A DNA stretch of 64,000 nucleotides from Strigamia acuminata. Taxonomy: Eukaryota > Arthropoda > Chilopoda > Geophilomorpha > Linotaeniidae. The position numbers and the translations under genes are program-made. This document shows positions 1 to 64,000 of the stretch, piece by piece. The notes beneath the pieces are model-generated. The model was not told the origin of the DNA, did not search any database, and saw only the letters and a program-made list of their open reading frames with translations. Position 1 is the stretch's first letter. Every line of letters begins with the position of its first letter. Location of the stretch: the NCBI GenBank assembly GCA_949358305.1, contig OX442319.1, forward strand, positions 5,766,001 through 5,830,000, given 5' to 3'.

Positions 1-533
1 GTGCCATGAATCGGGTTGGGGGGATTTGTTTCAGCGCTGGCAACCTGGAAGCCACCTATATAGACACCAATGAATATGCTAGAGGAAGAAGACAGCGGAC
101 AAATGGAAGGAGCGAGAGAGTGGACAAATGGAAGGACCGAGAGAGTGGACAGATGGATGGATGGACCGAGAGAGCGGGCGAACGGATGGATGCACTGGGC
201 AAGCAGTGGACGGACGGACGGACGGACTGAGCAAACAGTGTACAGACGGACGGACAGATTAACCGCATCAATCAAACACCACAGCGGTTTTATGTTTTTT
301 TTTCTGATTTTGTGGGTAGGGGCTACTGTTTATTTAGAACATTAAAGAAAATTATTTTATTTTTTTTAGATTCTATAATTGGGACAACGGATCAAGATTG
401 GATGCGAGGAATAAAGAAGCCATTTGCAGGACAACAATTGCGCGTATATTGAAGTAGAAAGCTGGTGTAATTACAAAGTTCAAATTTGAGATCTGGTTCA
501 ATTGCCGTAGTTTATTTTATCTTTTGGTCCTTA

Positions 534-812
534 GTCCTTTTTAGGTTCTTAATTTGGTTTATTTTTTGGTTCTTAATTTGGTTTATTTTTTGGTTCTTAA
601 TTTGGTTTATTTTTTGGTTCTTAATTTGGTTTATTTTTTGGTTCTTAGTTTGGTTTATTTTTTGGTTCTTAATTTGGTTTATTTTTTGGTTCTTAATTTG
701 GTTTATTTTTTGGTTCTTAATTTGGTTTATTTTTTGGTTCTTAATTTGGTTTATTTTTTGGTTCTTAATTTGGTTTATTTTTTGGTTCTTAATTTGGTTT
801 ATTTGTTTGTAC
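534..812. repeat. 24-bp minisatellite in U1
   Basis: About eleven tandem copies of GGTTTATTTTTTGGTTCTTAATTT. The period is a multiple of three, so open frames appear on both strands; the FLIWFIFW-type translation is an artefact. Copy number differs from the equivalent arrays in U2 and U4. Confidence 0.95.
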
Positions 813-3111
813 ATATTTAGATTGGTTTATTTTTTGGTCTTTAGTTTAGCTTATTTTTTGGTTCTTGGTTTGGCTTATTATAATTTTTGGTTTTTGGTTT
901 GGATGAATTTCAAATGGTCGAATCGCAAGGTGAAATTGCTTCACAGTTGTGACCATTTATGGTCATTCGGTTTTTGTGGTTTTCTTTTAATTTGGGTGTC
1001 ATTATTTATGGTCATTTGGTTTTCGTTTTGTTTTTTACGCATGTTTGGTTTTGTATTTTTTGCTCGATAGTGTGTGTAATGGTTTTTGTTTACTGGTGTG
1101 TGTAATTTTATTTTTATTTGCAGTATGCTACCGGTATGTAAAAGTCAATTTTAATTATTAGTGAAATTTAAATGGTTCTTTTTAATTACATCAGCTTTCC
1201 CCGGTGATACTACTATTAGAAAATACAGTTTTCAATGCTGTATTCTCTAATATTTACAATGGTACTTAGTTTATTGCACCTCTCCGCTTTAGTTTTTTCT
1301 TTAGTTTTTAATTGTAGATTTAAAAATGCATGAAGAAAAATTATTGTTGATTAAATTGCACCTAAAATGATTTTGCTCCATTTGCTTGTGAAGCCAACAC
1401 TGAATGGAGACTTGTACACGGAATATTCAGTAGTAGTATTTGAATTTTAGTTTTAATTTTAATGTATTTATTTTATATTTAGGTTTTTAAATATGTATAT
1501 TGTTTAGAGATTTTATTGAAGATTTAAGAACTACTAGTACAACTTCTTCAAAGATGACTTCGAGAATTATAAATTAATTCACCATCAGGCAATTCTTTGG
1601 AGTTTACGAATATGTTAGTTTTGTGTGATATGTAAAGCACTGTAATGTTAATTTTTGTTAATTTTTAACAGCTAGACAGAGCCAACTATATTCAATATGG
1701 ACGTGTAAACATTTATAAGTTTGGCCCTTTTTACTGACAGATAGTCAATTTCTTAATTAATACGTACCTTTGATTTGTATTATTTTTGATTTTAATTATT
1801 TGCATCAATACAGCGGACAGTGAACAGACCGAGCGAGCAGACAGACAGACAGACTGAGCTGACGCAGGTAGAGTTTTTGGGAATACTTCTTAGCGCACTT
1901 TCAGAATGGAAAAGCGGGCAGCTAACTGCCGGACGAACCGAGCAAGCAGTGGATGGATGGACCGAGCGGGCAGCTGATTGACAGATGGATGAAGGCACGG
2001 TTTTGGGAGAAAACTCTTGGCGCATCTTTCTTCTTCTGGGAGGTCTTCCCCACCTTGGATGTGCCACGAATCGGGTTGGGAGTATGGATGAACCGAGCGG
2101 GCAAACAGCTGATGAACGGAACGAGTGGGCAGCGGACAGACGGACGGCACTGGCGGGCAGACGGACCAAACTGACTGAAGGACGGATGAAGGAGCTAGAA
2201 GGTAGTGGATGGACGAGAGAGCAAGCAGACAGTGGGCGCAGCAAAAGGACAAATGCACACCAAATGAAGAACACACACTTGGAACATCAAATAGGAGTCA
2301 GTGATGTTGTTTGCATTAGATTGTTGTGTTGTTTTTTAATAGCTAGACAAAGCCCACTGGGAAACCAATTCGGAAGCCTGCTTCATCTTTTGGATCACCT
2401 AGCAGGTTGTGAAGATCAGCCATCGGAACGGTAGGATTCTTGGGAAAAATTCATGGCAGATCTTTCTTCTTCTGGGAGGTGTCCCCCCTCCTTCGGGGAG
2501 GCGTTTCTCCTCCCCACCTCGGATGTGCCATGAATCGGGTTGGGGGGATTTGTTTCAGCGCTGGCAACCTGGAAGCCACCTATATAGACACCAATGAATA
2601 TGCTAGAGGAAGAAGACAGCGGACAAATGGAAGGAGCGAGAGAGTGGACAAATGGAAGGACCGAGAGAGTGGACAAATGGAAGGACCGAGAGAGTGGACA
2701 GATGGAAGGACTGAGAGAGTGGACAGATGGATGGATGGACCGAGAGAGCGGGCGAACGGATGGATGCACTGGGCAAGCAGTGGACGGACGGACGGACGGA
2801 CGGACTGAGCAAACAGTGTACAGACGGACGGACAGATTAACCGCATCAATCAAACACCAAAGCGGTTTTATGTTTTTTTTTCTGATTTTGTGGGTAGGGG
2901 CTACTGTTTATTTAGAACATTAAAGAAAATTATTTTATTTTTTTTAGATTCTATAATTGGGACAACGGATCAAGATTGGATGCGAGGAATAAAGAAGCCA
3001 TTTGCAGGACAACAATTGCGCGTATATTGAAGTAGAAAGCTGGTGTAATTACAAAGTTCAAATTTGAGATCTGGTTCAATTGCCGTAGTTTATTTTATCT
3101 TTTGGTCCTTA

Positions 3112-3268
3112 GTCCTTTTTAGGTTCTTAATTTGGTTTATTTTTTGGTTCTTAATTTGGTTTATTTTTTGGTTCTTAATTTGGTTTATTTTTTGGTTCTT
3201 AATTTGGTTTATTTTTTGGTTCTTAATTTGGTTTATTTTTTGGTTCTTAATTTGGTTTATTTGTTTGT
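3112..3268. repeat. 24-bp minisatellite in U2
   Basis: Same 24-bp repeat as in U1 but only about six copies, with near-identical flanks. This accounts for most of the length difference between U1 and U2 and indicates array-length slippage after unit duplication. Confidence 0.93.
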
Positions 3269-5104
3269 ACATATTTAGATTGGTTTATTTTTTGGTCTTT
3301 AGTTTAGCTTATTTTTTGGTTCTTGGTTTGGCTTATTATAATTTTTGGTTTTTGGTTTGGATGAATTTCAAATGGTCGAATCGCAAGGTGAAATTGCTTC
3401 ACAGTTGTGACCATTTATGGTCATTCGGTTTTTGTGGTTTTCTTTTAATTTGGGTGTCATTATTTATGGTCATTTGGTTTTCGTTTTGTTTTTTACGCAT
3501 GTTTGGTTTTGTATTTTTTGCTCGATAGTGTGTGTAATGGTTTTTGTTTACTGGTGTGTGTAATTTTATTTTTATTTGCAGTATGCTACCGGTATGTAAA
3601 AGTCAATTTTAATTATTAGTGAAATTTAAATGGTTCTTTTTAATTACATCAGCTTTCCCCGGTGATACTACTATTAGAAAATACAGTTTTTAATGCTGTA
3701 TTCTCTAATATTTATAATGGTACTTAGTTTATTGCACCTCTCCGCTTTAGTTTTTTCTTTAGTTTTTAATTGTAGATTTAAAAATGCATGAAGAAAAATT
3801 ATTGTTGATTAAATTGCACCTAAAATGATTTTGCTCCATTTGCTTGTGAAGCCAACACTGAATGGAGACTTGTACACGGAATATTCAGTAGTAGTATTTG
3901 AATTTTAGTTTTAATTTTAATGTATTTATTTTATATTTAGGTTTTTAAATATGTATATTGTTTAGAGATTTTATTGAAGATTTAAGAACTACTAGTACAA
4001 CTTCTTCAAAGATGACTTCGAGAATTATAAATTAATTCACCATCAGGCAATTCTTTGGAGTTTACGAATATGTTAGTTTTGTGTTATATGTAAAGCACTG
4101 TAATGTTAATTTTTGTTAATTTTTAACAGCTAGACAGAGCCAACTATATTCAATATGGACGTGTAAACATTTATAAGTTTGGCCCTTTTTACTGACAGAT
4201 AGTCAATTTCTTAATTAATACGTACCTTTGATTTGTATTATTTTTGATTTTAATTATTTGCATCAATACAGCGGACAGTGAACAGACCGAGCGAGCAGAC
4301 AGACAGACAGACTGAGCTGACGCAGGTAGAGTTTTTGGGAATACTTCTTAGCGCACTTTCAGAATGGAAAAGCGGGCAGCTAACTGCCGGACGAACCGAG
4401 CAAGCAGTGGATGGATGGACCGAGCGGGCAGCTGATTGACAGATGGATGAAGGCACGGTTTTGGGAGAAAACTCTTGGCGCATCTTTCTTCTTCTGGGAG
4501 GTCTTCCCCACCTTGGATGTGCCACGAATCGGGTTGGGAGTATGGATGAACCGAGCGGGCAAACAGCTGATGAACGGAACGAGTGGGCAGCGGACAGACG
4601 GACGGCACTGGCGGGCAGACGGACCAAACTGACTGAAGGACGGATGAAGGAGCTAGAAGGTAGTGGATGGACGAGAGAGCAAGCAGACAGTGGGCGCAGC
4701 AAAAGGACAAATGCACACCAAATGAAGAACACACACTTGGAACATCAAATAGGAGTCAGTGATGTTGTTTGCATTAGATTGTTGTGTTGTTTTTTAATAG
4801 CTAGACAAAGCCCACTGCATCAAATATGGAGTACACTGACGGATATTGCTGGGAAGCCAATTCGGAAGCCTGCTTCATCTTTTGGATCACCTAGCAGGTT
4901 GTGAAGATCAGCCATCGGAACGGTAGGATTCTTGGGAAAAATTCATGGCAGATCTTTCTTCTTCTGGGAGGTGTCCCCCCTCCTTCGGGGAGGCGTTTCT
5001 CCTCCCCACCTCGGATGTGCCATGAATAGGGTTGGGGAGATTTGTTTCAGCGCTGGCAACCTGGAAGCCACCTAGACACCAATGAATATGCTAGAGGAAG
5101 AAGA

Positions 5105-5270
5105 CAGAGACAGCGGACAAATGGAAGGACCGAGAGAGTGGACAAATGGAAGGACCGAGAGAGTGGACAAATGGAAGGACCGAGAGAGTGGACAAATGGA
5201 AGGACCGAGAGAGTGGACAAATGGAAAGACCGAGAGAGTGGACAAATGGAAGGACCGAGAGAGTGGACAA
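5105..5270. repeat. 25-bp minisatellite in truncated U3
   Basis: About six copies of CGAGAGAGTGGACAAATGGA plus AGGAC (25 bp). Shorter versions are in U1 (about 96-175), U2 (about 2620-2740) and U4 (about 19920-20040, more diverged). The array ends at the junction with unique sequence. Confidence 0.9.
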
Positions 5271-5271
5271 A

Positions 5272-6742
5272 TGACGAATTCAGAAATGTAACCCCGAGGA
5301 CACCTGCTCCTGACTACGATCCGCCTCCAATTGTAAAAATTGAGCAAAAGTTAAAGAAAAGTAAATTTTACAACCAAATTTCTGTTTTTTTTTAAATTTT
5401 TTTTAGCCTGGTTCCGAAGATGGATACAACCGAAATCGAATTCAGATGTTGCATCCAGTGCATGAACCATCAACAGGTATAATGGAATCATTACTAATTA
5501 ATTTATTTATAAAAAAGAAATTAAAAATACTATTTTGTAAATTTTGTGTTTTAGGTTGTTCGAGTCCAAGTTTCCTTCGGGGTTTACGCGTCGTTCATCC
5601 AATGGCCATTCCCACTGCTCCTCCAATGTCTGAAACATCATCTCTTGCGTACGAACCACAAGTTTGTCGCGAACCATCACCCGGTTTTCCACGACATTCT
5701 GGTGCTGCGTGCGGTCAACAAGTGTCTAGAAGATCCAGCCATGGGTAATGATATACTCCCTCTGTCCCAAATTATGGTATACATTTCTCTAAAAAATTCT
5801 TGATTATCGTTGGTTTTGTATATTTCTAAGATATTTTAACTAAATATCGTTCAAGATTAAGTGTGTTTGCTAACCAATGGATTGCATTATGGGTAATTAG
5901 TTTTATCATTTCGTTATTGCTGAGTTGCATCTTCTCAAAATGCACTCAAAATTAAGTGACACCTGTTGTGCTTAAAGTAAAGTGAAAATGAATTCGAAAA
6001 ATGGCTGTTTCCAAAGAAAAATGACAAAATAGAATAAATTAACTGATAATCAGCGAAATTGTATACAACAGCTCTAGCTGAAACAAAGCATTGTTAGGAA
6101 TAAGGCACCATTAATGAAATTTGCAGGCAAATTGAAATTACTCCACTAACTATTTCACGAATTCGGAGAGAAGTTAAAAAACAATACAATGAAGGACATA
6201 TTCCTGCCAAAAGATAAACATAACAATGTATTTTTGACATTGCCATGTTGTATGGAGTCAGGGATAATAGCAAAGAATGGCAACAATTACAAAATTCAGA
6301 AATTAAGAGCAATCATTACAAGTTATTGTTATGGAGTATTACCGTATTTATTGTTATTGTTTACTCTTTATTTTTTATTGTTATTATTTACTCCATATTA
6401 TTTATTGTTTACCGTACTTAATTTATTTATAATTTAACTTATTTATATTAATTTTGCATTTTTATAATGATAAAAATCAAATAAAACTTGAAATGTATAC
6501 CATAATTTGGGACAAAAATAATAGTAGAAATGTATACCATAATTTGGGACAGAGGGAGTATATTTTTTTTAAATTCCTCTTTTTTAAGTAGTTGAGCAAG
6601 TGCTTCTGCTGGCTGTTCGTGTGAAAGATGAATGCGAGAGTTAATTTTTTTGTTCACAGTGTGACTGGTGAAGAAACAACATTTGTTTTTCCGACGTCAT
6701 TTCAAGATGACTATTCGGAAGTTGTTGATGCTAAGAGGGATC
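5272..6742 (+). CDS. Partial multi-exon gene of unknown function (four exons visible)
   Basis: I do not recognise the product. Four segments join in one continuous frame with good splice signals: an exon ending at 5332 (its start is lost in the repeat), then 5407-5476, 5555-5744 and 6660-6742. Each intron has a GT donor and a pyrimidine-rich AG acceptor, and the last donor is GTAAGT at 6743. The roughly 120 residues are rich in Pro, Ser and Arg (TPRTPAPDYDPPP near the start, QQVSRRSSHG near exon 3's end) and end in a stretch with FVFPTSFQDDY. It looks like an unstructured or scaffold-type region. The 5' side is cut by the tandem array and the 3' side runs towards more array and the LTR element, so this may be a gene fragment or a gene with huge repeat-filled introns. 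The third intron carries a MITE. Confidence 0.5.
5756..6558. mobile_element. TA-flanked Tc1/mariner-like element, non-autonomous
   Basis: Terminal inverted repeats beginning CTCCCTCTGTCCCAAATTAT and extending about 35 bp (to GTATACATTTCT) bound 803 bp, flanked by TA on both sides (5754-5755 and 6559-6560). The interior has a decayed + strand reading resembling a transposase helix-turn-helix (ITPLTISRIRREVKKQYNEG around 6130-6195, stops nearby). It sits 11 bp inside an intron of the partial gene above. TIR type and TA target fit the Tc1/mariner superfamily; the transposase is dead. Confidence 0.85.
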
Positions 6743-7017
6743 GTAAGTAAGTGGAAAAAGCATTTCGATTTAAAAAAAAATAATAATTGCAATATAAATC
6801 TTGGAACGTGTGCGCTTATTGAACGAATACATAGCCAGCAGAAATTCGGACATTTTGAATTTTGCACATAAAGCTTTGCTGCACTGCACAAACGATTTTA
6901 AATGTCCACATTGTCTGGCGATGGCCAGCCATCTGTCGAGCACAGACCATTGATTATTGTTTGTTTTAAAACGTGTGATTGTCCTAGGATGAGGTCCAGG
7001 TTTTGAGAAACGTCACA
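6743..7017. other. Unique sequence, no gene seen
   Basis: Intron-like sequence downstream of the GTAAGT donor at 6743. No further exon recognised before array sequence resumes at about 7018. Confidence 0.5.
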
Positions 7018-7222
7018 TTCCACGAATCGCGTTGGGAGTATGGATGGACCGAGCGGGCAAACAACTGATGAACGGAACGAGTGAGCAGCGGACAGACGGA
7101 CCAAACTGACTGAAGGACGGATGAAGGAGCTAGAAGGTAGTGGATGGACGAAAGAGCAAGCAGACAGTGGGCGCAGCAAAAAGACAAATGCACATCAAAT
7201 GAAGAACACACACTTGGAACAT
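7018..7222. repeat. Array-unit fragment left of the LTR element
   Basis: Matches U1 from about 2068 (ATCGGGTTGGGAGTATGGAT, one mismatch) through the GAACACACACTTGGAACAT segment, with one internal deletion of about 30 bp. The unit continues at 19563 beyond the LTR element, so the element landed inside it. Confidence 0.9.
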
Positions 7223-8181
7223 TGTGGTGATCTCAAAATATTCACCAACTTAGAAGATTAAATTAATTATCTTCTAATTAATTTGACTGTGGCACACGCC
7301 AAGTCAGATCATGTGACCGAGGGGAGAAATCCTCTCTAGGCACATATCACCCCAGGTTGTCCGGGGTGAAAACGGTTATTAGCCGTTATGGTGCAATATG
7401 GTGTAATAACCACTAGTTGCACCCATTTGAGCTAAGTGCGCAGGTTTTCTGCGCAATATTGAAGCGTGCTGGGCTCGCGTCTTGGCTCAAATCGACACTC
7501 TGAAAAATACAACAACAACCTCAACATCACTGCTTTTGCTCCTGAAAGAAAAGTATTGATAGAGGACCGTTGTAACTCAGTTTCACCTGCTATCTTTGTG
7601 TATCAAACGCACAAAGCCAGCAATCCTGCTTGAATTAGCCGTCGCTAATTCCAGCAATCGAGAAGAGAAGATTCCCGACGATCGTGAACCATCGCCGTCG
7701 CTGTTGCGCGAACGACAGCCACCGCCATCGTACGAAAGCCGGACGCCTACAGCCGTCAACCACCGCCGCCGAGCCGTCGCACGAGCCGTAGAAGGAGCCC
7801 ACGAGAACCATCGTCTTCGACCATCGTTCGTGAGTTCGTAGAACGAAGACAATTTGCCTTCGCCTAACAACTTCAAGTTGTTTAAGCGCCATTTCTGACG
7901 CTTTGTAGCTTGCAACAGTCGTTGCAAGCCCTTCCTTTGTTTCATTGTTTCCCGCTCATTTTATTCTGTGATATTCATAATCATAATTAGTATATATTGT
8001 AATTTATCGAATAAAACATTTGTGTGATTTTTATTACCATAATAAACTGTCTTTTTATTCCTATTTCCGTAAACTTAACCCTAGACAAGTTTCGGCCGCG
8101 ATATAAGTCTTGTAAAGCATTCACCTGCGGTTTCTGCTTAATTTATTAGAAATTAAGTGGATAAAAACCCGGATCGCAGCA
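7223..8181 (+). repeat. 5' LTR (959 bp)
   Basis: Begins TGTGGTGATC, ends GGATCGCAGCA. Two AATAAA signals (8010-8015 and about 8040) give a plausible R-region polyadenylation site. A short hairpin-prone segment (AACGGTTATTAGCCGTTAT) lies near 7371. Its small ORFs are also present in the 3' LTR and show no family resemblance, so I do not call them genes. Confidence 0.97.
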
Positions 8182-8183
8182 CG

Positions 8184-8201
8184 TGGGGGCCCGTCCGGGA
8201 T
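8184..8201 (+). other. Primer binding site, tRNA-Pro type
   Basis: TGGGGGCCCGTCCGGGAT starts 2 bases after the LTR. From memory, the tRNA-Pro primer site used by murine gammaretroviruses is TGGGGGCTCGTCCGGGAT, so 17 of 18 positions agree. The primer call is good; whether the single difference matches a host tRNA-Pro variant is unknown. Confidence 0.85.
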
Positions 8202-8295
8202 AGTCATTGTATAAATTTTGATAGTTTAAAATTTACCCGCCATTTTTATCTTGCTTATCTTTCTTCTCTATCCTTTCTTTGTCTTCATTTGAAAA

Positions 8296-11200
8296 ATGGC
8301 GACTCCAGGCGAAAAGAGACCGAGAGGCAGACCAGCGAAGAGACGAGTGGCGATCGATCTACCAGCCGTGGATCAAGAAGTGACTGAGTCACAAGAACTG
8401 TTTGAAACTATGGATCAAACAGCTAACTGTAACTCGGCACAGTTAATCGTGAATGAATTCACGCAAGCGTTGGAGCGACAACAGCCATCCCCGCCCAGCG
8501 GCCAGTTGGACTTAAAAAATCCAACTGGAAGTGGCCGTTCCAAGTCGCAAAACGATGATTTGAATTTACGAATTCAATCATCAAGTGCGGAGCACTCGCT
8601 GAATTCATCACCGGTTCAAGGTGCAGCACAACAAGATTCTGAGAACTCCAATATGGAAGTTTCTCATTCTCCCGTGCGTGTTACCATGATGGACGCACTC
8701 CGTGAGCAAGCTAGGCTCGAGGGAGTAAAAGTCACTAGCGAAATGACTGTGGAACAAATCCACAAAGCTATGGTTCGCAAACAAAGCCAAAAAGACGTTG
8801 AAATCGTCAGAACAAGCTTGCAAGCAGAGTTCGAGCGAATGCGTGCAGAAATGCATCAGCAAAATGCCGAACTAAAACAACAACGTGCGAATGACCATGT
8901 TAAGTTGTTACAATTAGAACAGGAAAAAGCTTCCTGGCTAATTACTGACGAAGAGCAACAACAAAGGCTCGAGCAACTAAATCAAGCCCAAAAAGATTTA
9001 GAAATTGCTAATGAAAATTTGAGATTGGCCAACGCAAATTTGCGAGAAGCCAACACAAATTTAATGACTGCCGAACTAACCGCCCCAGTTCGAGCGAGGG
9101 AAGTAATTCCCTCCACTTCTCGAAATTACGAGAATCATGCTGCAGAGCAAGCAGCAAGAGCTAAGAGATTAGCACAACGAGAAAACGAAGTATTTCTCGC
9201 TCGACAGCAGTCCGTAATTGATGCTGGTCTAGCCGCCAAAAGTCAAAGTACTGCAGAGCAGTTATTACGTGCCGACTTAGCTGCGCAAGCTCGTGAAAAC
9301 GAAATTCTTCGCGCAGATCTATTGACGGTACAAGAGAACTTTGCAGTAGTAGTACAAAAAGTACAAGACGTTTGTGGCGAAGATAATTTTGCAAAGCCAG
9401 CCCCAGTTTTGCAAAAAGGTGCTTCCAAATCACCTGAGTTGATTGATTTAACATCAGCTAAACCAAAAGTCAGTCGACAATCAAGTTGGACTGACAGTGA
9501 TGACTCACGCAGTAGTCGTGGAAGCCGTAACAGTCATCACAGTCGCAAAAAGCGAAAGCGACAACCAGACCCGACCGAATATCATTCCCCAAAAGTTACG
9601 CAAGATTCGGATCGATTCTTTAGCAATAGCGACCGATTAATCGGAATGCTAGAGAAAAAGAATAAAGAACGTGAGAAACCACACGATCGTGGACGGTCAC
9701 ACGATAATCCGCGAGAAGGCTCACCAAAACGAGATTGTCATAACGACATCCGTGATGGGCCGAGATACCGTGGAAATCCGCCAGGTGGTGACCCACCAGG
9801 TGGAGATAGTTCAGATGGACATGGAGGTGGCCACTCACGTGACCACAATTCGAATGGCAATCGAAATGGAAGGGGACCACCAAATGGAGACCGTCGTCCG
9901 CCAGATGGCGACGATCCTCCGGACCCTGATCCGCCGCCAAATCCGAATCATGAATCTGCGTCAGATACAGATTCCTCACGTCCCAGTGTGAGAGGGCGAT
10001 CTCGTCACAGAACACGTAGTAGAACTCAAAGACCCGATTTCTACACGAAAGATGAGATTGACCAGTTGTTGAGGCAAAATGCTCAACAACAGCGAAAAAG
10101 CAGAAGGGATAAAATTATTTTGCAAAAAATAAGTGAATTTACTTCTGATAAATGGACTCATCAAACAACAGATGAAAAGTTCATTAGATGGGATCGAGTT
10201 ATCCCACATGCCTATAATGGAAATTGGCAAGCAGGGTCAAACCTCTTGCTGGAAATATTCGAACTAGGCAAAGTTCACAGTTTTAGCTGTGAAGGTGCAT
10301 TGGCCCATCTAGTACCAAGAATACTAGTTGGCGGTGTCAAGGAGTGGTTTCGCAGGAAAAACTTCACGAAGTGGGATGACTTCGTTAAACAATTTATGTT
10401 TAAATTTGGTGAATCGAGCGAAGACATCAAGACGCTCTGGAGATGTCTTAAGCAACGAAAAGGCGAAAGCTTACATTCGTACATGCTAAGAGCAGAGAAT
10501 CTGCTTGGCAGAATGCCACATGCTGTTACTGATGCAACAGCAGATGATCAGTTTAGAGCTGGCCTCACAGAATATAGTAAAAATATTCTGATGATGTCGG
10601 ACGCTCCCGACCCGGGGAAATTCTCCGAGTTAAACGAGTTCATGGAAGTCAATCAATTGCGCATTGACGAAAAGTACAAAGCTTATCTTACAGAAGCCGA
10701 AAGGTCAGCGTACTTAAAGCGAGAGAAAAGACTCGCTGAGCAAAACAATGAAACCTTTAATGGTTTGAAATTGTTGCAGCCACCTAGTTACGAAGACTTT
10801 CTAGACGAAGTGGATGAGAAGAGTTCGAAAAAAGAATCTTCCAAAAAGGACGTCAAAAATCCTCATTCAGTCCCTAAGTTACACGCAAATATAACTGGAG
10901 CTGAAACTCCGTCGTCTGAAGCTGAAGAAGCTGAAGAGGAGGAGGAAACAGGAGACGAGACGATGGCTTTATTGGCCAAAGCAGCGGCGTTGTTAGCAAA
11001 AAATAACCCCGTTGCGGGCAAATGGAAGCCAAGGATGAAACCAAAAAATGTTTCATTTGACGCATCAAAGGTGAATACCGAAAGGAATTCAAAGTCACCT
11101 GCGGTGTCGCCAGAGCGCCGGTCTGACGCTCGTTCTCGTTCTGCCTCGCCAGCAGCAACGAAAAAGAAATCGCCTGCCACTGATCCATGCAATTTATGCA

Positions 11201-11319
11201 AAAAATTAGGGCATTGGCAAAAAGACTGCCCTTCCTCTAAAAAGGACAAACCAGTGTCAACAGCTGAGTTTGAAAAAGCAGTCAAGATCATAACTGACAT
11301 GTTTCGAAAAAACTTGTAG
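8296..11319 (+). CDS. gag: LTR element Gag polyprotein (1007 aa)
   Basis: Structural protein of the retrotransposon particle. ATG at 8296 in an AAAATGGCG context. The N-terminal third is polar, with a Gln/Glu/Lys-rich coiled coil at about residues 150-270. A basic Ser/Arg region with HHSRKKRKRQ lies near 415-430, followed by a Gly/Pro/Asp-rich segment (about 490-560) and another Arg/Ser patch (about 570-585). A retrotransposon-gag capsid-like region follows (about 600-790; WDDFVKQFMFKFGE). An acidic stretch precedes one CCHC zinc knuckle (CNLCKKLGHWQKDC, about 965-978). It ends at TAG 11317, one codon after an in-frame AAAAAAC slippery heptamer. At about 1000 residues it is long for a gypsy Gag because of the N-terminal extension. 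Confidence 0.93.
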   Translation: MATPGEKRPRGRPAKRRVAIDLPAVDQEVTESQELFETMDQTANCNSAQLIVNEFTQALERQQPSPPSGQLDLKNPTGSGRSKSQNDDLNLRIQSSSAEHSLNSSPVQGAAQQDSENSNMEVSHSPVRVTMMDALREQARLEGVKVTSEMTVEQIHKAMVRKQSQKDVEIVRTSLQAEFERMRAEMHQQNAELKQQRANDHVKLLQLEQEKASWLITDEEQQQRLEQLNQAQKDLEIANENLRLANANLREANTNLMTAELTAPVRAREVIPSTSRNYENHAAEQAARAKRLAQRENEVFLARQQSVIDAGLAAKSQSTAEQLLRADLAAQARENEILRADLLTVQENFAVVVQKVQDVCGEDNFAKPAPVLQKGASKSPELIDLTSAKPKVSRQSSWTDSDDSRSSRGSRNSHHSRKKRKRQPDPTEYHSPKVTQDSDRFFSNSDRLIGMLEKKNKEREKPHDRGRSHDNPREGSPKRDCHNDIRDGPRYRGNPPGGDPPGGDSSDGHGGGHSRDHNSNGNRNGRGPPNGDRRPPDGDDPPDPDPPPNPNHESASDTDSSRPSVRGRSRHRTRSRTQRPDFYTKDEIDQLLRQNAQQQRKSRRDKIILQKISEFTSDKWTHQTTDEKFIRWDRVIPHAYNGNWQAGSNLLLEIFELGKVHSFSCEGALAHLVPRILVGGVKEWFRRKNFTKWDDFVKQFMFKFGESSEDIKTLWRCLKQRKGESLHSYMLRAENLLGRMPHAVTDATADDQFRAGLTEYSKNILMMSDAPDPGKFSELNEFMEVNQLRIDEKYKAYLTEAERSAYLKREKRLAEQNNETFNGLKLLQPPSYEDFLDEVDEKSSKKESSKKDVKNPHSVPKLHANITGAETPSSEAEEAEEEEETGDETMALLAKAAALLAKNNPVAGKWKPRMKPKNVSFDASKVNTERNSKSPAVSPERRSDARSRSASPAATKKKSPATDPCNLCKKLGHWQKDCPSSKKDKPVSTAEFEKAVKIITDMFRKNL

Positions 11320-11353
11320 ACGCAGATCCATCAGGTCTAGTGGACGCTGCGTC
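11307..11353 (+). promoter_or_regulatory. Programmed -1 ribosomal frameshift signal (gag/pol)
   Basis: The heptamer A AAA AAC (11307-11313) is in the correct phase relative to gag. A 5-nt spacer (TTGTA) follows. Then GACGCAG (11319-11325) pairs perfectly with CTGCGTC (11347-11353), and inside it TCCA (11327-11330) pairs with TGGA (11341-11344), leaving a 10-nt loop. The gag stop lies within the spacer/stem start. The -1 frame is open from 11313 straight into pol. Heptamer, spacer and stem all fit the classic retroviral arrangement. Confidence 0.88.
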
Positions 11354-14300
11354 ACCTCCGAAATCGGAATCAGAGAATGAAAATCTGAAGATAATGGAAG
11401 ATGTTGGAGAAGTTATTGATGAATTAATTCGTCAAACAGAACTAAAAGAAAAAGGATCTCTTGATGTAAAAAAGGAGATTGTCGGCGAAACCCCGACTGA
11501 AGAAGACACTTCCAATATTCAAGATAAAGTCGAAGTTAAAGACGATAGACCAAGCTCAGTTCCAGAGACACCTGGAATTGAGGAGTGCATTAAGTTATTT
11601 GCAGCTACAACTCTTGATACCAATGAGTTATTAGATGAATTGCCTTTGGAGCCTCCAATTACAGTTCCTCATAAATTGCGCAAGTTTGAGTGCAAAGTGG
11701 CTGGAATACCAAACAGCCAAGACCTTCCGACGTTAAAGTTAGAAACGTTAAAAGGTGTAATAACCGGAATGTTGGACTCAGGAGCAAATAAAAGCTTCCT
11801 AGCCACTTCAGTTATTAATCAACTAGGTCTAGAAAAATATCTACGACCTATCGGACCTGGTGTCAGAGTTACGACGGCAAGTGAAGAAGTCACTCCAGAT
11901 GGAACCATCCATCTTTCATTTCGATGGACACATGGCACGTTACGTCATCCGTTCATCGTAATACCAAATAAGTATCCAATGGTACTATTGGGTTGCGATT
12001 TTATGAATAAATTAAAAATCCAACCTAATCCACAGACGATGTCTTGGAATTTCACGCAACCTATGGATGCAGATTTACCCTACATTCCACAAGCGTTGCT
12101 GGATCGTTATTTGGAGAAAATAGAGGAACCCGATTCCTCATTTATGACCTTTGCAAAAGCTTACGCTGCAAGTGTAACTCAAGGCAAAATTGATGAAGAG
12201 AATTTCATCCAAAAGTTAGTCGAAGAAGCTAACTTAAATTTGGAGCAATCCAAATTATTAGAAAAGATGTTATCCAAACATAAAAGGATTATTTCTAAAG
12301 ATCCAGGTAAAACACACCTGGTTAAGCACAAAATTGAGCTTGACACGGAGAAACCCATCCGTGTCCCCTTTAAGAGCATAAACCCTCAAAAAAGGGAAAT
12401 AATCAGACAACTTTGTCAAGACATGATTGACAAAGGCGTAGTCGTCAAAGCTGAAGGCGATTACGGAATGCGGCCAGTCCTAGTCATGCGACCAGGAAAC
12501 GACCCACGCTTGTGCATTGATTTTCGCCCCATCAATACACATACTAAGTACAACCCACCTCAAATGCCAACAATTGAGGAAATTCTGCGAGAAATCGGAG
12601 AATTCGAATGGGTCAGTACTATAGATCTGACCAAGGGATATTGGCAGATAGAATTGCGACCTGAAGACAGAGAAAAAACTGCCTTCTGGAGCCCAATGGG
12701 AAGACTAATGTTTTTAGTCATGCCTTTCGGATTAGTAAACGCACCAACTACCTTCCAAGAATTAATGGAAAAAGTTTTGGGTGACGTTTACAGAAAATTT
12801 GCATGGGCATATTTGGATGACATAATTATTGTATCCAAATCGTTCGAAGAACACATTAAACATTTAGATATAGTGTTTAAAAAATTGGCAGAAGCTAATT
12901 TACATGCGCACCCTGGCAAGACGCATCTCTGTAGAAAGGAATTAATTTTTCTAGGCTACAAAGTAGGAGTAGAAGGACTTGCAGTAGACCCTAAAAAAGT
13001 CGCTGCAATTACGCAATTTCCTGCTCCTACCAATCTTAAGGAATTACAAAGATTTCTAGGCATGGTGAATTTCTTTCACCGCCTAATCAAGAATTTGGCC
13101 ACAGTGGCAGAACCACTAAGGCCACTCTTGAAGAAAGATGCGGAGTTCGATTGGGAACTGCATCATCAAGCAGCATTCGACGCAATAAAAGACCTGCTTA
13201 CGAATGCTGAAACAATGAAGATGCCTGACTTGTACATGCCATTTATTGTTCATACTGACGCCAGTAAACAAGGGTTGGGTGCAGCCCTTACACAAAAGAA
13301 AAATGTGGATGGCCAAGAAGTCGAAATGCCATGCGTGTATGCAAGCAGAAGCTTGCAACCCGCTGAAAAGAATTATACTGTGACAGAATTAGAATGTCTC
13401 GCAGTAGTATGGGGATTACGCAAATTTCGCCCATACTTAGAGTACACTACATTCACTGTACAAACGGATCACCAAGCACTTAGGTGGTTGATGTCGTTAT
13501 CTGACCCGTCGGGCAGATTAGCTCGTTGGCAAATGGAGCTGATGGCGTATTCGTTCGAAATACAATACGTCAAAGGTCCGCTAAATGTAATAGCAGACGC
13601 ATTGTCACGTGCACCTGTCAGCGCACCTGACGAACCAGAAGACGATGGCGATAATGATGATTTATTATCATATTGTCCATCTCCTTGCCGAAGTTGGCAA
13701 ATGGGAAAATTGAACGAATTACCCAAGTCAATAATAGTTAATGACGACGATCAAGCATTAATTAATTTTTGTATTAACATGCATGATCCGTCAGGAACCC
13801 CTGACGTCGAATTAAGAGCTATGATGGCTAAAAAATTCGAGCTGCCAACAACAAATGTTTTAATTAAAGCATTTGCAGCTAAAATTGCGAAGCAATTAGA
13901 ATGTGATCCTCCAACGAGAGATGACATTATTGCAGCGCAAAAAGCAGACGAATTTTGCCAACATATTCGCAATTACTTGCTAAACAAGCAATATCCAAGT
14001 TACATAGTAACTCGTCTTCAAAGAAGAAACTTTGAAAGACACGCGAGTACTTATCTCATTGAAGAAGATATGCTACTCCATTATCATCCTACCTCCACCG
14101 ATGAATTGGGAGAGGATGGTAGGGCACTTAAAGTTGTTGTGCCAAGAAAATTGATTTATAAAATCATTTGGTTGATGCACGGACATCCACTGTCCGGCCA
14201 CCCAGGCATTGCGAGGACAATGTACCAAACTCGAAGAGTTTATACCTGGAAAGGTATGAAACGTGATATTACACGTTTTATTCAACATTGTCAAGGATGT

Positions 14301-15566
14301 CAGGCATGTAAGCCGAGATCAAAGACCGAAATTGAAGGCGCTCAAATTGGACCATTTGGACCATTTGACTGCCTCAGTGTGGATTTGTCTGGTCCCAAAC
14401 CAAGAACCAGAAAAAACAATACCCACATTTGCGTCATCGTAGATGTCGCTACACATTGGCCCGAATTATTTCCAATGTGTAATCCAACGGCAATAAAAGT
14501 TGCCAACACAATTTATCACTTATCAATGACTTTCGGATTTCCGAGACAAATCATAAGTGATAATGGACCACAATTTCGATCACAGGTCTATAAAGAATTT
14601 TGCAAAAAATTCGACATGTCGCGAACACCGACATCGATTTATCATCCACAAAGCAATCCTGTGGAGAGAACCAATCGAGATATTAAATATTTAGTTTCGA
14701 TTTATTTAGATATTCATGACCAATGGGATGAGTATCTACGCGAATTTGCATTCAGTTTGAGAACAACTGTAACAAGAGGCAGAGATTATTCTCCTGCTTT
14801 CTTAAATTTTTTCCGAGAATTAAGAATTCCTTGGGATCCAAGAATTCCGGAAGGAATTTTAGTCATTGATCCAAAAAATCCGCATTTATATGTTCAGAAA
14901 TTAGAAACAATAATTGCAGAGACGTATCAGCATATGATGTCTCACGTCTTAGATTTGAGACGCCGTGTCGAAGCTGAAAAATCAGATAAGAAATTCGACA
15001 ACTTCAGACAAAATGATTTAGTCTGGCGAGAGTCTCATATTCTCTCAAATGCCGCTAAAGGAATAGCAGCAGGCATTTCACCGAAAAGGAATGGGCCTTA
15101 TGTAATTATCAAAAGGTTACAAGGAGGCGCCTTTCAACTTCGACGGCTGAGTGATAATAAAATTTATCCAGCTGTTCACGGCACTGAATTAATGCCGTAC
15201 TTTCCCGTTTTCAACCAAGAAATTTGGCTGGAAGGGGAGGAAGTGGGTCAAAAAACAAAAAATATTGTTAATACCTTGGATGATGCTAAATTATCCAAAA
15301 TTCCTGTCGAAAACACGGAATCGAGTAAAAAATCGAAACTCAAAAATAACGAAGTCGATGAAATAAACCAGCGACTTGAAAATGTTTCTCTTGATGAAAA
15401 TCTAGAAAAGGAAATGTTTTTAGAAAAAGAGAAAATTTCAAACAATGAAGTATATAACTCATCTGACATTGGAGACGATGCTGATGACAATCTAAACAAG
15501 TTGGATTGTACTTCGCGAAAGTCAAAGTACAACTTGAGATCTCGCGTTCCGCGAGCCAAGACATAG
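11313..15566 (+). CDS. pol: LTR element Pol polyprotein (protease-RT-RNase H-integrase)
   Basis: Made as a Gag-Pol fusion by -1 frameshifting. The first in-frame ATG-like codon (GTG 11340) is not a credible start. Residues are counted from 11340. The aspartic protease motif is MLDSGAN (about 143-149). Reverse transcriptase follows at about 340-520 with the catalytic YLDD box (about 491). RNase H has HTDASKQG (about 640) and ends near the PLNVIADALSR tail (about 752). The integrase zinc motif is H-H-C-C (HGHPLSGHPG... CQGCQAC, about 947-988). The DDE core shows VDLSG (about 1014), SDNGPQ (about 1074) and PVERTN (about 1109). The C-terminal 130 residues are acidic/basic and low complexity. About 1417 codons, no internal stop; all catalytic residues I can identify are present. 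Confidence 0.95.
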   Translation, partial: LVDADPSGLVDAASPPKSESENENLKIMEDVGEVIDELIRQTELKEKGSLDVKKEIVGETPTEEDTSNIQDKVEVKDDRPSSVPETPGIEECIKLFAATTLDTNELLDELPLEPPITVPHKLRKFECKVAGIPNSQDLPTLKLETLKGVITGMLDSGANKSFLATSVINQLGLEKYLRPIGPGVRVTTASEEVTPDGTIHLSFRWTHGTLRHPFIVIPNKYPMVLLGCDFMNKLKIQPNPQTMSWNFTQPMDADLPYIPQALLDRYLEKIEEPDSSFMTFAKAYAASVTQGKIDEENFIQKLVEEANLNLEQSKLLEKMLSKHKRIISKDPGKTHLVKHKIELDTEKPIRVPFKSINPQKREIIRQLCQDMIDKGVVVKAEGDYGMRPVLVMRPGNDPRLCIDFRPINTHTKYNPPQMPTIEEILREIGEFEWVSTIDLTKGYWQIELRPEDREKTAFWSPMGRLMFLVMPFGLVNAPTTFQELMEKVLGDVYRKFAWAYLDDIIIVSKSFEEHIKHLDIVFKKLAEANLHAHPGKTHLCRKELIFLGYKVGVEGLAVDPKKVAAITQFPAPTNLKELQRFLGMVNFFHRLIKNLATVAEPLRPLLKKDAEFDWELHHQAAFDAIKDLLTNAETMKMPDLYMPFIVHTDASKQGLGAALTQKKNVDGQEVEMPCVYASRSLQPAEKNYTVTELECLAVVWGLRKFRPYLEYTTFTVQTDHQALRWLMSLSDPSGRLARWQMELMAYSFEIQYVKGPLNVIADALSRAPVSAPDEPEDDGDNDDLLSYCPSPCRSWQMGKLNELPKSIIVNDDDQALINFCINMHDPSGTPDVELRAMMAKKFELPTTNVLIKAFAAKIAKQLECDPPTRDDIIAAQKADEFCQHIRNYLLNKQYPSYIVTRLQRRNFERHASTYLIEEDMLLHYHPTSTDELGEDGRALKVVVPRKLIYKIIWLMHGHPLSGHPGIARTMYQTRRVYTWKGMKRDITRFIQHCQGCQACKPRSKTEIEGAQIGPFGPFDCLSVDLSGPKPRTRKNNTHICVIVDVATHWPELFPMCNPTAIKVANTIYHLSMTFGFPRQIISDNGPQFRSQVYKEFCKKFDMSRTPTSIYHPQSNPVERTNRDIKYLVSIYLDIHDQWDEYLREFAFSLRTTVTRGRDYSPAFLNFFRELRIPWDPRIPEGILVIDPKNPHLYVQKLETIIAETYQHMMSHVLDLRRRVEAEKSDKKFDNFRQNDLVWRESHILSNAAKGIAAGISPKRNGPYVIIKRLQGGAFQLRRLSDNKIYPAVHGTELMPYFPVFNQEIWLEGEEVGQKTKNIVNTLDDAKLSKIPVENTESSKKSKLKNNEVDEINQRLENVSLDENLEKEMFLEKEKISNNEVYNSSDIGDDADDNLNKLDCTSRKSKYNLRSRVPRAKT

Positions 15567-15755
15567 TGTTGTCTTTCACCTTTTGGGTTTACCCAAAAGA
15601 TCCGAGAAAGCAATCTCGTGACGTCATTCGTAGTACCCACTCGAATGACAACGTTAATCATACGTTATAATTAGTGACGTCACAAAGCGTCTCTAATCCA
15701 AGTTCGTGTTTGCAATCAACGAACTTAGTCACTTTTTCAAAAGTTTCGAGAGTGT

Positions 15756-18551
15756 ATGCATCGCATCGCCTACGTTACGACCCGAATAGTTCGACAACCT
15801 GATCGTAAGTAATTTTTCTGTATGAAAAATTTGATAAAACATAAGATTTATGTATTATTTCTCTTTCAAGACGAAAGAATTTCCGAAATTACCGGAAAAC
15901 GAAAGAGAATGGACGAGGAAGCGATCCAACTCCAGGCGGACGGAGAAATGCCCATGGAAGGGGCAAATGAAGACGTTCAATTGACGCTTCAACAACGGGT
16001 AAATTATTAGAATAAATTTTTACCAAGTGTTTAAGTCAGAAAAATTGAGTAATTTCACTTTTCCTGACTTCAAACACAAGCCGCTAAAAAATAAAAATGG
16101 CGGCTATAAAAGTCACGTGCTTCAAGCATGTGCGAAGGGAGTTGCCATGACAACCAACATCCCTTAGTGACTCACAGCCACAAGCGCTAAGCTTAAAAAA
16201 TATTTCAAATAAGAAATTATTTGTTTATTTTTAAATAAACTAATTTATTTATTTTTCTTCGAATACAGATCGAGAGGGATCGAGAAACGCCATTCGCGCT
16301 TCCCGATCACGTGCCGACTCAGCACCCGCTGATTTTTCGAGCGGCATTGCCCGAAAAAATCAGAAGACTGAAGACGGCAAACAATACCTGGTGGAAGTTG
16401 CGCCACGACTTCAGCAGATCAGCGCTGCAAGGATTTGGTGCAAAAGGAAGATTCATCGAGCGCCTTCACGTGGACGGTGTCGACGAAATCGAGTGGACGC
16501 TCGACGAGAGCCCCCCAGGACCGCTTGCAGCAGAGTTGCTGCACAACCAGTGGCCAGTGACGCCACGAGAGCGTCACGAGCGCAGAAGAGCGCTAAAGAG
16601 TACCGGAATTAATTACGGTGCTCTAACCCAATTGAGGAAGAACCTCAAGACGACACAACGCGAAGTCGTTAAACGGTATCGCAAATCCGTTCGTGACGGG
16701 AACCCACAACTTCCCGTCACACAAACCGAGCTCCACCAGTTGGCGCTCGCCGGGTGTTTTAACGATTTTCCGGGATTTTTCCCGTCCAAAGCACTCAGAG
16801 CTGCCGCGGTGCAGCTTCGCGTCGACGAAAATCGACAACTGGCTCGAGAACACGAGGCAGAGGAGCAAGCGCGTTGCGCTCTCCCTTTTTATCAAGAAGA
16901 TGAAATTCCGGCCCCAGCGGCCATCAATCCTCCGCCGCAAGACGAGGATTTGAGGGTGGGGCAACTCCCTCCGCCGGTTCCAGTCCGACCGATGTTCCGC
17001 GAATCAAGCCGCGATCGAGAGGAACGTCAGAAGCGATCACGCCCATATTCGACTGACGCGCAGCCATCACGCCCGCAGTCGCGACGAGGACGGACACCAG
17101 AGTCGTTTGGCTCGTCGTCTTCGCTGAGTTTTGAATCGGACTCCACAATTAAGTCCGCCCGAAGTAGCCGAACCGCCTCCACGTTCAAAGTGGACAACTC
17201 GGCTACTCCATACGCCATGAGACGTGTTGTCGGTGATATTTCTCCCGACTGTAGCGTGCCAGTACCTGGACATGCTAGCCGCTTGCCCGAACAAGGATAT
17301 GTTTCCCGCTTGCCGGCTGGAGTTAGCAACCTGCAACTCCGGCCATTTTTTAGTGAGTCATTCGGCCCACAATGGACCTGCTACGAGCAGCAACCCATTA
17401 GAGCACAGCAGGAAGTGCTCCAGAAGCTGGACGCATACCAAAGCGCCCAGATCGCCGAGTCGCAGAAGGACTGGCAGAGACTAGCTGAAAGGCTAGAAGT
17501 CTCCGACATCAATACCATTGATGATCCCCGTCTGATGGATTTTCAGCGTCAGCTAATTCCGGGGATGACTAGGGTGTTGTACCCTGGTGTTCTTCCTTCG
17601 CCAGGACAGGCGTTAGCGGCCATAACGTACCTTTGGACCGCGCCGATGGGCCTGTCGGAGAAGAAAGTCGAGCTGTGGTACCACCTCAGGCTCGACCCGC
17701 CTACGATCTTAGCCGAGCTAATAAAGCAAGTCGTAGCAAACGGTGAGACCGAAGAAGAGGCCGCCGTTCGGTTGCGAACCGAGTGGTCCTTTGCGAAGGC
17801 CACGGCGCGAATGACCGGAAGACCACCGCTTCCAGTTACAAGCGCCACAGCAGCTGCGTCACTGGCTGTTTTCCAGTCGGCCCAAGAGGGCGCTGGATGT
17901 TCATTTTGGCCAGAGAACGCCGGAAGTTCTCAAACTCCAGCCGGAGTTCAACGGGTAGTCGAAACCCGTCAGCTCCCCGGTGTGGGTCGAGCACCGGGAC
18001 GAGGCGTCACACCCTCGTCAACCTCCGCACCTGCGTTGGTTTTCTTGGGCCCGCAGTGCCAGTTTGACGATGCCACGACGGAAGACTCACGTCCGCCGCC
18101 GCCGCCGCCAGCCAAGCCGGAGACGAAGGTCAAGCCGCTGAAAAAAGAGTCGGCTTTCAAGACCCTAATGCGCCTGTATCCGCACTTCTATTTGACGCCG
18201 GATACGCGAACACTGCTTAGCAACAACCACAAGTTGTCGAGGCAGGTGTTTATGTGGCTCGAGGACCACATCCGGGTGTTAAGCCCACCATCGGTGCTCC
18301 ATGATCGACTCCTGAGAGCACGATTAGCGCCAGAGGATCCAATCGAGTTCGCGGCGCTAGGATTCTTCAACCGAGCGAACTCGGCAAGAATCATCCAGGT
18401 TTGGCTTCATGTCAACCCTGGAATGGTCTCCGGACCAAACGCAGGTCGCGACCTGTGTACGGTTAACGAGCGGTCCAACCCGAGGGACGACACCACGGAT
18501 ATGATGCGCCCGTTGACGCCTGAGCGAACTCAGACCATGGACGAATCATAA
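15756..18551 (+). CDS. LTR element ORF3, spliced, unknown function (819 aa, three exons)
   Basis: The long open block 16311-18551 has no credible ATG at its start. Extending it upstream gives three exons in one frame: 15756-15804 (ATG 15756, donor GTAAGT at 15805), 15871-15998 (acceptor CTCTTTCAAG, donor GTAAAT at 15999) and 16269-18551 (acceptor GAATACAG). Lengths 49+128+2283 make 820 codons, and the 270-nt second intron contains in-frame stops. The product has a basic GKRKR patch near residue 27, a helical, charged N-terminal domain, a Pro/Ser/Arg-rich linker (about 270-370), a second helical region (about 430-580), a PPPPPP tract and a final helical module. I see no signal peptide, transmembrane segment or furin-type envelope layout. 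Base composition is clearly more GC-rich than gag/pol. Not a recognisable env; may be a captured host gene or a regulatory/accessory protein. Confidence 0.75.
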
Positions 18552-18590
18552 ATTGGTTCGTTCATTTTCTCTCCATGTAAGATTCGTCTT

Positions 18591-18601
18591 AAATGGGGGG
18601 A
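18591..18601 (+). other. Polypurine tract
   Basis: AAATGGGGGGA lies 2 bases before the 3' LTR, the usual place for plus-strand DNA priming. Confidence 0.8.
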
Positions 18602-18603
18602 TG

Positions 18604-19562
18604 TGTGGTGATCTCAAAATATTCACCAACTTAGAAGATTAAATTAATTATCTTCTAATTAATTTGACTGTGGCACACGCCAAGTCAGATCATGTGACCG
18701 AGGGGAGAAATCCTCTCTAGGCACATATCACCCCAGGTTGTCCGGGGTGAAAACGGTTATTAGCCGTTATGGTGCAATATGGTGTAATAACCACTAGTTG
18801 CACCCATTTGAGCTAAGTGCGCAGGTTTTCTGCGCAATATTGAAGCGTGCTGGGCTCGCGTCTTGGCTCAAATCGACACTCTGAAAAATACAACAACAAC
18901 CTCAACATCACTGCTTTTGCTCCTGAAAGAAAAGTATTGATAGAGGACCGTTGTAACTCAGTTTCACCTGCTATCTTTGTGTATCAAACGCACAAAGCCA
19001 GCAATCCTGCTTGAATTAGCCGTCGCTAATTCCAGCAATCGAGAAGAGAAGATTCCCGACGATCGTGAACCATCGCCGTCGCTGTTGCGCGAACGACAGC
19101 CACCGCCATCGTACGAAAGCCGGACGCCTACAGCCGTCAACCACCGCCGCCGAGCCGTCGCACGAGCCGTAGAAGGAGCCCACGAGAACCATCGTCTTCG
19201 ACCATCGTTCGTGAGTTCGTAGAACGAAGACAATTTGCCTTCGCCTAACAACTTCAAGTTGTTTAAGCGCCATTTCTGACGCTTTGTAGCTTGCAACAGT
19301 CGTTGCAAGCCCTTCCTTTGTTTCATTGTTTCCCGCTCATTTTATTCTGTGATATTCATAATCATAATTAGTATATATTGTAATTTATCGAATAAAACAT
19401 TTGTGTGATTTTTATTACCATAATAAACTGTCTTTTTATTCCTATTTCCGTAAACTTAACCCTAGACAAGTTTCGGCCGCGATATAAGTCTTGTAAAGCA
19501 TTCACCTGCGGTTTCTGCTTAATTTATTAGAAATTAAGTGGATAAAAACCCGGATCGCAGCA
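18604..19562 (+). repeat. 3' LTR (959 bp)
   Basis: Same length as the 5' LTR and, reading line by line, with no difference that I can find. Followed by the ACAT target duplicate at 19563. Confidence 0.97.
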
Positions 19563-21378
19563 ACATCAAATAGGAGTGAGTGATTTTGTTTGCATTAGAT
19601 TGTTGTGTTGTTTTTTAATAGCTAGACAGCCCACTGCATCAAATATGGAGTACACTGACGGATATTGCTGGGAAGCCAATTCCGAAGCCTGCTTCATCTT
19701 TTGGATCACCTAGCAGGTTGTGAAGATCGGCCATCGGAACGGTAGGATTCTTGGGAAAAATTCATGGCAGATCTTTCTTCTTCTGGGAGGTGTCCCCCCT
19801 CCTTTGGGGAGGCGTTTCTCCTCCCCACCTCGGATGTGCCATGAATCGGGTTGGGGGGATTTGTTTCAGCGCTGGCAACCTGGAAGCCACCTAGACACCA
19901 ATGAATATGCTAGAAGAAGAAGACAGCGGACGGATGGAAGGACCGAGAGAGCGGACGGATGGAAAGACCGAGAGAGTGGACAGATGGAAGGACCGACAGA
20001 GTCGACAGATGGATGGACCGAGAGAGCGGGCGAACGGATGGATGCACTGGGCAAGCAGTGTACAGACGGACGGACAGATTAACCGCATCAATCAAACACC
20101 ACAGCAGTTTTATGTTTTTTTTCAGATTTTGTGGGTAGGGGCTACTGTTTATTTAGAACATTAAAGAAAATTATTTTATTTTTTCTAGATTCTATAATTG
20201 GGACAACTGATCAAGATTGGATGCGAGGAATAAAGAAGCCATTTTCAGAAAAGATCTATATGTCAGGACAACAATTGCGCGTATATTGAAGTGGAAAGCT
20301 GGTGTAATTACAAAGTTCAAATTTGAGATCTGGTTCAACATGCCGTAGTTTATTTTATTTTTCGGTCCTTAGTCTCTTTTAGGTTCTTCCTTTGGTTTAT
20401 TTATTGGTTCTGCCTTTCGTTTATTTTTTGGTTTATTTTTTGGTTCTTAATTTGGTTTATTTTTTGGTTCTTAATTTGGTTTATTTTTTGGTTCTTAATT
20501 TGGTTTATTTTTTGGTTCTTAATTTGGTTTATTTTTTGGTTCTTAATTTGGTTTATTTTTTGGTTCTTAATTTGGTTTATTTGTTTGTACATACTTAGAT
20601 TGGTTTATTTTTTGGTCTTTAGTTTAGCTTATTTTTTGGTTCTTGGTTTGGCTTATTATAATTTTTGGTTTTTGGTTTGGATGAATTTCAAATGGTCTAA
20701 ATTGCTTCACAGTTGTGACCATTTATGGTCATTCGGTTTTTGTGGTTTTCTTTTAATTTGGGTGTCATTATTTATGGTCATTTGGTTTTCGTTTTGTTTT
20801 TTACGCATGTTTGGTTTTGTATTTTTTGCTTGATAGTGTGTGGAATGGTTTTTGTTTACTGGTGTGTGTAATTTTATTTTTATTTGCAGTATGCTACCGG
20901 TATGTAAAAGTCAATTTTAATTATTAGTGAAATTTAAATGGTTCTTTTTAATTACATCAGCTTTACCCGGTGATACTATTAGAAAATACAGGTTTTAATG
21001 CTGTATTCTCTAATATTTATAATAGTACATAGTTTATTGCACCTCTCCGCTTTAATTTTTTATTTAGTTTTTAATTGTAGATTTTAAAATGCATGAAGAA
21101 AAATTATTGTTGATTAAATTGCACCTAAAATGATTTTGCTCCATTTGCTTGTGAAGCCAACACTGAATGGAGACTTGTACACGGAAGATTCAGTAGTATT
21201 ATTTGAATTTTTTTTTTTGAATTTTAATGTATTTATTTTATATTTAGGTTTTTTAATATGTAAATTGTATAGAGATTTTATTGAAGATTTAAGAACTACT
21301 AGTACAACTTCTTCAAAGGTGACTTCGAGAATTATAAATTAATTCACCATCAGGCAATTCTTTGGAGTTTACGAATAT
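19563..21378. repeat. Array unit U4, truncated
   Basis: Continues the unit interrupted by the LTR element and carries the landmark at 19836. It is more diverged from U1/U2 than they are from each other and keeps extra sequence in one exon-like segment (AGATCTATATGTCAGGACAA at about 20251). It stops at about 21378 where unrelated sequence (TGTTTCGAGCTGCC) begins. Confidence 0.9.
20415..20582. repeat. 24-bp minisatellite in U4
   Basis: Same repeat as at 534-812 and 3112-3268, about six to seven copies. Confidence 0.9.
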
Positions 21379-21887
21379 TGTTTCGAGCTGCCCTCTCAAA
21401 CTGAAGAAAATCTCGGGAAGGTATGGCAGCTTCGCCACATTAGAAGATGATAAATCACTTGAAACCTTGGTGACTTGCTTCTCACTGCTGTCTGGAAATA
21501 TGTGAGTTTCTGTAGATTCAAGACAAAAAACTCCTCTGGGACTGAATTTAGCAGCGATCTTTAATCACCAAAGTCATGATTACAAGTGAGTCAAAAACAG
21601 AGTAAAAACTACAGACACAAATCTTCAACAAAGGATCAGCATGTGATCAACAATTGTCTCTCATAGCAACGTAAAAAACAAAAATGTTCTAAAGGAAAAT
21701 TCCAGAGCATTAGTTATACAAATTCAATTGTAACAATGGTAACTAAGCAGTAACTAAAAAAAAAACAGAAAAAGAAGGCTTAAAACTTAAACCTCTAAAA
21801 GCTTAAATAAACAGGAATCCGGATACAATTAACTTTACATAAGAAACGTTCTTCGTTTTAACAGTAGAACGGAAATCTTACATTTTT

Positions 21888-22846
21888 GCACAAAAAACCG
21901 ACTTGCTCTTAATTTAAACCGACTTGCATCTAATTTGAACTGACTTGCTCCTGATTTGAACAGACTTGCTCTTAATTTGAACCGACTTGCTTCTGATTTG
22001 AACCGACTTGCTCTTAATTTGAACCGACTTGCTCTTAATTTGAACCGACTTGCTCTTAATTTGAACCGACTTGCTCTTAATTTGAACCGACTTGCTCTTA
22101 ATTTGAACCGACTTGCTCTTAATTTGAACCGACTTGCTCTTAATTTGAACCGACTTGCTCTTAATTTGAACCGACTTGCTCTTAATTTGAACCGACTTGC
22201 TCTTAATTTGAACCGACTTGCTCTTAATTTGAACCGACTTGCTCTTAATTTGAACCGACTTGCTCTTAATTTGAACCGACTTGCTCTTAATTTGAACCGA
22301 CTTGCTCTTAATTTGAACCGACTTGCTTCTGATTTGAACCGACTTGCTCTTAATTTGAACAGACTTGCTCCTGATTTGAACAGACTTGCTCCTGATTTGA
22401 ACCGACTTGCTCTCAATTTGAACCGACTTGCTCTTAATTTGAACTTACTTGCTCTTAATTTGAACCGACTTGCTCCTGATTTGAACCGACTTGCTCCTGA
22501 TTTGAACCGACTTGCTCTTAATTTGAACAGACTTGCTCTTAATTTGAACCTACTTGCTCCTAATTTGAACCGACTTGCTCCTGATTTGAACCGACTTGCT
22601 CTTAATTTGAACAGACTTGCTCTTAATTTGAACCTACTTGCTCCTAATTTGAACCGACTTGCTCCTGATTTGAACCGACTTGCTCTTAATTTGAACCAAC
22701 ATGCACCTAATTTGAACCAACTTGCATCTAATTTGAACAGACTTGCAGCTAATTTAAACCGACTTGCTGCTAATTTGAACCGACTTGCTGCTAATTTGAA
22801 TCGACTTGCTCCTGATTTGAACAGACTTGCTCCTACTTATTTTACA
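21888..22846. repeat. 21-bp minisatellite, about 45 copies
   Basis: Unit CTTGCTCTTAATTTGAACCGA with variants CTTGCTCCTGATTTGAAC, CTTGCTTCTGATTTG and others concentrated in the right third. Because 21 is divisible by three, both strands stay open (about 300 codons on +, about 190 on -). No non-repeat domain, start context or splice site is attached, so I treat the ORFs as by-products. Confidence 0.95.
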
Positions 22847-22859
22847 CGAAACCCGTACT

Positions 22860-25690
22860 TAAATTAAACCTTACAAACCTACAGAAAAATGCATCAAACT
22901 TGGCTAAAAATCACCGGAAACATAAAACGAATATATCTTCTTCCTAATCAGGTAAGAAAAAGCTACTGAGAATCGAAAGTGGTCACGACAGAAAATCAAA
23001 TACATGCTGGATCAAGGAATCGAATCCTTTCAACAAATCCGATCTAATAATTTATTCGACATCTAAACAAGTAATCAAAATAAAAGCGAAAACCGAGACA
23101 AAATACTCTTGTTCCAAATCTACGACATCTACTATTCGATCTAGTCGGCATAACTGAATCCCGAACCAACTTTGTAATAAACCTTTTCATTCATCTTGAA
23201 AAACTTAACAAGAAACTCTCTTTCCAATTTGTTGCTAGCAACAGAGAGCTCTCCGCAAAGGAAAGAAAAAAACCAACTTCCTTAAAAACTCTCCCCAAAA
23301 AGGGATTGAAATAATATCGTATCAGAAAGAGAGACGAAAATCAATCACCCGAAATATCTTTCAACTCAGTTAGGAGAAAGAAAACGATTATTACCAAAAC
23401 AAACTGACCTACTTACAAGAAGTGAAGTCCAAGCTCTTTCCGACGACTGCCTTACACATAACTTTGAAATATCCGAGAACTAATTGAATACCTTAAACTT
23501 AAACTTATATTCCTCGAGTAGCACAGCACAAGACCTAGCCGTGCTTCAAACTCGCTCGTGTTAAATAGGTTGAAAATCAACCGCTGGTTCTTTAACTGTC
23601 TCGTAATAACGTTGCATACTTCTTGACGCAATACAGTAAAAATCGCACGTGTACTCATAGGCCACGTTTGATGTCACCGCCTTGAATATTTTGTCCAATG
23701 CTCTCCGACTCACCAGAGCAGCCATGTGTCCTTCAATGTTTTTACAAAAATCTCCTTGGAAATGCGTAATCTACTTTACCCTCAGAAACCGCCAAAACCA
23801 ACGTTCTCTGAGACAATAACCACACGCTTCGGAGGCCTTGGGGTGTCATTAACCTCGCAAATAGAGCAATAGCGTACTCCGCCATCACCATTGAATGAAA
23901 CATTTCTCAATTCTCAACGGACTCTTCGCTGCATTGCAGCATGGTGTTAACGTCCCTCGTCCAGCGTAATCAACATGGCCAAAGAAGCAATACATAATGT
24001 GTCGGTTCATTGAAATTAATATTTAGCTGACTCTAAGGCCACAATTCTATCCGACTGATCAGGTCCTGACACACGTACCTGAAGCTGCATAATTCCTGTT
24101 ATGTACCAAAATCGAAATTCGTCAAGAGTCTCCCAAGAGAGGCTATTAACAATGCAAACGAAACAAGCGTAAAGTGACCCAAAGTAGTAGAAGCAAAGAG
24201 CATCTTGCTCAGAACCTACATTTTGACCACAGAAGATAATACGCTGATTATCCGGAAACTGTAAGCGAAATTATCTGAAAATACTGTCAGACTTCAACAA
24301 TAACTACCGGTACCCGAAAAATGACACGGATAAGGACCTAAACCCAAACCACGCGACATCCCAATAGAGTGACTTACCCAAAGACTTTAACGGTCACAAA
24401 TTAAATACCGATCCCTCTAATCACATGAAAGACACTTCTTAAAACCTAATTCATCTGTCTTAATGATGAACTCCTTTGTTTATTCAAAAAATTATGGGTA
24501 TCCCTCCTCCATTCCATATGTTTCTCCCGACGAAGAGAAAGAGATGACAGATCTCATCACCATATCACAACGAAATTGTAACAGAACCGGATCTTCTGGT
24601 AGAAACGACATCGAAACACCGTTCCATGTTCCTGGAGCTTCCAAATCGAAGCACAACAAAACCTCAACATTTTGTAGTAAATTGATTGTTAATAACAATC
24701 GCAAACTTGAAATTAAAAGTTAATAACCCGTGAAATAATGCACTGAAGTGAGCAATTAACCGCGATAATGAGCAAAATAAATTTTAACTCCTGACTAAAG
24801 TTGTAAGCGGGCTTCCTGCCTAATCATAAGCAATAACATGCCCTTGAATCTGAACCCACTGTATTCAATTAATGTTAAACCCAAGTAATGCTCCAAAACT
24901 AACGATATGAGCGCTGACATTTGACAACTGGAATCTCTCTTCGAATTGAACGGAAACATTCATCAAGATTCGTATCCTGAACCCTAACTTGACTTACCGT
25001 ATTTCCTATCAAATGGAAATCAAACTGTAATCTAGAAAATTGCAATGGAACAAGGATTATTGAACATATTTCAATTCCTACCTACACGGAAGTTCTAGAT
25101 CTGTTGGAGCCATAGTTGTATTACCATCGACAAGATCCATTGTGCTCCTAGCATTGTTAAGAATCCTCTCTATGTTGAAACCCCAAGGACGTATTTGCAG
25201 ATAGACTAGAGACCTGCGTTCCCAAAAACTTTGTCCACATGGGTTATCCCTTTCCTGAATTCAGATTCCTAACCCTTAAAGACGCATGGCATTCATGCCA
25301 TTTTTCATATTGACCACTTTCTTTCACTCGTGTGAATCCTTGTAGATAACGGAGACTCTCAAAGTAAACCGTTGCCATTTCGCAATCATTTGACCTTGCG
25401 GTCAGAATTCCATAGTTTCCTCTTACTTAGTAAAGTCCTAAAGAACTGGGTGGTCTTTCTCAATAAATTTTACCTGGAATACCTAGGTACACACAAAAAG
25501 AATTGCTCCCTAAAAGATTTCATAAAAAACCCTCGCTCATATACTAGGATTCAAACTTTTTTGGGAATCTCACTCTCCGTAATAATGCTCTTTTTCTTCC
25601 TTAAAGGATCAACTTAATCCAAAGAGCCGATCTTTTGTGTCATGGGAAATTTAGAAGGAAGTCCGTGATATGTTTTCTCGGAACAAGAAA
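22860..25690. other. 2.8 kb with no recognisable gene
   Basis: Non-repetitive, moderately AT-rich DNA with stops in every frame; the longest ORFs are under 90 codons and resemble nothing I know. The adjoining 21379-21887 is similar. It may be a decayed transposon, as both sides end abruptly against unrelated sequence, but I see no LTR, TIR or conserved motif. Confidence 0.5.
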
Positions 25691-25914
25691 CGTCGAGTAA
25701 CAACGTGCACTCTGCCACTCGATTATTGAACCGGCCAGAAACATATCCAACTCTCCCCCCCTCCCCCGAAGATTTTCCTACTGGACTTGAGAAAGGAGAG
25801 CTACTCAGTAATATAGTCTTACAAGACTGTAAACTCAAAGATTTGTGTTGCAACACTGACATCGCGTTTAGAGGGCAGCGCACCCGTACTTGTAGAAAGG
25901 CTTTTGTGGAAGGA

Positions 25915-26310
25915 AGCGTCGCTGACTTCAGAGGTGTATTGGAATTGGAAGAACAATACAATACTTCATCGACTGTCGTTGATTTCTGTTCAGACGCTGA
26001 AAAAATTCGATTAGAGATTAATAAGTGGGTGGAAGAAGAAACCCAAACGAAAATCAAAGATTTGATTCCACTGGGGATACTGGATTGTCTTACATGTTAG
26101 GTTTTGGTGAACGCGATCTATTTTAAAGGCAATTGGCAGTTGGCACCAGCAATTTGAACCTGATCGCACGAATGCTCATAATTTCTACCTAGATGTTAAC
26201 GGATTGCATGCACATAACGGATTAGTTTAAATACTTGGAGGTCGATACTCTACGCTGTAGAATAATCGAATTACCATATTTGGGAGAAACCTTTAGCAAA
26301 ACTTGGCACA
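25915..26310 (+). pseudogene. Serpin fragment (pseudogene)
   Basis: Reading from about 25915, the conserved serpin core is visible: INKWVEEETQTKIKDLIP followed, after an in-frame TAG at about 26097, by VLVNAIYFKGNWQ. These match the serpin consensus helix-F/strand-3A region and the 'NAIYFKGxW' hallmark. After that the homology (WHQQFEPDRTNAHNFYL) continues only in another frame and degenerates with further stops. Signal peptide, N-terminal helices and reactive-centre loop are all absent. Upstream sequence in the same ORF (25705-25914) does not look like serpin. A stop, a frameshift and both ends missing make it non-functional. Confidence 0.85.
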
Positions 26311-26594
26311 TACAGTATAAACAGAAACTTTGATAAAAGAAATAATCAATTGGTACTGAAATAAATTTTTTTTAAAAAAAAATAAAAAATAAACAAATAT
26401 TCATACATTGAGTTGTCAAATAATCACCGTTAATAATCAATCTGTCAATCATAATATATGTCGCTTCGTGAGCAACTAAAAAATAAAAATTTGAAACACA
26501 AGTTAAGTAGTGCAAAGGCACTGCAAATAACCCATGAAAACGTCGGATCATGTTGGACTTATCCACCATCCCTGTAACGAATAATTAAATTATG

Positions 26595-26655
26595 TAGAGG
26601 ATCCACCACGGAAAATTCCCGAGAACTGTTACGTGACTGGAGATGAATTAATAGA
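26595..26655 (+). pseudogene. MORN5 exon scrap (arm A)
   Basis: Encodes DPPRKIPENCYVTGDEL, matching the [18 protein letters not shown] segment of the intact MORN5 gene nearby. Nothing else of the gene accompanies it. The inverted arm carries the same scrap at about 62155-62215. Confidence 0.75.
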
Positions 26656-27993
26656 GACATTTTTTGTTATCCAAAACTTGTTAAAATCCACAATTCCATC
26701 AACTTCCAATCCGTAGCCGAAAACCACATAAAACATCTCTCATTCGCTGTGCGTTAAATCCTCGCCATTCATCTCCTCGGACTGATTTGGAAGTCAGTTG
26801 CACTTTACACTCCTAGCACTGATTTTGGACCCACGACAAGACGCAACATAAGCATTCACATTGCCACTTCGACGTGCTGCTTGTGCGAAACAAGTTTTCC
26901 ACTGTCCCGGCAAGCGAATATCCATCTGGACTTCACAAATGTCAACTTTCCATTCTCCTTCAAAGCCTGATAGAAGAATGGATATTTTAAATAAATTTTA
27001 AATAGAAATAAATTAATTTTAAATTTCGATTCAGCGTTGGGCGCGGTGTACGGTACATTGCATCGATCTAGCCCGATTATAGATTTTTTAGCCCGATAAT
27101 ACTCTTTATAGGACGAATATATCAATTTTTGGTCTAAAATGTCTATTATTGGGCCAAGAAGTTGACTTTTAAGCTAAAAAACATATATTTTTAGCATAAA
27201 AACGTTTATTTTCGTGCTAAAATCGTTCATTTTTGTCTAAAATCCTTCATTTTCGCGACACCGGGACAAAGCATCCCACACCAGGTCGTCTGGTCACCCT
27301 GACAATTTCTCGAAGTTATCAATTTTTCAATTGAATAGAACACATAATTAACAAAAATATTAGTTTCATTTGTTTATAAATATATCACAGCTCTTTTTAA
27401 TTAATTACAAAAGTATTTACAATTTCCAACAAACACTTGCTAATAAAAAAAAGTTTAATATTTAAAATTGTGATCGGCTGTCCTGCAGCGCACTCCTCCC
27501 CATATGGCTCTGTTGCGGCTCCCCATTCCGGAAGTTTCCGGGGCATGGACAATGGTAGGCTTGCCATTCGAGCAAAAGTGTCCGAGCTGATTCGAGTCAA
27601 TTTTAAATGAATGTTCTGTGCAAAAAATATTTGTGATGACACAATATTTATTGACATCATCGACAATTTTTTCTCCATCACAGCATTAAAAAAAAATACA
27701 ACTTTCTTTTTAAAATGTGGCCTAATTAATTCATACCGTATATAAAGAATTTGTTCAGACTGTTGGACATGCTGTTCTTCGGCCGCCAATACGTCACCAG
27801 GAGGCGCTTGGACATATCGCGGACGCAACCTACACGTTGAAGATACGTCCATGTAGATAGCCAATCAGGGCTAAGTGTTCTTCTCTGGAAGAAAATCACA
27901 TGTAATCGTTTACATCTTATGACTGTTGTATTGTTGGATCGAACTATTTCCAATACACACTTGTATCATTCTCGTCTGACCCGTACAGTCGAC

Positions 27994-29145
27994 ATGCCAC
28001 GAAGAAAATCAGCTTCGAGTTTGGAACGTTTGTGTTTGAATGTGGTGGCCACTCAAATTCAGGAGCAAAAGATCCAAGATCAACTGGCAAGTCAACCGCC
28101 CGTGCTTTTGAATAACATATACGAAAGTTTGTGCAAGCAATTATTGATTACCAATGGAATTTTGCCTTCAAAAACATTCATTCATCCCGGCGCCATGTCA
28201 CTACACCATTTGCATCTGTTTGATATCTCCATGACTTCTCTACTCGGTGAAATTGGCCAAACTTGTAAAAACCTTGTGCGTTTAAGCTTAAAAGAACATT
28301 ACTTCGCTCCAATAGTTGTACAGCCAGATGAATCCGTAGTCAAACTGCTGCAAAATTTACCGAAACTTCAATATTTAACCCTTCGGTGCACGGATGAAAT
28401 TGCTGCTGCAATCGGACAGAATTGTACACTGATGAAACAGCTCAAGATTTCGAAGAGCTCACACCTTACTGACATTGGGCTGCGATCATTATGCTGTTGC
28501 ATCAAGCTCAATTCTTTAAATATTTTGTCAACTAGTAGTAGTACCACGGCCGAGGGGTGTTTGTTTGTGCTCAACCAACTGCCACTTTTAGAAATGTTTC
28601 AACATAATCACTGGAACGAAATATTTACTGAGTTAGCCAAACTGTCGCCTGGAAACACTTATTCCACCAAAAGTGTTAAAGTAAGGAGTATCGAACATAT
28701 CCCTCTCCTGACGACACATTTTCCAAATTTAAGAAACTTGACGTTGATAGATGTAAGTCCTTTGAATTTTAATATTGTAATGCGGCCACAGCGATTGAAA
28801 TGTCTCTGTCTGTCGAATTTTACACAGGTGAATATAACACTTATTGACCGCACTTGGCCAATGTTAGAGACGTTACTATTAAATGGGTGTACATTTTTCA
28901 ATGAAGGTAATACCGTTAATACTCCGTTGCAAAACCTTCGTAATCTGACTTTAGACTGTAGAAATACAGTTGTTACTGAACAACAAGTGAAAACATTATT
29001 GGTACGATGTAAAAGTATAAAACGTTTGTGTTGTATTGATTGTGCTTGGCTTTCTGACGATTTCATTTTAGAACTTGCAGAGTTGAATGCGCTACAAACT
29101 TTAATATTTCTTCAATGCCACTTATTACTTCTGCTTCCATCATAA
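27994..29145 (+). CDS. LRR protein A with BC-box-like N-terminus (C-terminal frameshift)
   Basis: Start chosen at MPRRKSASS (ATG 27994), also conserved in paralogue B. The N-terminus reads SLERLCLNVV, fitting the Elongin BC-box pattern (S/T)LxxxCxxxhydrophobic, followed by QPPVLLNNIYESL, loosely like a Cullin-2 box. The rest is leucine-rich repeats (LMKQLKISKSSHLTDIGLRSL and similar, about residues 95-375). This resembles ZYG-11/ZER1-type substrate receptors of Cullin-2 ubiquitin ligases; the substrate is unknown. Versus paralogue B there is a 1-bp deletion near 29117 (CACTTATTAC vs AACTTGGTTAC in B), which replaces the last ~50 residues with a short LLLLLPS tail. The downstream homologous sequence runs to about 29281, where AATAAA overlaps the old stop. 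Either a recent pseudogene or a shortened protein. Confidence 0.7.
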   Translation: MPRRKSASSLERLCLNVVATQIQEQKIQDQLASQPPVLLNNIYESLCKQLLITNGILPSKTFIHPGAMSLHHLHLFDISMTSLLGEIGQTCKNLVRLSLKEHYFAPIVVQPDESVVKLLQNLPKLQYLTLRCTDEIAAAIGQNCTLMKQLKISKSSHLTDIGLRSLCCCIKLNSLNILSTSSSTTAEGCLFVLNQLPLLEMFQHNHWNEIFTELAKLSPGNTYSTKSVKVRSIEHIPLLTTHFPNLRNLTLIDVSPLNFNIVMRPQRLKCLCLSNFTQVNITLIDRTWPMLETLLLNGCTFFNEGNTVNTPLQNLRNLTLDCRNTVVTEQQVKTLLVRCKSIKRLCCIDCAWLSDDFILELAELNALQTLIFLQCHLLLLLPS

Positions 29146-29418
29146 AATTATTGGATCTACACAATTCGTTGAATAAGTTAACAATCTTGTATTGTAATAA
29201 TATTGACTGTTTAGATTATGATGTAATTAAGTGTCATGTTAAATGTAAAAACTGGAATTTGCAGGTTGCAGACAAATTTTAAATAAAGGCTTTTATTTAA
29301 AAAGTTAAATAAGCTAAATCCTATGCACTTTGATTTAGGTTTTCTAATTTTTTAAGTAATTACGGAGTATTTTTTATTTTATACAAAGGATTGATATTAT
29401 TAATTTTCCACTTTCTTT

Positions 29419-30084
29419 TTATATCACTTCCACTTTTTCATTATTTTTCCATTTTTCCATTTCTTTCAAGTTAACAGTACACTTCTTTTGAATTTCAGTT
29501 TTACTACTATCAGACGTTTCGTCCTAAATAAATAAACAAAGTTTGTCAAAATTTCTGTTCGAAACTGACGAATGCATAAAATTTAAACAAAAACTGTAAA
29601 CAACTCAATAAAACTCACACTGTTTGTAGGATTAGAATCTCCCTCACTGGCTTCCTTAAACTCTCGGCTAAGCCGTTACAGTCCTACAGTAATTACAGAT
29701 ACACCTGTATTAAAAAGAGAAATAATTTAAAAGTTAACTGAAAAAAATCTTAAAAAAAATTTAAATATGCTTTAAAATTCTAGAATTTTGTAATTTTAGT
29801 CGATTTAAATGTGCTTGCAACGGATTATGTATAAATTCGGGTTTGACCGATATCGATATTTTTGAAATTTGTCATCAATTATTCGACGAAGTTCTGCACT
29901 TTAACTAATGCCAGTATTTAAAATAATTAAATGTCAATTAAATGTCTTTCTAAAGGCCTTTCGACTGTTCGTGTATAAATTTCATATAATTCGCCGAATT
30001 CGCGCATTTCCATTTGCGGTCGAGATCGTCTTTCAATTTCAATAAATTATCCGCGATGAAGTTTTGAAAATAACACATAATATA
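29419..30084 (-). pseudogene. XRCC1 N-terminal-domain-like remnant A2
   Basis: On the minus strand, about 30070-29955 encodes NFIADNLLKLKDDLDRKWKC, equivalent to XRCC1 'AENLLKADTYRKW', but the splice acceptor reads TTTTCAA instead of TTTTCAG and the frame then ends. Two downstream coding-like segments follow: one ending at a GTGAGT donor at 29618, and 29523-29419 (DETSDSSKTEIQKK..., TAA 29419), joined in phase. The foldback element begins directly upstream, separating this from the rest of any gene. Non-functional as it stands. Confidence 0.6.
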
Positions 30085-30843
30085 CAGGGTGGAACAAAAG
30101 TCTGGATCCCTACTAAATATTTCTGAAAGTGGTAACAATGCATCTAATTCAATGATGGCAAAGTATTAAAGTTGGGTGGGGCAATCTTTTGGTGACCCGA
30201 AATTTGACCTTGAGATGTTCCTTTAAGGTCATTGGGAAATTATCTCGGAAACCGTTAGAGATAGACAGAAATTTCCAATTGTAAACTTTTAGACCATCAT
30301 TTGTTTAGTCTAAAAATGACTAATTCTCAAATCTTTTGTACTAAAATCTTTTTAAGAAAATTGCAATTTTCTAAAGTAGACACACGTCAAAGAATAATAT
30401 GGCCAAAATTTGGAAAAGTGTCAAAAATGTGCTGATTAGATGTAAAATGACCCAAATAATCGATTCCCCTGGTTGGAATTTGCATATCTGGCACCGTTGC
30501 AGAGATATGGGTAAAAAACTGAATTTATTTATGACACTTTCTTTTCAAAACTACTTTTTCAATTGCGATTTTCTTAAAATCTTTTAGTACAAAAGATTTG
30601 AGAATTAGTCATTTTTAGACTAAACAAATGATGGTCTACAAGTTTACAATTGGAAATTTCTGTCTATCTCTAAAGGTTTTCGAGATAATTTTCAAATGAC
30701 CTTGAAGGAACATCTCAAGGTCAAATTTCGGGTCACCAAAAGATTGCCCCACCCAACTTTAATACTTTGCCATCATTGAATTAGATGCATTGTTACCACT
30801 TTCAAAAATATTTAGTAGGGATCCAGACTTTTGTTCCACCCTG
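30085..30843. mobile_element. Foldback element FB1 (long inverted repeats, TA target)
   Basis: Starts CAGGGTGGAACAAAAGTCTG and ends with its complement, ACTTTTGTTCCACCCTG. The two arms of about 320 bp are complementary over most of their length, with a small unpaired centre. TA lies on both sides (30083-30084, 30844-30845). The same family occurs at 55597-56301. The central ORF (MAKIWKSVKN...) is short and shared by both copies, but resembles nothing known. TA target and CAGGG ends suggest Tc1/mariner-mobilised DNA. Confidence 0.9.
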
Positions 30844-30974
30844 TATAATATAATATATAAAATTAAATACCAGAGCTCGCCTTTACCTTGACCCAGGCGT
30901 GACCACGAAGAGATAGGGAGTTGGATGTTTCCTCCCAATTATTATTTACAACCAAGAAATAAACCGTCGATATA

Positions 30975-31861
30975 TCATTTCCGTTTAACAATTTCTGCAC
31001 GTGCTAGCCTAATGCGGCATAAGTAGCGATCTTTAAATTCATCTTCATATCCGCGATTTTTTTCGCCGCCATTATCATCTTTCTTGTCTTCGTTTTCGGC
31101 AGTTTCGTCTTCATTTTCCAACTGCTCAATTTGTCGTTTTAATTCTAATATTTTTGCTTTATCAGCTTTCATATTATCGGTAGCTCTGTATTTTTTTGAT
31201 GATGAGTATTTTCGTTGCCGCCTAACCAAACATAAATGAATGTAAACTAGCTGAAAGAAGCTAAAATCGTGCTTTGCACACTACTGTGTTGAATAATTGG
31301 GAATAATAACAGTAAATAAACAAATAAATGTGCACAGAATATATAAATTTATTATTAATATTAATATTAATATATTAATATTAATATTATTTCAACACAC
31401 GCACAAATATTTTAAACCAAATTACAAAATAATATTAACACCTTATTAAAAGGCTGACTTGTGAGTGCACAGTTGAATTCATGCTAACTCGATTCAAATT
31501 CAAAGCAAATTGGCTCTGAGCAGGTGTCATGATTTTCGTCAACACTAACAGCACCTAAAACACCAAAATAAACATACACTTTAATGATTTTTACAAATAT
31601 TTTACAATTAAAACCTGAAAATCTTTTTACTGTGCAATCTGTTGACCAAAACTTGGATGGAAGTTGAAGTCTCGTTGCCGATTTCGATCGCTTGGATTTT
31701 CTGAGCCATTTCGAACTGTAATACGACAAAAGCCAAATTTTCCTTCGAATTCCGCGCATTTCCATTTGCGGTAGACATCGCGATAAAGTATTGAAAACGA
31801 AAATGCGCGCCATAAGACTCTACAACAATTACCGAGCGTCATCACTCGAAAATGAAACCAT
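30975..31861 (-). pseudogene. XRCC1 N-terminal-domain-like copy A1 (pseudogene)
   Basis: Reading minus: a first exon ends at 31833 (MVSFSSDDA, ATG 31861) with donor GTAATT. A second segment (about 31795-31624) encodes AFVVLQFEMAQKIQAIEIGN, matching XRCC1 'SVVLQLEKEEQIHSVDIGN'. A third begins at 31554 (VLLVLTKIMTPAQSQFAL, cf. XRCC1 'EVLLVTSSFMSPSES'). A Lys/Glu-rich tail exon runs from about 31220 to a stop at 30975. Compared with copy B, the exon 2 acceptor is CAA not CAG, exon 1 has a 2-bp insertion near its donor, and exon 2 has an internal deletion and a frameshift. It keeps clear family identity but cannot make a full domain. Confidence 0.7.
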
Positions 31862-32258
31862 TTGAATAAATTGATTGCTAAGAGAAAAACAAACACAAAC
31901 AAACACAGTCGCCAAGTAATTTCCTCTTGTTTCATTGGCGAGTTCATCATGTGACGTTTTAGATGGGTTAGCACTTGCACGATACCACACAATGAAAAGT
32001 TAATTAATTATTAAATTTAATAATTTAAAAATAAAAATTAATTTTCAATTTAGCTTAATAAATTATTAATTGTAACAAGTAAAAAAAAACATACCAGTAC
32101 AATATTTCCGCCGCCATCTAGTGAGAATAATTGTGACTATTTAAAAATGATGAACAATTATTAAACGTAATAATAAATATTGTATTGTATTATTAAAGTA
32201 ATTATTCCTCATTCTGCAGTTGATTTAATGGAGTCATAGACGCATATTTGAGTCTATA

Positions 32259-33330
32259 ATGGAATATATAGGGAGTTCATTTCAAGGCCGAAGAAATAAT
32301 TTCAGACAGTAATAGAGAAAAAAATTAATAATTTTTAATAAAAATTATAACAAAATCGACAAAATTTTTTTTATTACATATAGCTTTGAAGATAGTAAAG
32401 GCACTTATTACTATCCAACTGGCAGCACCTTTCGTGGACAATTTAAAGATGGTCAAACTGACGAAAAGGGGCTTGTTCGTTTTGAAGGTGGAATGGAATT
32501 TAATGGCCACTGGTCGAGCGGAAATTACGCGGATGGAGTTGTAATTTTTACTGACGGTTTGCAATGGAAAAAGCACGATTGGATTTACTGTACACCGAAA
32601 GACCGACGGTTTCATTCGGAAATCGTGAGTGGGTTGAAACCCGCCTTCGAGTCCAAGTTGACCGACAAGGATCCACCACCGAAAATTCCTGAAAACTGTT
32701 ACGATACTGGAGATGGATTCTATAATCCGGAAACCAGGATAGTTACGAGTTACAAAGGAAGGTTTCTGCGATACACCAGTGAGTAACATAGTAATGTAAA
32801 ACTAAATATATTTTTAGACATAAAAATGTCATTTTAGGCCGAAATTTAGTATTTTTAGACACACAAATTCATTTTTAGGTCAAAATTTGGTATTTTTAGA
32901 CAAAAAAAGCAGGTTTATACATTAAACTGCACACTTAAGAGTCTAAAATTGCTCTTTTTAGGCTTATATTGCATCAAACTGCACTCTTTAATGTCTAAAG
33001 TTGTACTTTTTAGGCTTAAGTTGCGTAAAACTGCGTTCTTGCTCAAAAATGCACTTTTTATGCACAAATTTAATGTTTTAATGCAATAATATCCATTTCT
33101 AGATGTTGAAATGGATATTTATGTGCAAAAATAGATAATTTTAGACCCAAAATTGATATTTTTGGAAAAAAAAACTACATTAGCTTCGCCACCGACCCAA
33201 AAGAACTAATAAATTGTCATTTTTCTCATTATTAGGTGCTGATGAACACGCTTGGATCGTTGCTAAATGTCGTAAAGGTTGGGACGAAGTAACTGGAAAG
33301 CCAGAACGTCAGCGATTCGGACCAAAATAA
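32259..33330 (+). CDS. Morn5: MORN repeat-containing protein 5
   Basis: Three exons, 179 aa: 32259-32308, 32384-32778, 33236-33330, all GT-AG and in phase (50+395+95 nt). The N-terminus has MORN motifs ([29 protein letters not shown]). The C-terminal half has the family-specific block [14 protein letters not shown] ... [19 protein letters not shown] and [13 protein letters not shown], which match vertebrate MORN5 nearly position for position. MORN5 is associated with ciliated cells and testis in animals; its molecular role is poorly defined. The protein is slightly longer than human MORN5 (about 161 aa) because of a short C-terminal tail ([17 protein letters not shown]). The first exon is short; its start was chosen by homology (MEYIGS). 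It is convergent with PIGK: the stops are 166 bp apart. Three broken scraps of this gene lie elsewhere in the window. Confidence 0.92.
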
Positions 33331-33496
33331 CAAATACTAACAACATTTTAATTCTTATATTATCCATTTACTGTCACTGGGAATTGATTTACATATGCAA
33401 AAGATCCTGCATTTTGTTTATCCGAACAACTGAAAACAAAATGTAATGTTTAATCAAAAATAAATATAAAAATAAAAAAATAAAAAATAAAAAAAA

Positions 33497-35656
33497 TTAC
33501 CCAGAAGCTTCGCACACATCCGCTTTACTCTTCGTCAACTCCGCCTTCCGCCGCGTGAAATTAAGCGACGACGTCAACACCTCGACGTTACGAACACTGC
33601 CGAAAAACTCCGTAACCAAAACCTTATTCACGTCCCTCTCAAAAAGCGCCTTGTGCACGCCCACCGTTGAAATGCATTGATACTTCGGACATATTTTCAA
33701 CTATTAAAAAAAATAAAAATAATTTATTAATTAATTACCCAAAATGTAGAAAATTGGCCTAAATGTCTATAAATTAACCCAGATTTTAGTAATAATCTTC
33801 AAAAATTTAAGAAAACTCAAATTTTAGGCCTAAAATTCTATAAATTAACCCAGATTTTAGTAATAATCTTCAGAAAATTAAAAAAACTCAAATTTTAGGC
33901 CTAAATTCCAACATAATTATTCATCTGGGCTCTTTTAAGTAAAAATACAAAAATAAAACAGCTTAAGATGATAATAATAACTAACAAATTGGCCCATTGT
34001 GAGTTTACTGGTTGGCGTGACTGTTTCTAAGAACTCGAGAGCGTAGTAGGTGAATCTGTCGATTATGTAGACGCCGATCGCCGAGTCTACGTGATGCTGG
34101 AAGAGTGAAATTGATTTTCTGTGATTGAGTTTAGGATCAAAGGGTTTGCGTTTGTTTACGGATAAGGAATCCTCGCCGACGAGGCTGCTGCTCATTGCTA
34201 GGACGTTGGGGGAATAGAATTTCTTAAACATGGAGGCGGCCTGGCATGTGTCGATCAAAAAGAATATTTCATGATACCTGAAATGAGTTGGAAGTTGGAG
34301 AAAAGGTAATGGTAGAGTGGAAAGAGTGGGAGGAAAAATCGATTTTATTTATTTATTTTGATCCAAAAGGGATAATTTATTTTAAAAATGTAATTTTTAG
34401 CTTAAAAATTTATTTTCCTGCTGAAAAATAAATTTTTTTGGACATAAAAATGTGTTTATCTGCATGAAAATTGCATTTTTGATCATAATATTTCATTTAT
34501 CTGCATAAAAATTGCATTTTTGATCATAATATTTCATTTATCTGCATAAAAATTGCATTTTTGATCATAATATTTCATTTATCTGCATAAAAATTGCATT
34601 TTTGATCATAATATTTCATTTATCTGCATAAAAATTGCATTTTTGATCATAATATTTCACTTATCTGCATAAAAATTACATTTTTGGTCATAAAAATGTA
34701 ATTTTATTTCCAATTTGCACAAAAAAATGTGCAAAAGCAGCAAAAATTGTGTTAAAATTCAACAAAACTTTGAATCAACCATCACCTTTTCTTTTGCCAC
34801 ATTTGTTCGAACGCATCGGCCAACTCGGTATCGGTAATCTCCTCCGAATCCTGAAATTTCAAAAACCCATTCCCGCCGTGTCCAGTCATATAGATCAAAA
34901 TATTGCTGCGTTCATCAGTTAAAAGGCGCTTGGACCGTGGGGTGCTTTGTGGGTGTCGTCCAGTCAAAAGACGAATAAAATTCTCAACCGTCACCTTCAA
35001 AAAAACCAAAAAAAAAGTTTAAAAAATCAAAAAATCAAAAAAATCAAATAAAAATTTTAAAAACTCTAAAAAGAATCAAAAAAGAATTTTAAAAAACTAA
35101 AAAAAATCACATTCACAATCGCAAAAAAAGAAATAGTAATGATAAATCAATCAAATGCCTCGTATCCCCTGTAATCAACTTCCACATCATCTCCATAAAC
35201 GTCAATGTGTTGTTTTGCATTGTTAAAAACACTCGCCGGCCGTGGATTTCGTGCATTACACGCCATATCGTCTGCCACCATTAAAATAATATGGCTAAAA
35301 AAAAATTAAAAAATACACAAAATTTATTTTAAAAAAATCTAAAATCAAGAAAAATTATCATCCAATCACCTGTCCGGTATTCCGAGACGTTTGACACTTC
35401 TGTACATTGATAAAACATTAGCAACATGTCGATAATTAAACCAAAATCGTGAAGTGCAGACTAGAACTGCCCAATTATTTGTGTGGCCGCTGGTGAAAAA
35501 TTGCTCGGCGGCTTCATCCTGCAAATAGTAATTTTTAGTTTGGCTTTTTTTGGATGGCTACATACAGTATGGTACCTCGTTTAAAATAGAAATGCCCGAA
35601 GAAATTGACACTGAGTATTGTAAAAATAATAATACTGCTGCAATTGTAACTCTCAT
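33497..35656 (-). CDS. PIGK: GPI-anchor transamidase catalytic subunit (PIG-K/GPI8)
   Basis: Six exons on the minus strand: 35656-35576, 35518-35370, 35294-35159, 34994-34786, 34277-33986, 33700-33497; 1071 nt, 356 aa. PIG-K is the caspase-like (C13) cysteine protease of the ER transamidase that cleaves C-terminal signals and attaches GPI anchors. Visible: a signal peptide ([20 protein letters not shown]), [20 protein letters not shown], the MLxADDMACN-type motif, catalytic His161 in YMTGHGGNG and Cys203 in [10 protein letters not shown], the same 42-residue spacing as the human enzyme. Intron 3 uses a GC donor (GAG|GC at 35158). The protein lacks the C-terminal membrane segment of human PIGK (about 395 aa). 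An alternative splice from the exon 6 end (TCTGG|GTAATT) to an acceptor at 33430 would add about 22 residues (33429-33360), still without a membrane helix. No frame defects. Confidence 0.95.
34456..34692. repeat. 41-bp minisatellite in PIGK intron 4
   Basis: About five to six copies of a 41-bp unit (GCATTTTTGATCATAATATT then TCATTTATCTGCATAAAAATT). Entirely intronic. Confidence 0.93.
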
Positions 35657-35699
35657 TCCGAAGTTTGTTGTGTTTTTACTCGCATTCTCGCCGGGATAA

Positions 35700-37660
35700 A
35701 TTAAAGCGTCTTTGGGAATGGATTTCCAAACTTTCTCACTAGATGGCGAATGGGGTATTAAAATTGGATGTGTATTTCTAAGCGATTAATTTTGTCTCCC
35801 AAAATCAGAATTGCTTTTTTTAGAAGTAAGTAAATCAATTATTCTGTTTATTGGAGAGTTTATTTATTATAACTTTATAAAATATTCTGTTTCTTCCACT
35901 CAGATGGCGCCTCTGTTGGAAAGTTTTTCTCCGATCCAAGATGGCTACTCTCATGATTTTTAAGAAAAATTGAAAATAAAAATAATAACAATTTTTATTT
36001 TTTATATATTTTTTTATTTTATTGTTTTATAACAAGAATAAGTTCATAGATGTAGAATTATTATTATTATACTGATAAAGTAGTTCAATTTACTTCTGTG
36101 ATGACTTGGAACAAAATTTCTTCGCTTAAAAAAAAAAACCACACAAACTAAAAGAAAAAAAATATTTCCTTTAATATCATTAACATGATATCTTGTTAAA
36201 CCTTATTTCAATAAAATAACAATTTGCATTGAATTTGTTTTCCATTTTTTTTCTTAAATAAAAAAAAAGTAATAATAAAAGCAAATCAAATCAATAGTTC
36301 AATACACAGCAACATTTTTTCACACATATGACTTTAAAATACTTCTATTGACATTGCCACAATATCATTCTTCTTTCCAGATAACATATCCAAAACTCTC
36401 ATAGTTTTAACCCTAAATTAGCTGCACCTCTGTCAACCCATCACAGATGTCACCTTTTAATACATATATATGTTATTGTTGATATGCTGGATATATACAT
36501 ATATAACTCTGATGACACTCATTGCATTGATGATAAATCAGGAAATGTTTAACAAGTGAATAACAAACTGCATTGATATTATCTCAAAGAGAGCAATTAT
36601 CCTGCTCTTTTCCATATTTATATCCAATATTAGCTCAATTTTCTCTCTTATCTTACACTATAAACTAGAAAAATTACTAAAAATTGGTTTTTCCCACAAA
36701 ATAACTCATTATACAATTGAAAATTACAATTGAAAATCCATAACTCTTTTCCTTCTACAATATTTTCTAACTTTGTATTTTTTTTTTTTTTTACAATAAA
36801 AAAGATTTTCAATTATAATAAATTATTTTTTTAAATCTGTAAATAGGACTAAACTTCATTTCTTATGCATTGATAAGTTGTGAGATGGACTTGCTGTTTA
36901 TACATTTCATTATAAAAAATTAATACTTCTCTTTTTAGTAACAAAAAAAACGTTGCAAATGTTTCCATTTTAAAGTCCACATTGGTATTTGAATTTGTTA
37001 ACGTGTTTTTAATATATTTGTACAAATTTTGAAAGTCAACATTATTGAAAAACAAAATCTTCTCCTTTTTTTTTCTTTTTAAGTATAAAAAACAAAAAGT
37101 CCGAAACTTTCATTAAATTCACAACAGACATAAAAAGACACAGGGGGAGACACTCACAATATGAAACTTGATTAGAGAATAAGAGATGTTCATAGAGAAA
37201 AAAAAAAAAAAAAAAAAAAAATCAAGACATTATTTATTTATTTCATGTTGCTTTTAAAATGTCAATCATTATTATTATTAATATTTTATCAATATATTTC
37301 TTTTAAGTGTCGTAAACCTTATTATTTTGAAATTCTCTATAAATCGTCGAGTAAATACAATAAGATATAGTATTTATATTGCAAATATCACAGTATGTAA
37401 TGATTATATCTCAAAATTAAAATTATTTTTTAGTAATAATTTCAATCCCCCATTCAATAAATCACAAAAAAAAATAAAAAAAAATAAAAAAAATAAAAAT
37501 AAAAATTGGATCGGTCTTATGCGTGTACAAATCCACGCAGGCATTTTTATTTAAATCTTATACTTAACATTGCACGTGTGTATTTAAACCCAAGTGCTGT
37601 TTATATCTGAGTCCCTTCCCCCATCTTTTTCCACCTCCCATCATATCATCAAACATTGCA
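35700..37660. other. Intergenic, AT-rich, no gene seen
   Basis: Between the PIGK 5' end and the LRR gene 3' end. It holds poly-A/T runs, a (A)n tract near 37198 and weak ORFs only. Confidence 0.5.
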
Positions 37661-37671
37661 TTGCCGTGCAG

Positions 37672-37775
37672 CGAAGCCCAACCCAAGGCGGGCAATCCAA
37701 ACAACTCTTAATGTATGTGTCCGAAGTTGGTATATTATTAAATTAATTTATAAATATCATTAAATTTATTTATTT
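37672..37775. repeat. Short dispersed repeat with an empty insertion site
   Basis: GCGAAGCCCAACCCAAGGCG and the following ~90 bp recur at 55530-55596 plus 56302-56335, where the same sequence is split by foldback element FB2. Here the TA at 37733-37734 is uninterrupted. The nature of the repeat is unknown. Confidence 0.85.
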
Positions 37776-37887
37776 GTATTTTATTTAAATACCTGGTTTG
37801 ACTTTTTACGAAACCTGAATTTCCCTCGTCGACTGATCGACTCGAACCTAAATGCACAATCAACCCCTAAAAACTCCCTACAAACCT

Positions 37888-40800
37888 TCACCTAACAACA
37901 CTCACGACCCCAAACACAACCACCCAAATCCAACCGACCACGCAACTCGACCCCACGTTCGCCTCGGCCTCCGGAAGCGATTCCGGCGTCGTCGTCATCA
38001 AATCACCCACTTCGTCCGTCGCAAACGTAACCCCCTCTTCGCTCTCGAACCCCAAAGTGGGTGGCACAACAACAACAACATCCTCCTCTTCAATCTCTTC
38101 AATCTCTTCAATATTCTCGTCTTGTTTGACACTGGGCGTCGTCCTGGCCGCGCACGCCGCCACCACCTCCGCGTAAACGACCGACGCGTTTTTATGCGCG
38201 TGATGGTCGGGCGAAAGACATAAATTATCGACGAGTAAGTTGGGCACGGAGTTCCGGTGACTCTCGGCCACCCAGCGCAGCCTGCAGTCGCACGAGAACC
38301 AATTGTGCACGAAGCGGATCTTGCGCACTTCGCTGATCTCGTCGAGCGCGTGCGGTTCCACGAGTTTGATGCGATTGCGATGTATGCCGAGCACGCTGAC
38401 GCTCTTGAGGCCCTGGAAGGCGTACGCCTCGATCGTGTCTATCGTGTTGTTCTCGAGGGTGAGGTAATCGACCATGGAGAGGCCGTGGAAGGCGCGGCTT
38501 TTGATGAGCGCGATGCGCGAGTCGCGGATGTTGAGACTGGCGACGTTGCTGAGGCCGCGGAAGGAACACGACGGGAGACTGCGCAGCCGCAGATTGGCGA
38601 GGCGGATCATGCTGACGTTGGTGAGGCCGTTGAAGCTGTCGGGCTCGATCTCCTCGACGCCGGACGGGAGGTAGAGGATGTCGACGCCGTGGAGGCTGGC
38701 GAAGGCGCCGCTGTGGATGGTTTTGAGGGGGTTGCCGGTGAGGGAGATGGAGCGCACGTGGTGCGTGTTGGCGAAGGCGTTCATGGCGATGGCCGCGATC
38801 CTGTTGTAGCCGAGGAACAGGTTGGTGACGTTGACGAGCTCGGAGAAGGAGTGAGCGGCCAGGTATGGAAGCGGGTTGTCCTGCACGCTGAGTTCTTCGA
38901 GGTTGGCGAGACCGCGGAAAGCGTAGGGAGCCACCTCGCGGATTTGGTTGCTGTCCAACACGAGGCGCTTCATGTTGTGGAGGCCGTGGAAGGTGTCCGG
39001 GGGGATGAACGTTAGGTTGGTTTTTCGCAGGGCCAGGTGCTCGGTCGCTGGCGACAAGGGTGACGGCAGTTTGTTTAGGGAAGATTGCTCACAGAGTACC
39101 TGCAAATTGTTAAAAGATTTTTCATTTTTATTTTCATTTTAGGGTTAAAGTTGTGCGTGTTTATGGAGGTTTTCAAGCTGATTTTTGGCTATTTCTCGTG
39201 GAAAATTTAGGGTTTTTCGTATTTAATTCGTCCTTATGGTGTTTATTGGTAAATGTGAGTTTGAAAAGTTTAAAATTCGGATTCAATTTTTTATTGTTAG
39301 TAAAAATGAGAAATCGTTAGTAAAAATCATAAATCGTTAGTAAAAATCATAAATCGTTCGTAAAAATCATAAATCGTTAGGAAAAATCATAAATCGTTAG
39401 TAAAAATGAGAAATCGTTCGTAAAAATCATAAATCGTTAGTAAAAATCATAAATCGTTAGTAAAAATCAGAAATCGTTTGTAGAAATCAGAAATCGTTTG
39501 TAGAAATCAGAAATCGTTAGTAAAAATTAAAAATCATTTCAAAAAAAGCAGAAATTATTAGAGAAAAAAAAATCAAACTACACTTTCTATCATTTACTCT
39601 GTTTATCTTATCTTTTGAATTTCCTATGAGTCTCATAATCATTTAAAAGATAAACAAGGAATAAATACTCACATCTCATGGGAACCCCAATAAATAAAAA
39701 CTAAAAAAAAAACAATAAAGTCGTAAAATATAATACTTAAAATAAAAACAACAAAAAATAAAAAAGGAGGAAACAACAACATAAATAAATTAATTTTCAA
39801 TTTAGCACAGTACAGCCTCACAACATAAAAATAAGAATATTAATATTTAAAATCCAAAACAGTAGTTGAATGGAATTTTGTTACTACAAGTGCAAAAGCC
39901 AAAGCTTTTAATATTTCCGTATAAACAGAACGGACACTAAACAAAATAAATGTCAAATAATTGTTTAGTTCTGCAATTCACTTCCAAATTGCTTTATTTC
40001 CTTCCTTTTTATACGGAATAAAGAGATAAGTAAAAGCGAAAGCTTTGCTTTGTTTGTTCACTCAAAGCACGATGGGAAGTGACACGTGATACATCACCCG
40101 GATCTAATTTAACCCTAACGCCGAAAACGTCTTCGAATTTGCAAGACGTCCGATGCTTTAACTATTTCGCGTAAACCGTAAGCAACTGGATAAATGTAGG
40201 GAGAAATGTCAGGCGTGTGAATGTGAGTGAAACCATTGAAAGTTGAGAGAAAAAAGGTAAGTTAATTAGGAAAATAGAGGGCCCAAAACACACCGGAGTA
40301 GGAAATAAAAATGTTTGTCTGGTTGAAATGATGCAAACCGGTGCTTTTCGTGCACAAGTCGTGAAAGGGTTAGTGCAGCGCGGAGAGTAATCCAATAGAG
40401 TTATCACACACTTAGCTAACGTCTCGTCTGGTTAAGTCTAAAAGGAAAAGACGCCACTTTACGAGTTCAAATGGAGTTTCCAAGCTTGTCTCTAAATCAA
40501 ACTAAATGGATAAGCTTATGACCAAATGATGTTTGCGAGGTAAACAAAAGAAATCTGGTGTTTTGCTTAGACTAACTTGTATTTAATTAACATTTTGTTT
40601 CACTCGATGAATCATTTTTAGAGTTGCGACGTGAAGAATAGAGCAAAACGTTATTTTGTTAGTTATAAATAGAACTAAATGTAATTATGGTGGTTAAAAG
40701 TAGAAGAAAATGTAATTATGGTGTTAAAAATAAAACAAAACGTAATTTTTCCGGTTAAAAATAAAACAACGTGTAATTTTTTCTGTTAAAAATTTGATAA

Positions 40801-43300
40801 AACGTAATTTTTCCGGTTAAAAATAGGATAAAACGTAATTTTTCCGGTTAAAAATTTGATAAAACGTAATTTTTCCGGTTAAAAATTTGATAAAACGTAA
40901 TTTTTCCGGTTAAAAATTTGATAAAACGTAATTTTTCCGGTTAAAAATCTGATAAAACGTAATTTTTCCGGTTAAAAATCTGATAAAACGTAATTTTTCC
41001 GTTTTAAAATTTGATAAAACGTAATTTTTCCGGTTAAAACTAAAAAAAACGTAGTTTTTCCGGTTAAAAATAAAACAAAACGTAATTTTTCCGGTTAAAA
41101 ATTTGATAAAACGTAATTTTTCCGGTTAAAAATTTGATAAAACGTAATTTTTCCGGTTAAAAATTTGATAAAACGTAATTTTTCCGGTTAAAAATTTGAT
41201 AAAACGTAATTTTTTCGGTTAAAAACAAAACAAAACGTAATTTTTCCCGTTAAAAACAAAACAAAACGTAATTTTTCCGGTTAAAAAAATTGATAAATTT
41301 TGACAATTCTCGTCAGCATTAAATGTAATTTCCCATTCGGTGCTTCTCCGCATTGCTTCGCTGCCGTGTGTGTAAACAAAACAATTAATTTCATTTTAAA
41401 TGCGCCGAGTTTTTCTTTTCGCATTATTTTTCATCCGCTTCGAGTTTCACTGCAATTTCATACAAAAATTGCAACGTAAGCGCCTCTCATCCCATCGGCC
41501 ATCACTTCCTCAGTAATTCAGATAAAAATCATCGTGCAACAGAAGAGACGAAATTAGAATAAAAATTATTCCACGCAAATTTTTACCTTTCTTTTAATTA
41601 ACTCAAATCCAACATTCTAATTTTTATTTTCCCCATTTAATAAAAAAAAATCCTCAAAGATCCGAATTGCCCGAGATTATCTTGCGCCAGACATGGGCGG
41701 CGTTTTCTCCTACGAACGGTAAACTAACTGGAATCGATCAAGAGCGTTGTTGGTCGGTTGCTAGGCAACCATACCCACATGAGAAAGCGACAGAAAGTGG
41801 GTGGGCAGCCATTGTTAGTGTTGGTTTATGACACTTGAGGCGCCACTTGGACATTCCTGTTTGAATAAAGTTAGTTAGTTGTAACCACTCAACATATAAC
41901 CAACAAATAGCAAATCGCACGCCGTATGGTGATGGAGTGCAGAACTACTCCGGAGATATAAAGATTTAAAGAAAAGCGTATCAGATCAATTGAAAAAATA
42001 AATAAATAGAAATAAATAGAAATATAAAAATTTTGTGTTGGTTTCGGTAATCGGTACAAAGAAAATATTTATTTATATTTATTTTTTTTATAAAAATAAT
42101 ATTGTTGATAAATATTCATTTATTCATTTATGTGAGATGTTTTTTTTTAATTCTTTTTTTGAAGGAAAATGTTGTATAAATGCAAATTAAAGTCTTAATG
42201 ATTCTGGGAGAGAAAAAATGGTGTGGAGGGGGGCGAGGGGGGGGGGGGGCACGAAAAAAAGCTTTTAAACCGATAGATTTTCTTCTTATATTTTTATTTG
42301 TTTTTATTTTCAGTTGAAGAAGATTTTTTTTTTTATTTTTTACTTTTATGTGAAACGAAAAAAGACAACAACAACAAAAAAACAACTTAAGTTTTGTGTT
42401 TCAAAGGGCTCTTTTGTTTGTCATAAAAAGCCTCATTTTGTCCATTGCTATTTATACGAGAACACTGTATTGAATAATTGATCAATTCACGTGCAAAAAG
42501 ACCCGCAAGACGAGAGTTAAGCGCGCGATGCGACCACCGTAAACACGTGCGAAGAAAAATAAAGAAATCCAAACAAAATGGAAAAATAAATACAAATTTA
42601 TCAAACAAACGACAAACAAAACAATTTACGACCATTCCCCACCTTCATCTCTACTTATACGACATTTTATATGATAAACAGCTCGCGCGAGATGCGCGAG
42701 AGCTGTATTTGAGTGCCCTGTGTTGCAAGCAAGTGATCAGTTTACCACGGAAAATGACGAATGACGAAACCGTGTCTTAAATCTCATAATCCCCAATAAC
42801 TGGACACCAAGACGAGCGCACTGTCCAATTTACACGTCACAATAATTTGTGTCCATTTTCCTCCTCGAAAATCAATTTAAAACGGAAGTCAATTGATGGT
42901 AATTTAGTTGAGTCATCTCGCAATTCTTTTTTTCTCTCTCTCCACTTCTCCCCAATCCCCATTACTAAATTAGTCCTTCACTCAGCAAATAATTACATCT
43001 CTTACCACCAGCAATTTCTATTGCGTGCACACCTCGCCTTATTATATTAGTATTTTTTCCTTTTAAATACGCAAACCCGGAAAATTACACAATACGAAGA
43101 GGTTGAAATTAATAAAAAATTTAACTTCATTGCAGTTGCCAAAGACGCTAGCTATTCTACGGCAACCCAACACAAGCACAGTCAGAAGAAATTGTGGAAA
43201 TAGTCAAGAGAAAGAGATAAAAGGATTCCAATAAGAGACAATAAAAAGTTGGATATTAACCAAACTATACGTTAGTTTCTCCCTTAAAAAAAAATTAAAT

Positions 43301-43334
<34 letters not shown>

Positions 43335-45434
43335 GTAACCTTCGCCCGAGCGAGACAATAATTCAACATCCACCCGGTTTTATTGGGTAGTAAAACGTTG
43401 GCGTAAATGCGATGAACGACAGAAGCTGTCGGAGGCTGAGTAATCGTCCAAAGCGAGGTAAAAAAAGGACTCGGGGGTGCCACCAACCTCAATCTGCTTG
43501 AATGCCCTTTCCTTATCCCACCAACTGTTTTCTCCACATCAAAAAAACCCGCCGCGTTGTTTAAAAACTGACCCCATTGTCCACAAAAACAATTAATTAA
43601 AAAATTAAAATAGTCACGTCAATCAATTTCTCCCCTCCTCCCCCCAAAAAAAAAATTTTTTTTTTTTACCCCGAATTTCCGACCAATTCTTCGCTTCACC
43701 TGCGTCGGTTTGGCGTTCCGTGACCTTGGACCGGCAGTTATCGATCAGCAAAACGCTCGCGTAGGTCGGCAGGGCATAGGGAGAAACGCGCCAAGTGGGT
43801 CACGGAGGCGGGTGAAGGGAGATACGGGGGCGGAATCCGTGCTGGGAGCTTCTGCGCCCACGACAGGTGCACGGAAAGCAACGACATTGTGGTTGAAATT
43901 TAAACCGGGTGAAAGATGGGGAATGGAGGAATAAAAATTGCGAAAAGTAATGGGGGCGAAATTCGCACATTTGTCACTGCCAGCTCGTCAACTTCGCGTC
44001 TAATCTCGCGTCAAACTCGACGGCTGCCTCGCTTTCAATCTCGGTTGTCGTGGAAACCAGACGTAGAAAAAATTAAAATCAAATAAAGTCTTTCCTGAGA
44101 TATTTATTTATTGTTGCTATTATTCTGCCCCTGCGGATTCTTTCTCTGTTTTCACCTCAATGCACCTTGCACGATGAGCATCTCTTGATGAGTCGACTTG
44201 TTCTACGCAGCATATTCGCGCTTCAGGCGATGTGTCCATCATCCGGTAACCATGGCAACGCTAGCCCATCGTCCACAGAATACCAAATAATTTTCTAATC
44301 CCCATCTCCTCAAAAATCGAGAATAAATATAGAAAAATTCAAAATTTCCTTAAAAAAACGTCGAAAAATGTCAAAATTTCAAATTTTCCTTCAAAAAACG
44401 TCGAAAAATGTCAAAATTTTCTTCAAAAAACGTCGAAAAATATCAATTTCCTTCAAAAAACGTCGAAAAATGTCAATTTCCTTCAAAAAACGTCGAAAAA
44501 TGTCACAATTTCCTTCAAAAAACGTCGAAAAATGTCACAATTTCCTTCAAAAAACGTCGAAAAATGTCAAACTTTCAAACTTTCCTTCAAAAAACGTCGA
44601 AAAATGTCAATTTCCTTCAAAAAACGTCGAAAAATGTCAATTTCCCTTCAAAAAACGTCGAAAAATGTCAAAAATCTTCCAAAATAATTAACCGAGGAGT
44701 CACCAAACATCTCCTCTAGGCCAGGAAATGAAACAGAGTCCAGACGAAGACGAATCTTTCTCCCCCGACACACGCCGAGTGTCTTTTGTACGTTACTCCA
44801 ATTCCCTTCGCCGCGCTCTCAATGGGAATAATTCATCGGTCGGTGTCGCGATAAGACTCGGGCTCATCGCGTGTTGGATTGCACGTAAAACTGAGAAAAG
44901 TGAGTTAAGGGTCACAAAAGTGTGCCGTGGAAAATGAATCATGGTCTGTACACCCCGATCTTTCCCTCTTTGCTACAATGAATCGCAGAATCGCACGCAA
45001 CGACGGATCGTCCAAAAAATCAGTGCAGTGATGCAGTGAAGCCGCCTTTAATCGGGACGGCGGAGCTTTTAAGGCAAGATTAATGGACTGCGCTGTTTCG
45101 CACATTAATCTGCGATATTCTCCGATCCATAAATAAAAAAGTGACATTTTTGTATCGACATTGCGGGTTTTATGGACGGGGTTAATGATTCCCCGCTGAA
45201 TTCCACTCCGCGTGTAACATTTCGTCTATGAATCACTCAGGAATTGGACTAACGAGCCATTAACGTCTTTTAAACTCCCAAACACGCATTAGAAAATATA
45301 CTTTAGTAATAAATTACCTGTAGTTGGACACACAGGCAACTCTCAGGGCAGTCGGCTTCAGTGTGTTCGCTGTGTCCCACCATTCCACTCACGGCAAAGA
45401 GGAGACAAACTGTAGTCCAGTGATGATGTTTCAT
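37888..45434 (-). CDS. Leucine-rich repeat cell-surface protein, putative GPI-anchored (442 aa)
   Basis: Two coding exons on the minus strand join in phase: 45434-45318 (39 codons) and 39099-37888. The first encodes a signal peptide (MKHHHWTTVCLLFAVSGMVG) and the start of an LRRNT cap (CPESCLC); the second continues VLCEQSSLNKLP, then about ten 24-residue LRRs (LxxLxLxxNxIxxI pattern, residues about 55-310) and an LRRCT cap (NWFSCDCRLRW ... CLSP ... AAC). An acidic linker follows (ENIEEIEEIEEEDVVVVVPP), and the protein ends in GSSC plus a hydrophobic stretch with only VVR after it, which fits a GPI-attachment signal. A donor-like AG|GTGA spans the stop, so a spliced cytoplasmic tail is not excluded. 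The 6.2-kb intron carries minisatellites and X-box motifs. Family: connectin/chaoptin-like insect LRR adhesion proteins in the broad sense; no orthologue named. Confidence 0.85.
39300..39535. repeat. 20-bp minisatellite in the LRR gene intron
   Basis: About twelve copies of AAATCGTTAGTAAAAATCAT with GAG/CAG and TTAG/TTCG/TTTG variants. Confidence 0.93.
40660..41290. repeat. 30-bp minisatellite in the LRR gene intron
   Basis: About twenty copies built on AAAACGTAATTTTTCCGGTT plus AAAAATTTGAT, with AAACAAAAC variants at both ends. Every unit carries CG, unlike the surrounding AT-rich DNA. Confidence 0.94.
41756..41770. promoter_or_regulatory. RFX-type X-box (near-palindrome)
   Basis: GGTTGCTAGGCAACC. 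It matches the X-box consensus GTYRCY-N-RGCAAC recognised by RFX factors, which drive ciliary genes in flies and worms. It lies inside the LRR gene intron. A motif match only. Confidence 0.45.
44044..44057. promoter_or_regulatory. RFX-type X-box, weak
   Basis: GTTGTCGTGGAAAC: two half-sites with a 2-bp gap, imperfect. Listed because two better ones lie nearby in the same intron. Confidence 0.3.
44246..44259. promoter_or_regulatory. RFX-type X-box
   Basis: GTAACCATGGCAAC differs by one or two bases from the canonical GTTGCCATGGCAAC. Located about 1.2 kb upstream of the LRR signal-peptide exon. Confidence 0.45.
44350..44690. repeat. 30-bp minisatellite in the LRR gene intron
   Basis: About ten copies of CTTCAAAAAACGTCGAAAAA plus TGTCAATTTC. 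The period keeps a + frame open (KTSKNVKIF-like), which I reject as coding. Confidence 0.95.
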
Positions 45435-46960
45435 GTTAAATCTATGGAAATATAATTTTAGAAATTGACAAATTTGCGAAAATACACTAAATGAACACAC
45501 GCCGAGACGTTAAATTGATTTCGAGCGTGTGCGAGTGGGTGGTATTCGCTCTCCGCGCATGTCGCGTAAACGTTTCCATGAACCCACTTCATTCAACGCC
45601 TACTGATTGCTTAAATAACTAAAATGGGGCTTAGTGGTACTCATTGGCACGTGAATGAGTGGGAAGAAGAAAATTTACACGCTAATGAAATTCAAATTTG
45701 GCGTATATAGTAAAAAAAAATTGTTGAAATTTAAAATGTCGGTTGCCGGGAGACGATGTTTAATATTTCGACGTCTTAACTCGTTCGTTTCCGAGATTCT
45801 CAAATGAAATACGCTTATTTCGAATCGATACTAACTTTCCTCGTGTTCCAAACGACCATTTCCGCTCGAGTTATGCGTACGAAAGCCTAAATTTTTACTA
45901 AAAAGACTGGCCGTGTTCAATTTTTCACCCGCTACATAAATAGGCCTAACATAAATAGTCTTAACGTCGTTGCATGATTTATCCGCATCTTGGGTCATCA
46001 TTTCTATCAATTGCGCGTTATTTGGACTTGATTAAATCAAATCAAAACGAAGTAGCCATAAAAATGTAACTTTATCACAAGATCCGAATGTATATATGTT
46101 AGTTAGTGTGTATATATATGTGGAAATTATTTTTTTGTTGGCGGCGCCGCGTGACAATTGAGGTGGTGCGGCCTTGGCATTACGTGTGCTGTCCCGCGTG
46201 AGATAAGCATCGACAAGACGAGCCGGCACGCAAAAGCCCTTAGAACATGCGATAGAATCGATCGAAGGACGACGGCGACTTCCGACAAAACTATCGCTTT
46301 GATAACAGTTCGTTTGCTCGTCCTTGTTTGCTTTTTCGTGTGAATTATTTGTGTGGGAAGAGACGCGGCACTTGACGAATGGATCGCAGCGTCTTAATGG
46401 CAACCTGCTGCTCTTTTATTTCGCCCACTTCTTGCTCTTGATGAGAAACGATCGATTCTCTACAACACGTCTTTTTGGTGACCTTGCTCTTGAAATAACG
46501 AGCGCTGCAACTGGTTTTTGTCACTCGAAACAAAACTACTCGAGGTTTTTCTAGTTTTCGTTTTTTGTGGGTTAGTTTTTGGGTTTTTGCGAGTAAATGG
46601 GGATTTAAATTCATTTATTTTTTATTCATTTATGTTAATTATGGTCGAATTGTGGGTTTTGTTCGCGGTTTTTGCTGGTGGATGCTTGAGCTGGGAGTAT
46701 TAGGACAAAAATAGCAGAGGAAGAAATTTTGAATGCATGTACTGAATGGAATGGGGTTTTATTTAGCGTTGCAACTCGTTCACGATTGTGAGTTTAGTTT
46801 ATGTTCAGTTTGAAGGCAGTTTGAATGTGTTCACGTTCACTTGGAGTTTTTTGGACATATATAGTTCAAGTTAATGAAGTTTGATTAAAAATTTGCGTTT
46901 ATTTATTTCAAATTGTTTATAAACATTTGTCATTTGTGCAATTTTTCTCTCTTTTTGTAA
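45435..46960. other. 5' intron of the LRR gene, no other gene seen
   Basis: An acceptor-like TATTTCCATAG ends at 45444 (minus), just upstream of the start codon, so this stretch is probably an intron between a non-coding first exon and the signal-peptide exon. Mixed composition with a GC-rich patch at 46140-46280. Confidence 0.4.
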
Positions 46961-46964
46961 ATTG

Positions 46965-47900
46965 TGATAAATTTTGGTGAATTTTGGTAAATTTTGGTAA
47001 ATTTGGTAAATTTTGGTGAATTTTGGTAAATTGTGATGAATTTTGGTGAATTTTGGTAATTTTTCGTAAATTTTGTTGAATTTTGTTAAATTTTGGTTAA
47101 TTTTGGTGAATTTTGGTGAATTCTGGTGAATTTTGGTGAATTCTGGTGAATTTTGGTAAACTGTGGTAAATTTTGGTAAATTTTGGTAAATTTTGGTGAA
47201 TTTTGGTAAATTTTGGTGAATTTTGGTAAATTTTGGTGAAGTTTGATGAATTTTGGTGAGTTTTGGTAAATTTTGGTAAATTTTGGTAAACTGGTAAATT
47301 GTGGTAAATTTTGGTAAATTGTTGTAAATTTTGGTAAATTGTTGTAAATTTTGGTACATTGTGGTAAATTTTGGTAAATTGTGGTAAATTTTGGTAAATT
47401 GTGGTAAATTTTGGTAAATTGTGGTAAATTTTGGTAAATTGTGGTAAATTTTGGTAAATTTTGGTAAACTGTGGTAAATTGTGGTAAATTTTGGTAAATT
47501 GTTGTACATTTTGGTACATTGTGGTAAATTTTGGTAAATTGTGGTAAATTTTGGTAAATTGTGGTAAATTTTGGTAAATTGTGGTAAATTTTGGTAAATT
47601 GTGGTAAATTTTGGTAAATTGTGGTAAATTTTGGTAAATTGTGGTAAATTTTGGTAAATTGTGATAAATTTTGGTAAATTGTGGTAAATTTTGGTAAATT
47701 GTGGTAAATTTTGGTAAATTGTGGTAAATTTTGGTAAATTGTGGTAAATTTTGGTAAATTGTGGTAAATTTTGGTAAATTGTGGTAAATTTTGGTAAACT
47801 AATAAATTTTGGTAAATTGTAAAAAAAATTGGTAAATTGTAAAAAAATTTGGTAAATTGTAAAAAAATTTGGTAAATTGTAAAAAAATTTGATAAATTGT
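46965..47900. repeat. Minisatellite of GGTAAATTTT/GGTAAATTGT, almost C-free
   Basis: About 0.9 kb of 10-bp half-units that alternate GGTAAATTTT and GGTAAATTGT, strongest as 20-bp dimers at 47360-47800. Left flank variants use GTGAATTTT. The plus strand has almost no C. The open minus frame (NLPKFTTIYQ) is a repeat artefact. Confidence 0.95.
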
Positions 47901-48019
47901 AATAAATTTTAGTAAACTGTAATAAATTTTGCTAAATTATAATAAATCTAGCTAAATTTTAAAAAATTGCTAATTTGAATACATTTTCTTAAAAAAATTC
48001 ATGAACTCTTATCAAATCT

Positions 48020-48310
48020 TACAAAAATCCCACAACCTGTGACAAATCTTTCTCAACAAAACACTTCGCCCACATCCACCTTCCATTCATCTCCCCCAAA
48101 CTCCCATCCACAAACAACTCAAAAACCTTTCAAACCCACATCCCCCAATCTAAAACCCCAACAAACCCCTACAAACCCTCCAAATCCAACCACACTCACA
48201 CCACACTCACCCAAATCGACAACCCCAAAACCCAAAAACAAAACCCAAAACTCCTTCCTCCCCACATCCCCCCCCACATCCAAACTCCATCCACTTCATT
48301 GACACACAAC
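48020..48310. other. G-depleted, C-rich stretch next to the C-free minisatellite
   Basis: Plus strand is rich in C and A (CCCACATCCCCCAATC etc.) with very little G for about 290 bp. No gene seen. Confidence 0.7.
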
Positions 48311-48919
48311 AACACCACAAATAAAACAGCACATTTATAATAAATATCCCACTCAAACTTGATACTTTTATCAACCCCTTCCAATTGGCAGGCCACTTTG
48401 CACTAATTATACACCTCGCAAAGAACCAGCAGTCGACTCGCACGCAAGTACGTAACACAAACCTCGTACAACTCGCACCGTACGCCAGTAACGGGTACAA
48501 CACACTCCTGTCTGACCTAATGAGTCCCGGAAGCAAGAACCCACCTCGCCACCCACGTATCATCGATTGATGAGCCGCAATGCCGAGGCCGAGCGTTATC
48601 TCGGACCGATTCCGCACCCCCGCGTCGTTTCCTGCGCGTTTTACGTCGTTTTAATTAAATAAAACACAAAGTAGGAGGGAATTAGCACTGCAGTAAGTAA
48701 TAGCGCCTAGTAATTGAGCGAGGGGGTTAAGGTTAAGAGTTTTAACACGCGCTTAACCCTTCAGTGCCAGCGCCACCATTCGCACGGGGGATTCGAGCTC
48801 GTGCGGTGCAGTGAGCGGCGTGTGGCATCCATTGCGCATGCACGGGGATTGCGAGTGCAAATGTCAGGGGTTGCACGTTTGGATGTTGTGGGCGATTGTG
48901 ATTATTTTTGGTTGCTTAC

Positions 48920-48976
48920 CTGAGTCGTTTCGTTGGGGTTTTAGGTTGGTTTTAGCTTGGTTTTACCGACTGCACT
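48920..48976 (-). promoter_or_regulatory. Candidate promoter and non-coding exon 1 of the LRR gene
   Basis: On the minus strand an arthropod initiator-like TCAGTGC (start about 48976) is followed by 57 nt of ATG-free sequence ending ACTCAG|GTAAGC (donor 48919). The region upstream (49000-49150) is GC/CpG-rich and has no TATA box. Assignment to the LRR gene rests on strand, the donor, and the acceptor just before the signal-peptide exon. Confidence 0.35.
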
Positions 48977-49299
48977 GATCGGACGGAAGAAACCAGGCGC
49001 GCGCACCTTTCAACGTTCCCCAGGGCGCGCGCTTTGGACGAAGGAGCAGCGACCGCGCACCGGGCATGCGCGTGTTGTGAGGTGCATGAGCTGGTTCTCT
49101 GCAGTTGGTTTGGTGCGGGGAGCGGGTGGTAGGACGAGCCACTGTCGGTTGGCGGTTGCGCAGTGTGGAGATGCAGAAGGTAAGGCGGGAGGTAGAAAAA
49201 TATGTAATGTGCGAGAAAGTCTACATACGCTCGTATGTCCAAAGTTTTAATAAAAGCATTGGTGGATTTATGAAGGGGGCTAAGGGCAGGACAAAATCG

Positions 49300-49705
49300 T
49301 GCGAAAAATTGATTCTTTTGGACGAAAAATTGATTTTTTTAAACAAAAAATTGATTCTCTTGGACGAAAAACTGATTTTGTAGACTAAAAATAAATTTGT
49401 AGGACGACAAATTGATTATATGGACAACAAATTGATTTTTTGGACGAAAAATTGATTCTTTTGAACGAAAAATTGATTTTTTTAAACAAAAAATTAATTC
49501 TCTTGGACGAAAAATTGATTTTGTAGACTAAAAATAAATTTCTAGGACGACAAATTGATTTTATGGACAATAAATTGATTTTTTTAGACAAAAAATTAAT
49601 TCTTTTGGACGAAAAATTGATTTTGTAGACTAAAAATTAATTTGTAGGACGACAAATTGATTTTATGGACGACAAATTGATTGTTTGAACGAAAAATTGA
49701 TTTTT
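49300..49705. repeat. Minisatellite with higher-order structure
   Basis: A 15-20-bp motif (GACGAAAAATTGATTTTTT-like) alternates with GTAGACTAAAAATAAATTT and GGACGACAAATTGATT; the alternating pattern itself repeats about every 100-146 bp. The flank (AAAAATGAAGGCCAAAAA) recurs at 57790. Confidence 0.9.
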
Positions 49706-49976
49706 GAGACCAAAAAATTCAAACATTCAAAAATGAAGGCCAAAAACATTCATTTATCGGCAAAATACACAAATCTTTGGATCAAAAACATTCATTTTTC
49801 CCCAAAAAAAAATTCATTCTAGACAAAAAAAATTAATTTCGGCCAACATCGTATATTGTGCGTGCAAAACCGAACCAAAATGGCCACCACCTTGTACGTT
49901 ATTGTCACGCGCCTCCTCCCCCAACCAACCACAACGCCCCAAAAGCGCCGACTTTACCGAAACGTCACCCCACCAG

Positions 49977-49984
49977 TACATAAA
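49977..49984 (+). promoter_or_regulatory. TATA-like box of the H3 gene
   Basis: TACATAAA, 71 bp before the H3 ATG. A plausible but weak TATA element. Confidence 0.4.
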
Positions 49985-50024
49985 CCAGACCAAATCAACA
50001 ATACAAACATTCGTTGCAAGCTAA

Positions 50025-50465
<441 letters not shown>

Positions 50466-50519
50466 GTTTTGTATTTTATTCTAATGTTGGGAATTATTAT
50501 TATTATTAAATAAAATTAT

Positions 50520-51177
50520 TAAAATAATTGGATTTGTGGTTTAATTTGTAAATAAAAGATGGAACGGAACATTTGTATGAATATTCGTATGAATTACTGG
50601 GTTTTTCGCTTTAATTCATTGAAATTCCTAAAGAAAAGGATCGTATTCTTGCATATTATGTTGTACTTCTAAGCGGGATTTAAGTAAAATTAATCTATTT
50701 AATTTGTTAAGAAAATAGCAGTCGTATATTTTTGATTAAATCTTGGACGAAGATTAAATATGTATAATCTTTGCAGATAATAAAAGTTCGTTCTTTAAAA
50801 TAAAACAAATAGCACTTTCTACAATAAAACCAACATCCACAAATGCAGAAAAGACATTAATTTCATTTATTAGTAATTTTTGTTAGAAATTGTTCAGATA
50901 AATCAGTAAAAATCTGCAAAAATTAATAATATTTAATTAAAAAAATAGAATAAAAAATTTATTATAATTGATTTTTATTAAGAAAAATGTTTAATGTTAG
51001 TATGTCAGTTAATATTAAGAAACATATGATCGTTTTATGTGATTTTCAGCGGTCAGCGCGTAAATTTCGACTGTGGTGTCTCTCCTATATCCAAAGATGT
51101 CACTAATTGCCGTAAATATATCCAAATTTACCCAGCCCTGCCGTCAAGAACACGACCTAAACAAACCACACCACCAA
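50520..51177. other. Intergenic; duplicated flank from ~50850
   Basis: AT-rich. From about 50850 the sequence (TTTATTAGTAATTTTTGTTA) is paralogous to 62260 onward, which marks the left edge of the direct duplication. No gene seen. Confidence 0.6.
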
Positions 51178-51750
51178 CTAACAAGCACAGACGCGTTGTC
51201 GTTTACACGGCGGTTCGTTTTCATCGTGCTCTAATGGTATTTCGTGCACCAAATGCGACGAATATCGTCGCCTATTCCAACCTGCGTATGTCACTTCCCT
51301 TAGTACACGCCGAAACGCTTTTACCGTATTCTTTACCAGCTCCTTGCGATGTAAATCATCAGCAATTTGAGTTAACCGTCTCTTCGCAATTAATATTTCT
51401 CTATCGGAAGAAGCGGTTTGCTTCGCTGCATCGCTCTCATCGAACACAACAGCTGCAGCTGCCCCTTTTTCTCGAACTTCACGTTTCTTACGTCTATGCT
51501 GTTCCCGTTTCTCTTCTCTTTGAGCTTTCTTCTCTTCATAATTTAGAATCTTACGAATATAATGATGTCGTATAATTGCCGCTTTGCCTATGCTGTTTAC
51601 GATGAGTGCGCAACGACTTAGATACAATCGTGACTCCAAATGTCGAACAGTCGTAAGCTTGTATTTGCTCAGCGTTATCATGTGATCTGCTTGACGGATT
51701 TTCTTATTATAAGCCAGTTTTTCGATAAAAGCCTGTTTTTCGATGTTCAT
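51178..51750 (-). CDS. Uncharacterised basic protein, copy 1 (190 aa)
   Basis: Unknown family. ATG at 51750 (MNIEKQAFIEKLAYNKKI), stop at 51178, single exon. Lys/Arg- and Glu-rich, with a charged helix at about 90-115 (KKAQREEKREQHRRKKREVR), an Ala patch, a second basic helix (about 130-160) and a C-terminal nuclear-localisation-like PPCKRQRVCAC. No signal peptide or membrane segment. The paralogue at 62571-63143 has the same length, no gaps and roughly 90% identity, and both keep an open frame, so selection is likely. A TATA box and initiator sit upstream. Probably a nuclear protein. Confidence 0.7.
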   Translation of the reverse strand: MNIEKQAFIEKLAYNKKIRQADHMITLSKYKLTTVRHLESRLYLSRCALIVNSIGKAAIIRHHYIRKILNYEEKKAQREEKREQHRRKKREVREKGAAAAVVFDESDAAKQTASSDREILIAKRRLTQIADDLHRKELVKNTVKAFRRVLREVTYAGWNRRRYSSHLVHEIPLEHDENEPPCKRQRVCAC

Positions 51751-51824
51751 TCTGTCGGGAAAACTAGTTTGTGGTAACGGGTAAGCGATTTACAGAAAGT
51801 GGATTGAATGATACCTTGTGCGGC

Positions 51825-51831
51825 ATTTATA
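51825..51831 (-). promoter_or_regulatory. TATA box of basic-protein copy 1
   Basis: TATAAAT on the minus strand, about 80 bp before the ATG, with an initiator-like TATCATTCAA about 25 bp downstream. The same arrangement is kept in copy 2. Confidence 0.6.
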
Positions 51832-52029
51832 GGTCATGTCATGTATTCACGTTACGTCAACCTGACGTGTGTTGTAGGTCGTAGAACGTTCGATCGCGAA
51901 TCGCGATTATTTTGTTTATTTTGTTATTATGCAAATGTTTGTTTAAGGGGCCTGGAATCAGTGGACATCAAACTCGCAACATTTTTATTTTATTTTATTA
52001 AAATGGGAACCCTAGAAAACTGACACCCA

Positions 52030-52449
52030 CATTTCTGGGGCCCCTACAAATCACAGATCTTTAAAAATCTGTGCTTGGGGCACCTAAAAATCCGAGATCT
52101 TTGAAAATCTGTGGCTAGGGCCCCTAAAAATCCGAGATTTTTTGAAAGAAAATGTGGTTTGGGCCCCTATAAATCCGAAATCTTTAAAAATCTGTGCTTG
52201 GGGCACCTAAAAATCCGAGATCTTTGAAAATCTGTGGCTGGGGCCCCTACAAATCAGAGATCTTTAAAAATCTGTGCATGGGGGCTTGGAGCCCTTACAA
52301 ATCAGCGATCTTTAAAAATCGGTGGCTGAAGCCGCTAAAAATCCGAGATTTTTTTAAAAAAAAATATGTGGCTGGCTTGGGCCCCTATAAATCCGAAATC
52401 TTTAAAAATCTGTGGCTGGGGCCCCTAAAAATCCAACATCTGTAAAAAT
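52030..52449. repeat. ~38-bp minisatellite (GGGGCCCCTAAAAATCC type)
   Basis: About ten degenerate units of GGGGCCCCTAAAAATCCGAG plus ATCTTTAAAAATCTGTGGCT. Each unit carries a GGGCCC palindrome. Continues at 53614 after the solo LTR; a related array is at 63570-63930. Confidence 0.92.
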
Positions 52450-53613
52450 TGTTGCGACTCCGGGTTTCTGACCTGTAAAATACTTACCTTTACCGGTCAA
52501 TCCGCAATTGAGCTGCCGTTGATAGGACTTAGACTCTAGTGCCTGTAAAATAGTGTCTAGGGGTAATTTTAATGGAATGAAAACTGCCGTTTGAATGTAA
52601 TAAAAATACAAATAACTTTATTCGGTGAATTTACAAGAATAATGATAATATTAATGATATTAATAATTATGACTAATAATTAAACAGAAAGTGAAAAAGA
52701 AAGGAAATATAACGAGAGCGACAATGCTCTCGGCAAACAAAGGCTTTATTTTGGCGCGCGACAAACAGAGTTTGTCACGTACACCAAAAATGGCGAGACG
52801 AACTTGCCGATACAAATTTCGTCGCTCGTCCGATGGTTTCAACTGCGGACTCCGGAGGAAAGCTCACGGTGGTCCACAGTCTCTACGATGGTTCACGGGC
52901 AAACGTTGGTGCTATGCCAGCAACGATGAGTCTCGGAACAAGTCAGACGAGACTCACAATAACCGGTAGTGAGCGGTTTTCTCGGGCGTGACCCGAGATT
53001 CGTGTAAGTGCGGGTAACCGACGATGGCGGTTACACGCAAAGCGCAAATAAGGCTGGTTCCACCGTCAATACAGTGGAAACAGCAAAGATGAATCTCAAC
53101 TCACCAAACTAACACGATCAATACTTGAGTTACGGGTTTTTGGTCCTTTTCAAAGCAGTGAAGTTGTGTTCTTGTTGGTGATGTGGTCGAGAGTGAGTTC
53201 GCCGCCAAAACTTGGGGCTTTTATGCACTCTCTGGTCCTGCGCATGAAATATGCGTAGAGTGGTGATTTTGGTGCAATACAGGATGTATTACATCATCAT
53301 CATCACTCTGATGTAATGTTTTAACCCAAAAGAGGGTAAAGTGTGCCTGAGGGATTTCCGCTCTCAAGTCACACTTTTTGGCGTGTGCCGTATTAAATAA
53401 TTATTTAAGTGTGACAAATCGGCACCTGCAGGCCTGGCACACTTCGGTTTTTTCCCCTAAATAGGGGTGAGAATATGCAAGGGCAATTCTCCTCTCCTAA
53501 TTAAGTAGTTTGGTTTGGCGTGTGTCAAACCAAAATAAAACAAAATATACAATTTCTTTTAGTGGTGACAAATTTATTTCAAATATAAATAAAAACACTT
53601 CAGGGTCACCACA
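52450..53613 (-). mobile_element. Solo LTR (1164 bp) of a relative of the full-length element
   Basis: On the minus strand it begins TGTGGTGACC and ends GGAGTCGCAACA, flanked by a 4-bp AAAT duplication (52446-52449, 53614-53617). It shares with the 7.2-kb LTR the start (TGTGGTGA), the ACACGCCAA motif, CCCTAGACA near the end, and the AAACCCGGAGTCGCAACA / AAACCCGGATCGCAGCA terminus, so it is the same lineage but a different family. No internal region, so it arose by LTR-LTR recombination. The other copy of this duplicated block (about 63892) has the uninterrupted site. Confidence 0.92.
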
Positions 53614-53717
53614 AAATCAATGGCTAAGGCCCCTAAAAATGAGCGCTCCTACATATGGGACCCCTAAAAATCCGGGTCTCTAGGCCCCAAACAAAACTCC
53701 TAAATCATAATTGAATT
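53614..53717. repeat. Right remainder of the duplicated block
   Basis: AATCAATGGCTAAGGCCCCT onward matches 63889-64000 and closes the block interrupted by the solo LTR. Confidence 0.85.
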
Positions 53718-53753
53718 TTTAAAAAAATTAGAAATGTGGATGAATTGTGTCTA

Positions 53754-54526
53754 CAGGGTGGTCAGAAAGTCTGGTTCTCAGTAAATAATTCCCAAACTGT
53801 TGTAGTTGATGATTCAGCAAAATTATTGTAAGGGTAGTATGTCGGGGGAAATCCAATTATGACATCCAATTTCACCTCAGAGGTCATCTTCAAGGTCATC
53901 CATATTGTAACTCGAGAACTGTGACAGATAGAGCAAAAAGGTGAATTAGAAAGTTGTAGAGCATCATCCAATTAGTCTAGAACCGTTCTTAAAAAAATTA
54001 TTTCTTACTGAAAAGTTTTGAGAAAAATGGTCTAAAGCATTAGTCTACTCAGCATTGTAACTCAGCTTTGTAACCTAAAACTATTGAGGGAACCAAGCTA
54101 ATCCTCAATTAGGACACTTTATTTGGTCATACTTATAAGTGGAAAAGAGGAAACACAAAAGAAAAAAAATACTCCATAATTTATTTTGGAAATACATTCC
54201 AACATGATTGTTTTAGGTTACAAAGCTGAGTAGACTTAACATTTCAAACCTTTTTTTCTCAAAACTTTTCGGTAAGAAATAATTTTTTTAAGAACAGTTC
54301 TAGACTAATTAGATGATCCTCTACAACTTTCTAATTCACTTTTTTTCTCTATCTGTCACGGTTCTCGAGTTGCAATATGGATGACCTTGAAGATGACCTC
54401 TGAGGTCAAGTTGGATGTTATAATTGGATTTCCCCCGACATACTACCCTTACAATAATTTTGCTGAATCAACATCTAGAACAGTTTGGGAATTATTTACA
54501 TAGAACCAGACTTTCTGACCACCCTG
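53754..54526. mobile_element. Foldback element FB3
   Basis: Starts CAGGGTGGTCAGAAAGTCTG and ends with the complement; arms of about 300 bp pair over most of their length. Flanked by TA (53752-53753, 54527-54528). Only the outermost bases resemble FB1/FB2, so this is a separate family with the same design. No transposase. Confidence 0.9.
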
Positions 54527-54619
54527 TATATTGTTTCTTGTAACTCAAGAAAGATGAGCGAGCGATTCAGTAAAAAAAAAGGCAGAAAAACTTGCTTCTT
54601 TTATTACTCATACTTCGTT

Positions 54620-55522
54620 ATTGTATACAAGTTTGCAAAAATAATTCTTTCGCTTTGATTAAACTAATCTTAAGATGTTTTGACAACGCCCACGTCTTCG
54701 CCTACAATACAAAATGACAGTCAAACAAACATACTCAACCAAACTATGGAATAAATACCTCTGGAATCCACACGTCAAACAAATAGGACTGTACGTCGAA
54801 TCGTGCCGACATGGACTGCTCTAACAGCGTCTTCAGTGATTCCATCTCGTCTAAAAACTGATCCTGGTTCTGAAATTGATTAATTTAATGTTAGAATAAT
54901 AAATGATTTTTGTGTGTTGTTGTTGGTGAATATGTGTCGAGAGTGAGCGAAACCGTCAAAATTTGGGTTTTTATGCACTCACAGATCCTGAGCTAATTTT
55001 GATGTAACAAAGGGATTATTGCACCGTAATTTCTGCTCTCGCGTCATACCCACCACAATTTATCGAGTTTTTGTTATCGGTTTTTAATGATTTTTTAGAA
55101 CCAAAACAAATCATTTTTAGAACCAAAAATTGATTTTTTAAAACCAAAAATTGATTTTTTAGAACCAAAAATCGATTTTTTAGACAAAAATTTCTTACCG
55201 GTACTCGTTTTGGTGATCGTTTTGCTGGATCAGTTGCGGTTTTCACTACAAAAAATAAGTTATATTTTTTATTTTTATTTGTGAATAATGTGGTCTTGAC
55301 CTGGTTTCTGGCGTTTAGCCGGCATGGCGCTTTGTTTTGCTGGTCTACCGGTAGTTCTTGCTTTTCCTCCATTTTTTGATGGTTTTTCTCCAATATTAGA
55401 TGGGGTTTTTAATTTTAGCGCTTTTATCAGTTGTGTTACTGATGGTGTAACGCTTTTCACAATTGGAAAAGGATTTTTCTTATCATTTGGAGTTGAATAG
55501 AATTTAATAAAGGATAAACCGA
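54620..55522 (-). pseudogene. XRCC1-like copy C, 3' part only
   Basis: Minus-strand exons in one continuous frame: 55522-55301 (FGLSFIKFYSTPND, the last strand of the XRCC1 N-terminal domain, then a Lys/Pro-rich linker with PAKRQKPG), 55245-55199 (TATDPAKRSPKRVP), 54869-54759 (DEMESLKTLLEQSMSARF, acidic/helical, ending FDVWIPE) and a last exon from 54701, stop about 54618. GT-AG junctions are good. The 5' half (exons for the β-sandwich) is missing: homology stops at about 55522 against the dispersed repeat that FB2 entered. The linker looks like a nuclear-localisation region. No BRCT domain. Could still be transcribed from elsewhere, but as seen it is 5'-truncated. Confidence 0.6.
54911..55057 (-). 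mobile_element. LTR fragment related to the solo LTR
   Basis: GTCGAGAGTGAGCGAAACCG and the following GGGTTTTTATGCACTC resemble the interior of the 52450-53613 LTR; the fragment ends near TACCCACCACA, like an LTR edge. About 150 bp, inside an intron of copy C. Confidence 0.6.
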
Positions 55523-55529
55523 ATTGCAG

Positions 55530-55596
55530 GCGAAGCCTAACCCAAGGCGGGCAATTCAAACAACTCAGCTTTATGTATGTGTCCGAAGTTGGTATA
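55530..55596. repeat. Dispersed repeat split by FB2 (left part)
   Basis: Homologous to 37672-37732; the right part resumes at 56302. See the FB2 entry. Confidence 0.85.
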
Positions 55597-56301
55597 CAGG
55601 GTGAACAAAAAGTCTGGTTCCCTACTAAATATTTCTGAAAGTGCTGACAATGCATCTAATTAAATGATGGCAAAGTATTTACGTTGGGTGGGGCAATCTT
55701 TTGGTGACCCGAAATTTGACCTTGGGATGTTCCTTCAAGGTCATTTGAAAATTATCTCGAAAACCGTTAGAGATAGACAAAAATTTCCAATTGTAAACTT
55801 GTAGAGCAATATTTGTTTAGTCTAAAAATGACTAATTCTCAAATCTTTTGTACTAAAAATTTTTAAGAAAATTGCAATTTAAAAAGTAGACACAAGTCAA
55901 AGAATAACATGGCCAAAATTTGGAAAAGTGTCAAAAATGTGCTGATTAGATGTAAAATGACCCAAAAAATCGATTCCCCTGGTTGGAATTTGCATATCTG
56001 GCACCATTGCAGAGATATGGGTAGAAAACTGAATTTTTGTATGACTTTTTCTTTTCAAAACTACTTTTTCAATTGCGATTTTCTTAAAATTTTTTAGTAC
56101 AAAAGATTTGAGAATTAGTCATTTTTAGACTACACAAATGTTGCTCTACAAGTTTACAATGGGAAATTTTTGTCTATCTCTAACGGTTTTCGAGATAATT
56201 TTCAAATGACCTAACTTTAATACTTTGCCATCATTGCATTAGATGCATTGTCAGCACTTTCAGAAATATTTAGTAGGGAACCAGACTTTTTGTTCACCCT
56301 G
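55597..56301. mobile_element. Foldback element FB2 (same family as FB1)
   Basis: Starts CAGGGTGAACAAAAAGTCTG and ends with the complement, flanked by TA. It is close to FB1 over both arms but with an internal deletion in the right arm. The insertion splits a sequence whose intact version is at about 37672-37775, proving a clean TA insertion. Confidence 0.92.
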
Positions 56302-56339
56302 TATTATTAAATTAATTTATAAATATCATTCAATTTACG

Positions 56340-56390
56340 GCAGAGATCGCCTTTCAATAAATTATCCGCGATGAAGTTCTGAAAATAACA
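56340..56390 (-). pseudogene. XRCC1-like exon 2 scrap
   Basis: Minus: TTTTCAG|AACTTCATCGCGGATAAT, encoding FIADNLLK. Equivalent to the A2 exon at about 30070, with the acceptor G intact here. Only about 40 coding bases remain. Confidence 0.6.
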
Positions 56391-56705
56391 CATAATACTG
56401 TACCAGAGCTCCCTTTAGCTTGACCCAGGAGTGACCACGAGGGGGTAGAGAGTTGGATTTTTCCTCCCAATTATAATTTAAAACAAAAAAATAAAATGTT
56501 AATTTACAAAAAAAAATAAACGTTATTACTTATTAAACCAAAAAAATAAACCGTCAATGGGCTAGCTTTATCTTAATCTTTCCTTTCTTACGTAGTTCCA
56601 ATCGTCTGATTTCTTTCTTTAATTTTTGCTACGAGTTCTTCTAAATCTAATATTTTCGCTTTATTAGTAATCAGCTTTCATATTACAGTATCTCTGTATG
56701 AGGGA

Positions 56706-57579
56706 TTACTCACTCTTTTTCTTCGCCTCCTCAGGTGTTATTTCCTCCTCAGCCGTCATTCCACTCTACGAAAAATAATAACCAAAAATAAATAAACAAA
56801 CAAACATAAATAAATGTAAACCAGCTAAATAATTGGGAATAATAAGAGTAAATTTATTTGTTAATAAATGCTCGCAAAATATATTAATTTCAATTTACCT
56901 GCATTTCAGTTGGCGTGTTTACCATACCATTTAGAGTTGAATGGAATTTAATGTAAGATACGCCATACTGACCCGGCTGAAATTAAAATAAATAATCCAT
57001 AACACAAGTACAAACACATAAAAATATTTTAAAACAAATTACAAAATAATATTAACACCTCATTATGCGCTTTAAAGCACTCAATTTTGATTAAATTCCA
57101 ATTTTTTTTGCGAGTAAGTGGGCTGAAATCGTATCTTGCAAACTCTATTTAAATTCCTATCATTTACACTCGCGAATGAAGTCGTAATCACAAACTCCTA
57201 AAATACCAAAATAAATATTAATTTTTATAATTTTGACAAATATTTTTCAATTCAAACCGAAAATTCTTGATTAATGTTCGAATTGTTGACCAGCACTTTA
57301 ATGAACGACGAACTCGCATTGGCAATTTCGATTTCTTGGAATTGCTGGGCCGCCACTTCGAACTGGACAACGACAAAAGCCGATCGGTCCACCAAATTCC
57401 CGATCGCACATTTCCATTTGCGATCAATATCATCGTTTAACAGATTGTCCGCGAAGAAATACTGAAAGCGAAAATGCGCATTATAAGAATTGATGAAAAG
57501 CTGACCACTATCCTGCTCGTTGAATTACCGGGTCTTCACTCGAACACGACTCCACACGTTGTAATGTTATTCGCGACAT
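56706..57579 (-). CDS. XRCC1 N-terminal-domain-like protein, copy B (one homopolymer frameshift)
   Basis: Minus exons 57579-57529, 57461-57258, 57197-57059, 56976-56899, 56765-56706, all GT-AG. XRCC1 is the scaffold of single-strand-break repair; its N-terminal β-sandwich binds DNA polymerase β. Matches: QRVESCSSEDP (human VVSCSSQDS), ADNLLNDDIDRKWKC (AENLLKADTYRKW), VVVQFEVAAQQFQEIEIAN (SVVLQLEKEEQIHSVDIGN), YGVSYIKFHS (FGLSFVRFHS). Exon 3 has eight A's near 57119 where seven would keep frame; with seven, the product is 176 residues, ending soon after the domain (TAA 56706). A strong GTGAGT donor overlaps the stop, so more 3' exons are possible. No BRCT domain is seen downstream. Either a domain-only gene with an assembly error or a very young pseudogene. 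Confidence 0.65.
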
Positions 57580-57724
57580 TTTTGAAACTATTAGACGGGA
57601 TTTGAATAAAGTGCCACGGAAATTGCAAAGAACAATGTTTGTAAAAAAAAACATGTAATAATTGCGCCGCCATCTAGTGAGAATCATTGTGACTATTAAA
57701 AAACGCAATTATAATTATTTGCAT

Positions 57725-57920
57725 GCGCTCGTGTACTCAAAGTTTTAATAAAAGCACCGGTGGATCTAGGAGGGGGGAGTGATTTTTAAAACCAAAAAAT
57801 TCAATTCAAAAATGAAGGCCAAAAATATTCATTTTCCGGCAAAATACACAAATCTTTGGATCAACAACATTCATTTTTTAGCAAAATACATACTTTTAGA
57901 TCCAAAACATTCATTATTTT
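57725..57920. repeat. Copy of the 49230-49850 flank
   Basis: AAAAATGAAGGCCAAAAATA and ACACAAATCTTTGGATCAA recur here without the long minisatellite found at 49300-49705. Confidence 0.8.
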
Positions 57921-57928
57921 TTATTTAT

Positions 57929-58197
57929 TTATTTAATCGCACTCCAAAGGAGTAAAAATAAATAAGCTACAAGTGAGGGACAATAATTATTGAACAGATA
58001 ATAAAGTGACGATGTAGGCGCCGATGGAAGTGACGGCAATGAGACACACACATAGCGGAAGAACATTCGAGGGCGGAAGAACGAAGCTCGAGGGGGAGGT
58101 TGTTCCACGAAGATAAACACCGAAATGGGAAAGATTTCGACAAATATGTAGTGATATGTGTGGCAGGTTCGAACATGTGTCTGCGAGTGGTTCGAAC

Positions 58198-58198
<1 letters not shown>
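57929..58198 (-). mobile_element. LINE 3' end fragment
   Basis: Minus-strand ORF ends with SFPFRCLSSWNNLPLELRSS, the 'FxxRxxxxWNxLPxExR' signature at the C-terminus of many arthropod non-LTR (Jockey/CR1-like) reverse-transcriptase ORFs, then a stop and AT-rich tail. About 270 bp; the 5' part was never inserted or is lost. Confidence 0.75.
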
Positions 58199-58240
<42 letters not shown>

Positions 58241-58243
58241 TAT
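58199..58243. repeat. (AAT)n microsatellite
   Basis: About 14 AAT units at the 5' edge of the LINE fragment. Confidence 0.97.
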
Positions 58244-58441
58244 TGTGTCATCACAAATATTTTTTGCACAGAACATTCATTTAAAACTGCCTCGAATCAG
58301 CTCGGACACCCTTGCTCAAATGGAAAGCCTATCATTGTTCATGGGCGAGCAGAGAATTGGAAATAAGAGATAGCCAGCCATTTTGGTTCAATTTTAACAC
58401 ACAAAAATTGAATGTTTTATGCCAAATTTTGGATGATTTGG

Positions 58442-58753
58442 TCAAAATCGCATTTTGGTCAAAATCGCATTTTGGTCGGCGCCGAATTTCTCCCATGCTG
58501 TGATTGAGTTGATATTTGTGGAGGTGCAGTGAGCCGGGTTATTGATGTGATGGACAAACAGACGACACACATTTGTTTCATAGTTTTTATTAGTTTTCTG
58601 TCCTTTTAAATGTCTGACCATTGAGAATTCCCGACAATCGGGGAATGTGCCAAACTCTGGCAGCATACAGTATGAAGAGCACATCGGTTGTCGCATGTAA
58701 TCAACATTTACCGTAAATGGCGGTGGTAACGTCGCATCTCCTTGTCCCAACAA
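58442..58753 (-). CDS. Uncharacterised ORF, possible exon
   Basis: A 103-codon minus ORF (the track start is a TTG). The translation is not low complexity and contains several Cys and aromatic residues (VNVDYMRQPMCSSYCMLPEF, FVHHINNPAHCTSTNINS). I do not recognise it. The frame stays open upstream to about 58780. No second copy in the window. It could be an exon of an otherwise missing gene or a pseudogene fragment. Confidence 0.3.
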   Translation of the reverse strand: MLGQGDATLPPPFTVNVDYMRQPMCSSYCMLPEFGTFPDCREFSMVRHLKGQKTNKNYETNVCRLFVHHINNPAHCTSTNINSITAWEKFGADQNAILTKMRF

Positions 58754-59211
58754 GAATTGAAGAGTTCCATCGAGTATTTAATTACTAGTACCGTATAATA
58801 TGAATGAGCAACACAAATAAGAATTATTTTCCTGTATTCATCTGAAACTTGTTGTCATACGTTTTTGTTTTTCTTTTAATTACAACTGATTGATCGTTGT
58901 TTGCTTCCGTAAATTATAAATTAACAAAACAAATATACGGTGTAAGCTGTGTAGCCCGGACAAATGCCACATGTTAAAGAAAATCAATTTCTGCTACATT
59001 AAAAGAATTCAGACAAAATGTAATTTTCTAATGAAAGAAGCAATAAAAAGAATTTAAAACACTAAAATTGAATTTTTCTCCTTAAAAATGCTACATTTCG
59101 TCTTAGAAGGGCATTTTTGTGCCTAAAAATATGTTTATTTTTACATAAAAAGACTGTACACTCTTTTATTTTACTAAAAATTACCTCGCTACAGCTTTAA
59201 TTACAATGTTA

Positions 59212-59345
59212 ATCACTGGCGTGACGCAGAAACTTCCCCGGTTTCTGGATTATAAAATTCATCACCAGTATCGTAACAGTTCTCGGGAATTTTTCGTGGT
59301 GGACATTCTAACTGATTCAATTTCGTATTTAAGATTCTGTTTATG
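59212..59345 (-). pseudogene. MORN5-like fragment
   Basis: Minus: [20 protein letters not shown] then ETGEVSASRQ and a stop. It matches the third quarter of MORN5, including GDxFYNPET, which the other two scraps lack. No MORN repeats or C-terminal DEHAWI block. Lies just 3' of LRR gene B. Confidence 0.75.
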
Positions 59346-59419
59346 GCAGTGTAGAGCGCTGAAAAGTTGAAAAAAATAACAAATAAAACGGTCAGGTCAA
59401 GTTAAATAAAAGCCTTTAT

Positions 59420-60697
59420 TTACGAAAATTTGTTTGCAACCTGCAAATTCCAGTTTTTACGTTTAACATGACACTTAATTACATCATAATCTGAACAGTC
59501 AATATTATCACAATGAAAGATTATTAACTTATTCAACGAATTGTGTAGATCCAATAATTTTATGATGGAAGCAGAAGTAACCAAGTTGCATTGAAGAAAT
59601 ACTAAAGTTTGTAGTGCATTCAACTCAGCAAGTTTTAAAATTAAATCGTCAGAAAGCCAAGCACAATCAAAACAATACAATTGTTTTAAACTTTTATATC
59701 GTACCAATAACGTTTTCATTTCTTGTTCATTTACGACTGTATTTATACAGTCTAAAGTCAGATGACGAAGGTTTTGCAATGGAGCAACGGTATCACCTTC
59801 ATTGAAAATTGTACTCTCATGTAACGATAAATTCTCTAACATCGGCCAAGCGCGACCAATAAGTCTAATATTCACCAGTGTACAATTGAACAGACTGAGA
59901 CATTTCAATCTTTGTGGCCACATTACAATATTAAAATCCAAACGTCCAAAATCCATGCATGCTAAGGATCTTAAATTTGGAAAATTTCTCGTCAGGATAG
60001 GGATATGTTCGATTCTCTTCACTATAACAATTTTGGTGGAATAAGTGTTTCCAGGCGACAGTTTGGCTAACTCAGTAAATATTTCGTCCCAATGATCGTG
60101 TGGAAACTCTTCTAAAAGTGGCAGTTGGTTGAGCACGAACAAACACCCCTCGGCCGTGGTACTAGTTGACTTAATATTCAAACAATTGAGCTTGATGCAA
60201 CAGCATAATGATCGCAGCCCAATGTCAGTAAGGCGTGAGCTCTTCGAAATGTTGAGCTGTTTCATCAGTGTACAATTCTGTCCGATTGCAGCAGCAATTT
60301 CATCCGTGCACCGAATGGTTAAATATTGAAGTTTCGGTAAATTTTGCAGCAGTTTGACTACGGATTCATCTGGCTGTATTAAAGCAACGAAATATTTTTC
60401 CATGCTTAAATGCACAAGGTTTTTACAAGTTTGGCCAATTTTATCGAGTAGAGAAGTCATGGAGATATCAAACAGATGCAAATGGTATAGTGACGTGGCG
60501 CCAGGATGAATGAATGTTTTTGAAGGCAATCTTCGATTGGTATCTTCCAATCGCAGGCATAAACTTTCATATATGTTATTCAAAAGCACGGGTGGTTGAC
60601 TTGCCAGTTGATCTTGGATCTTTTGCTCCTGAAATCGAGTGGCCACTACATCCAAACACAAACGTTCCAAATTCGAAGCTGATTTTCTTCGTGGCAT
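59420..60697 (-). CDS. LRR protein B with BC-box-like N-terminus (intact, 425 aa)
   Basis: Single-exon ORF from ATG 60697 (MPRRKSASNLERLCLDVV) to TAA 59420. I chose this start because it is conserved in copy A and the upstream extension (to 60946) depends on non-ATG codons and has no domain. N-terminus: NLERLCLDVV, a BC-box-like pattern with N instead of S at its first position, then QPPVLLNNIYESLCLRL (Cul2-box-like). Body: leucine-rich repeats with FPNLRSL, LPLLEEF, NLRHLTLDC. C-terminal ~50 residues (ASIIKLLDLHNSLNKLIIFH) are present here and lost in copy A. AATAAA follows the stop directly. Likely an E3-ligase substrate receptor of the ZYG-11/ZER1 style; the inference rests on motif patterns only. 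Confidence 0.78.
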   Translation of the reverse strand: MPRRKSASNLERLCLDVVATRFQEQKIQDQLASQPPVLLNNIYESLCLRLEDTNRRLPSKTFIHPGATSLYHLHLFDISMTSLLDKIGQTCKNLVHLSMEKYFVALIQPDESVVKLLQNLPKLQYLTIRCTDEIAAAIGQNCTLMKQLNISKSSRLTDIGLRSLCCCIKLNCLNIKSTSTTAEGCLFVLNQLPLLEEFPHDHWDEIFTELAKLSPGNTYSTKIVIVKRIEHIPILTRNFPNLRSLACMDFGRLDFNIVMWPQRLKCLSLFNCTLVNIRLIGRAWPMLENLSLHESTIFNEGDTVAPLQNLRHLTLDCINTVVNEQEMKTLLVRYKSLKQLYCFDCAWLSDDLILKLAELNALQTLVFLQCNLVTSASIIKLLDLHNSLNKLIIFHCDNIDCSDYDVIKCHVKRKNWNLQVANKFS

Positions 60698-61432
60698 GTC
60701 GACTGTACGGGTCAGACGAGAATGATACAAGTGTATATTGGAAATACCGATAGTTCGATCCAACAATACAACAGTCACAAGGTGTAAACAATTACAAATG
60801 ATTTTCTTCCAGAGAAAACACAGGTTATGAACACTTAGCCCTGATTGGCTATCTACATGGACGTATCTTGAACGTGTAGGTCGCGTCCGCGATACCTCCA
60901 AGCGCCTCCTGGTGACGTATTGGCGGCCGAAGAACAGCATGTCCAACAGTCTGGAACAAATTCTTTTCTTTATATACGGTATGAATTAATTAAGCCACAT
61001 TTTAAAAAGAAAGTTGTATTTTTTCTTTATTGCTGTGATGGAGAAAAAATTGTCGATGATGTAAATAAATATTGTGTCATCACAAGAACATTCGTTTAAA
61101 ATTGACTCGAATCAGCTCGGCCACTCTTGCTCAAATGGCAAGTCTACCATTGTCCATGCCCCGGAAACTTCCGGAATGGGGAGCCGCAACAGAGCCGCAT
61201 GATGTATGGGGAGGAGTGCGCTGCAGGACAGCCGATCATAATTGTAAATATTAATTTTTTTTTTATTAGCAAGTGTTTGTTGGAAATTGTAAATACTTTT
61301 GTAATTAATTAATAAGAGCTGTGATATATTTATAAACAAATAAAACTAATATTTTTGTTAATTATGTGTTCTATTCAATTGAAAAATTGATAACTTCGAC
61401 GTCCTGGTGTTGGATGCTTTGTCCCGGTGGCG

Positions 61433-61620
61433 CGAAAATGAACGATTTTAGTACGAAAATGAACAAATTTAGCACAAAAATGAACGATTTTAGTACGAAA
61501 ATGAACGATTTTAGTACGAAAATGAACGATTTTAGCACGAAAATGAACGATTTTGGCACGAAAATGAACGATTTTGGCACGAAAATGAACGATTTTGGCA
61601 CGAAAATAAACGTTTTTTTT
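61433..61620. repeat. 21-bp minisatellite in the right arm
   Basis: About eight copies of ACGAAAATGAACGATTTTAGT; the left arm at 27190-27260 keeps only about three related units. Confidence 0.93.
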
Positions 61621-62154
61621 GCTAAAAAGAAATGTTTTTAGCTTAAAAGTCATCTTCTTGGCCCAATAATAGACATTTTAGACCAAAAATTGACATATTC
61701 GACCTATAAAAAGAATTATCGGGCTAAAAAATCTATAATCGGGCTAGATCGATGCAATGTACCGTACACCGCGCCCAACGCTGAATCGAAATTTAAAATT
61801 AATTTATTTCTATTTAAAATTTATTTAAAATGTCCATTCTTCTATCAGGCTTTGAAGGAGAACGGAAAGTTGACATTTGTGAAGTTCAGATGGATCTTCG
61901 CTTGCCGTGACAGTAGAAAACTTGTTTCGCACAAGCAGCACGTCGTAGCGGTAATGTGAATGCTTATGTTGCGTCTTGTCGTGGGTCCAAAATCAGTGCT
62001 AGGAGTGTAAAGTGCAACTGACTTCCAGATCAGTCCGGGGAGATGAATGGCGAGGATTTAACGCACAGCGATGAGAGATGTTTTATGTGGTTTTCGGCTA
62101 CGGATTGGAAGTTGATGGAATTGTGCATTTTAACAAGTTTTGGACAACAAAAAA

Positions 62155-62215
62155 TGTCTCTATTAATTCATCTCCAGTATCGTAACAGTTCTCGGGGATT
62201 TTCAGTGGTGGATAC
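62155..62215 (-). pseudogene. MORN5 exon scrap (arm B)
   Basis: Minus: [20 protein letters not shown]. The counterpart of 26595-26655. Confidence 0.7.
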
Positions 62216-62570
62216 TCTACATAATTGAATTATTCGTTACAGGGAAACGAATGAAAGTCATTAATTTCATTTATTAGTAACTTTTGTTAGAAATTGTTCA
62301 GATAAATCAGTAAAAATCTGCAAAAATTATTAATATTTAATTAAAAAAATAGAATAAAAAATTTATTATATTTGATTTCTATTAAGAAAAATGTTTAATG
62401 TTAAGTATGTCAGTTAATATTAAGAAACATATGATCGTTTTATGTGATTTTCAGCGGATCAGCGCGTAAATTTCGACTGTGGTGTCTCTCCTATATCCAA
62501 ATATGTCACTAATTGTCTCAAATATATCCAAATTTATCCTTCAATAACACAAACCACACCACACCACCAA

Positions 62571-63143
62571 CTAACAAGCACAGACGCGTTGTCGTTTACA
62601 CGGCGGTTCGTTTTCATCGTGCTCCAATGGTATTTCGTGCACCAAGTGCGACAAATATCGTCGGCTATTCGAACATGCGCATGTCACTTCCCTTAGTGAC
62701 CGCCGAAACGCTTTTACCGTATTCTTTATAAGCTCCTTGCGATGTAAATCATCAGCAATTTGAGTTAACCGTCTCTTTGCAATTAATATTTCTCTATCGG
62801 AAGAAGCGGTTTGCTTCGCTGCATCGCTCTCATCGAACACAACAGCTGCAGCTGCCCCTTTTTCTCGAACTTCACGTTTCTTACGTGTATGCTGTTCCCG
62901 TTTCTCTTCTCGTTGAGCTTTCTTCGCTTCATAGTTTTCAATCTTACTCATGTAATGATATCGTAAAAATGTCGCTTTGCCTATGCTGTTAACGATGAGT
63001 GCGCAACGACTTAGATACAATCGTGACTCCAAATGTCGAACAGTCGTAAGCTTGTATTTGCTCAGCGTTATCATGTGATCTGCTTGACGGATTTTCTTAT
63101 TAAAAGCCAGTTTTTCGATAACAGTTTTTTTTTCGATGTTCAT
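62571..63143 (-). CDS. Uncharacterised basic protein, copy 2 (190 aa)
   Basis: ATG 63143, stop 62571. Same length as copy 1 with about twenty substitutions and no gaps (for instance HTRKKREVR vs HRRKKREVR, HYMSKIENYEAKK vs HYIRKILNYEEKK). The C-terminal PPCKRQRVCAC is identical. Function unknown; see copy 1 for composition. Confidence 0.7.
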   Translation of the reverse strand: MNIEKKTVIEKLAFNKKIRQADHMITLSKYKLTTVRHLESRLYLSRCALIVNSIGKATFLRYHYMSKIENYEAKKAQREEKREQHTRKKREVREKGAAAAVVFDESDAAKQTASSDREILIAKRRLTQIADDLHRKELIKNTVKAFRRSLREVTCACSNSRRYLSHLVHEIPLEHDENEPPCKRQRVCAC

Positions 63144-63222
63144 TCTGTCGGGAAAACTAGTTTGTGGTAACTGGTAAGCGATTTACAGAAAGTGGATTGA
63201 ATTGAATGATACCTTGTGCGGC

Positions 63223-63229
63223 ATTTATA
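63223..63229 (-). promoter_or_regulatory. TATA box of basic-protein copy 2
   Basis: TATAAAT about 80 bp before the ATG on minus, with TATCATTCAA downstream, as in copy 1. Confidence 0.6.
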
Positions 63230-63569
63230 TGTCATGTATTCACGTTACGTCAACCTGACGTGTGTTGTAGGTCGTAGAACGTTCGATCGCGGTTATTTTG
63301 TTTATTTTGTTATTGTGCGAATGTTTGTTTACAAGTATAAGATTCTAATAATGCAGGAATTTCGAGATTTTCACGTGTTTTTTTGGCATTGTTTGTGATT
63401 ATTTCGTTTCGGTTACGGGAAAAGGTGAAATATTCGTCAAGCTGGTTCCACGGTCAAACAAACCAAAAATTGTACACACCCACAGTGCAGATATCTGGAC
63501 ATCAAACTCGCAACATTTTTATTTTATTTTTGAGTAAACTCATCAAAAAATGAGGACCCTGAAAAACTG

Positions 63570-63930
63570 ACACCCACATTTCTGGGACCCCTATAAATAC
63601 AGAATCCTTAAAAATCTAAGACCGGGGCCCCTACAAATCCAAGATGTCTAAACATCTGTGCTTGGGGCACCTAAAAATCCAACATCTTTAAAAATCTGTG
63701 GCTGGGGCCCCTAAACATCCGAGATTTTTTTTAAAAAAATGTGGTTTGGCTCCTATAAATCCGAAATCTTTAAAAATCTGTGGCTGGGGCCCCTAAAAAT
63801 CCAAAATTAAAAAAGAAAAAAAAACTGACTTGGCCCCTATAAATTTGAAATATTTTAAAATCTGTGCTTGGGGCACCTAAAAATCCAACATCTTTAAAAA
63901 TCAATGGCTAGGACCCCTAAAAATGGGCGC
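63570..63930. repeat. ~38-bp GGGGCCCC minisatellite, copy 2
   Basis: About eight degenerate units like those at 52030-52449. The GTTTGGGCCCC variants are reduced to TTGGCTCC or TTGGCCCC here. Confidence 0.9.
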
Positions 63931-64000
63931 TCCTAAATATGGCACTCCTAAAAATCCGGGTCTCTAGGCCCCAAACAAAACTCCTAAATCATAATTAAAT

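Follow-up and report, generated by a model that had tools for sequence, protein, structure and literature searches.

The third open reading frame (ORF3) of a Ty3/gypsy LTR retrotransposon lying in the window (the whole stretch of 64,000 nucleotides of Strigamia acuminata DNA analysed here) is, judging from its sequence, almost certainly a spliced, non-envelope accessory gene under selection. We place a probability of roughly 0.45 on the full reading, in which this spliced gene encodes an exporter of the element's unspliced genomic RNA comparable to CERV of the Caenorhabditis elegans element Cer1 or to retroviral Rev. Third ORFs of LTR elements are commonly taken to be envelope genes; the frame described here is spliced, as evident from footprints in the genome, strongly selected, and not envelope-like. 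Should ORF3 work as CERV does, elements that govern their own ratio of spliced to unspliced RNA through an encoded protein would be more widespread than Cer1 and the retroviruses.

The host element

The element at positions 7223–19562 (forward strand, as are all its features below) is a young, recently active Ty3/gypsy LTR retrotransposon, with an LTR pair, a 4-bp target duplication, gag, pol, and ORF3. The 5′ LTR (7223–8181) and 3′ LTR (18604–19562) are each 959 bp long and 100% identical, with TG..CA ends that, together with the short target duplication, agree with membership of Ty3/gypsy. The ends of the element and the duplication (ACAT) are exact, since the flanks match two unoccupied paralogous target sites in the same window (2284–2287 and 4742–4745) with a 4-base ACAT overlap. 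These unoccupied sites come from long repeat units that surround the element (1–7222 and 19563–21382, offset by ~2.46 kb and up to 99.8% alike), one of which the element interrupts. A putative primer binding site, TGGGGGCCCGTCCGGGAT, was read in the sequence at 8184–8201, and we take it to be tRNA-Pro-like; a partial complement of this site was located 329 times in the genome, with no tRNA gene among the six of these loci that were fetched.

The gag frame (8296–11319, 1007 aa) ends in a probable zinc knuckle, with a Pfam zf-CCHC match of E = 0.00087 and 19.7 bits, just under the curated cut-off of 20.8. The pol frame (11298–15566) encodes protease, reverse transcriptase, RNase H, and integrase in the order PR-RT-RH-IN by Pfam, the protease match falling under the curated cut-off, and the nearest solved structure in a PDB search by sequence is that of Ty3. 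Inspection by eye shows the catalytic positions common to ten relatives to be present, with the protease Asp and Gly invariant in 11 sequences, and a pattern scan of viral contigs with pol found no relative. A −1 frameshift site within 11298–11400 probably joins gag to pol, because the pol frame opens inside gag at 11298 and the overlap holds a heptamer followed by a hairpin (z = −2.22; 5 of 200 shuffles equally stable). The heptamer, A AAA AAC in the gag frame at 11307–11313, is presumably a −1 frameshift motif.

Gene model of ORF3

The three-exon model of 819 residues put forward in an earlier note on this DNA is correct in its coordinates and phases, with exon 1 (15756–15804, 49 nt), exon 2 (15871–15998, 128 nt), and exon 3 (16269–18551, 2283 nt, 760 aa) summing to 2460 nt, or 819 codons and a stop. 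Intron 1 (15805–15870) is 66 nt long and intron 2 (15999–16268) 270 nt. Exon 3 holds no in-frame stop, compared with 17–31 in each of the five other frames, and a composition-only estimate gives a chance of 7e-13 that 760 codons would stay open. Read unspliced, the frame is closed by one in-frame stop in intron 1 and nine in intron 2, and residues 1–241 require the upstream exons, as the first methionine in exon 3 is residue 242. The splice sites, described in the note as good GT/AG sites, prove to be so, with the donors ranking first and third of 48 GTs and the acceptors first and third of 63 AGs between 15400 and 16400, and with no splice chain at equal thresholds in 200 shuffles, the site weights being approximate and the thresholds having been chosen after the fact.

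Apart from the window, nine copies were read, and all of them keep the proposed ATG at 15756 and the exon 1 peptide M-x-x-x-x-Y-x-T-T (Tyr6, Thr8, and Thr9); in-frame stops lie upstream of this ATG at 15672, 15675, and 15726. A compositional contrast with gag and pol was likewise found as claimed, with GC and GC3 of 0.569 and 0.591 in exon 3, 0.452 and 0.379 in gag, and 0.398 and 0.344 in pol. Donor candidates for a subgenomic leader of the env type are present near the start of gag, none standing out, and the nematode spliced leader SL1 was not found when ≤2 mismatches were allowed. A check for nesting around ORF3 (15500–18640) revealed neither direct repeats nor inverted ones on its flanks at a length of at least 18 bases, and an origin of ORF3 by duplication of gag was rejected, with similarity to gag at chance level (best E = 6.3).

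Genomic copies lacking the introns

The element is copied through RNA, and reverse transcription of its spliced RNA therefore leaves an intron-free copy. In the genome (237.5 Mb in 157 contigs), a 32-base probe across the exon 2–exon 3 junction, allowing up to three mismatches, found two matches, both exact, and a probe across the exon 1–exon 2 junction found one (1 mismatch), with none for either reversed control. These lie in two copies with losses that match the predicted boundaries to the base, of both introns in L022 and of intron 2 in L021. Both introns are also missing from three copies (L057–L059) that belong to a related subfamily, and the joins in the intron-free copies fall exactly at 15804/15871 and 15998/16269, so that intron 1 is missing to the base in L022 and L057–L059, and intron 2 in all five copies. 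L057–L059 were chosen for their long open frames (822–824 aa), and the five intron-lacking copies give no frequency.

In L021 and L022 alike, comparison of the 5′ LTR with the 3′ LTR over 959 bases shows agreement, and the 4-bp duplications (AACG and ACTT) are intact. The distances from 5′ LTR to exon 3 are 8776 and 8735 bases in L021 and L022, against 8776 and 8710 expected after subtraction of the introns, a comparison by length. As these copies are otherwise full-length by their LTRs, duplications, and distances, intron-less RNA must have reached the reverse transcriptase, directly or by template switching. Furthermore, the exons of L057–L059 differ from those of L022, which argues for at least two, and probably three, independent intron losses at the same boundaries. 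A return of the element's spliced RNA to the genome is thus possible, and the resulting copies allow intron-bearing and intron-free forms of the element to be compared in their natural setting. These copies keep pol and are therefore uninformative as to how a translatable ORF3 message arises.

Unspliced donor patterns occur at 73 places in the genome for intron 2 and 69 for intron 1. Among the copies L001–L020, intron 2 is kept in 20 of 20 (≤2 mismatches), and the segment exon 1–intron 1–exon 2 in 19 of 20 (≤1 mismatch), L012 being interrupted. Far more copies retain the introns than lack them, though every insertion passed through RNA, which implies that unspliced RNA is favoured as the genome. 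Packaging thus usually takes in unspliced RNA even though splicing plainly occurs, which puts the element in the retroviral conflict between splicing and export of the whole RNA.

Several copies combine segments of differing identity. The copies L007, L012, L014, and L019 are 99.5–99.97% identical to the window in the ORF3 region and 88–91% in the 3′ LTR, and L022, whose ORF3 region is likewise near that of the window, is 91.7% identical in its LTRs. This contrast between ORF3 and LTR identity suggests that these five copies are mosaics, as template switching between subfamilies predicts. Additionally, L050 (G000:C1:26201291-26204503) is a deletion derivative in which gag (~10703) is joined to ORF3 (17159), with a listed open frame of 1271 codons.

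Conservation and selection

In related elements the ORF is neither unconserved nor full of stops, the outcome that the earlier note had named as fatal to the gene. Among near-identical copies (99–100%), 57 of the 59 scored have no stop in ORF3 and two have one, the 59 being the best of 1477 candidates. A second genome search, which scored the best 150 of 752, gave ten matches at ≤93% identity, of which four (L060–L063) were taken. These copies are ~80% identical to the window and have exon 3 open for 756–783 codons, with dN/dS against the window of 0.14–0.153 at dS of 0.68–0.82; across all ten pairs dN/dS is 0.078–0.153. Judged by these substitution ratios, the ORF3 product is under strong purifying selection.

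All four divergent copies retain both introns, with intron 1 of L063 having lost its GT donor through a 2-base deletion; the C-terminus of ORF3 also differs in L063, which is perhaps a copy on its way to decay. Nucleotide identity is poor in exon 1 (41–51%), and the best conserved blocks of exon 3 are residues 321–480 and 641–680. Seven Ser/Thr-Pro sites and four cysteines (163, 371, 544, and 730) are invariant in the window and L060–L063.

Features of the ORF3 protein

The product is large (819 aa), rich in proline and arginine, and modular, with more ordered parts at residues ~28–179, 413–471, and 638–723 lying between disordered Pro/Ser-rich linkers on a crude scale. Exon 3 contains no hydrophobic stretch (best 19-residue mean 1.01), in keeping with the absence of a membrane helix claimed earlier, and inspection of the exon 1 and exon 2 peptides by eye reveals no signal peptide. 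Hydropathy, inspection by eye, and the lack of a Pfam match thus show none of the signal peptide, membrane anchor, or fusion protein of retroviral and errantiviral envelopes, and with the intron-free copies and the open divergent copies they bear out the description of a spliced, non-envelope third ORF. The further claim that no cleavage site is present does not hold, with one RxKR-type motif, RQKR, at exon-3 residue 253 in a disordered-looking stretch; as there is no membrane anchor, this motif is weak evidence of anything. ORF3 contains one N-glycosylation motif.

The basic patch noted near the start of the protein is encoded by exon 2, where it reads KRKR in the window, and is kept in all nine copies read, in the forms GKRKR, RKRKR, AKRRR, RKRRK, and RKRRR, which makes the suggestion of an accessory protein with a basic patch plausible. 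No RNA-binding domain was recognised in ORF3 by Pfam or NCBIfam, and no DNA-binding domain was found either.

A search with exon 3 of 5.8 billion protein sequences, in which the 8000 best candidates by word matches were scored, found no relative, the words being taken from the first 500 residues of exon 3 and then from residues 385–745 with E up to 10. The whole of exon 3 has no match in Pfam, NCBIfam, or PHROGs, and Pfam searches with pieces of it gave TssR_C (0.12) and DUF3320 (0.21), both at chance level. Searches of the PDB by sequence and by a five-member profile gave nothing credible (three piece matches, E = 0.5–1.6), and pattern scans with ORF3 of viral and prokaryotic contigs revealed no relative.

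Conserved noncoding segments

The gap of 189 bases between pol and exon 1 holds twin TGACGTCA octamers at 15619 and 15675 (15619–15682), the sole two in the window and a putative ORF3 promoter, with the octamer presumably of the CRE type. The pair is spaced by 56–57 bp in all ten sequences, window included, and AATCAACGAACTTAG just upstream of the ATG is kept in the same ten; among L001–L020, two octamers are present in 19 of 20 copies (L012 again being interrupted). Genome-wide, the pair pattern occurs at 228 places, compared with one for the control; as some of the places listed fall in unrelated repeats, the pairs are not specific to the element.

Intron 2 contains a conserved core at 16075–16160, limits set after inspection, with AAAATGGCGGC, TATAAAA, CACGTG, and an X-box-like palindrome, which we take to be YY1, TATA, E-box, and RFX X-box sites. 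The core is 90–92% identical to the four divergent copies, compared with 61–67% at exon 3 fourfold sites (Fisher p 3e-9 to 3e-6), and the central 26 bases have 134 exact matches in the genome, with none for the control. Folding three of the five sequences as RNA gave z values of −2.24 to −3.57 for the core, with two alternative hairpin folds in competition; covariation is unusable here, because the core is too invariant. The core is dispensable in cis for some rounds of copying, since intron-free copies also multiplied, L057–L059 being 95.5–96.9% alike. From its sequence, the core may be either part of a promoter or enhancer, or an RNA export or retention element.

Comparison with known systems

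Cer1 is a gypsy-type LTR retrotransposon. In retroviruses, Rev, Rex, and constitutive transport elements handle the export of intron-containing genomic RNA, with Rev being the HIV-1 counterpart of CERV in this job. The CERV paper, which also summarises Rev, Rex, and constitutive transport elements, describes CERV as a nuclear protein made from a spliced mRNA and required to export unspliced RNA, with 517 aa encoded by five exons, of which exons 1–3 are read in frame with gag, and with its function established through mutants (PMC10309623). It further describes a candidate nuclear localisation signal KRKK, structured domains with flexible linkers, an essential Cys loop, no obvious homology outside nematodes, and a tRNA-Pro primer site in the Cer1 family (PMC10309623).

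CERV is the nearest working analogue of ORF3. Both are extra, non-envelope proteins from a spliced message of the element, as judged here from genomic footprints; both have a basic candidate nuclear localisation signal (KRKK in CERV, KRKR-type in the ORF3 sequence); both alternate ordered parts with flexible linkers; and both are orphans, with no homology outside nematodes for CERV and none found for ORF3. Additionally, both elements have a tRNA-Pro-like primer site, a putative one here, and unspliced genomic RNA that has to coexist with a spliced message. In contrast to CERV, ORF3 is 819 aa long, with three exons that all lie downstream of pol and none common to gag in this model, and has no Cys loop, its four invariant cysteines (163, 371, 544, and 730) being far apart and not a C4 arrangement. 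Cer1 also differs in having no stop between gag and pol, compared with the apparent frameshift here. The likeness to CERV is one of description, and mutants define the function in CERV only. Rev, Rex, and constitutive transport elements address the same export problem, with the conserved, structured intron element here a candidate target, although no sequence similarity of these proteins to ORF3 was found.

Spliced non-envelope third ORFs are already known from bdelloid rotifers, as is a spliced extra protein from Cer1. In the bdelloid elements Vesta, Juno, and TelKA, as reported, a third ORF lies downstream of pol, is often non-envelope, and typically forms a separate unit with spliced messages, encoding GDSL esterases, DEDDy exonucleases, coiled-coil, transmembrane, or paramyxovirus-type fusion proteins, with a dUTPase in three lineages (PMC5408684). 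ORF3 resembles these in being spliced, non-envelope, and 3′ of pol, and differs from the Vesta and Juno types so described in having no GDSL or DEDDy match, with no dUTPase in pol by Pfam and NCBIfam. In plant LTR elements, a sense ORF between pol and the 3′ LTR is described in PMC7264820, with splicing reported for barley Bagy2. ORF3 shares this position and the splicing of Bagy2; the plant sense ORFs are there called env-like, some with transmembrane domains, whereas ORF3 has none. The literature searched, mostly without subscription papers, holds no description of an ORF3 family, or of intron-free retrocopies as evidence of splicing for such an ORF.

Possible functions of ORF3

Of the roles considered, a CERV/Rev-like one ranks highest by our inference. 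A role in transcription or against silencing comes next, and structural and host functions are minor readings. In the CERV/Rev-like mechanism, the ORF3 message would arise by default removal of the two introns, with transcription driven by the LTR or by an internal promoter that the twin TGACGTCA octamers would mark. The protein would enter the nucleus through its KRKR patch and act there on RNA of the element that still contains introns, letting enough unspliced genomic RNA escape splicing and nuclear retention to be translated into Gag-Pol and packaged. The intron-2 core would be part of the internal promoter, or else the RNA element by which intron-containing RNA is recognised. The majority of intron-bearing copies implies that unspliced RNA is favoured as the genome, the very problem that export regulators solve; against this mechanism stand the distance between the invariant cysteines, the lack of an exon common to gag, the multiplication of intron-free copies, and the lack of a recognised RNA-binding domain. 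A more specific form, in which ORF3 and its own structured intron-2 target make up a separately evolved, invertebrate-type export switch like Rev and RRE, with ORF3 a new protein family, we regard as unlikely.

That ORF3 is a spliced accessory protein with a different nuclear function, such as an activator of the element's own transcription, a suppressor of small-RNA silencing, or a factor in chromatin or integration, is a real possibility that we hold tentatively, jointly with the intron-2 core being the DNA target of ORF3 or a promoter or enhancer. The basic patch kept in nine of nine copies, the conserved twin TGACGTCA octamers, an intron core rich in presumed promoter-type motifs, and the lack of a recognised RNA-binding domain would all fit such a protein. 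However, the same features suit an export regulator, ORF3 has no DNA-binding domain match, and unrelated repeats elsewhere in the genome carry CRE pairs with the same spacing.

It is improbable that ORF3 is a structural protein or one associated with the particle, whether as a second Gag-like protein or as a replacement for the envelope. The position of ORF3 between pol and the 3′ LTR is that of env, and its size, modular Pro/Arg-rich make-up, and basic RQKR could suit a particle protein, yet it has no hydrophobic helix and no more than chance similarity to gag (best E = 6.3), and neither Pfam nor the PDB gave a credible match. Equally improbable is a captured host gene retaining its host function and introns, for which the GC richness, the introns, the promoter-like motifs, and a codon usage uncorrelated with gag and pol (r = −0.03 and −0.09) and nearer that of the sole GC-rich leucine-rich-repeat ORF of the window (r = 0.39) might speak, but for which one host ORF is no codon-usage baseline. 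The suggestion of capture made in the earlier note found no support, with no relative in the protein search, Pfam, NCBIfam, PHROGs, the PDB, or the viral and prokaryotic scans, and a host-genome search that reached element copies only and so leaves room for a lineage-specific host ancestor. Any capture was not recent, as the age of ORF3 with its introns equals that of the most divergent copies (dS 0.68–0.82).

Outside the element, the window also contains an inverted pair of 2.1-kb repeats (27197–29300 and 59402–61492) that are 88.6% alike, each with a long ORF with no Pfam match above cut-off. The leucine-rich-repeat ORF lies on the reverse strand at 37888–39105 and is of an animal type, its GC of 0.60 and GC3 of 0.80 standing out from AT-rich surroundings.
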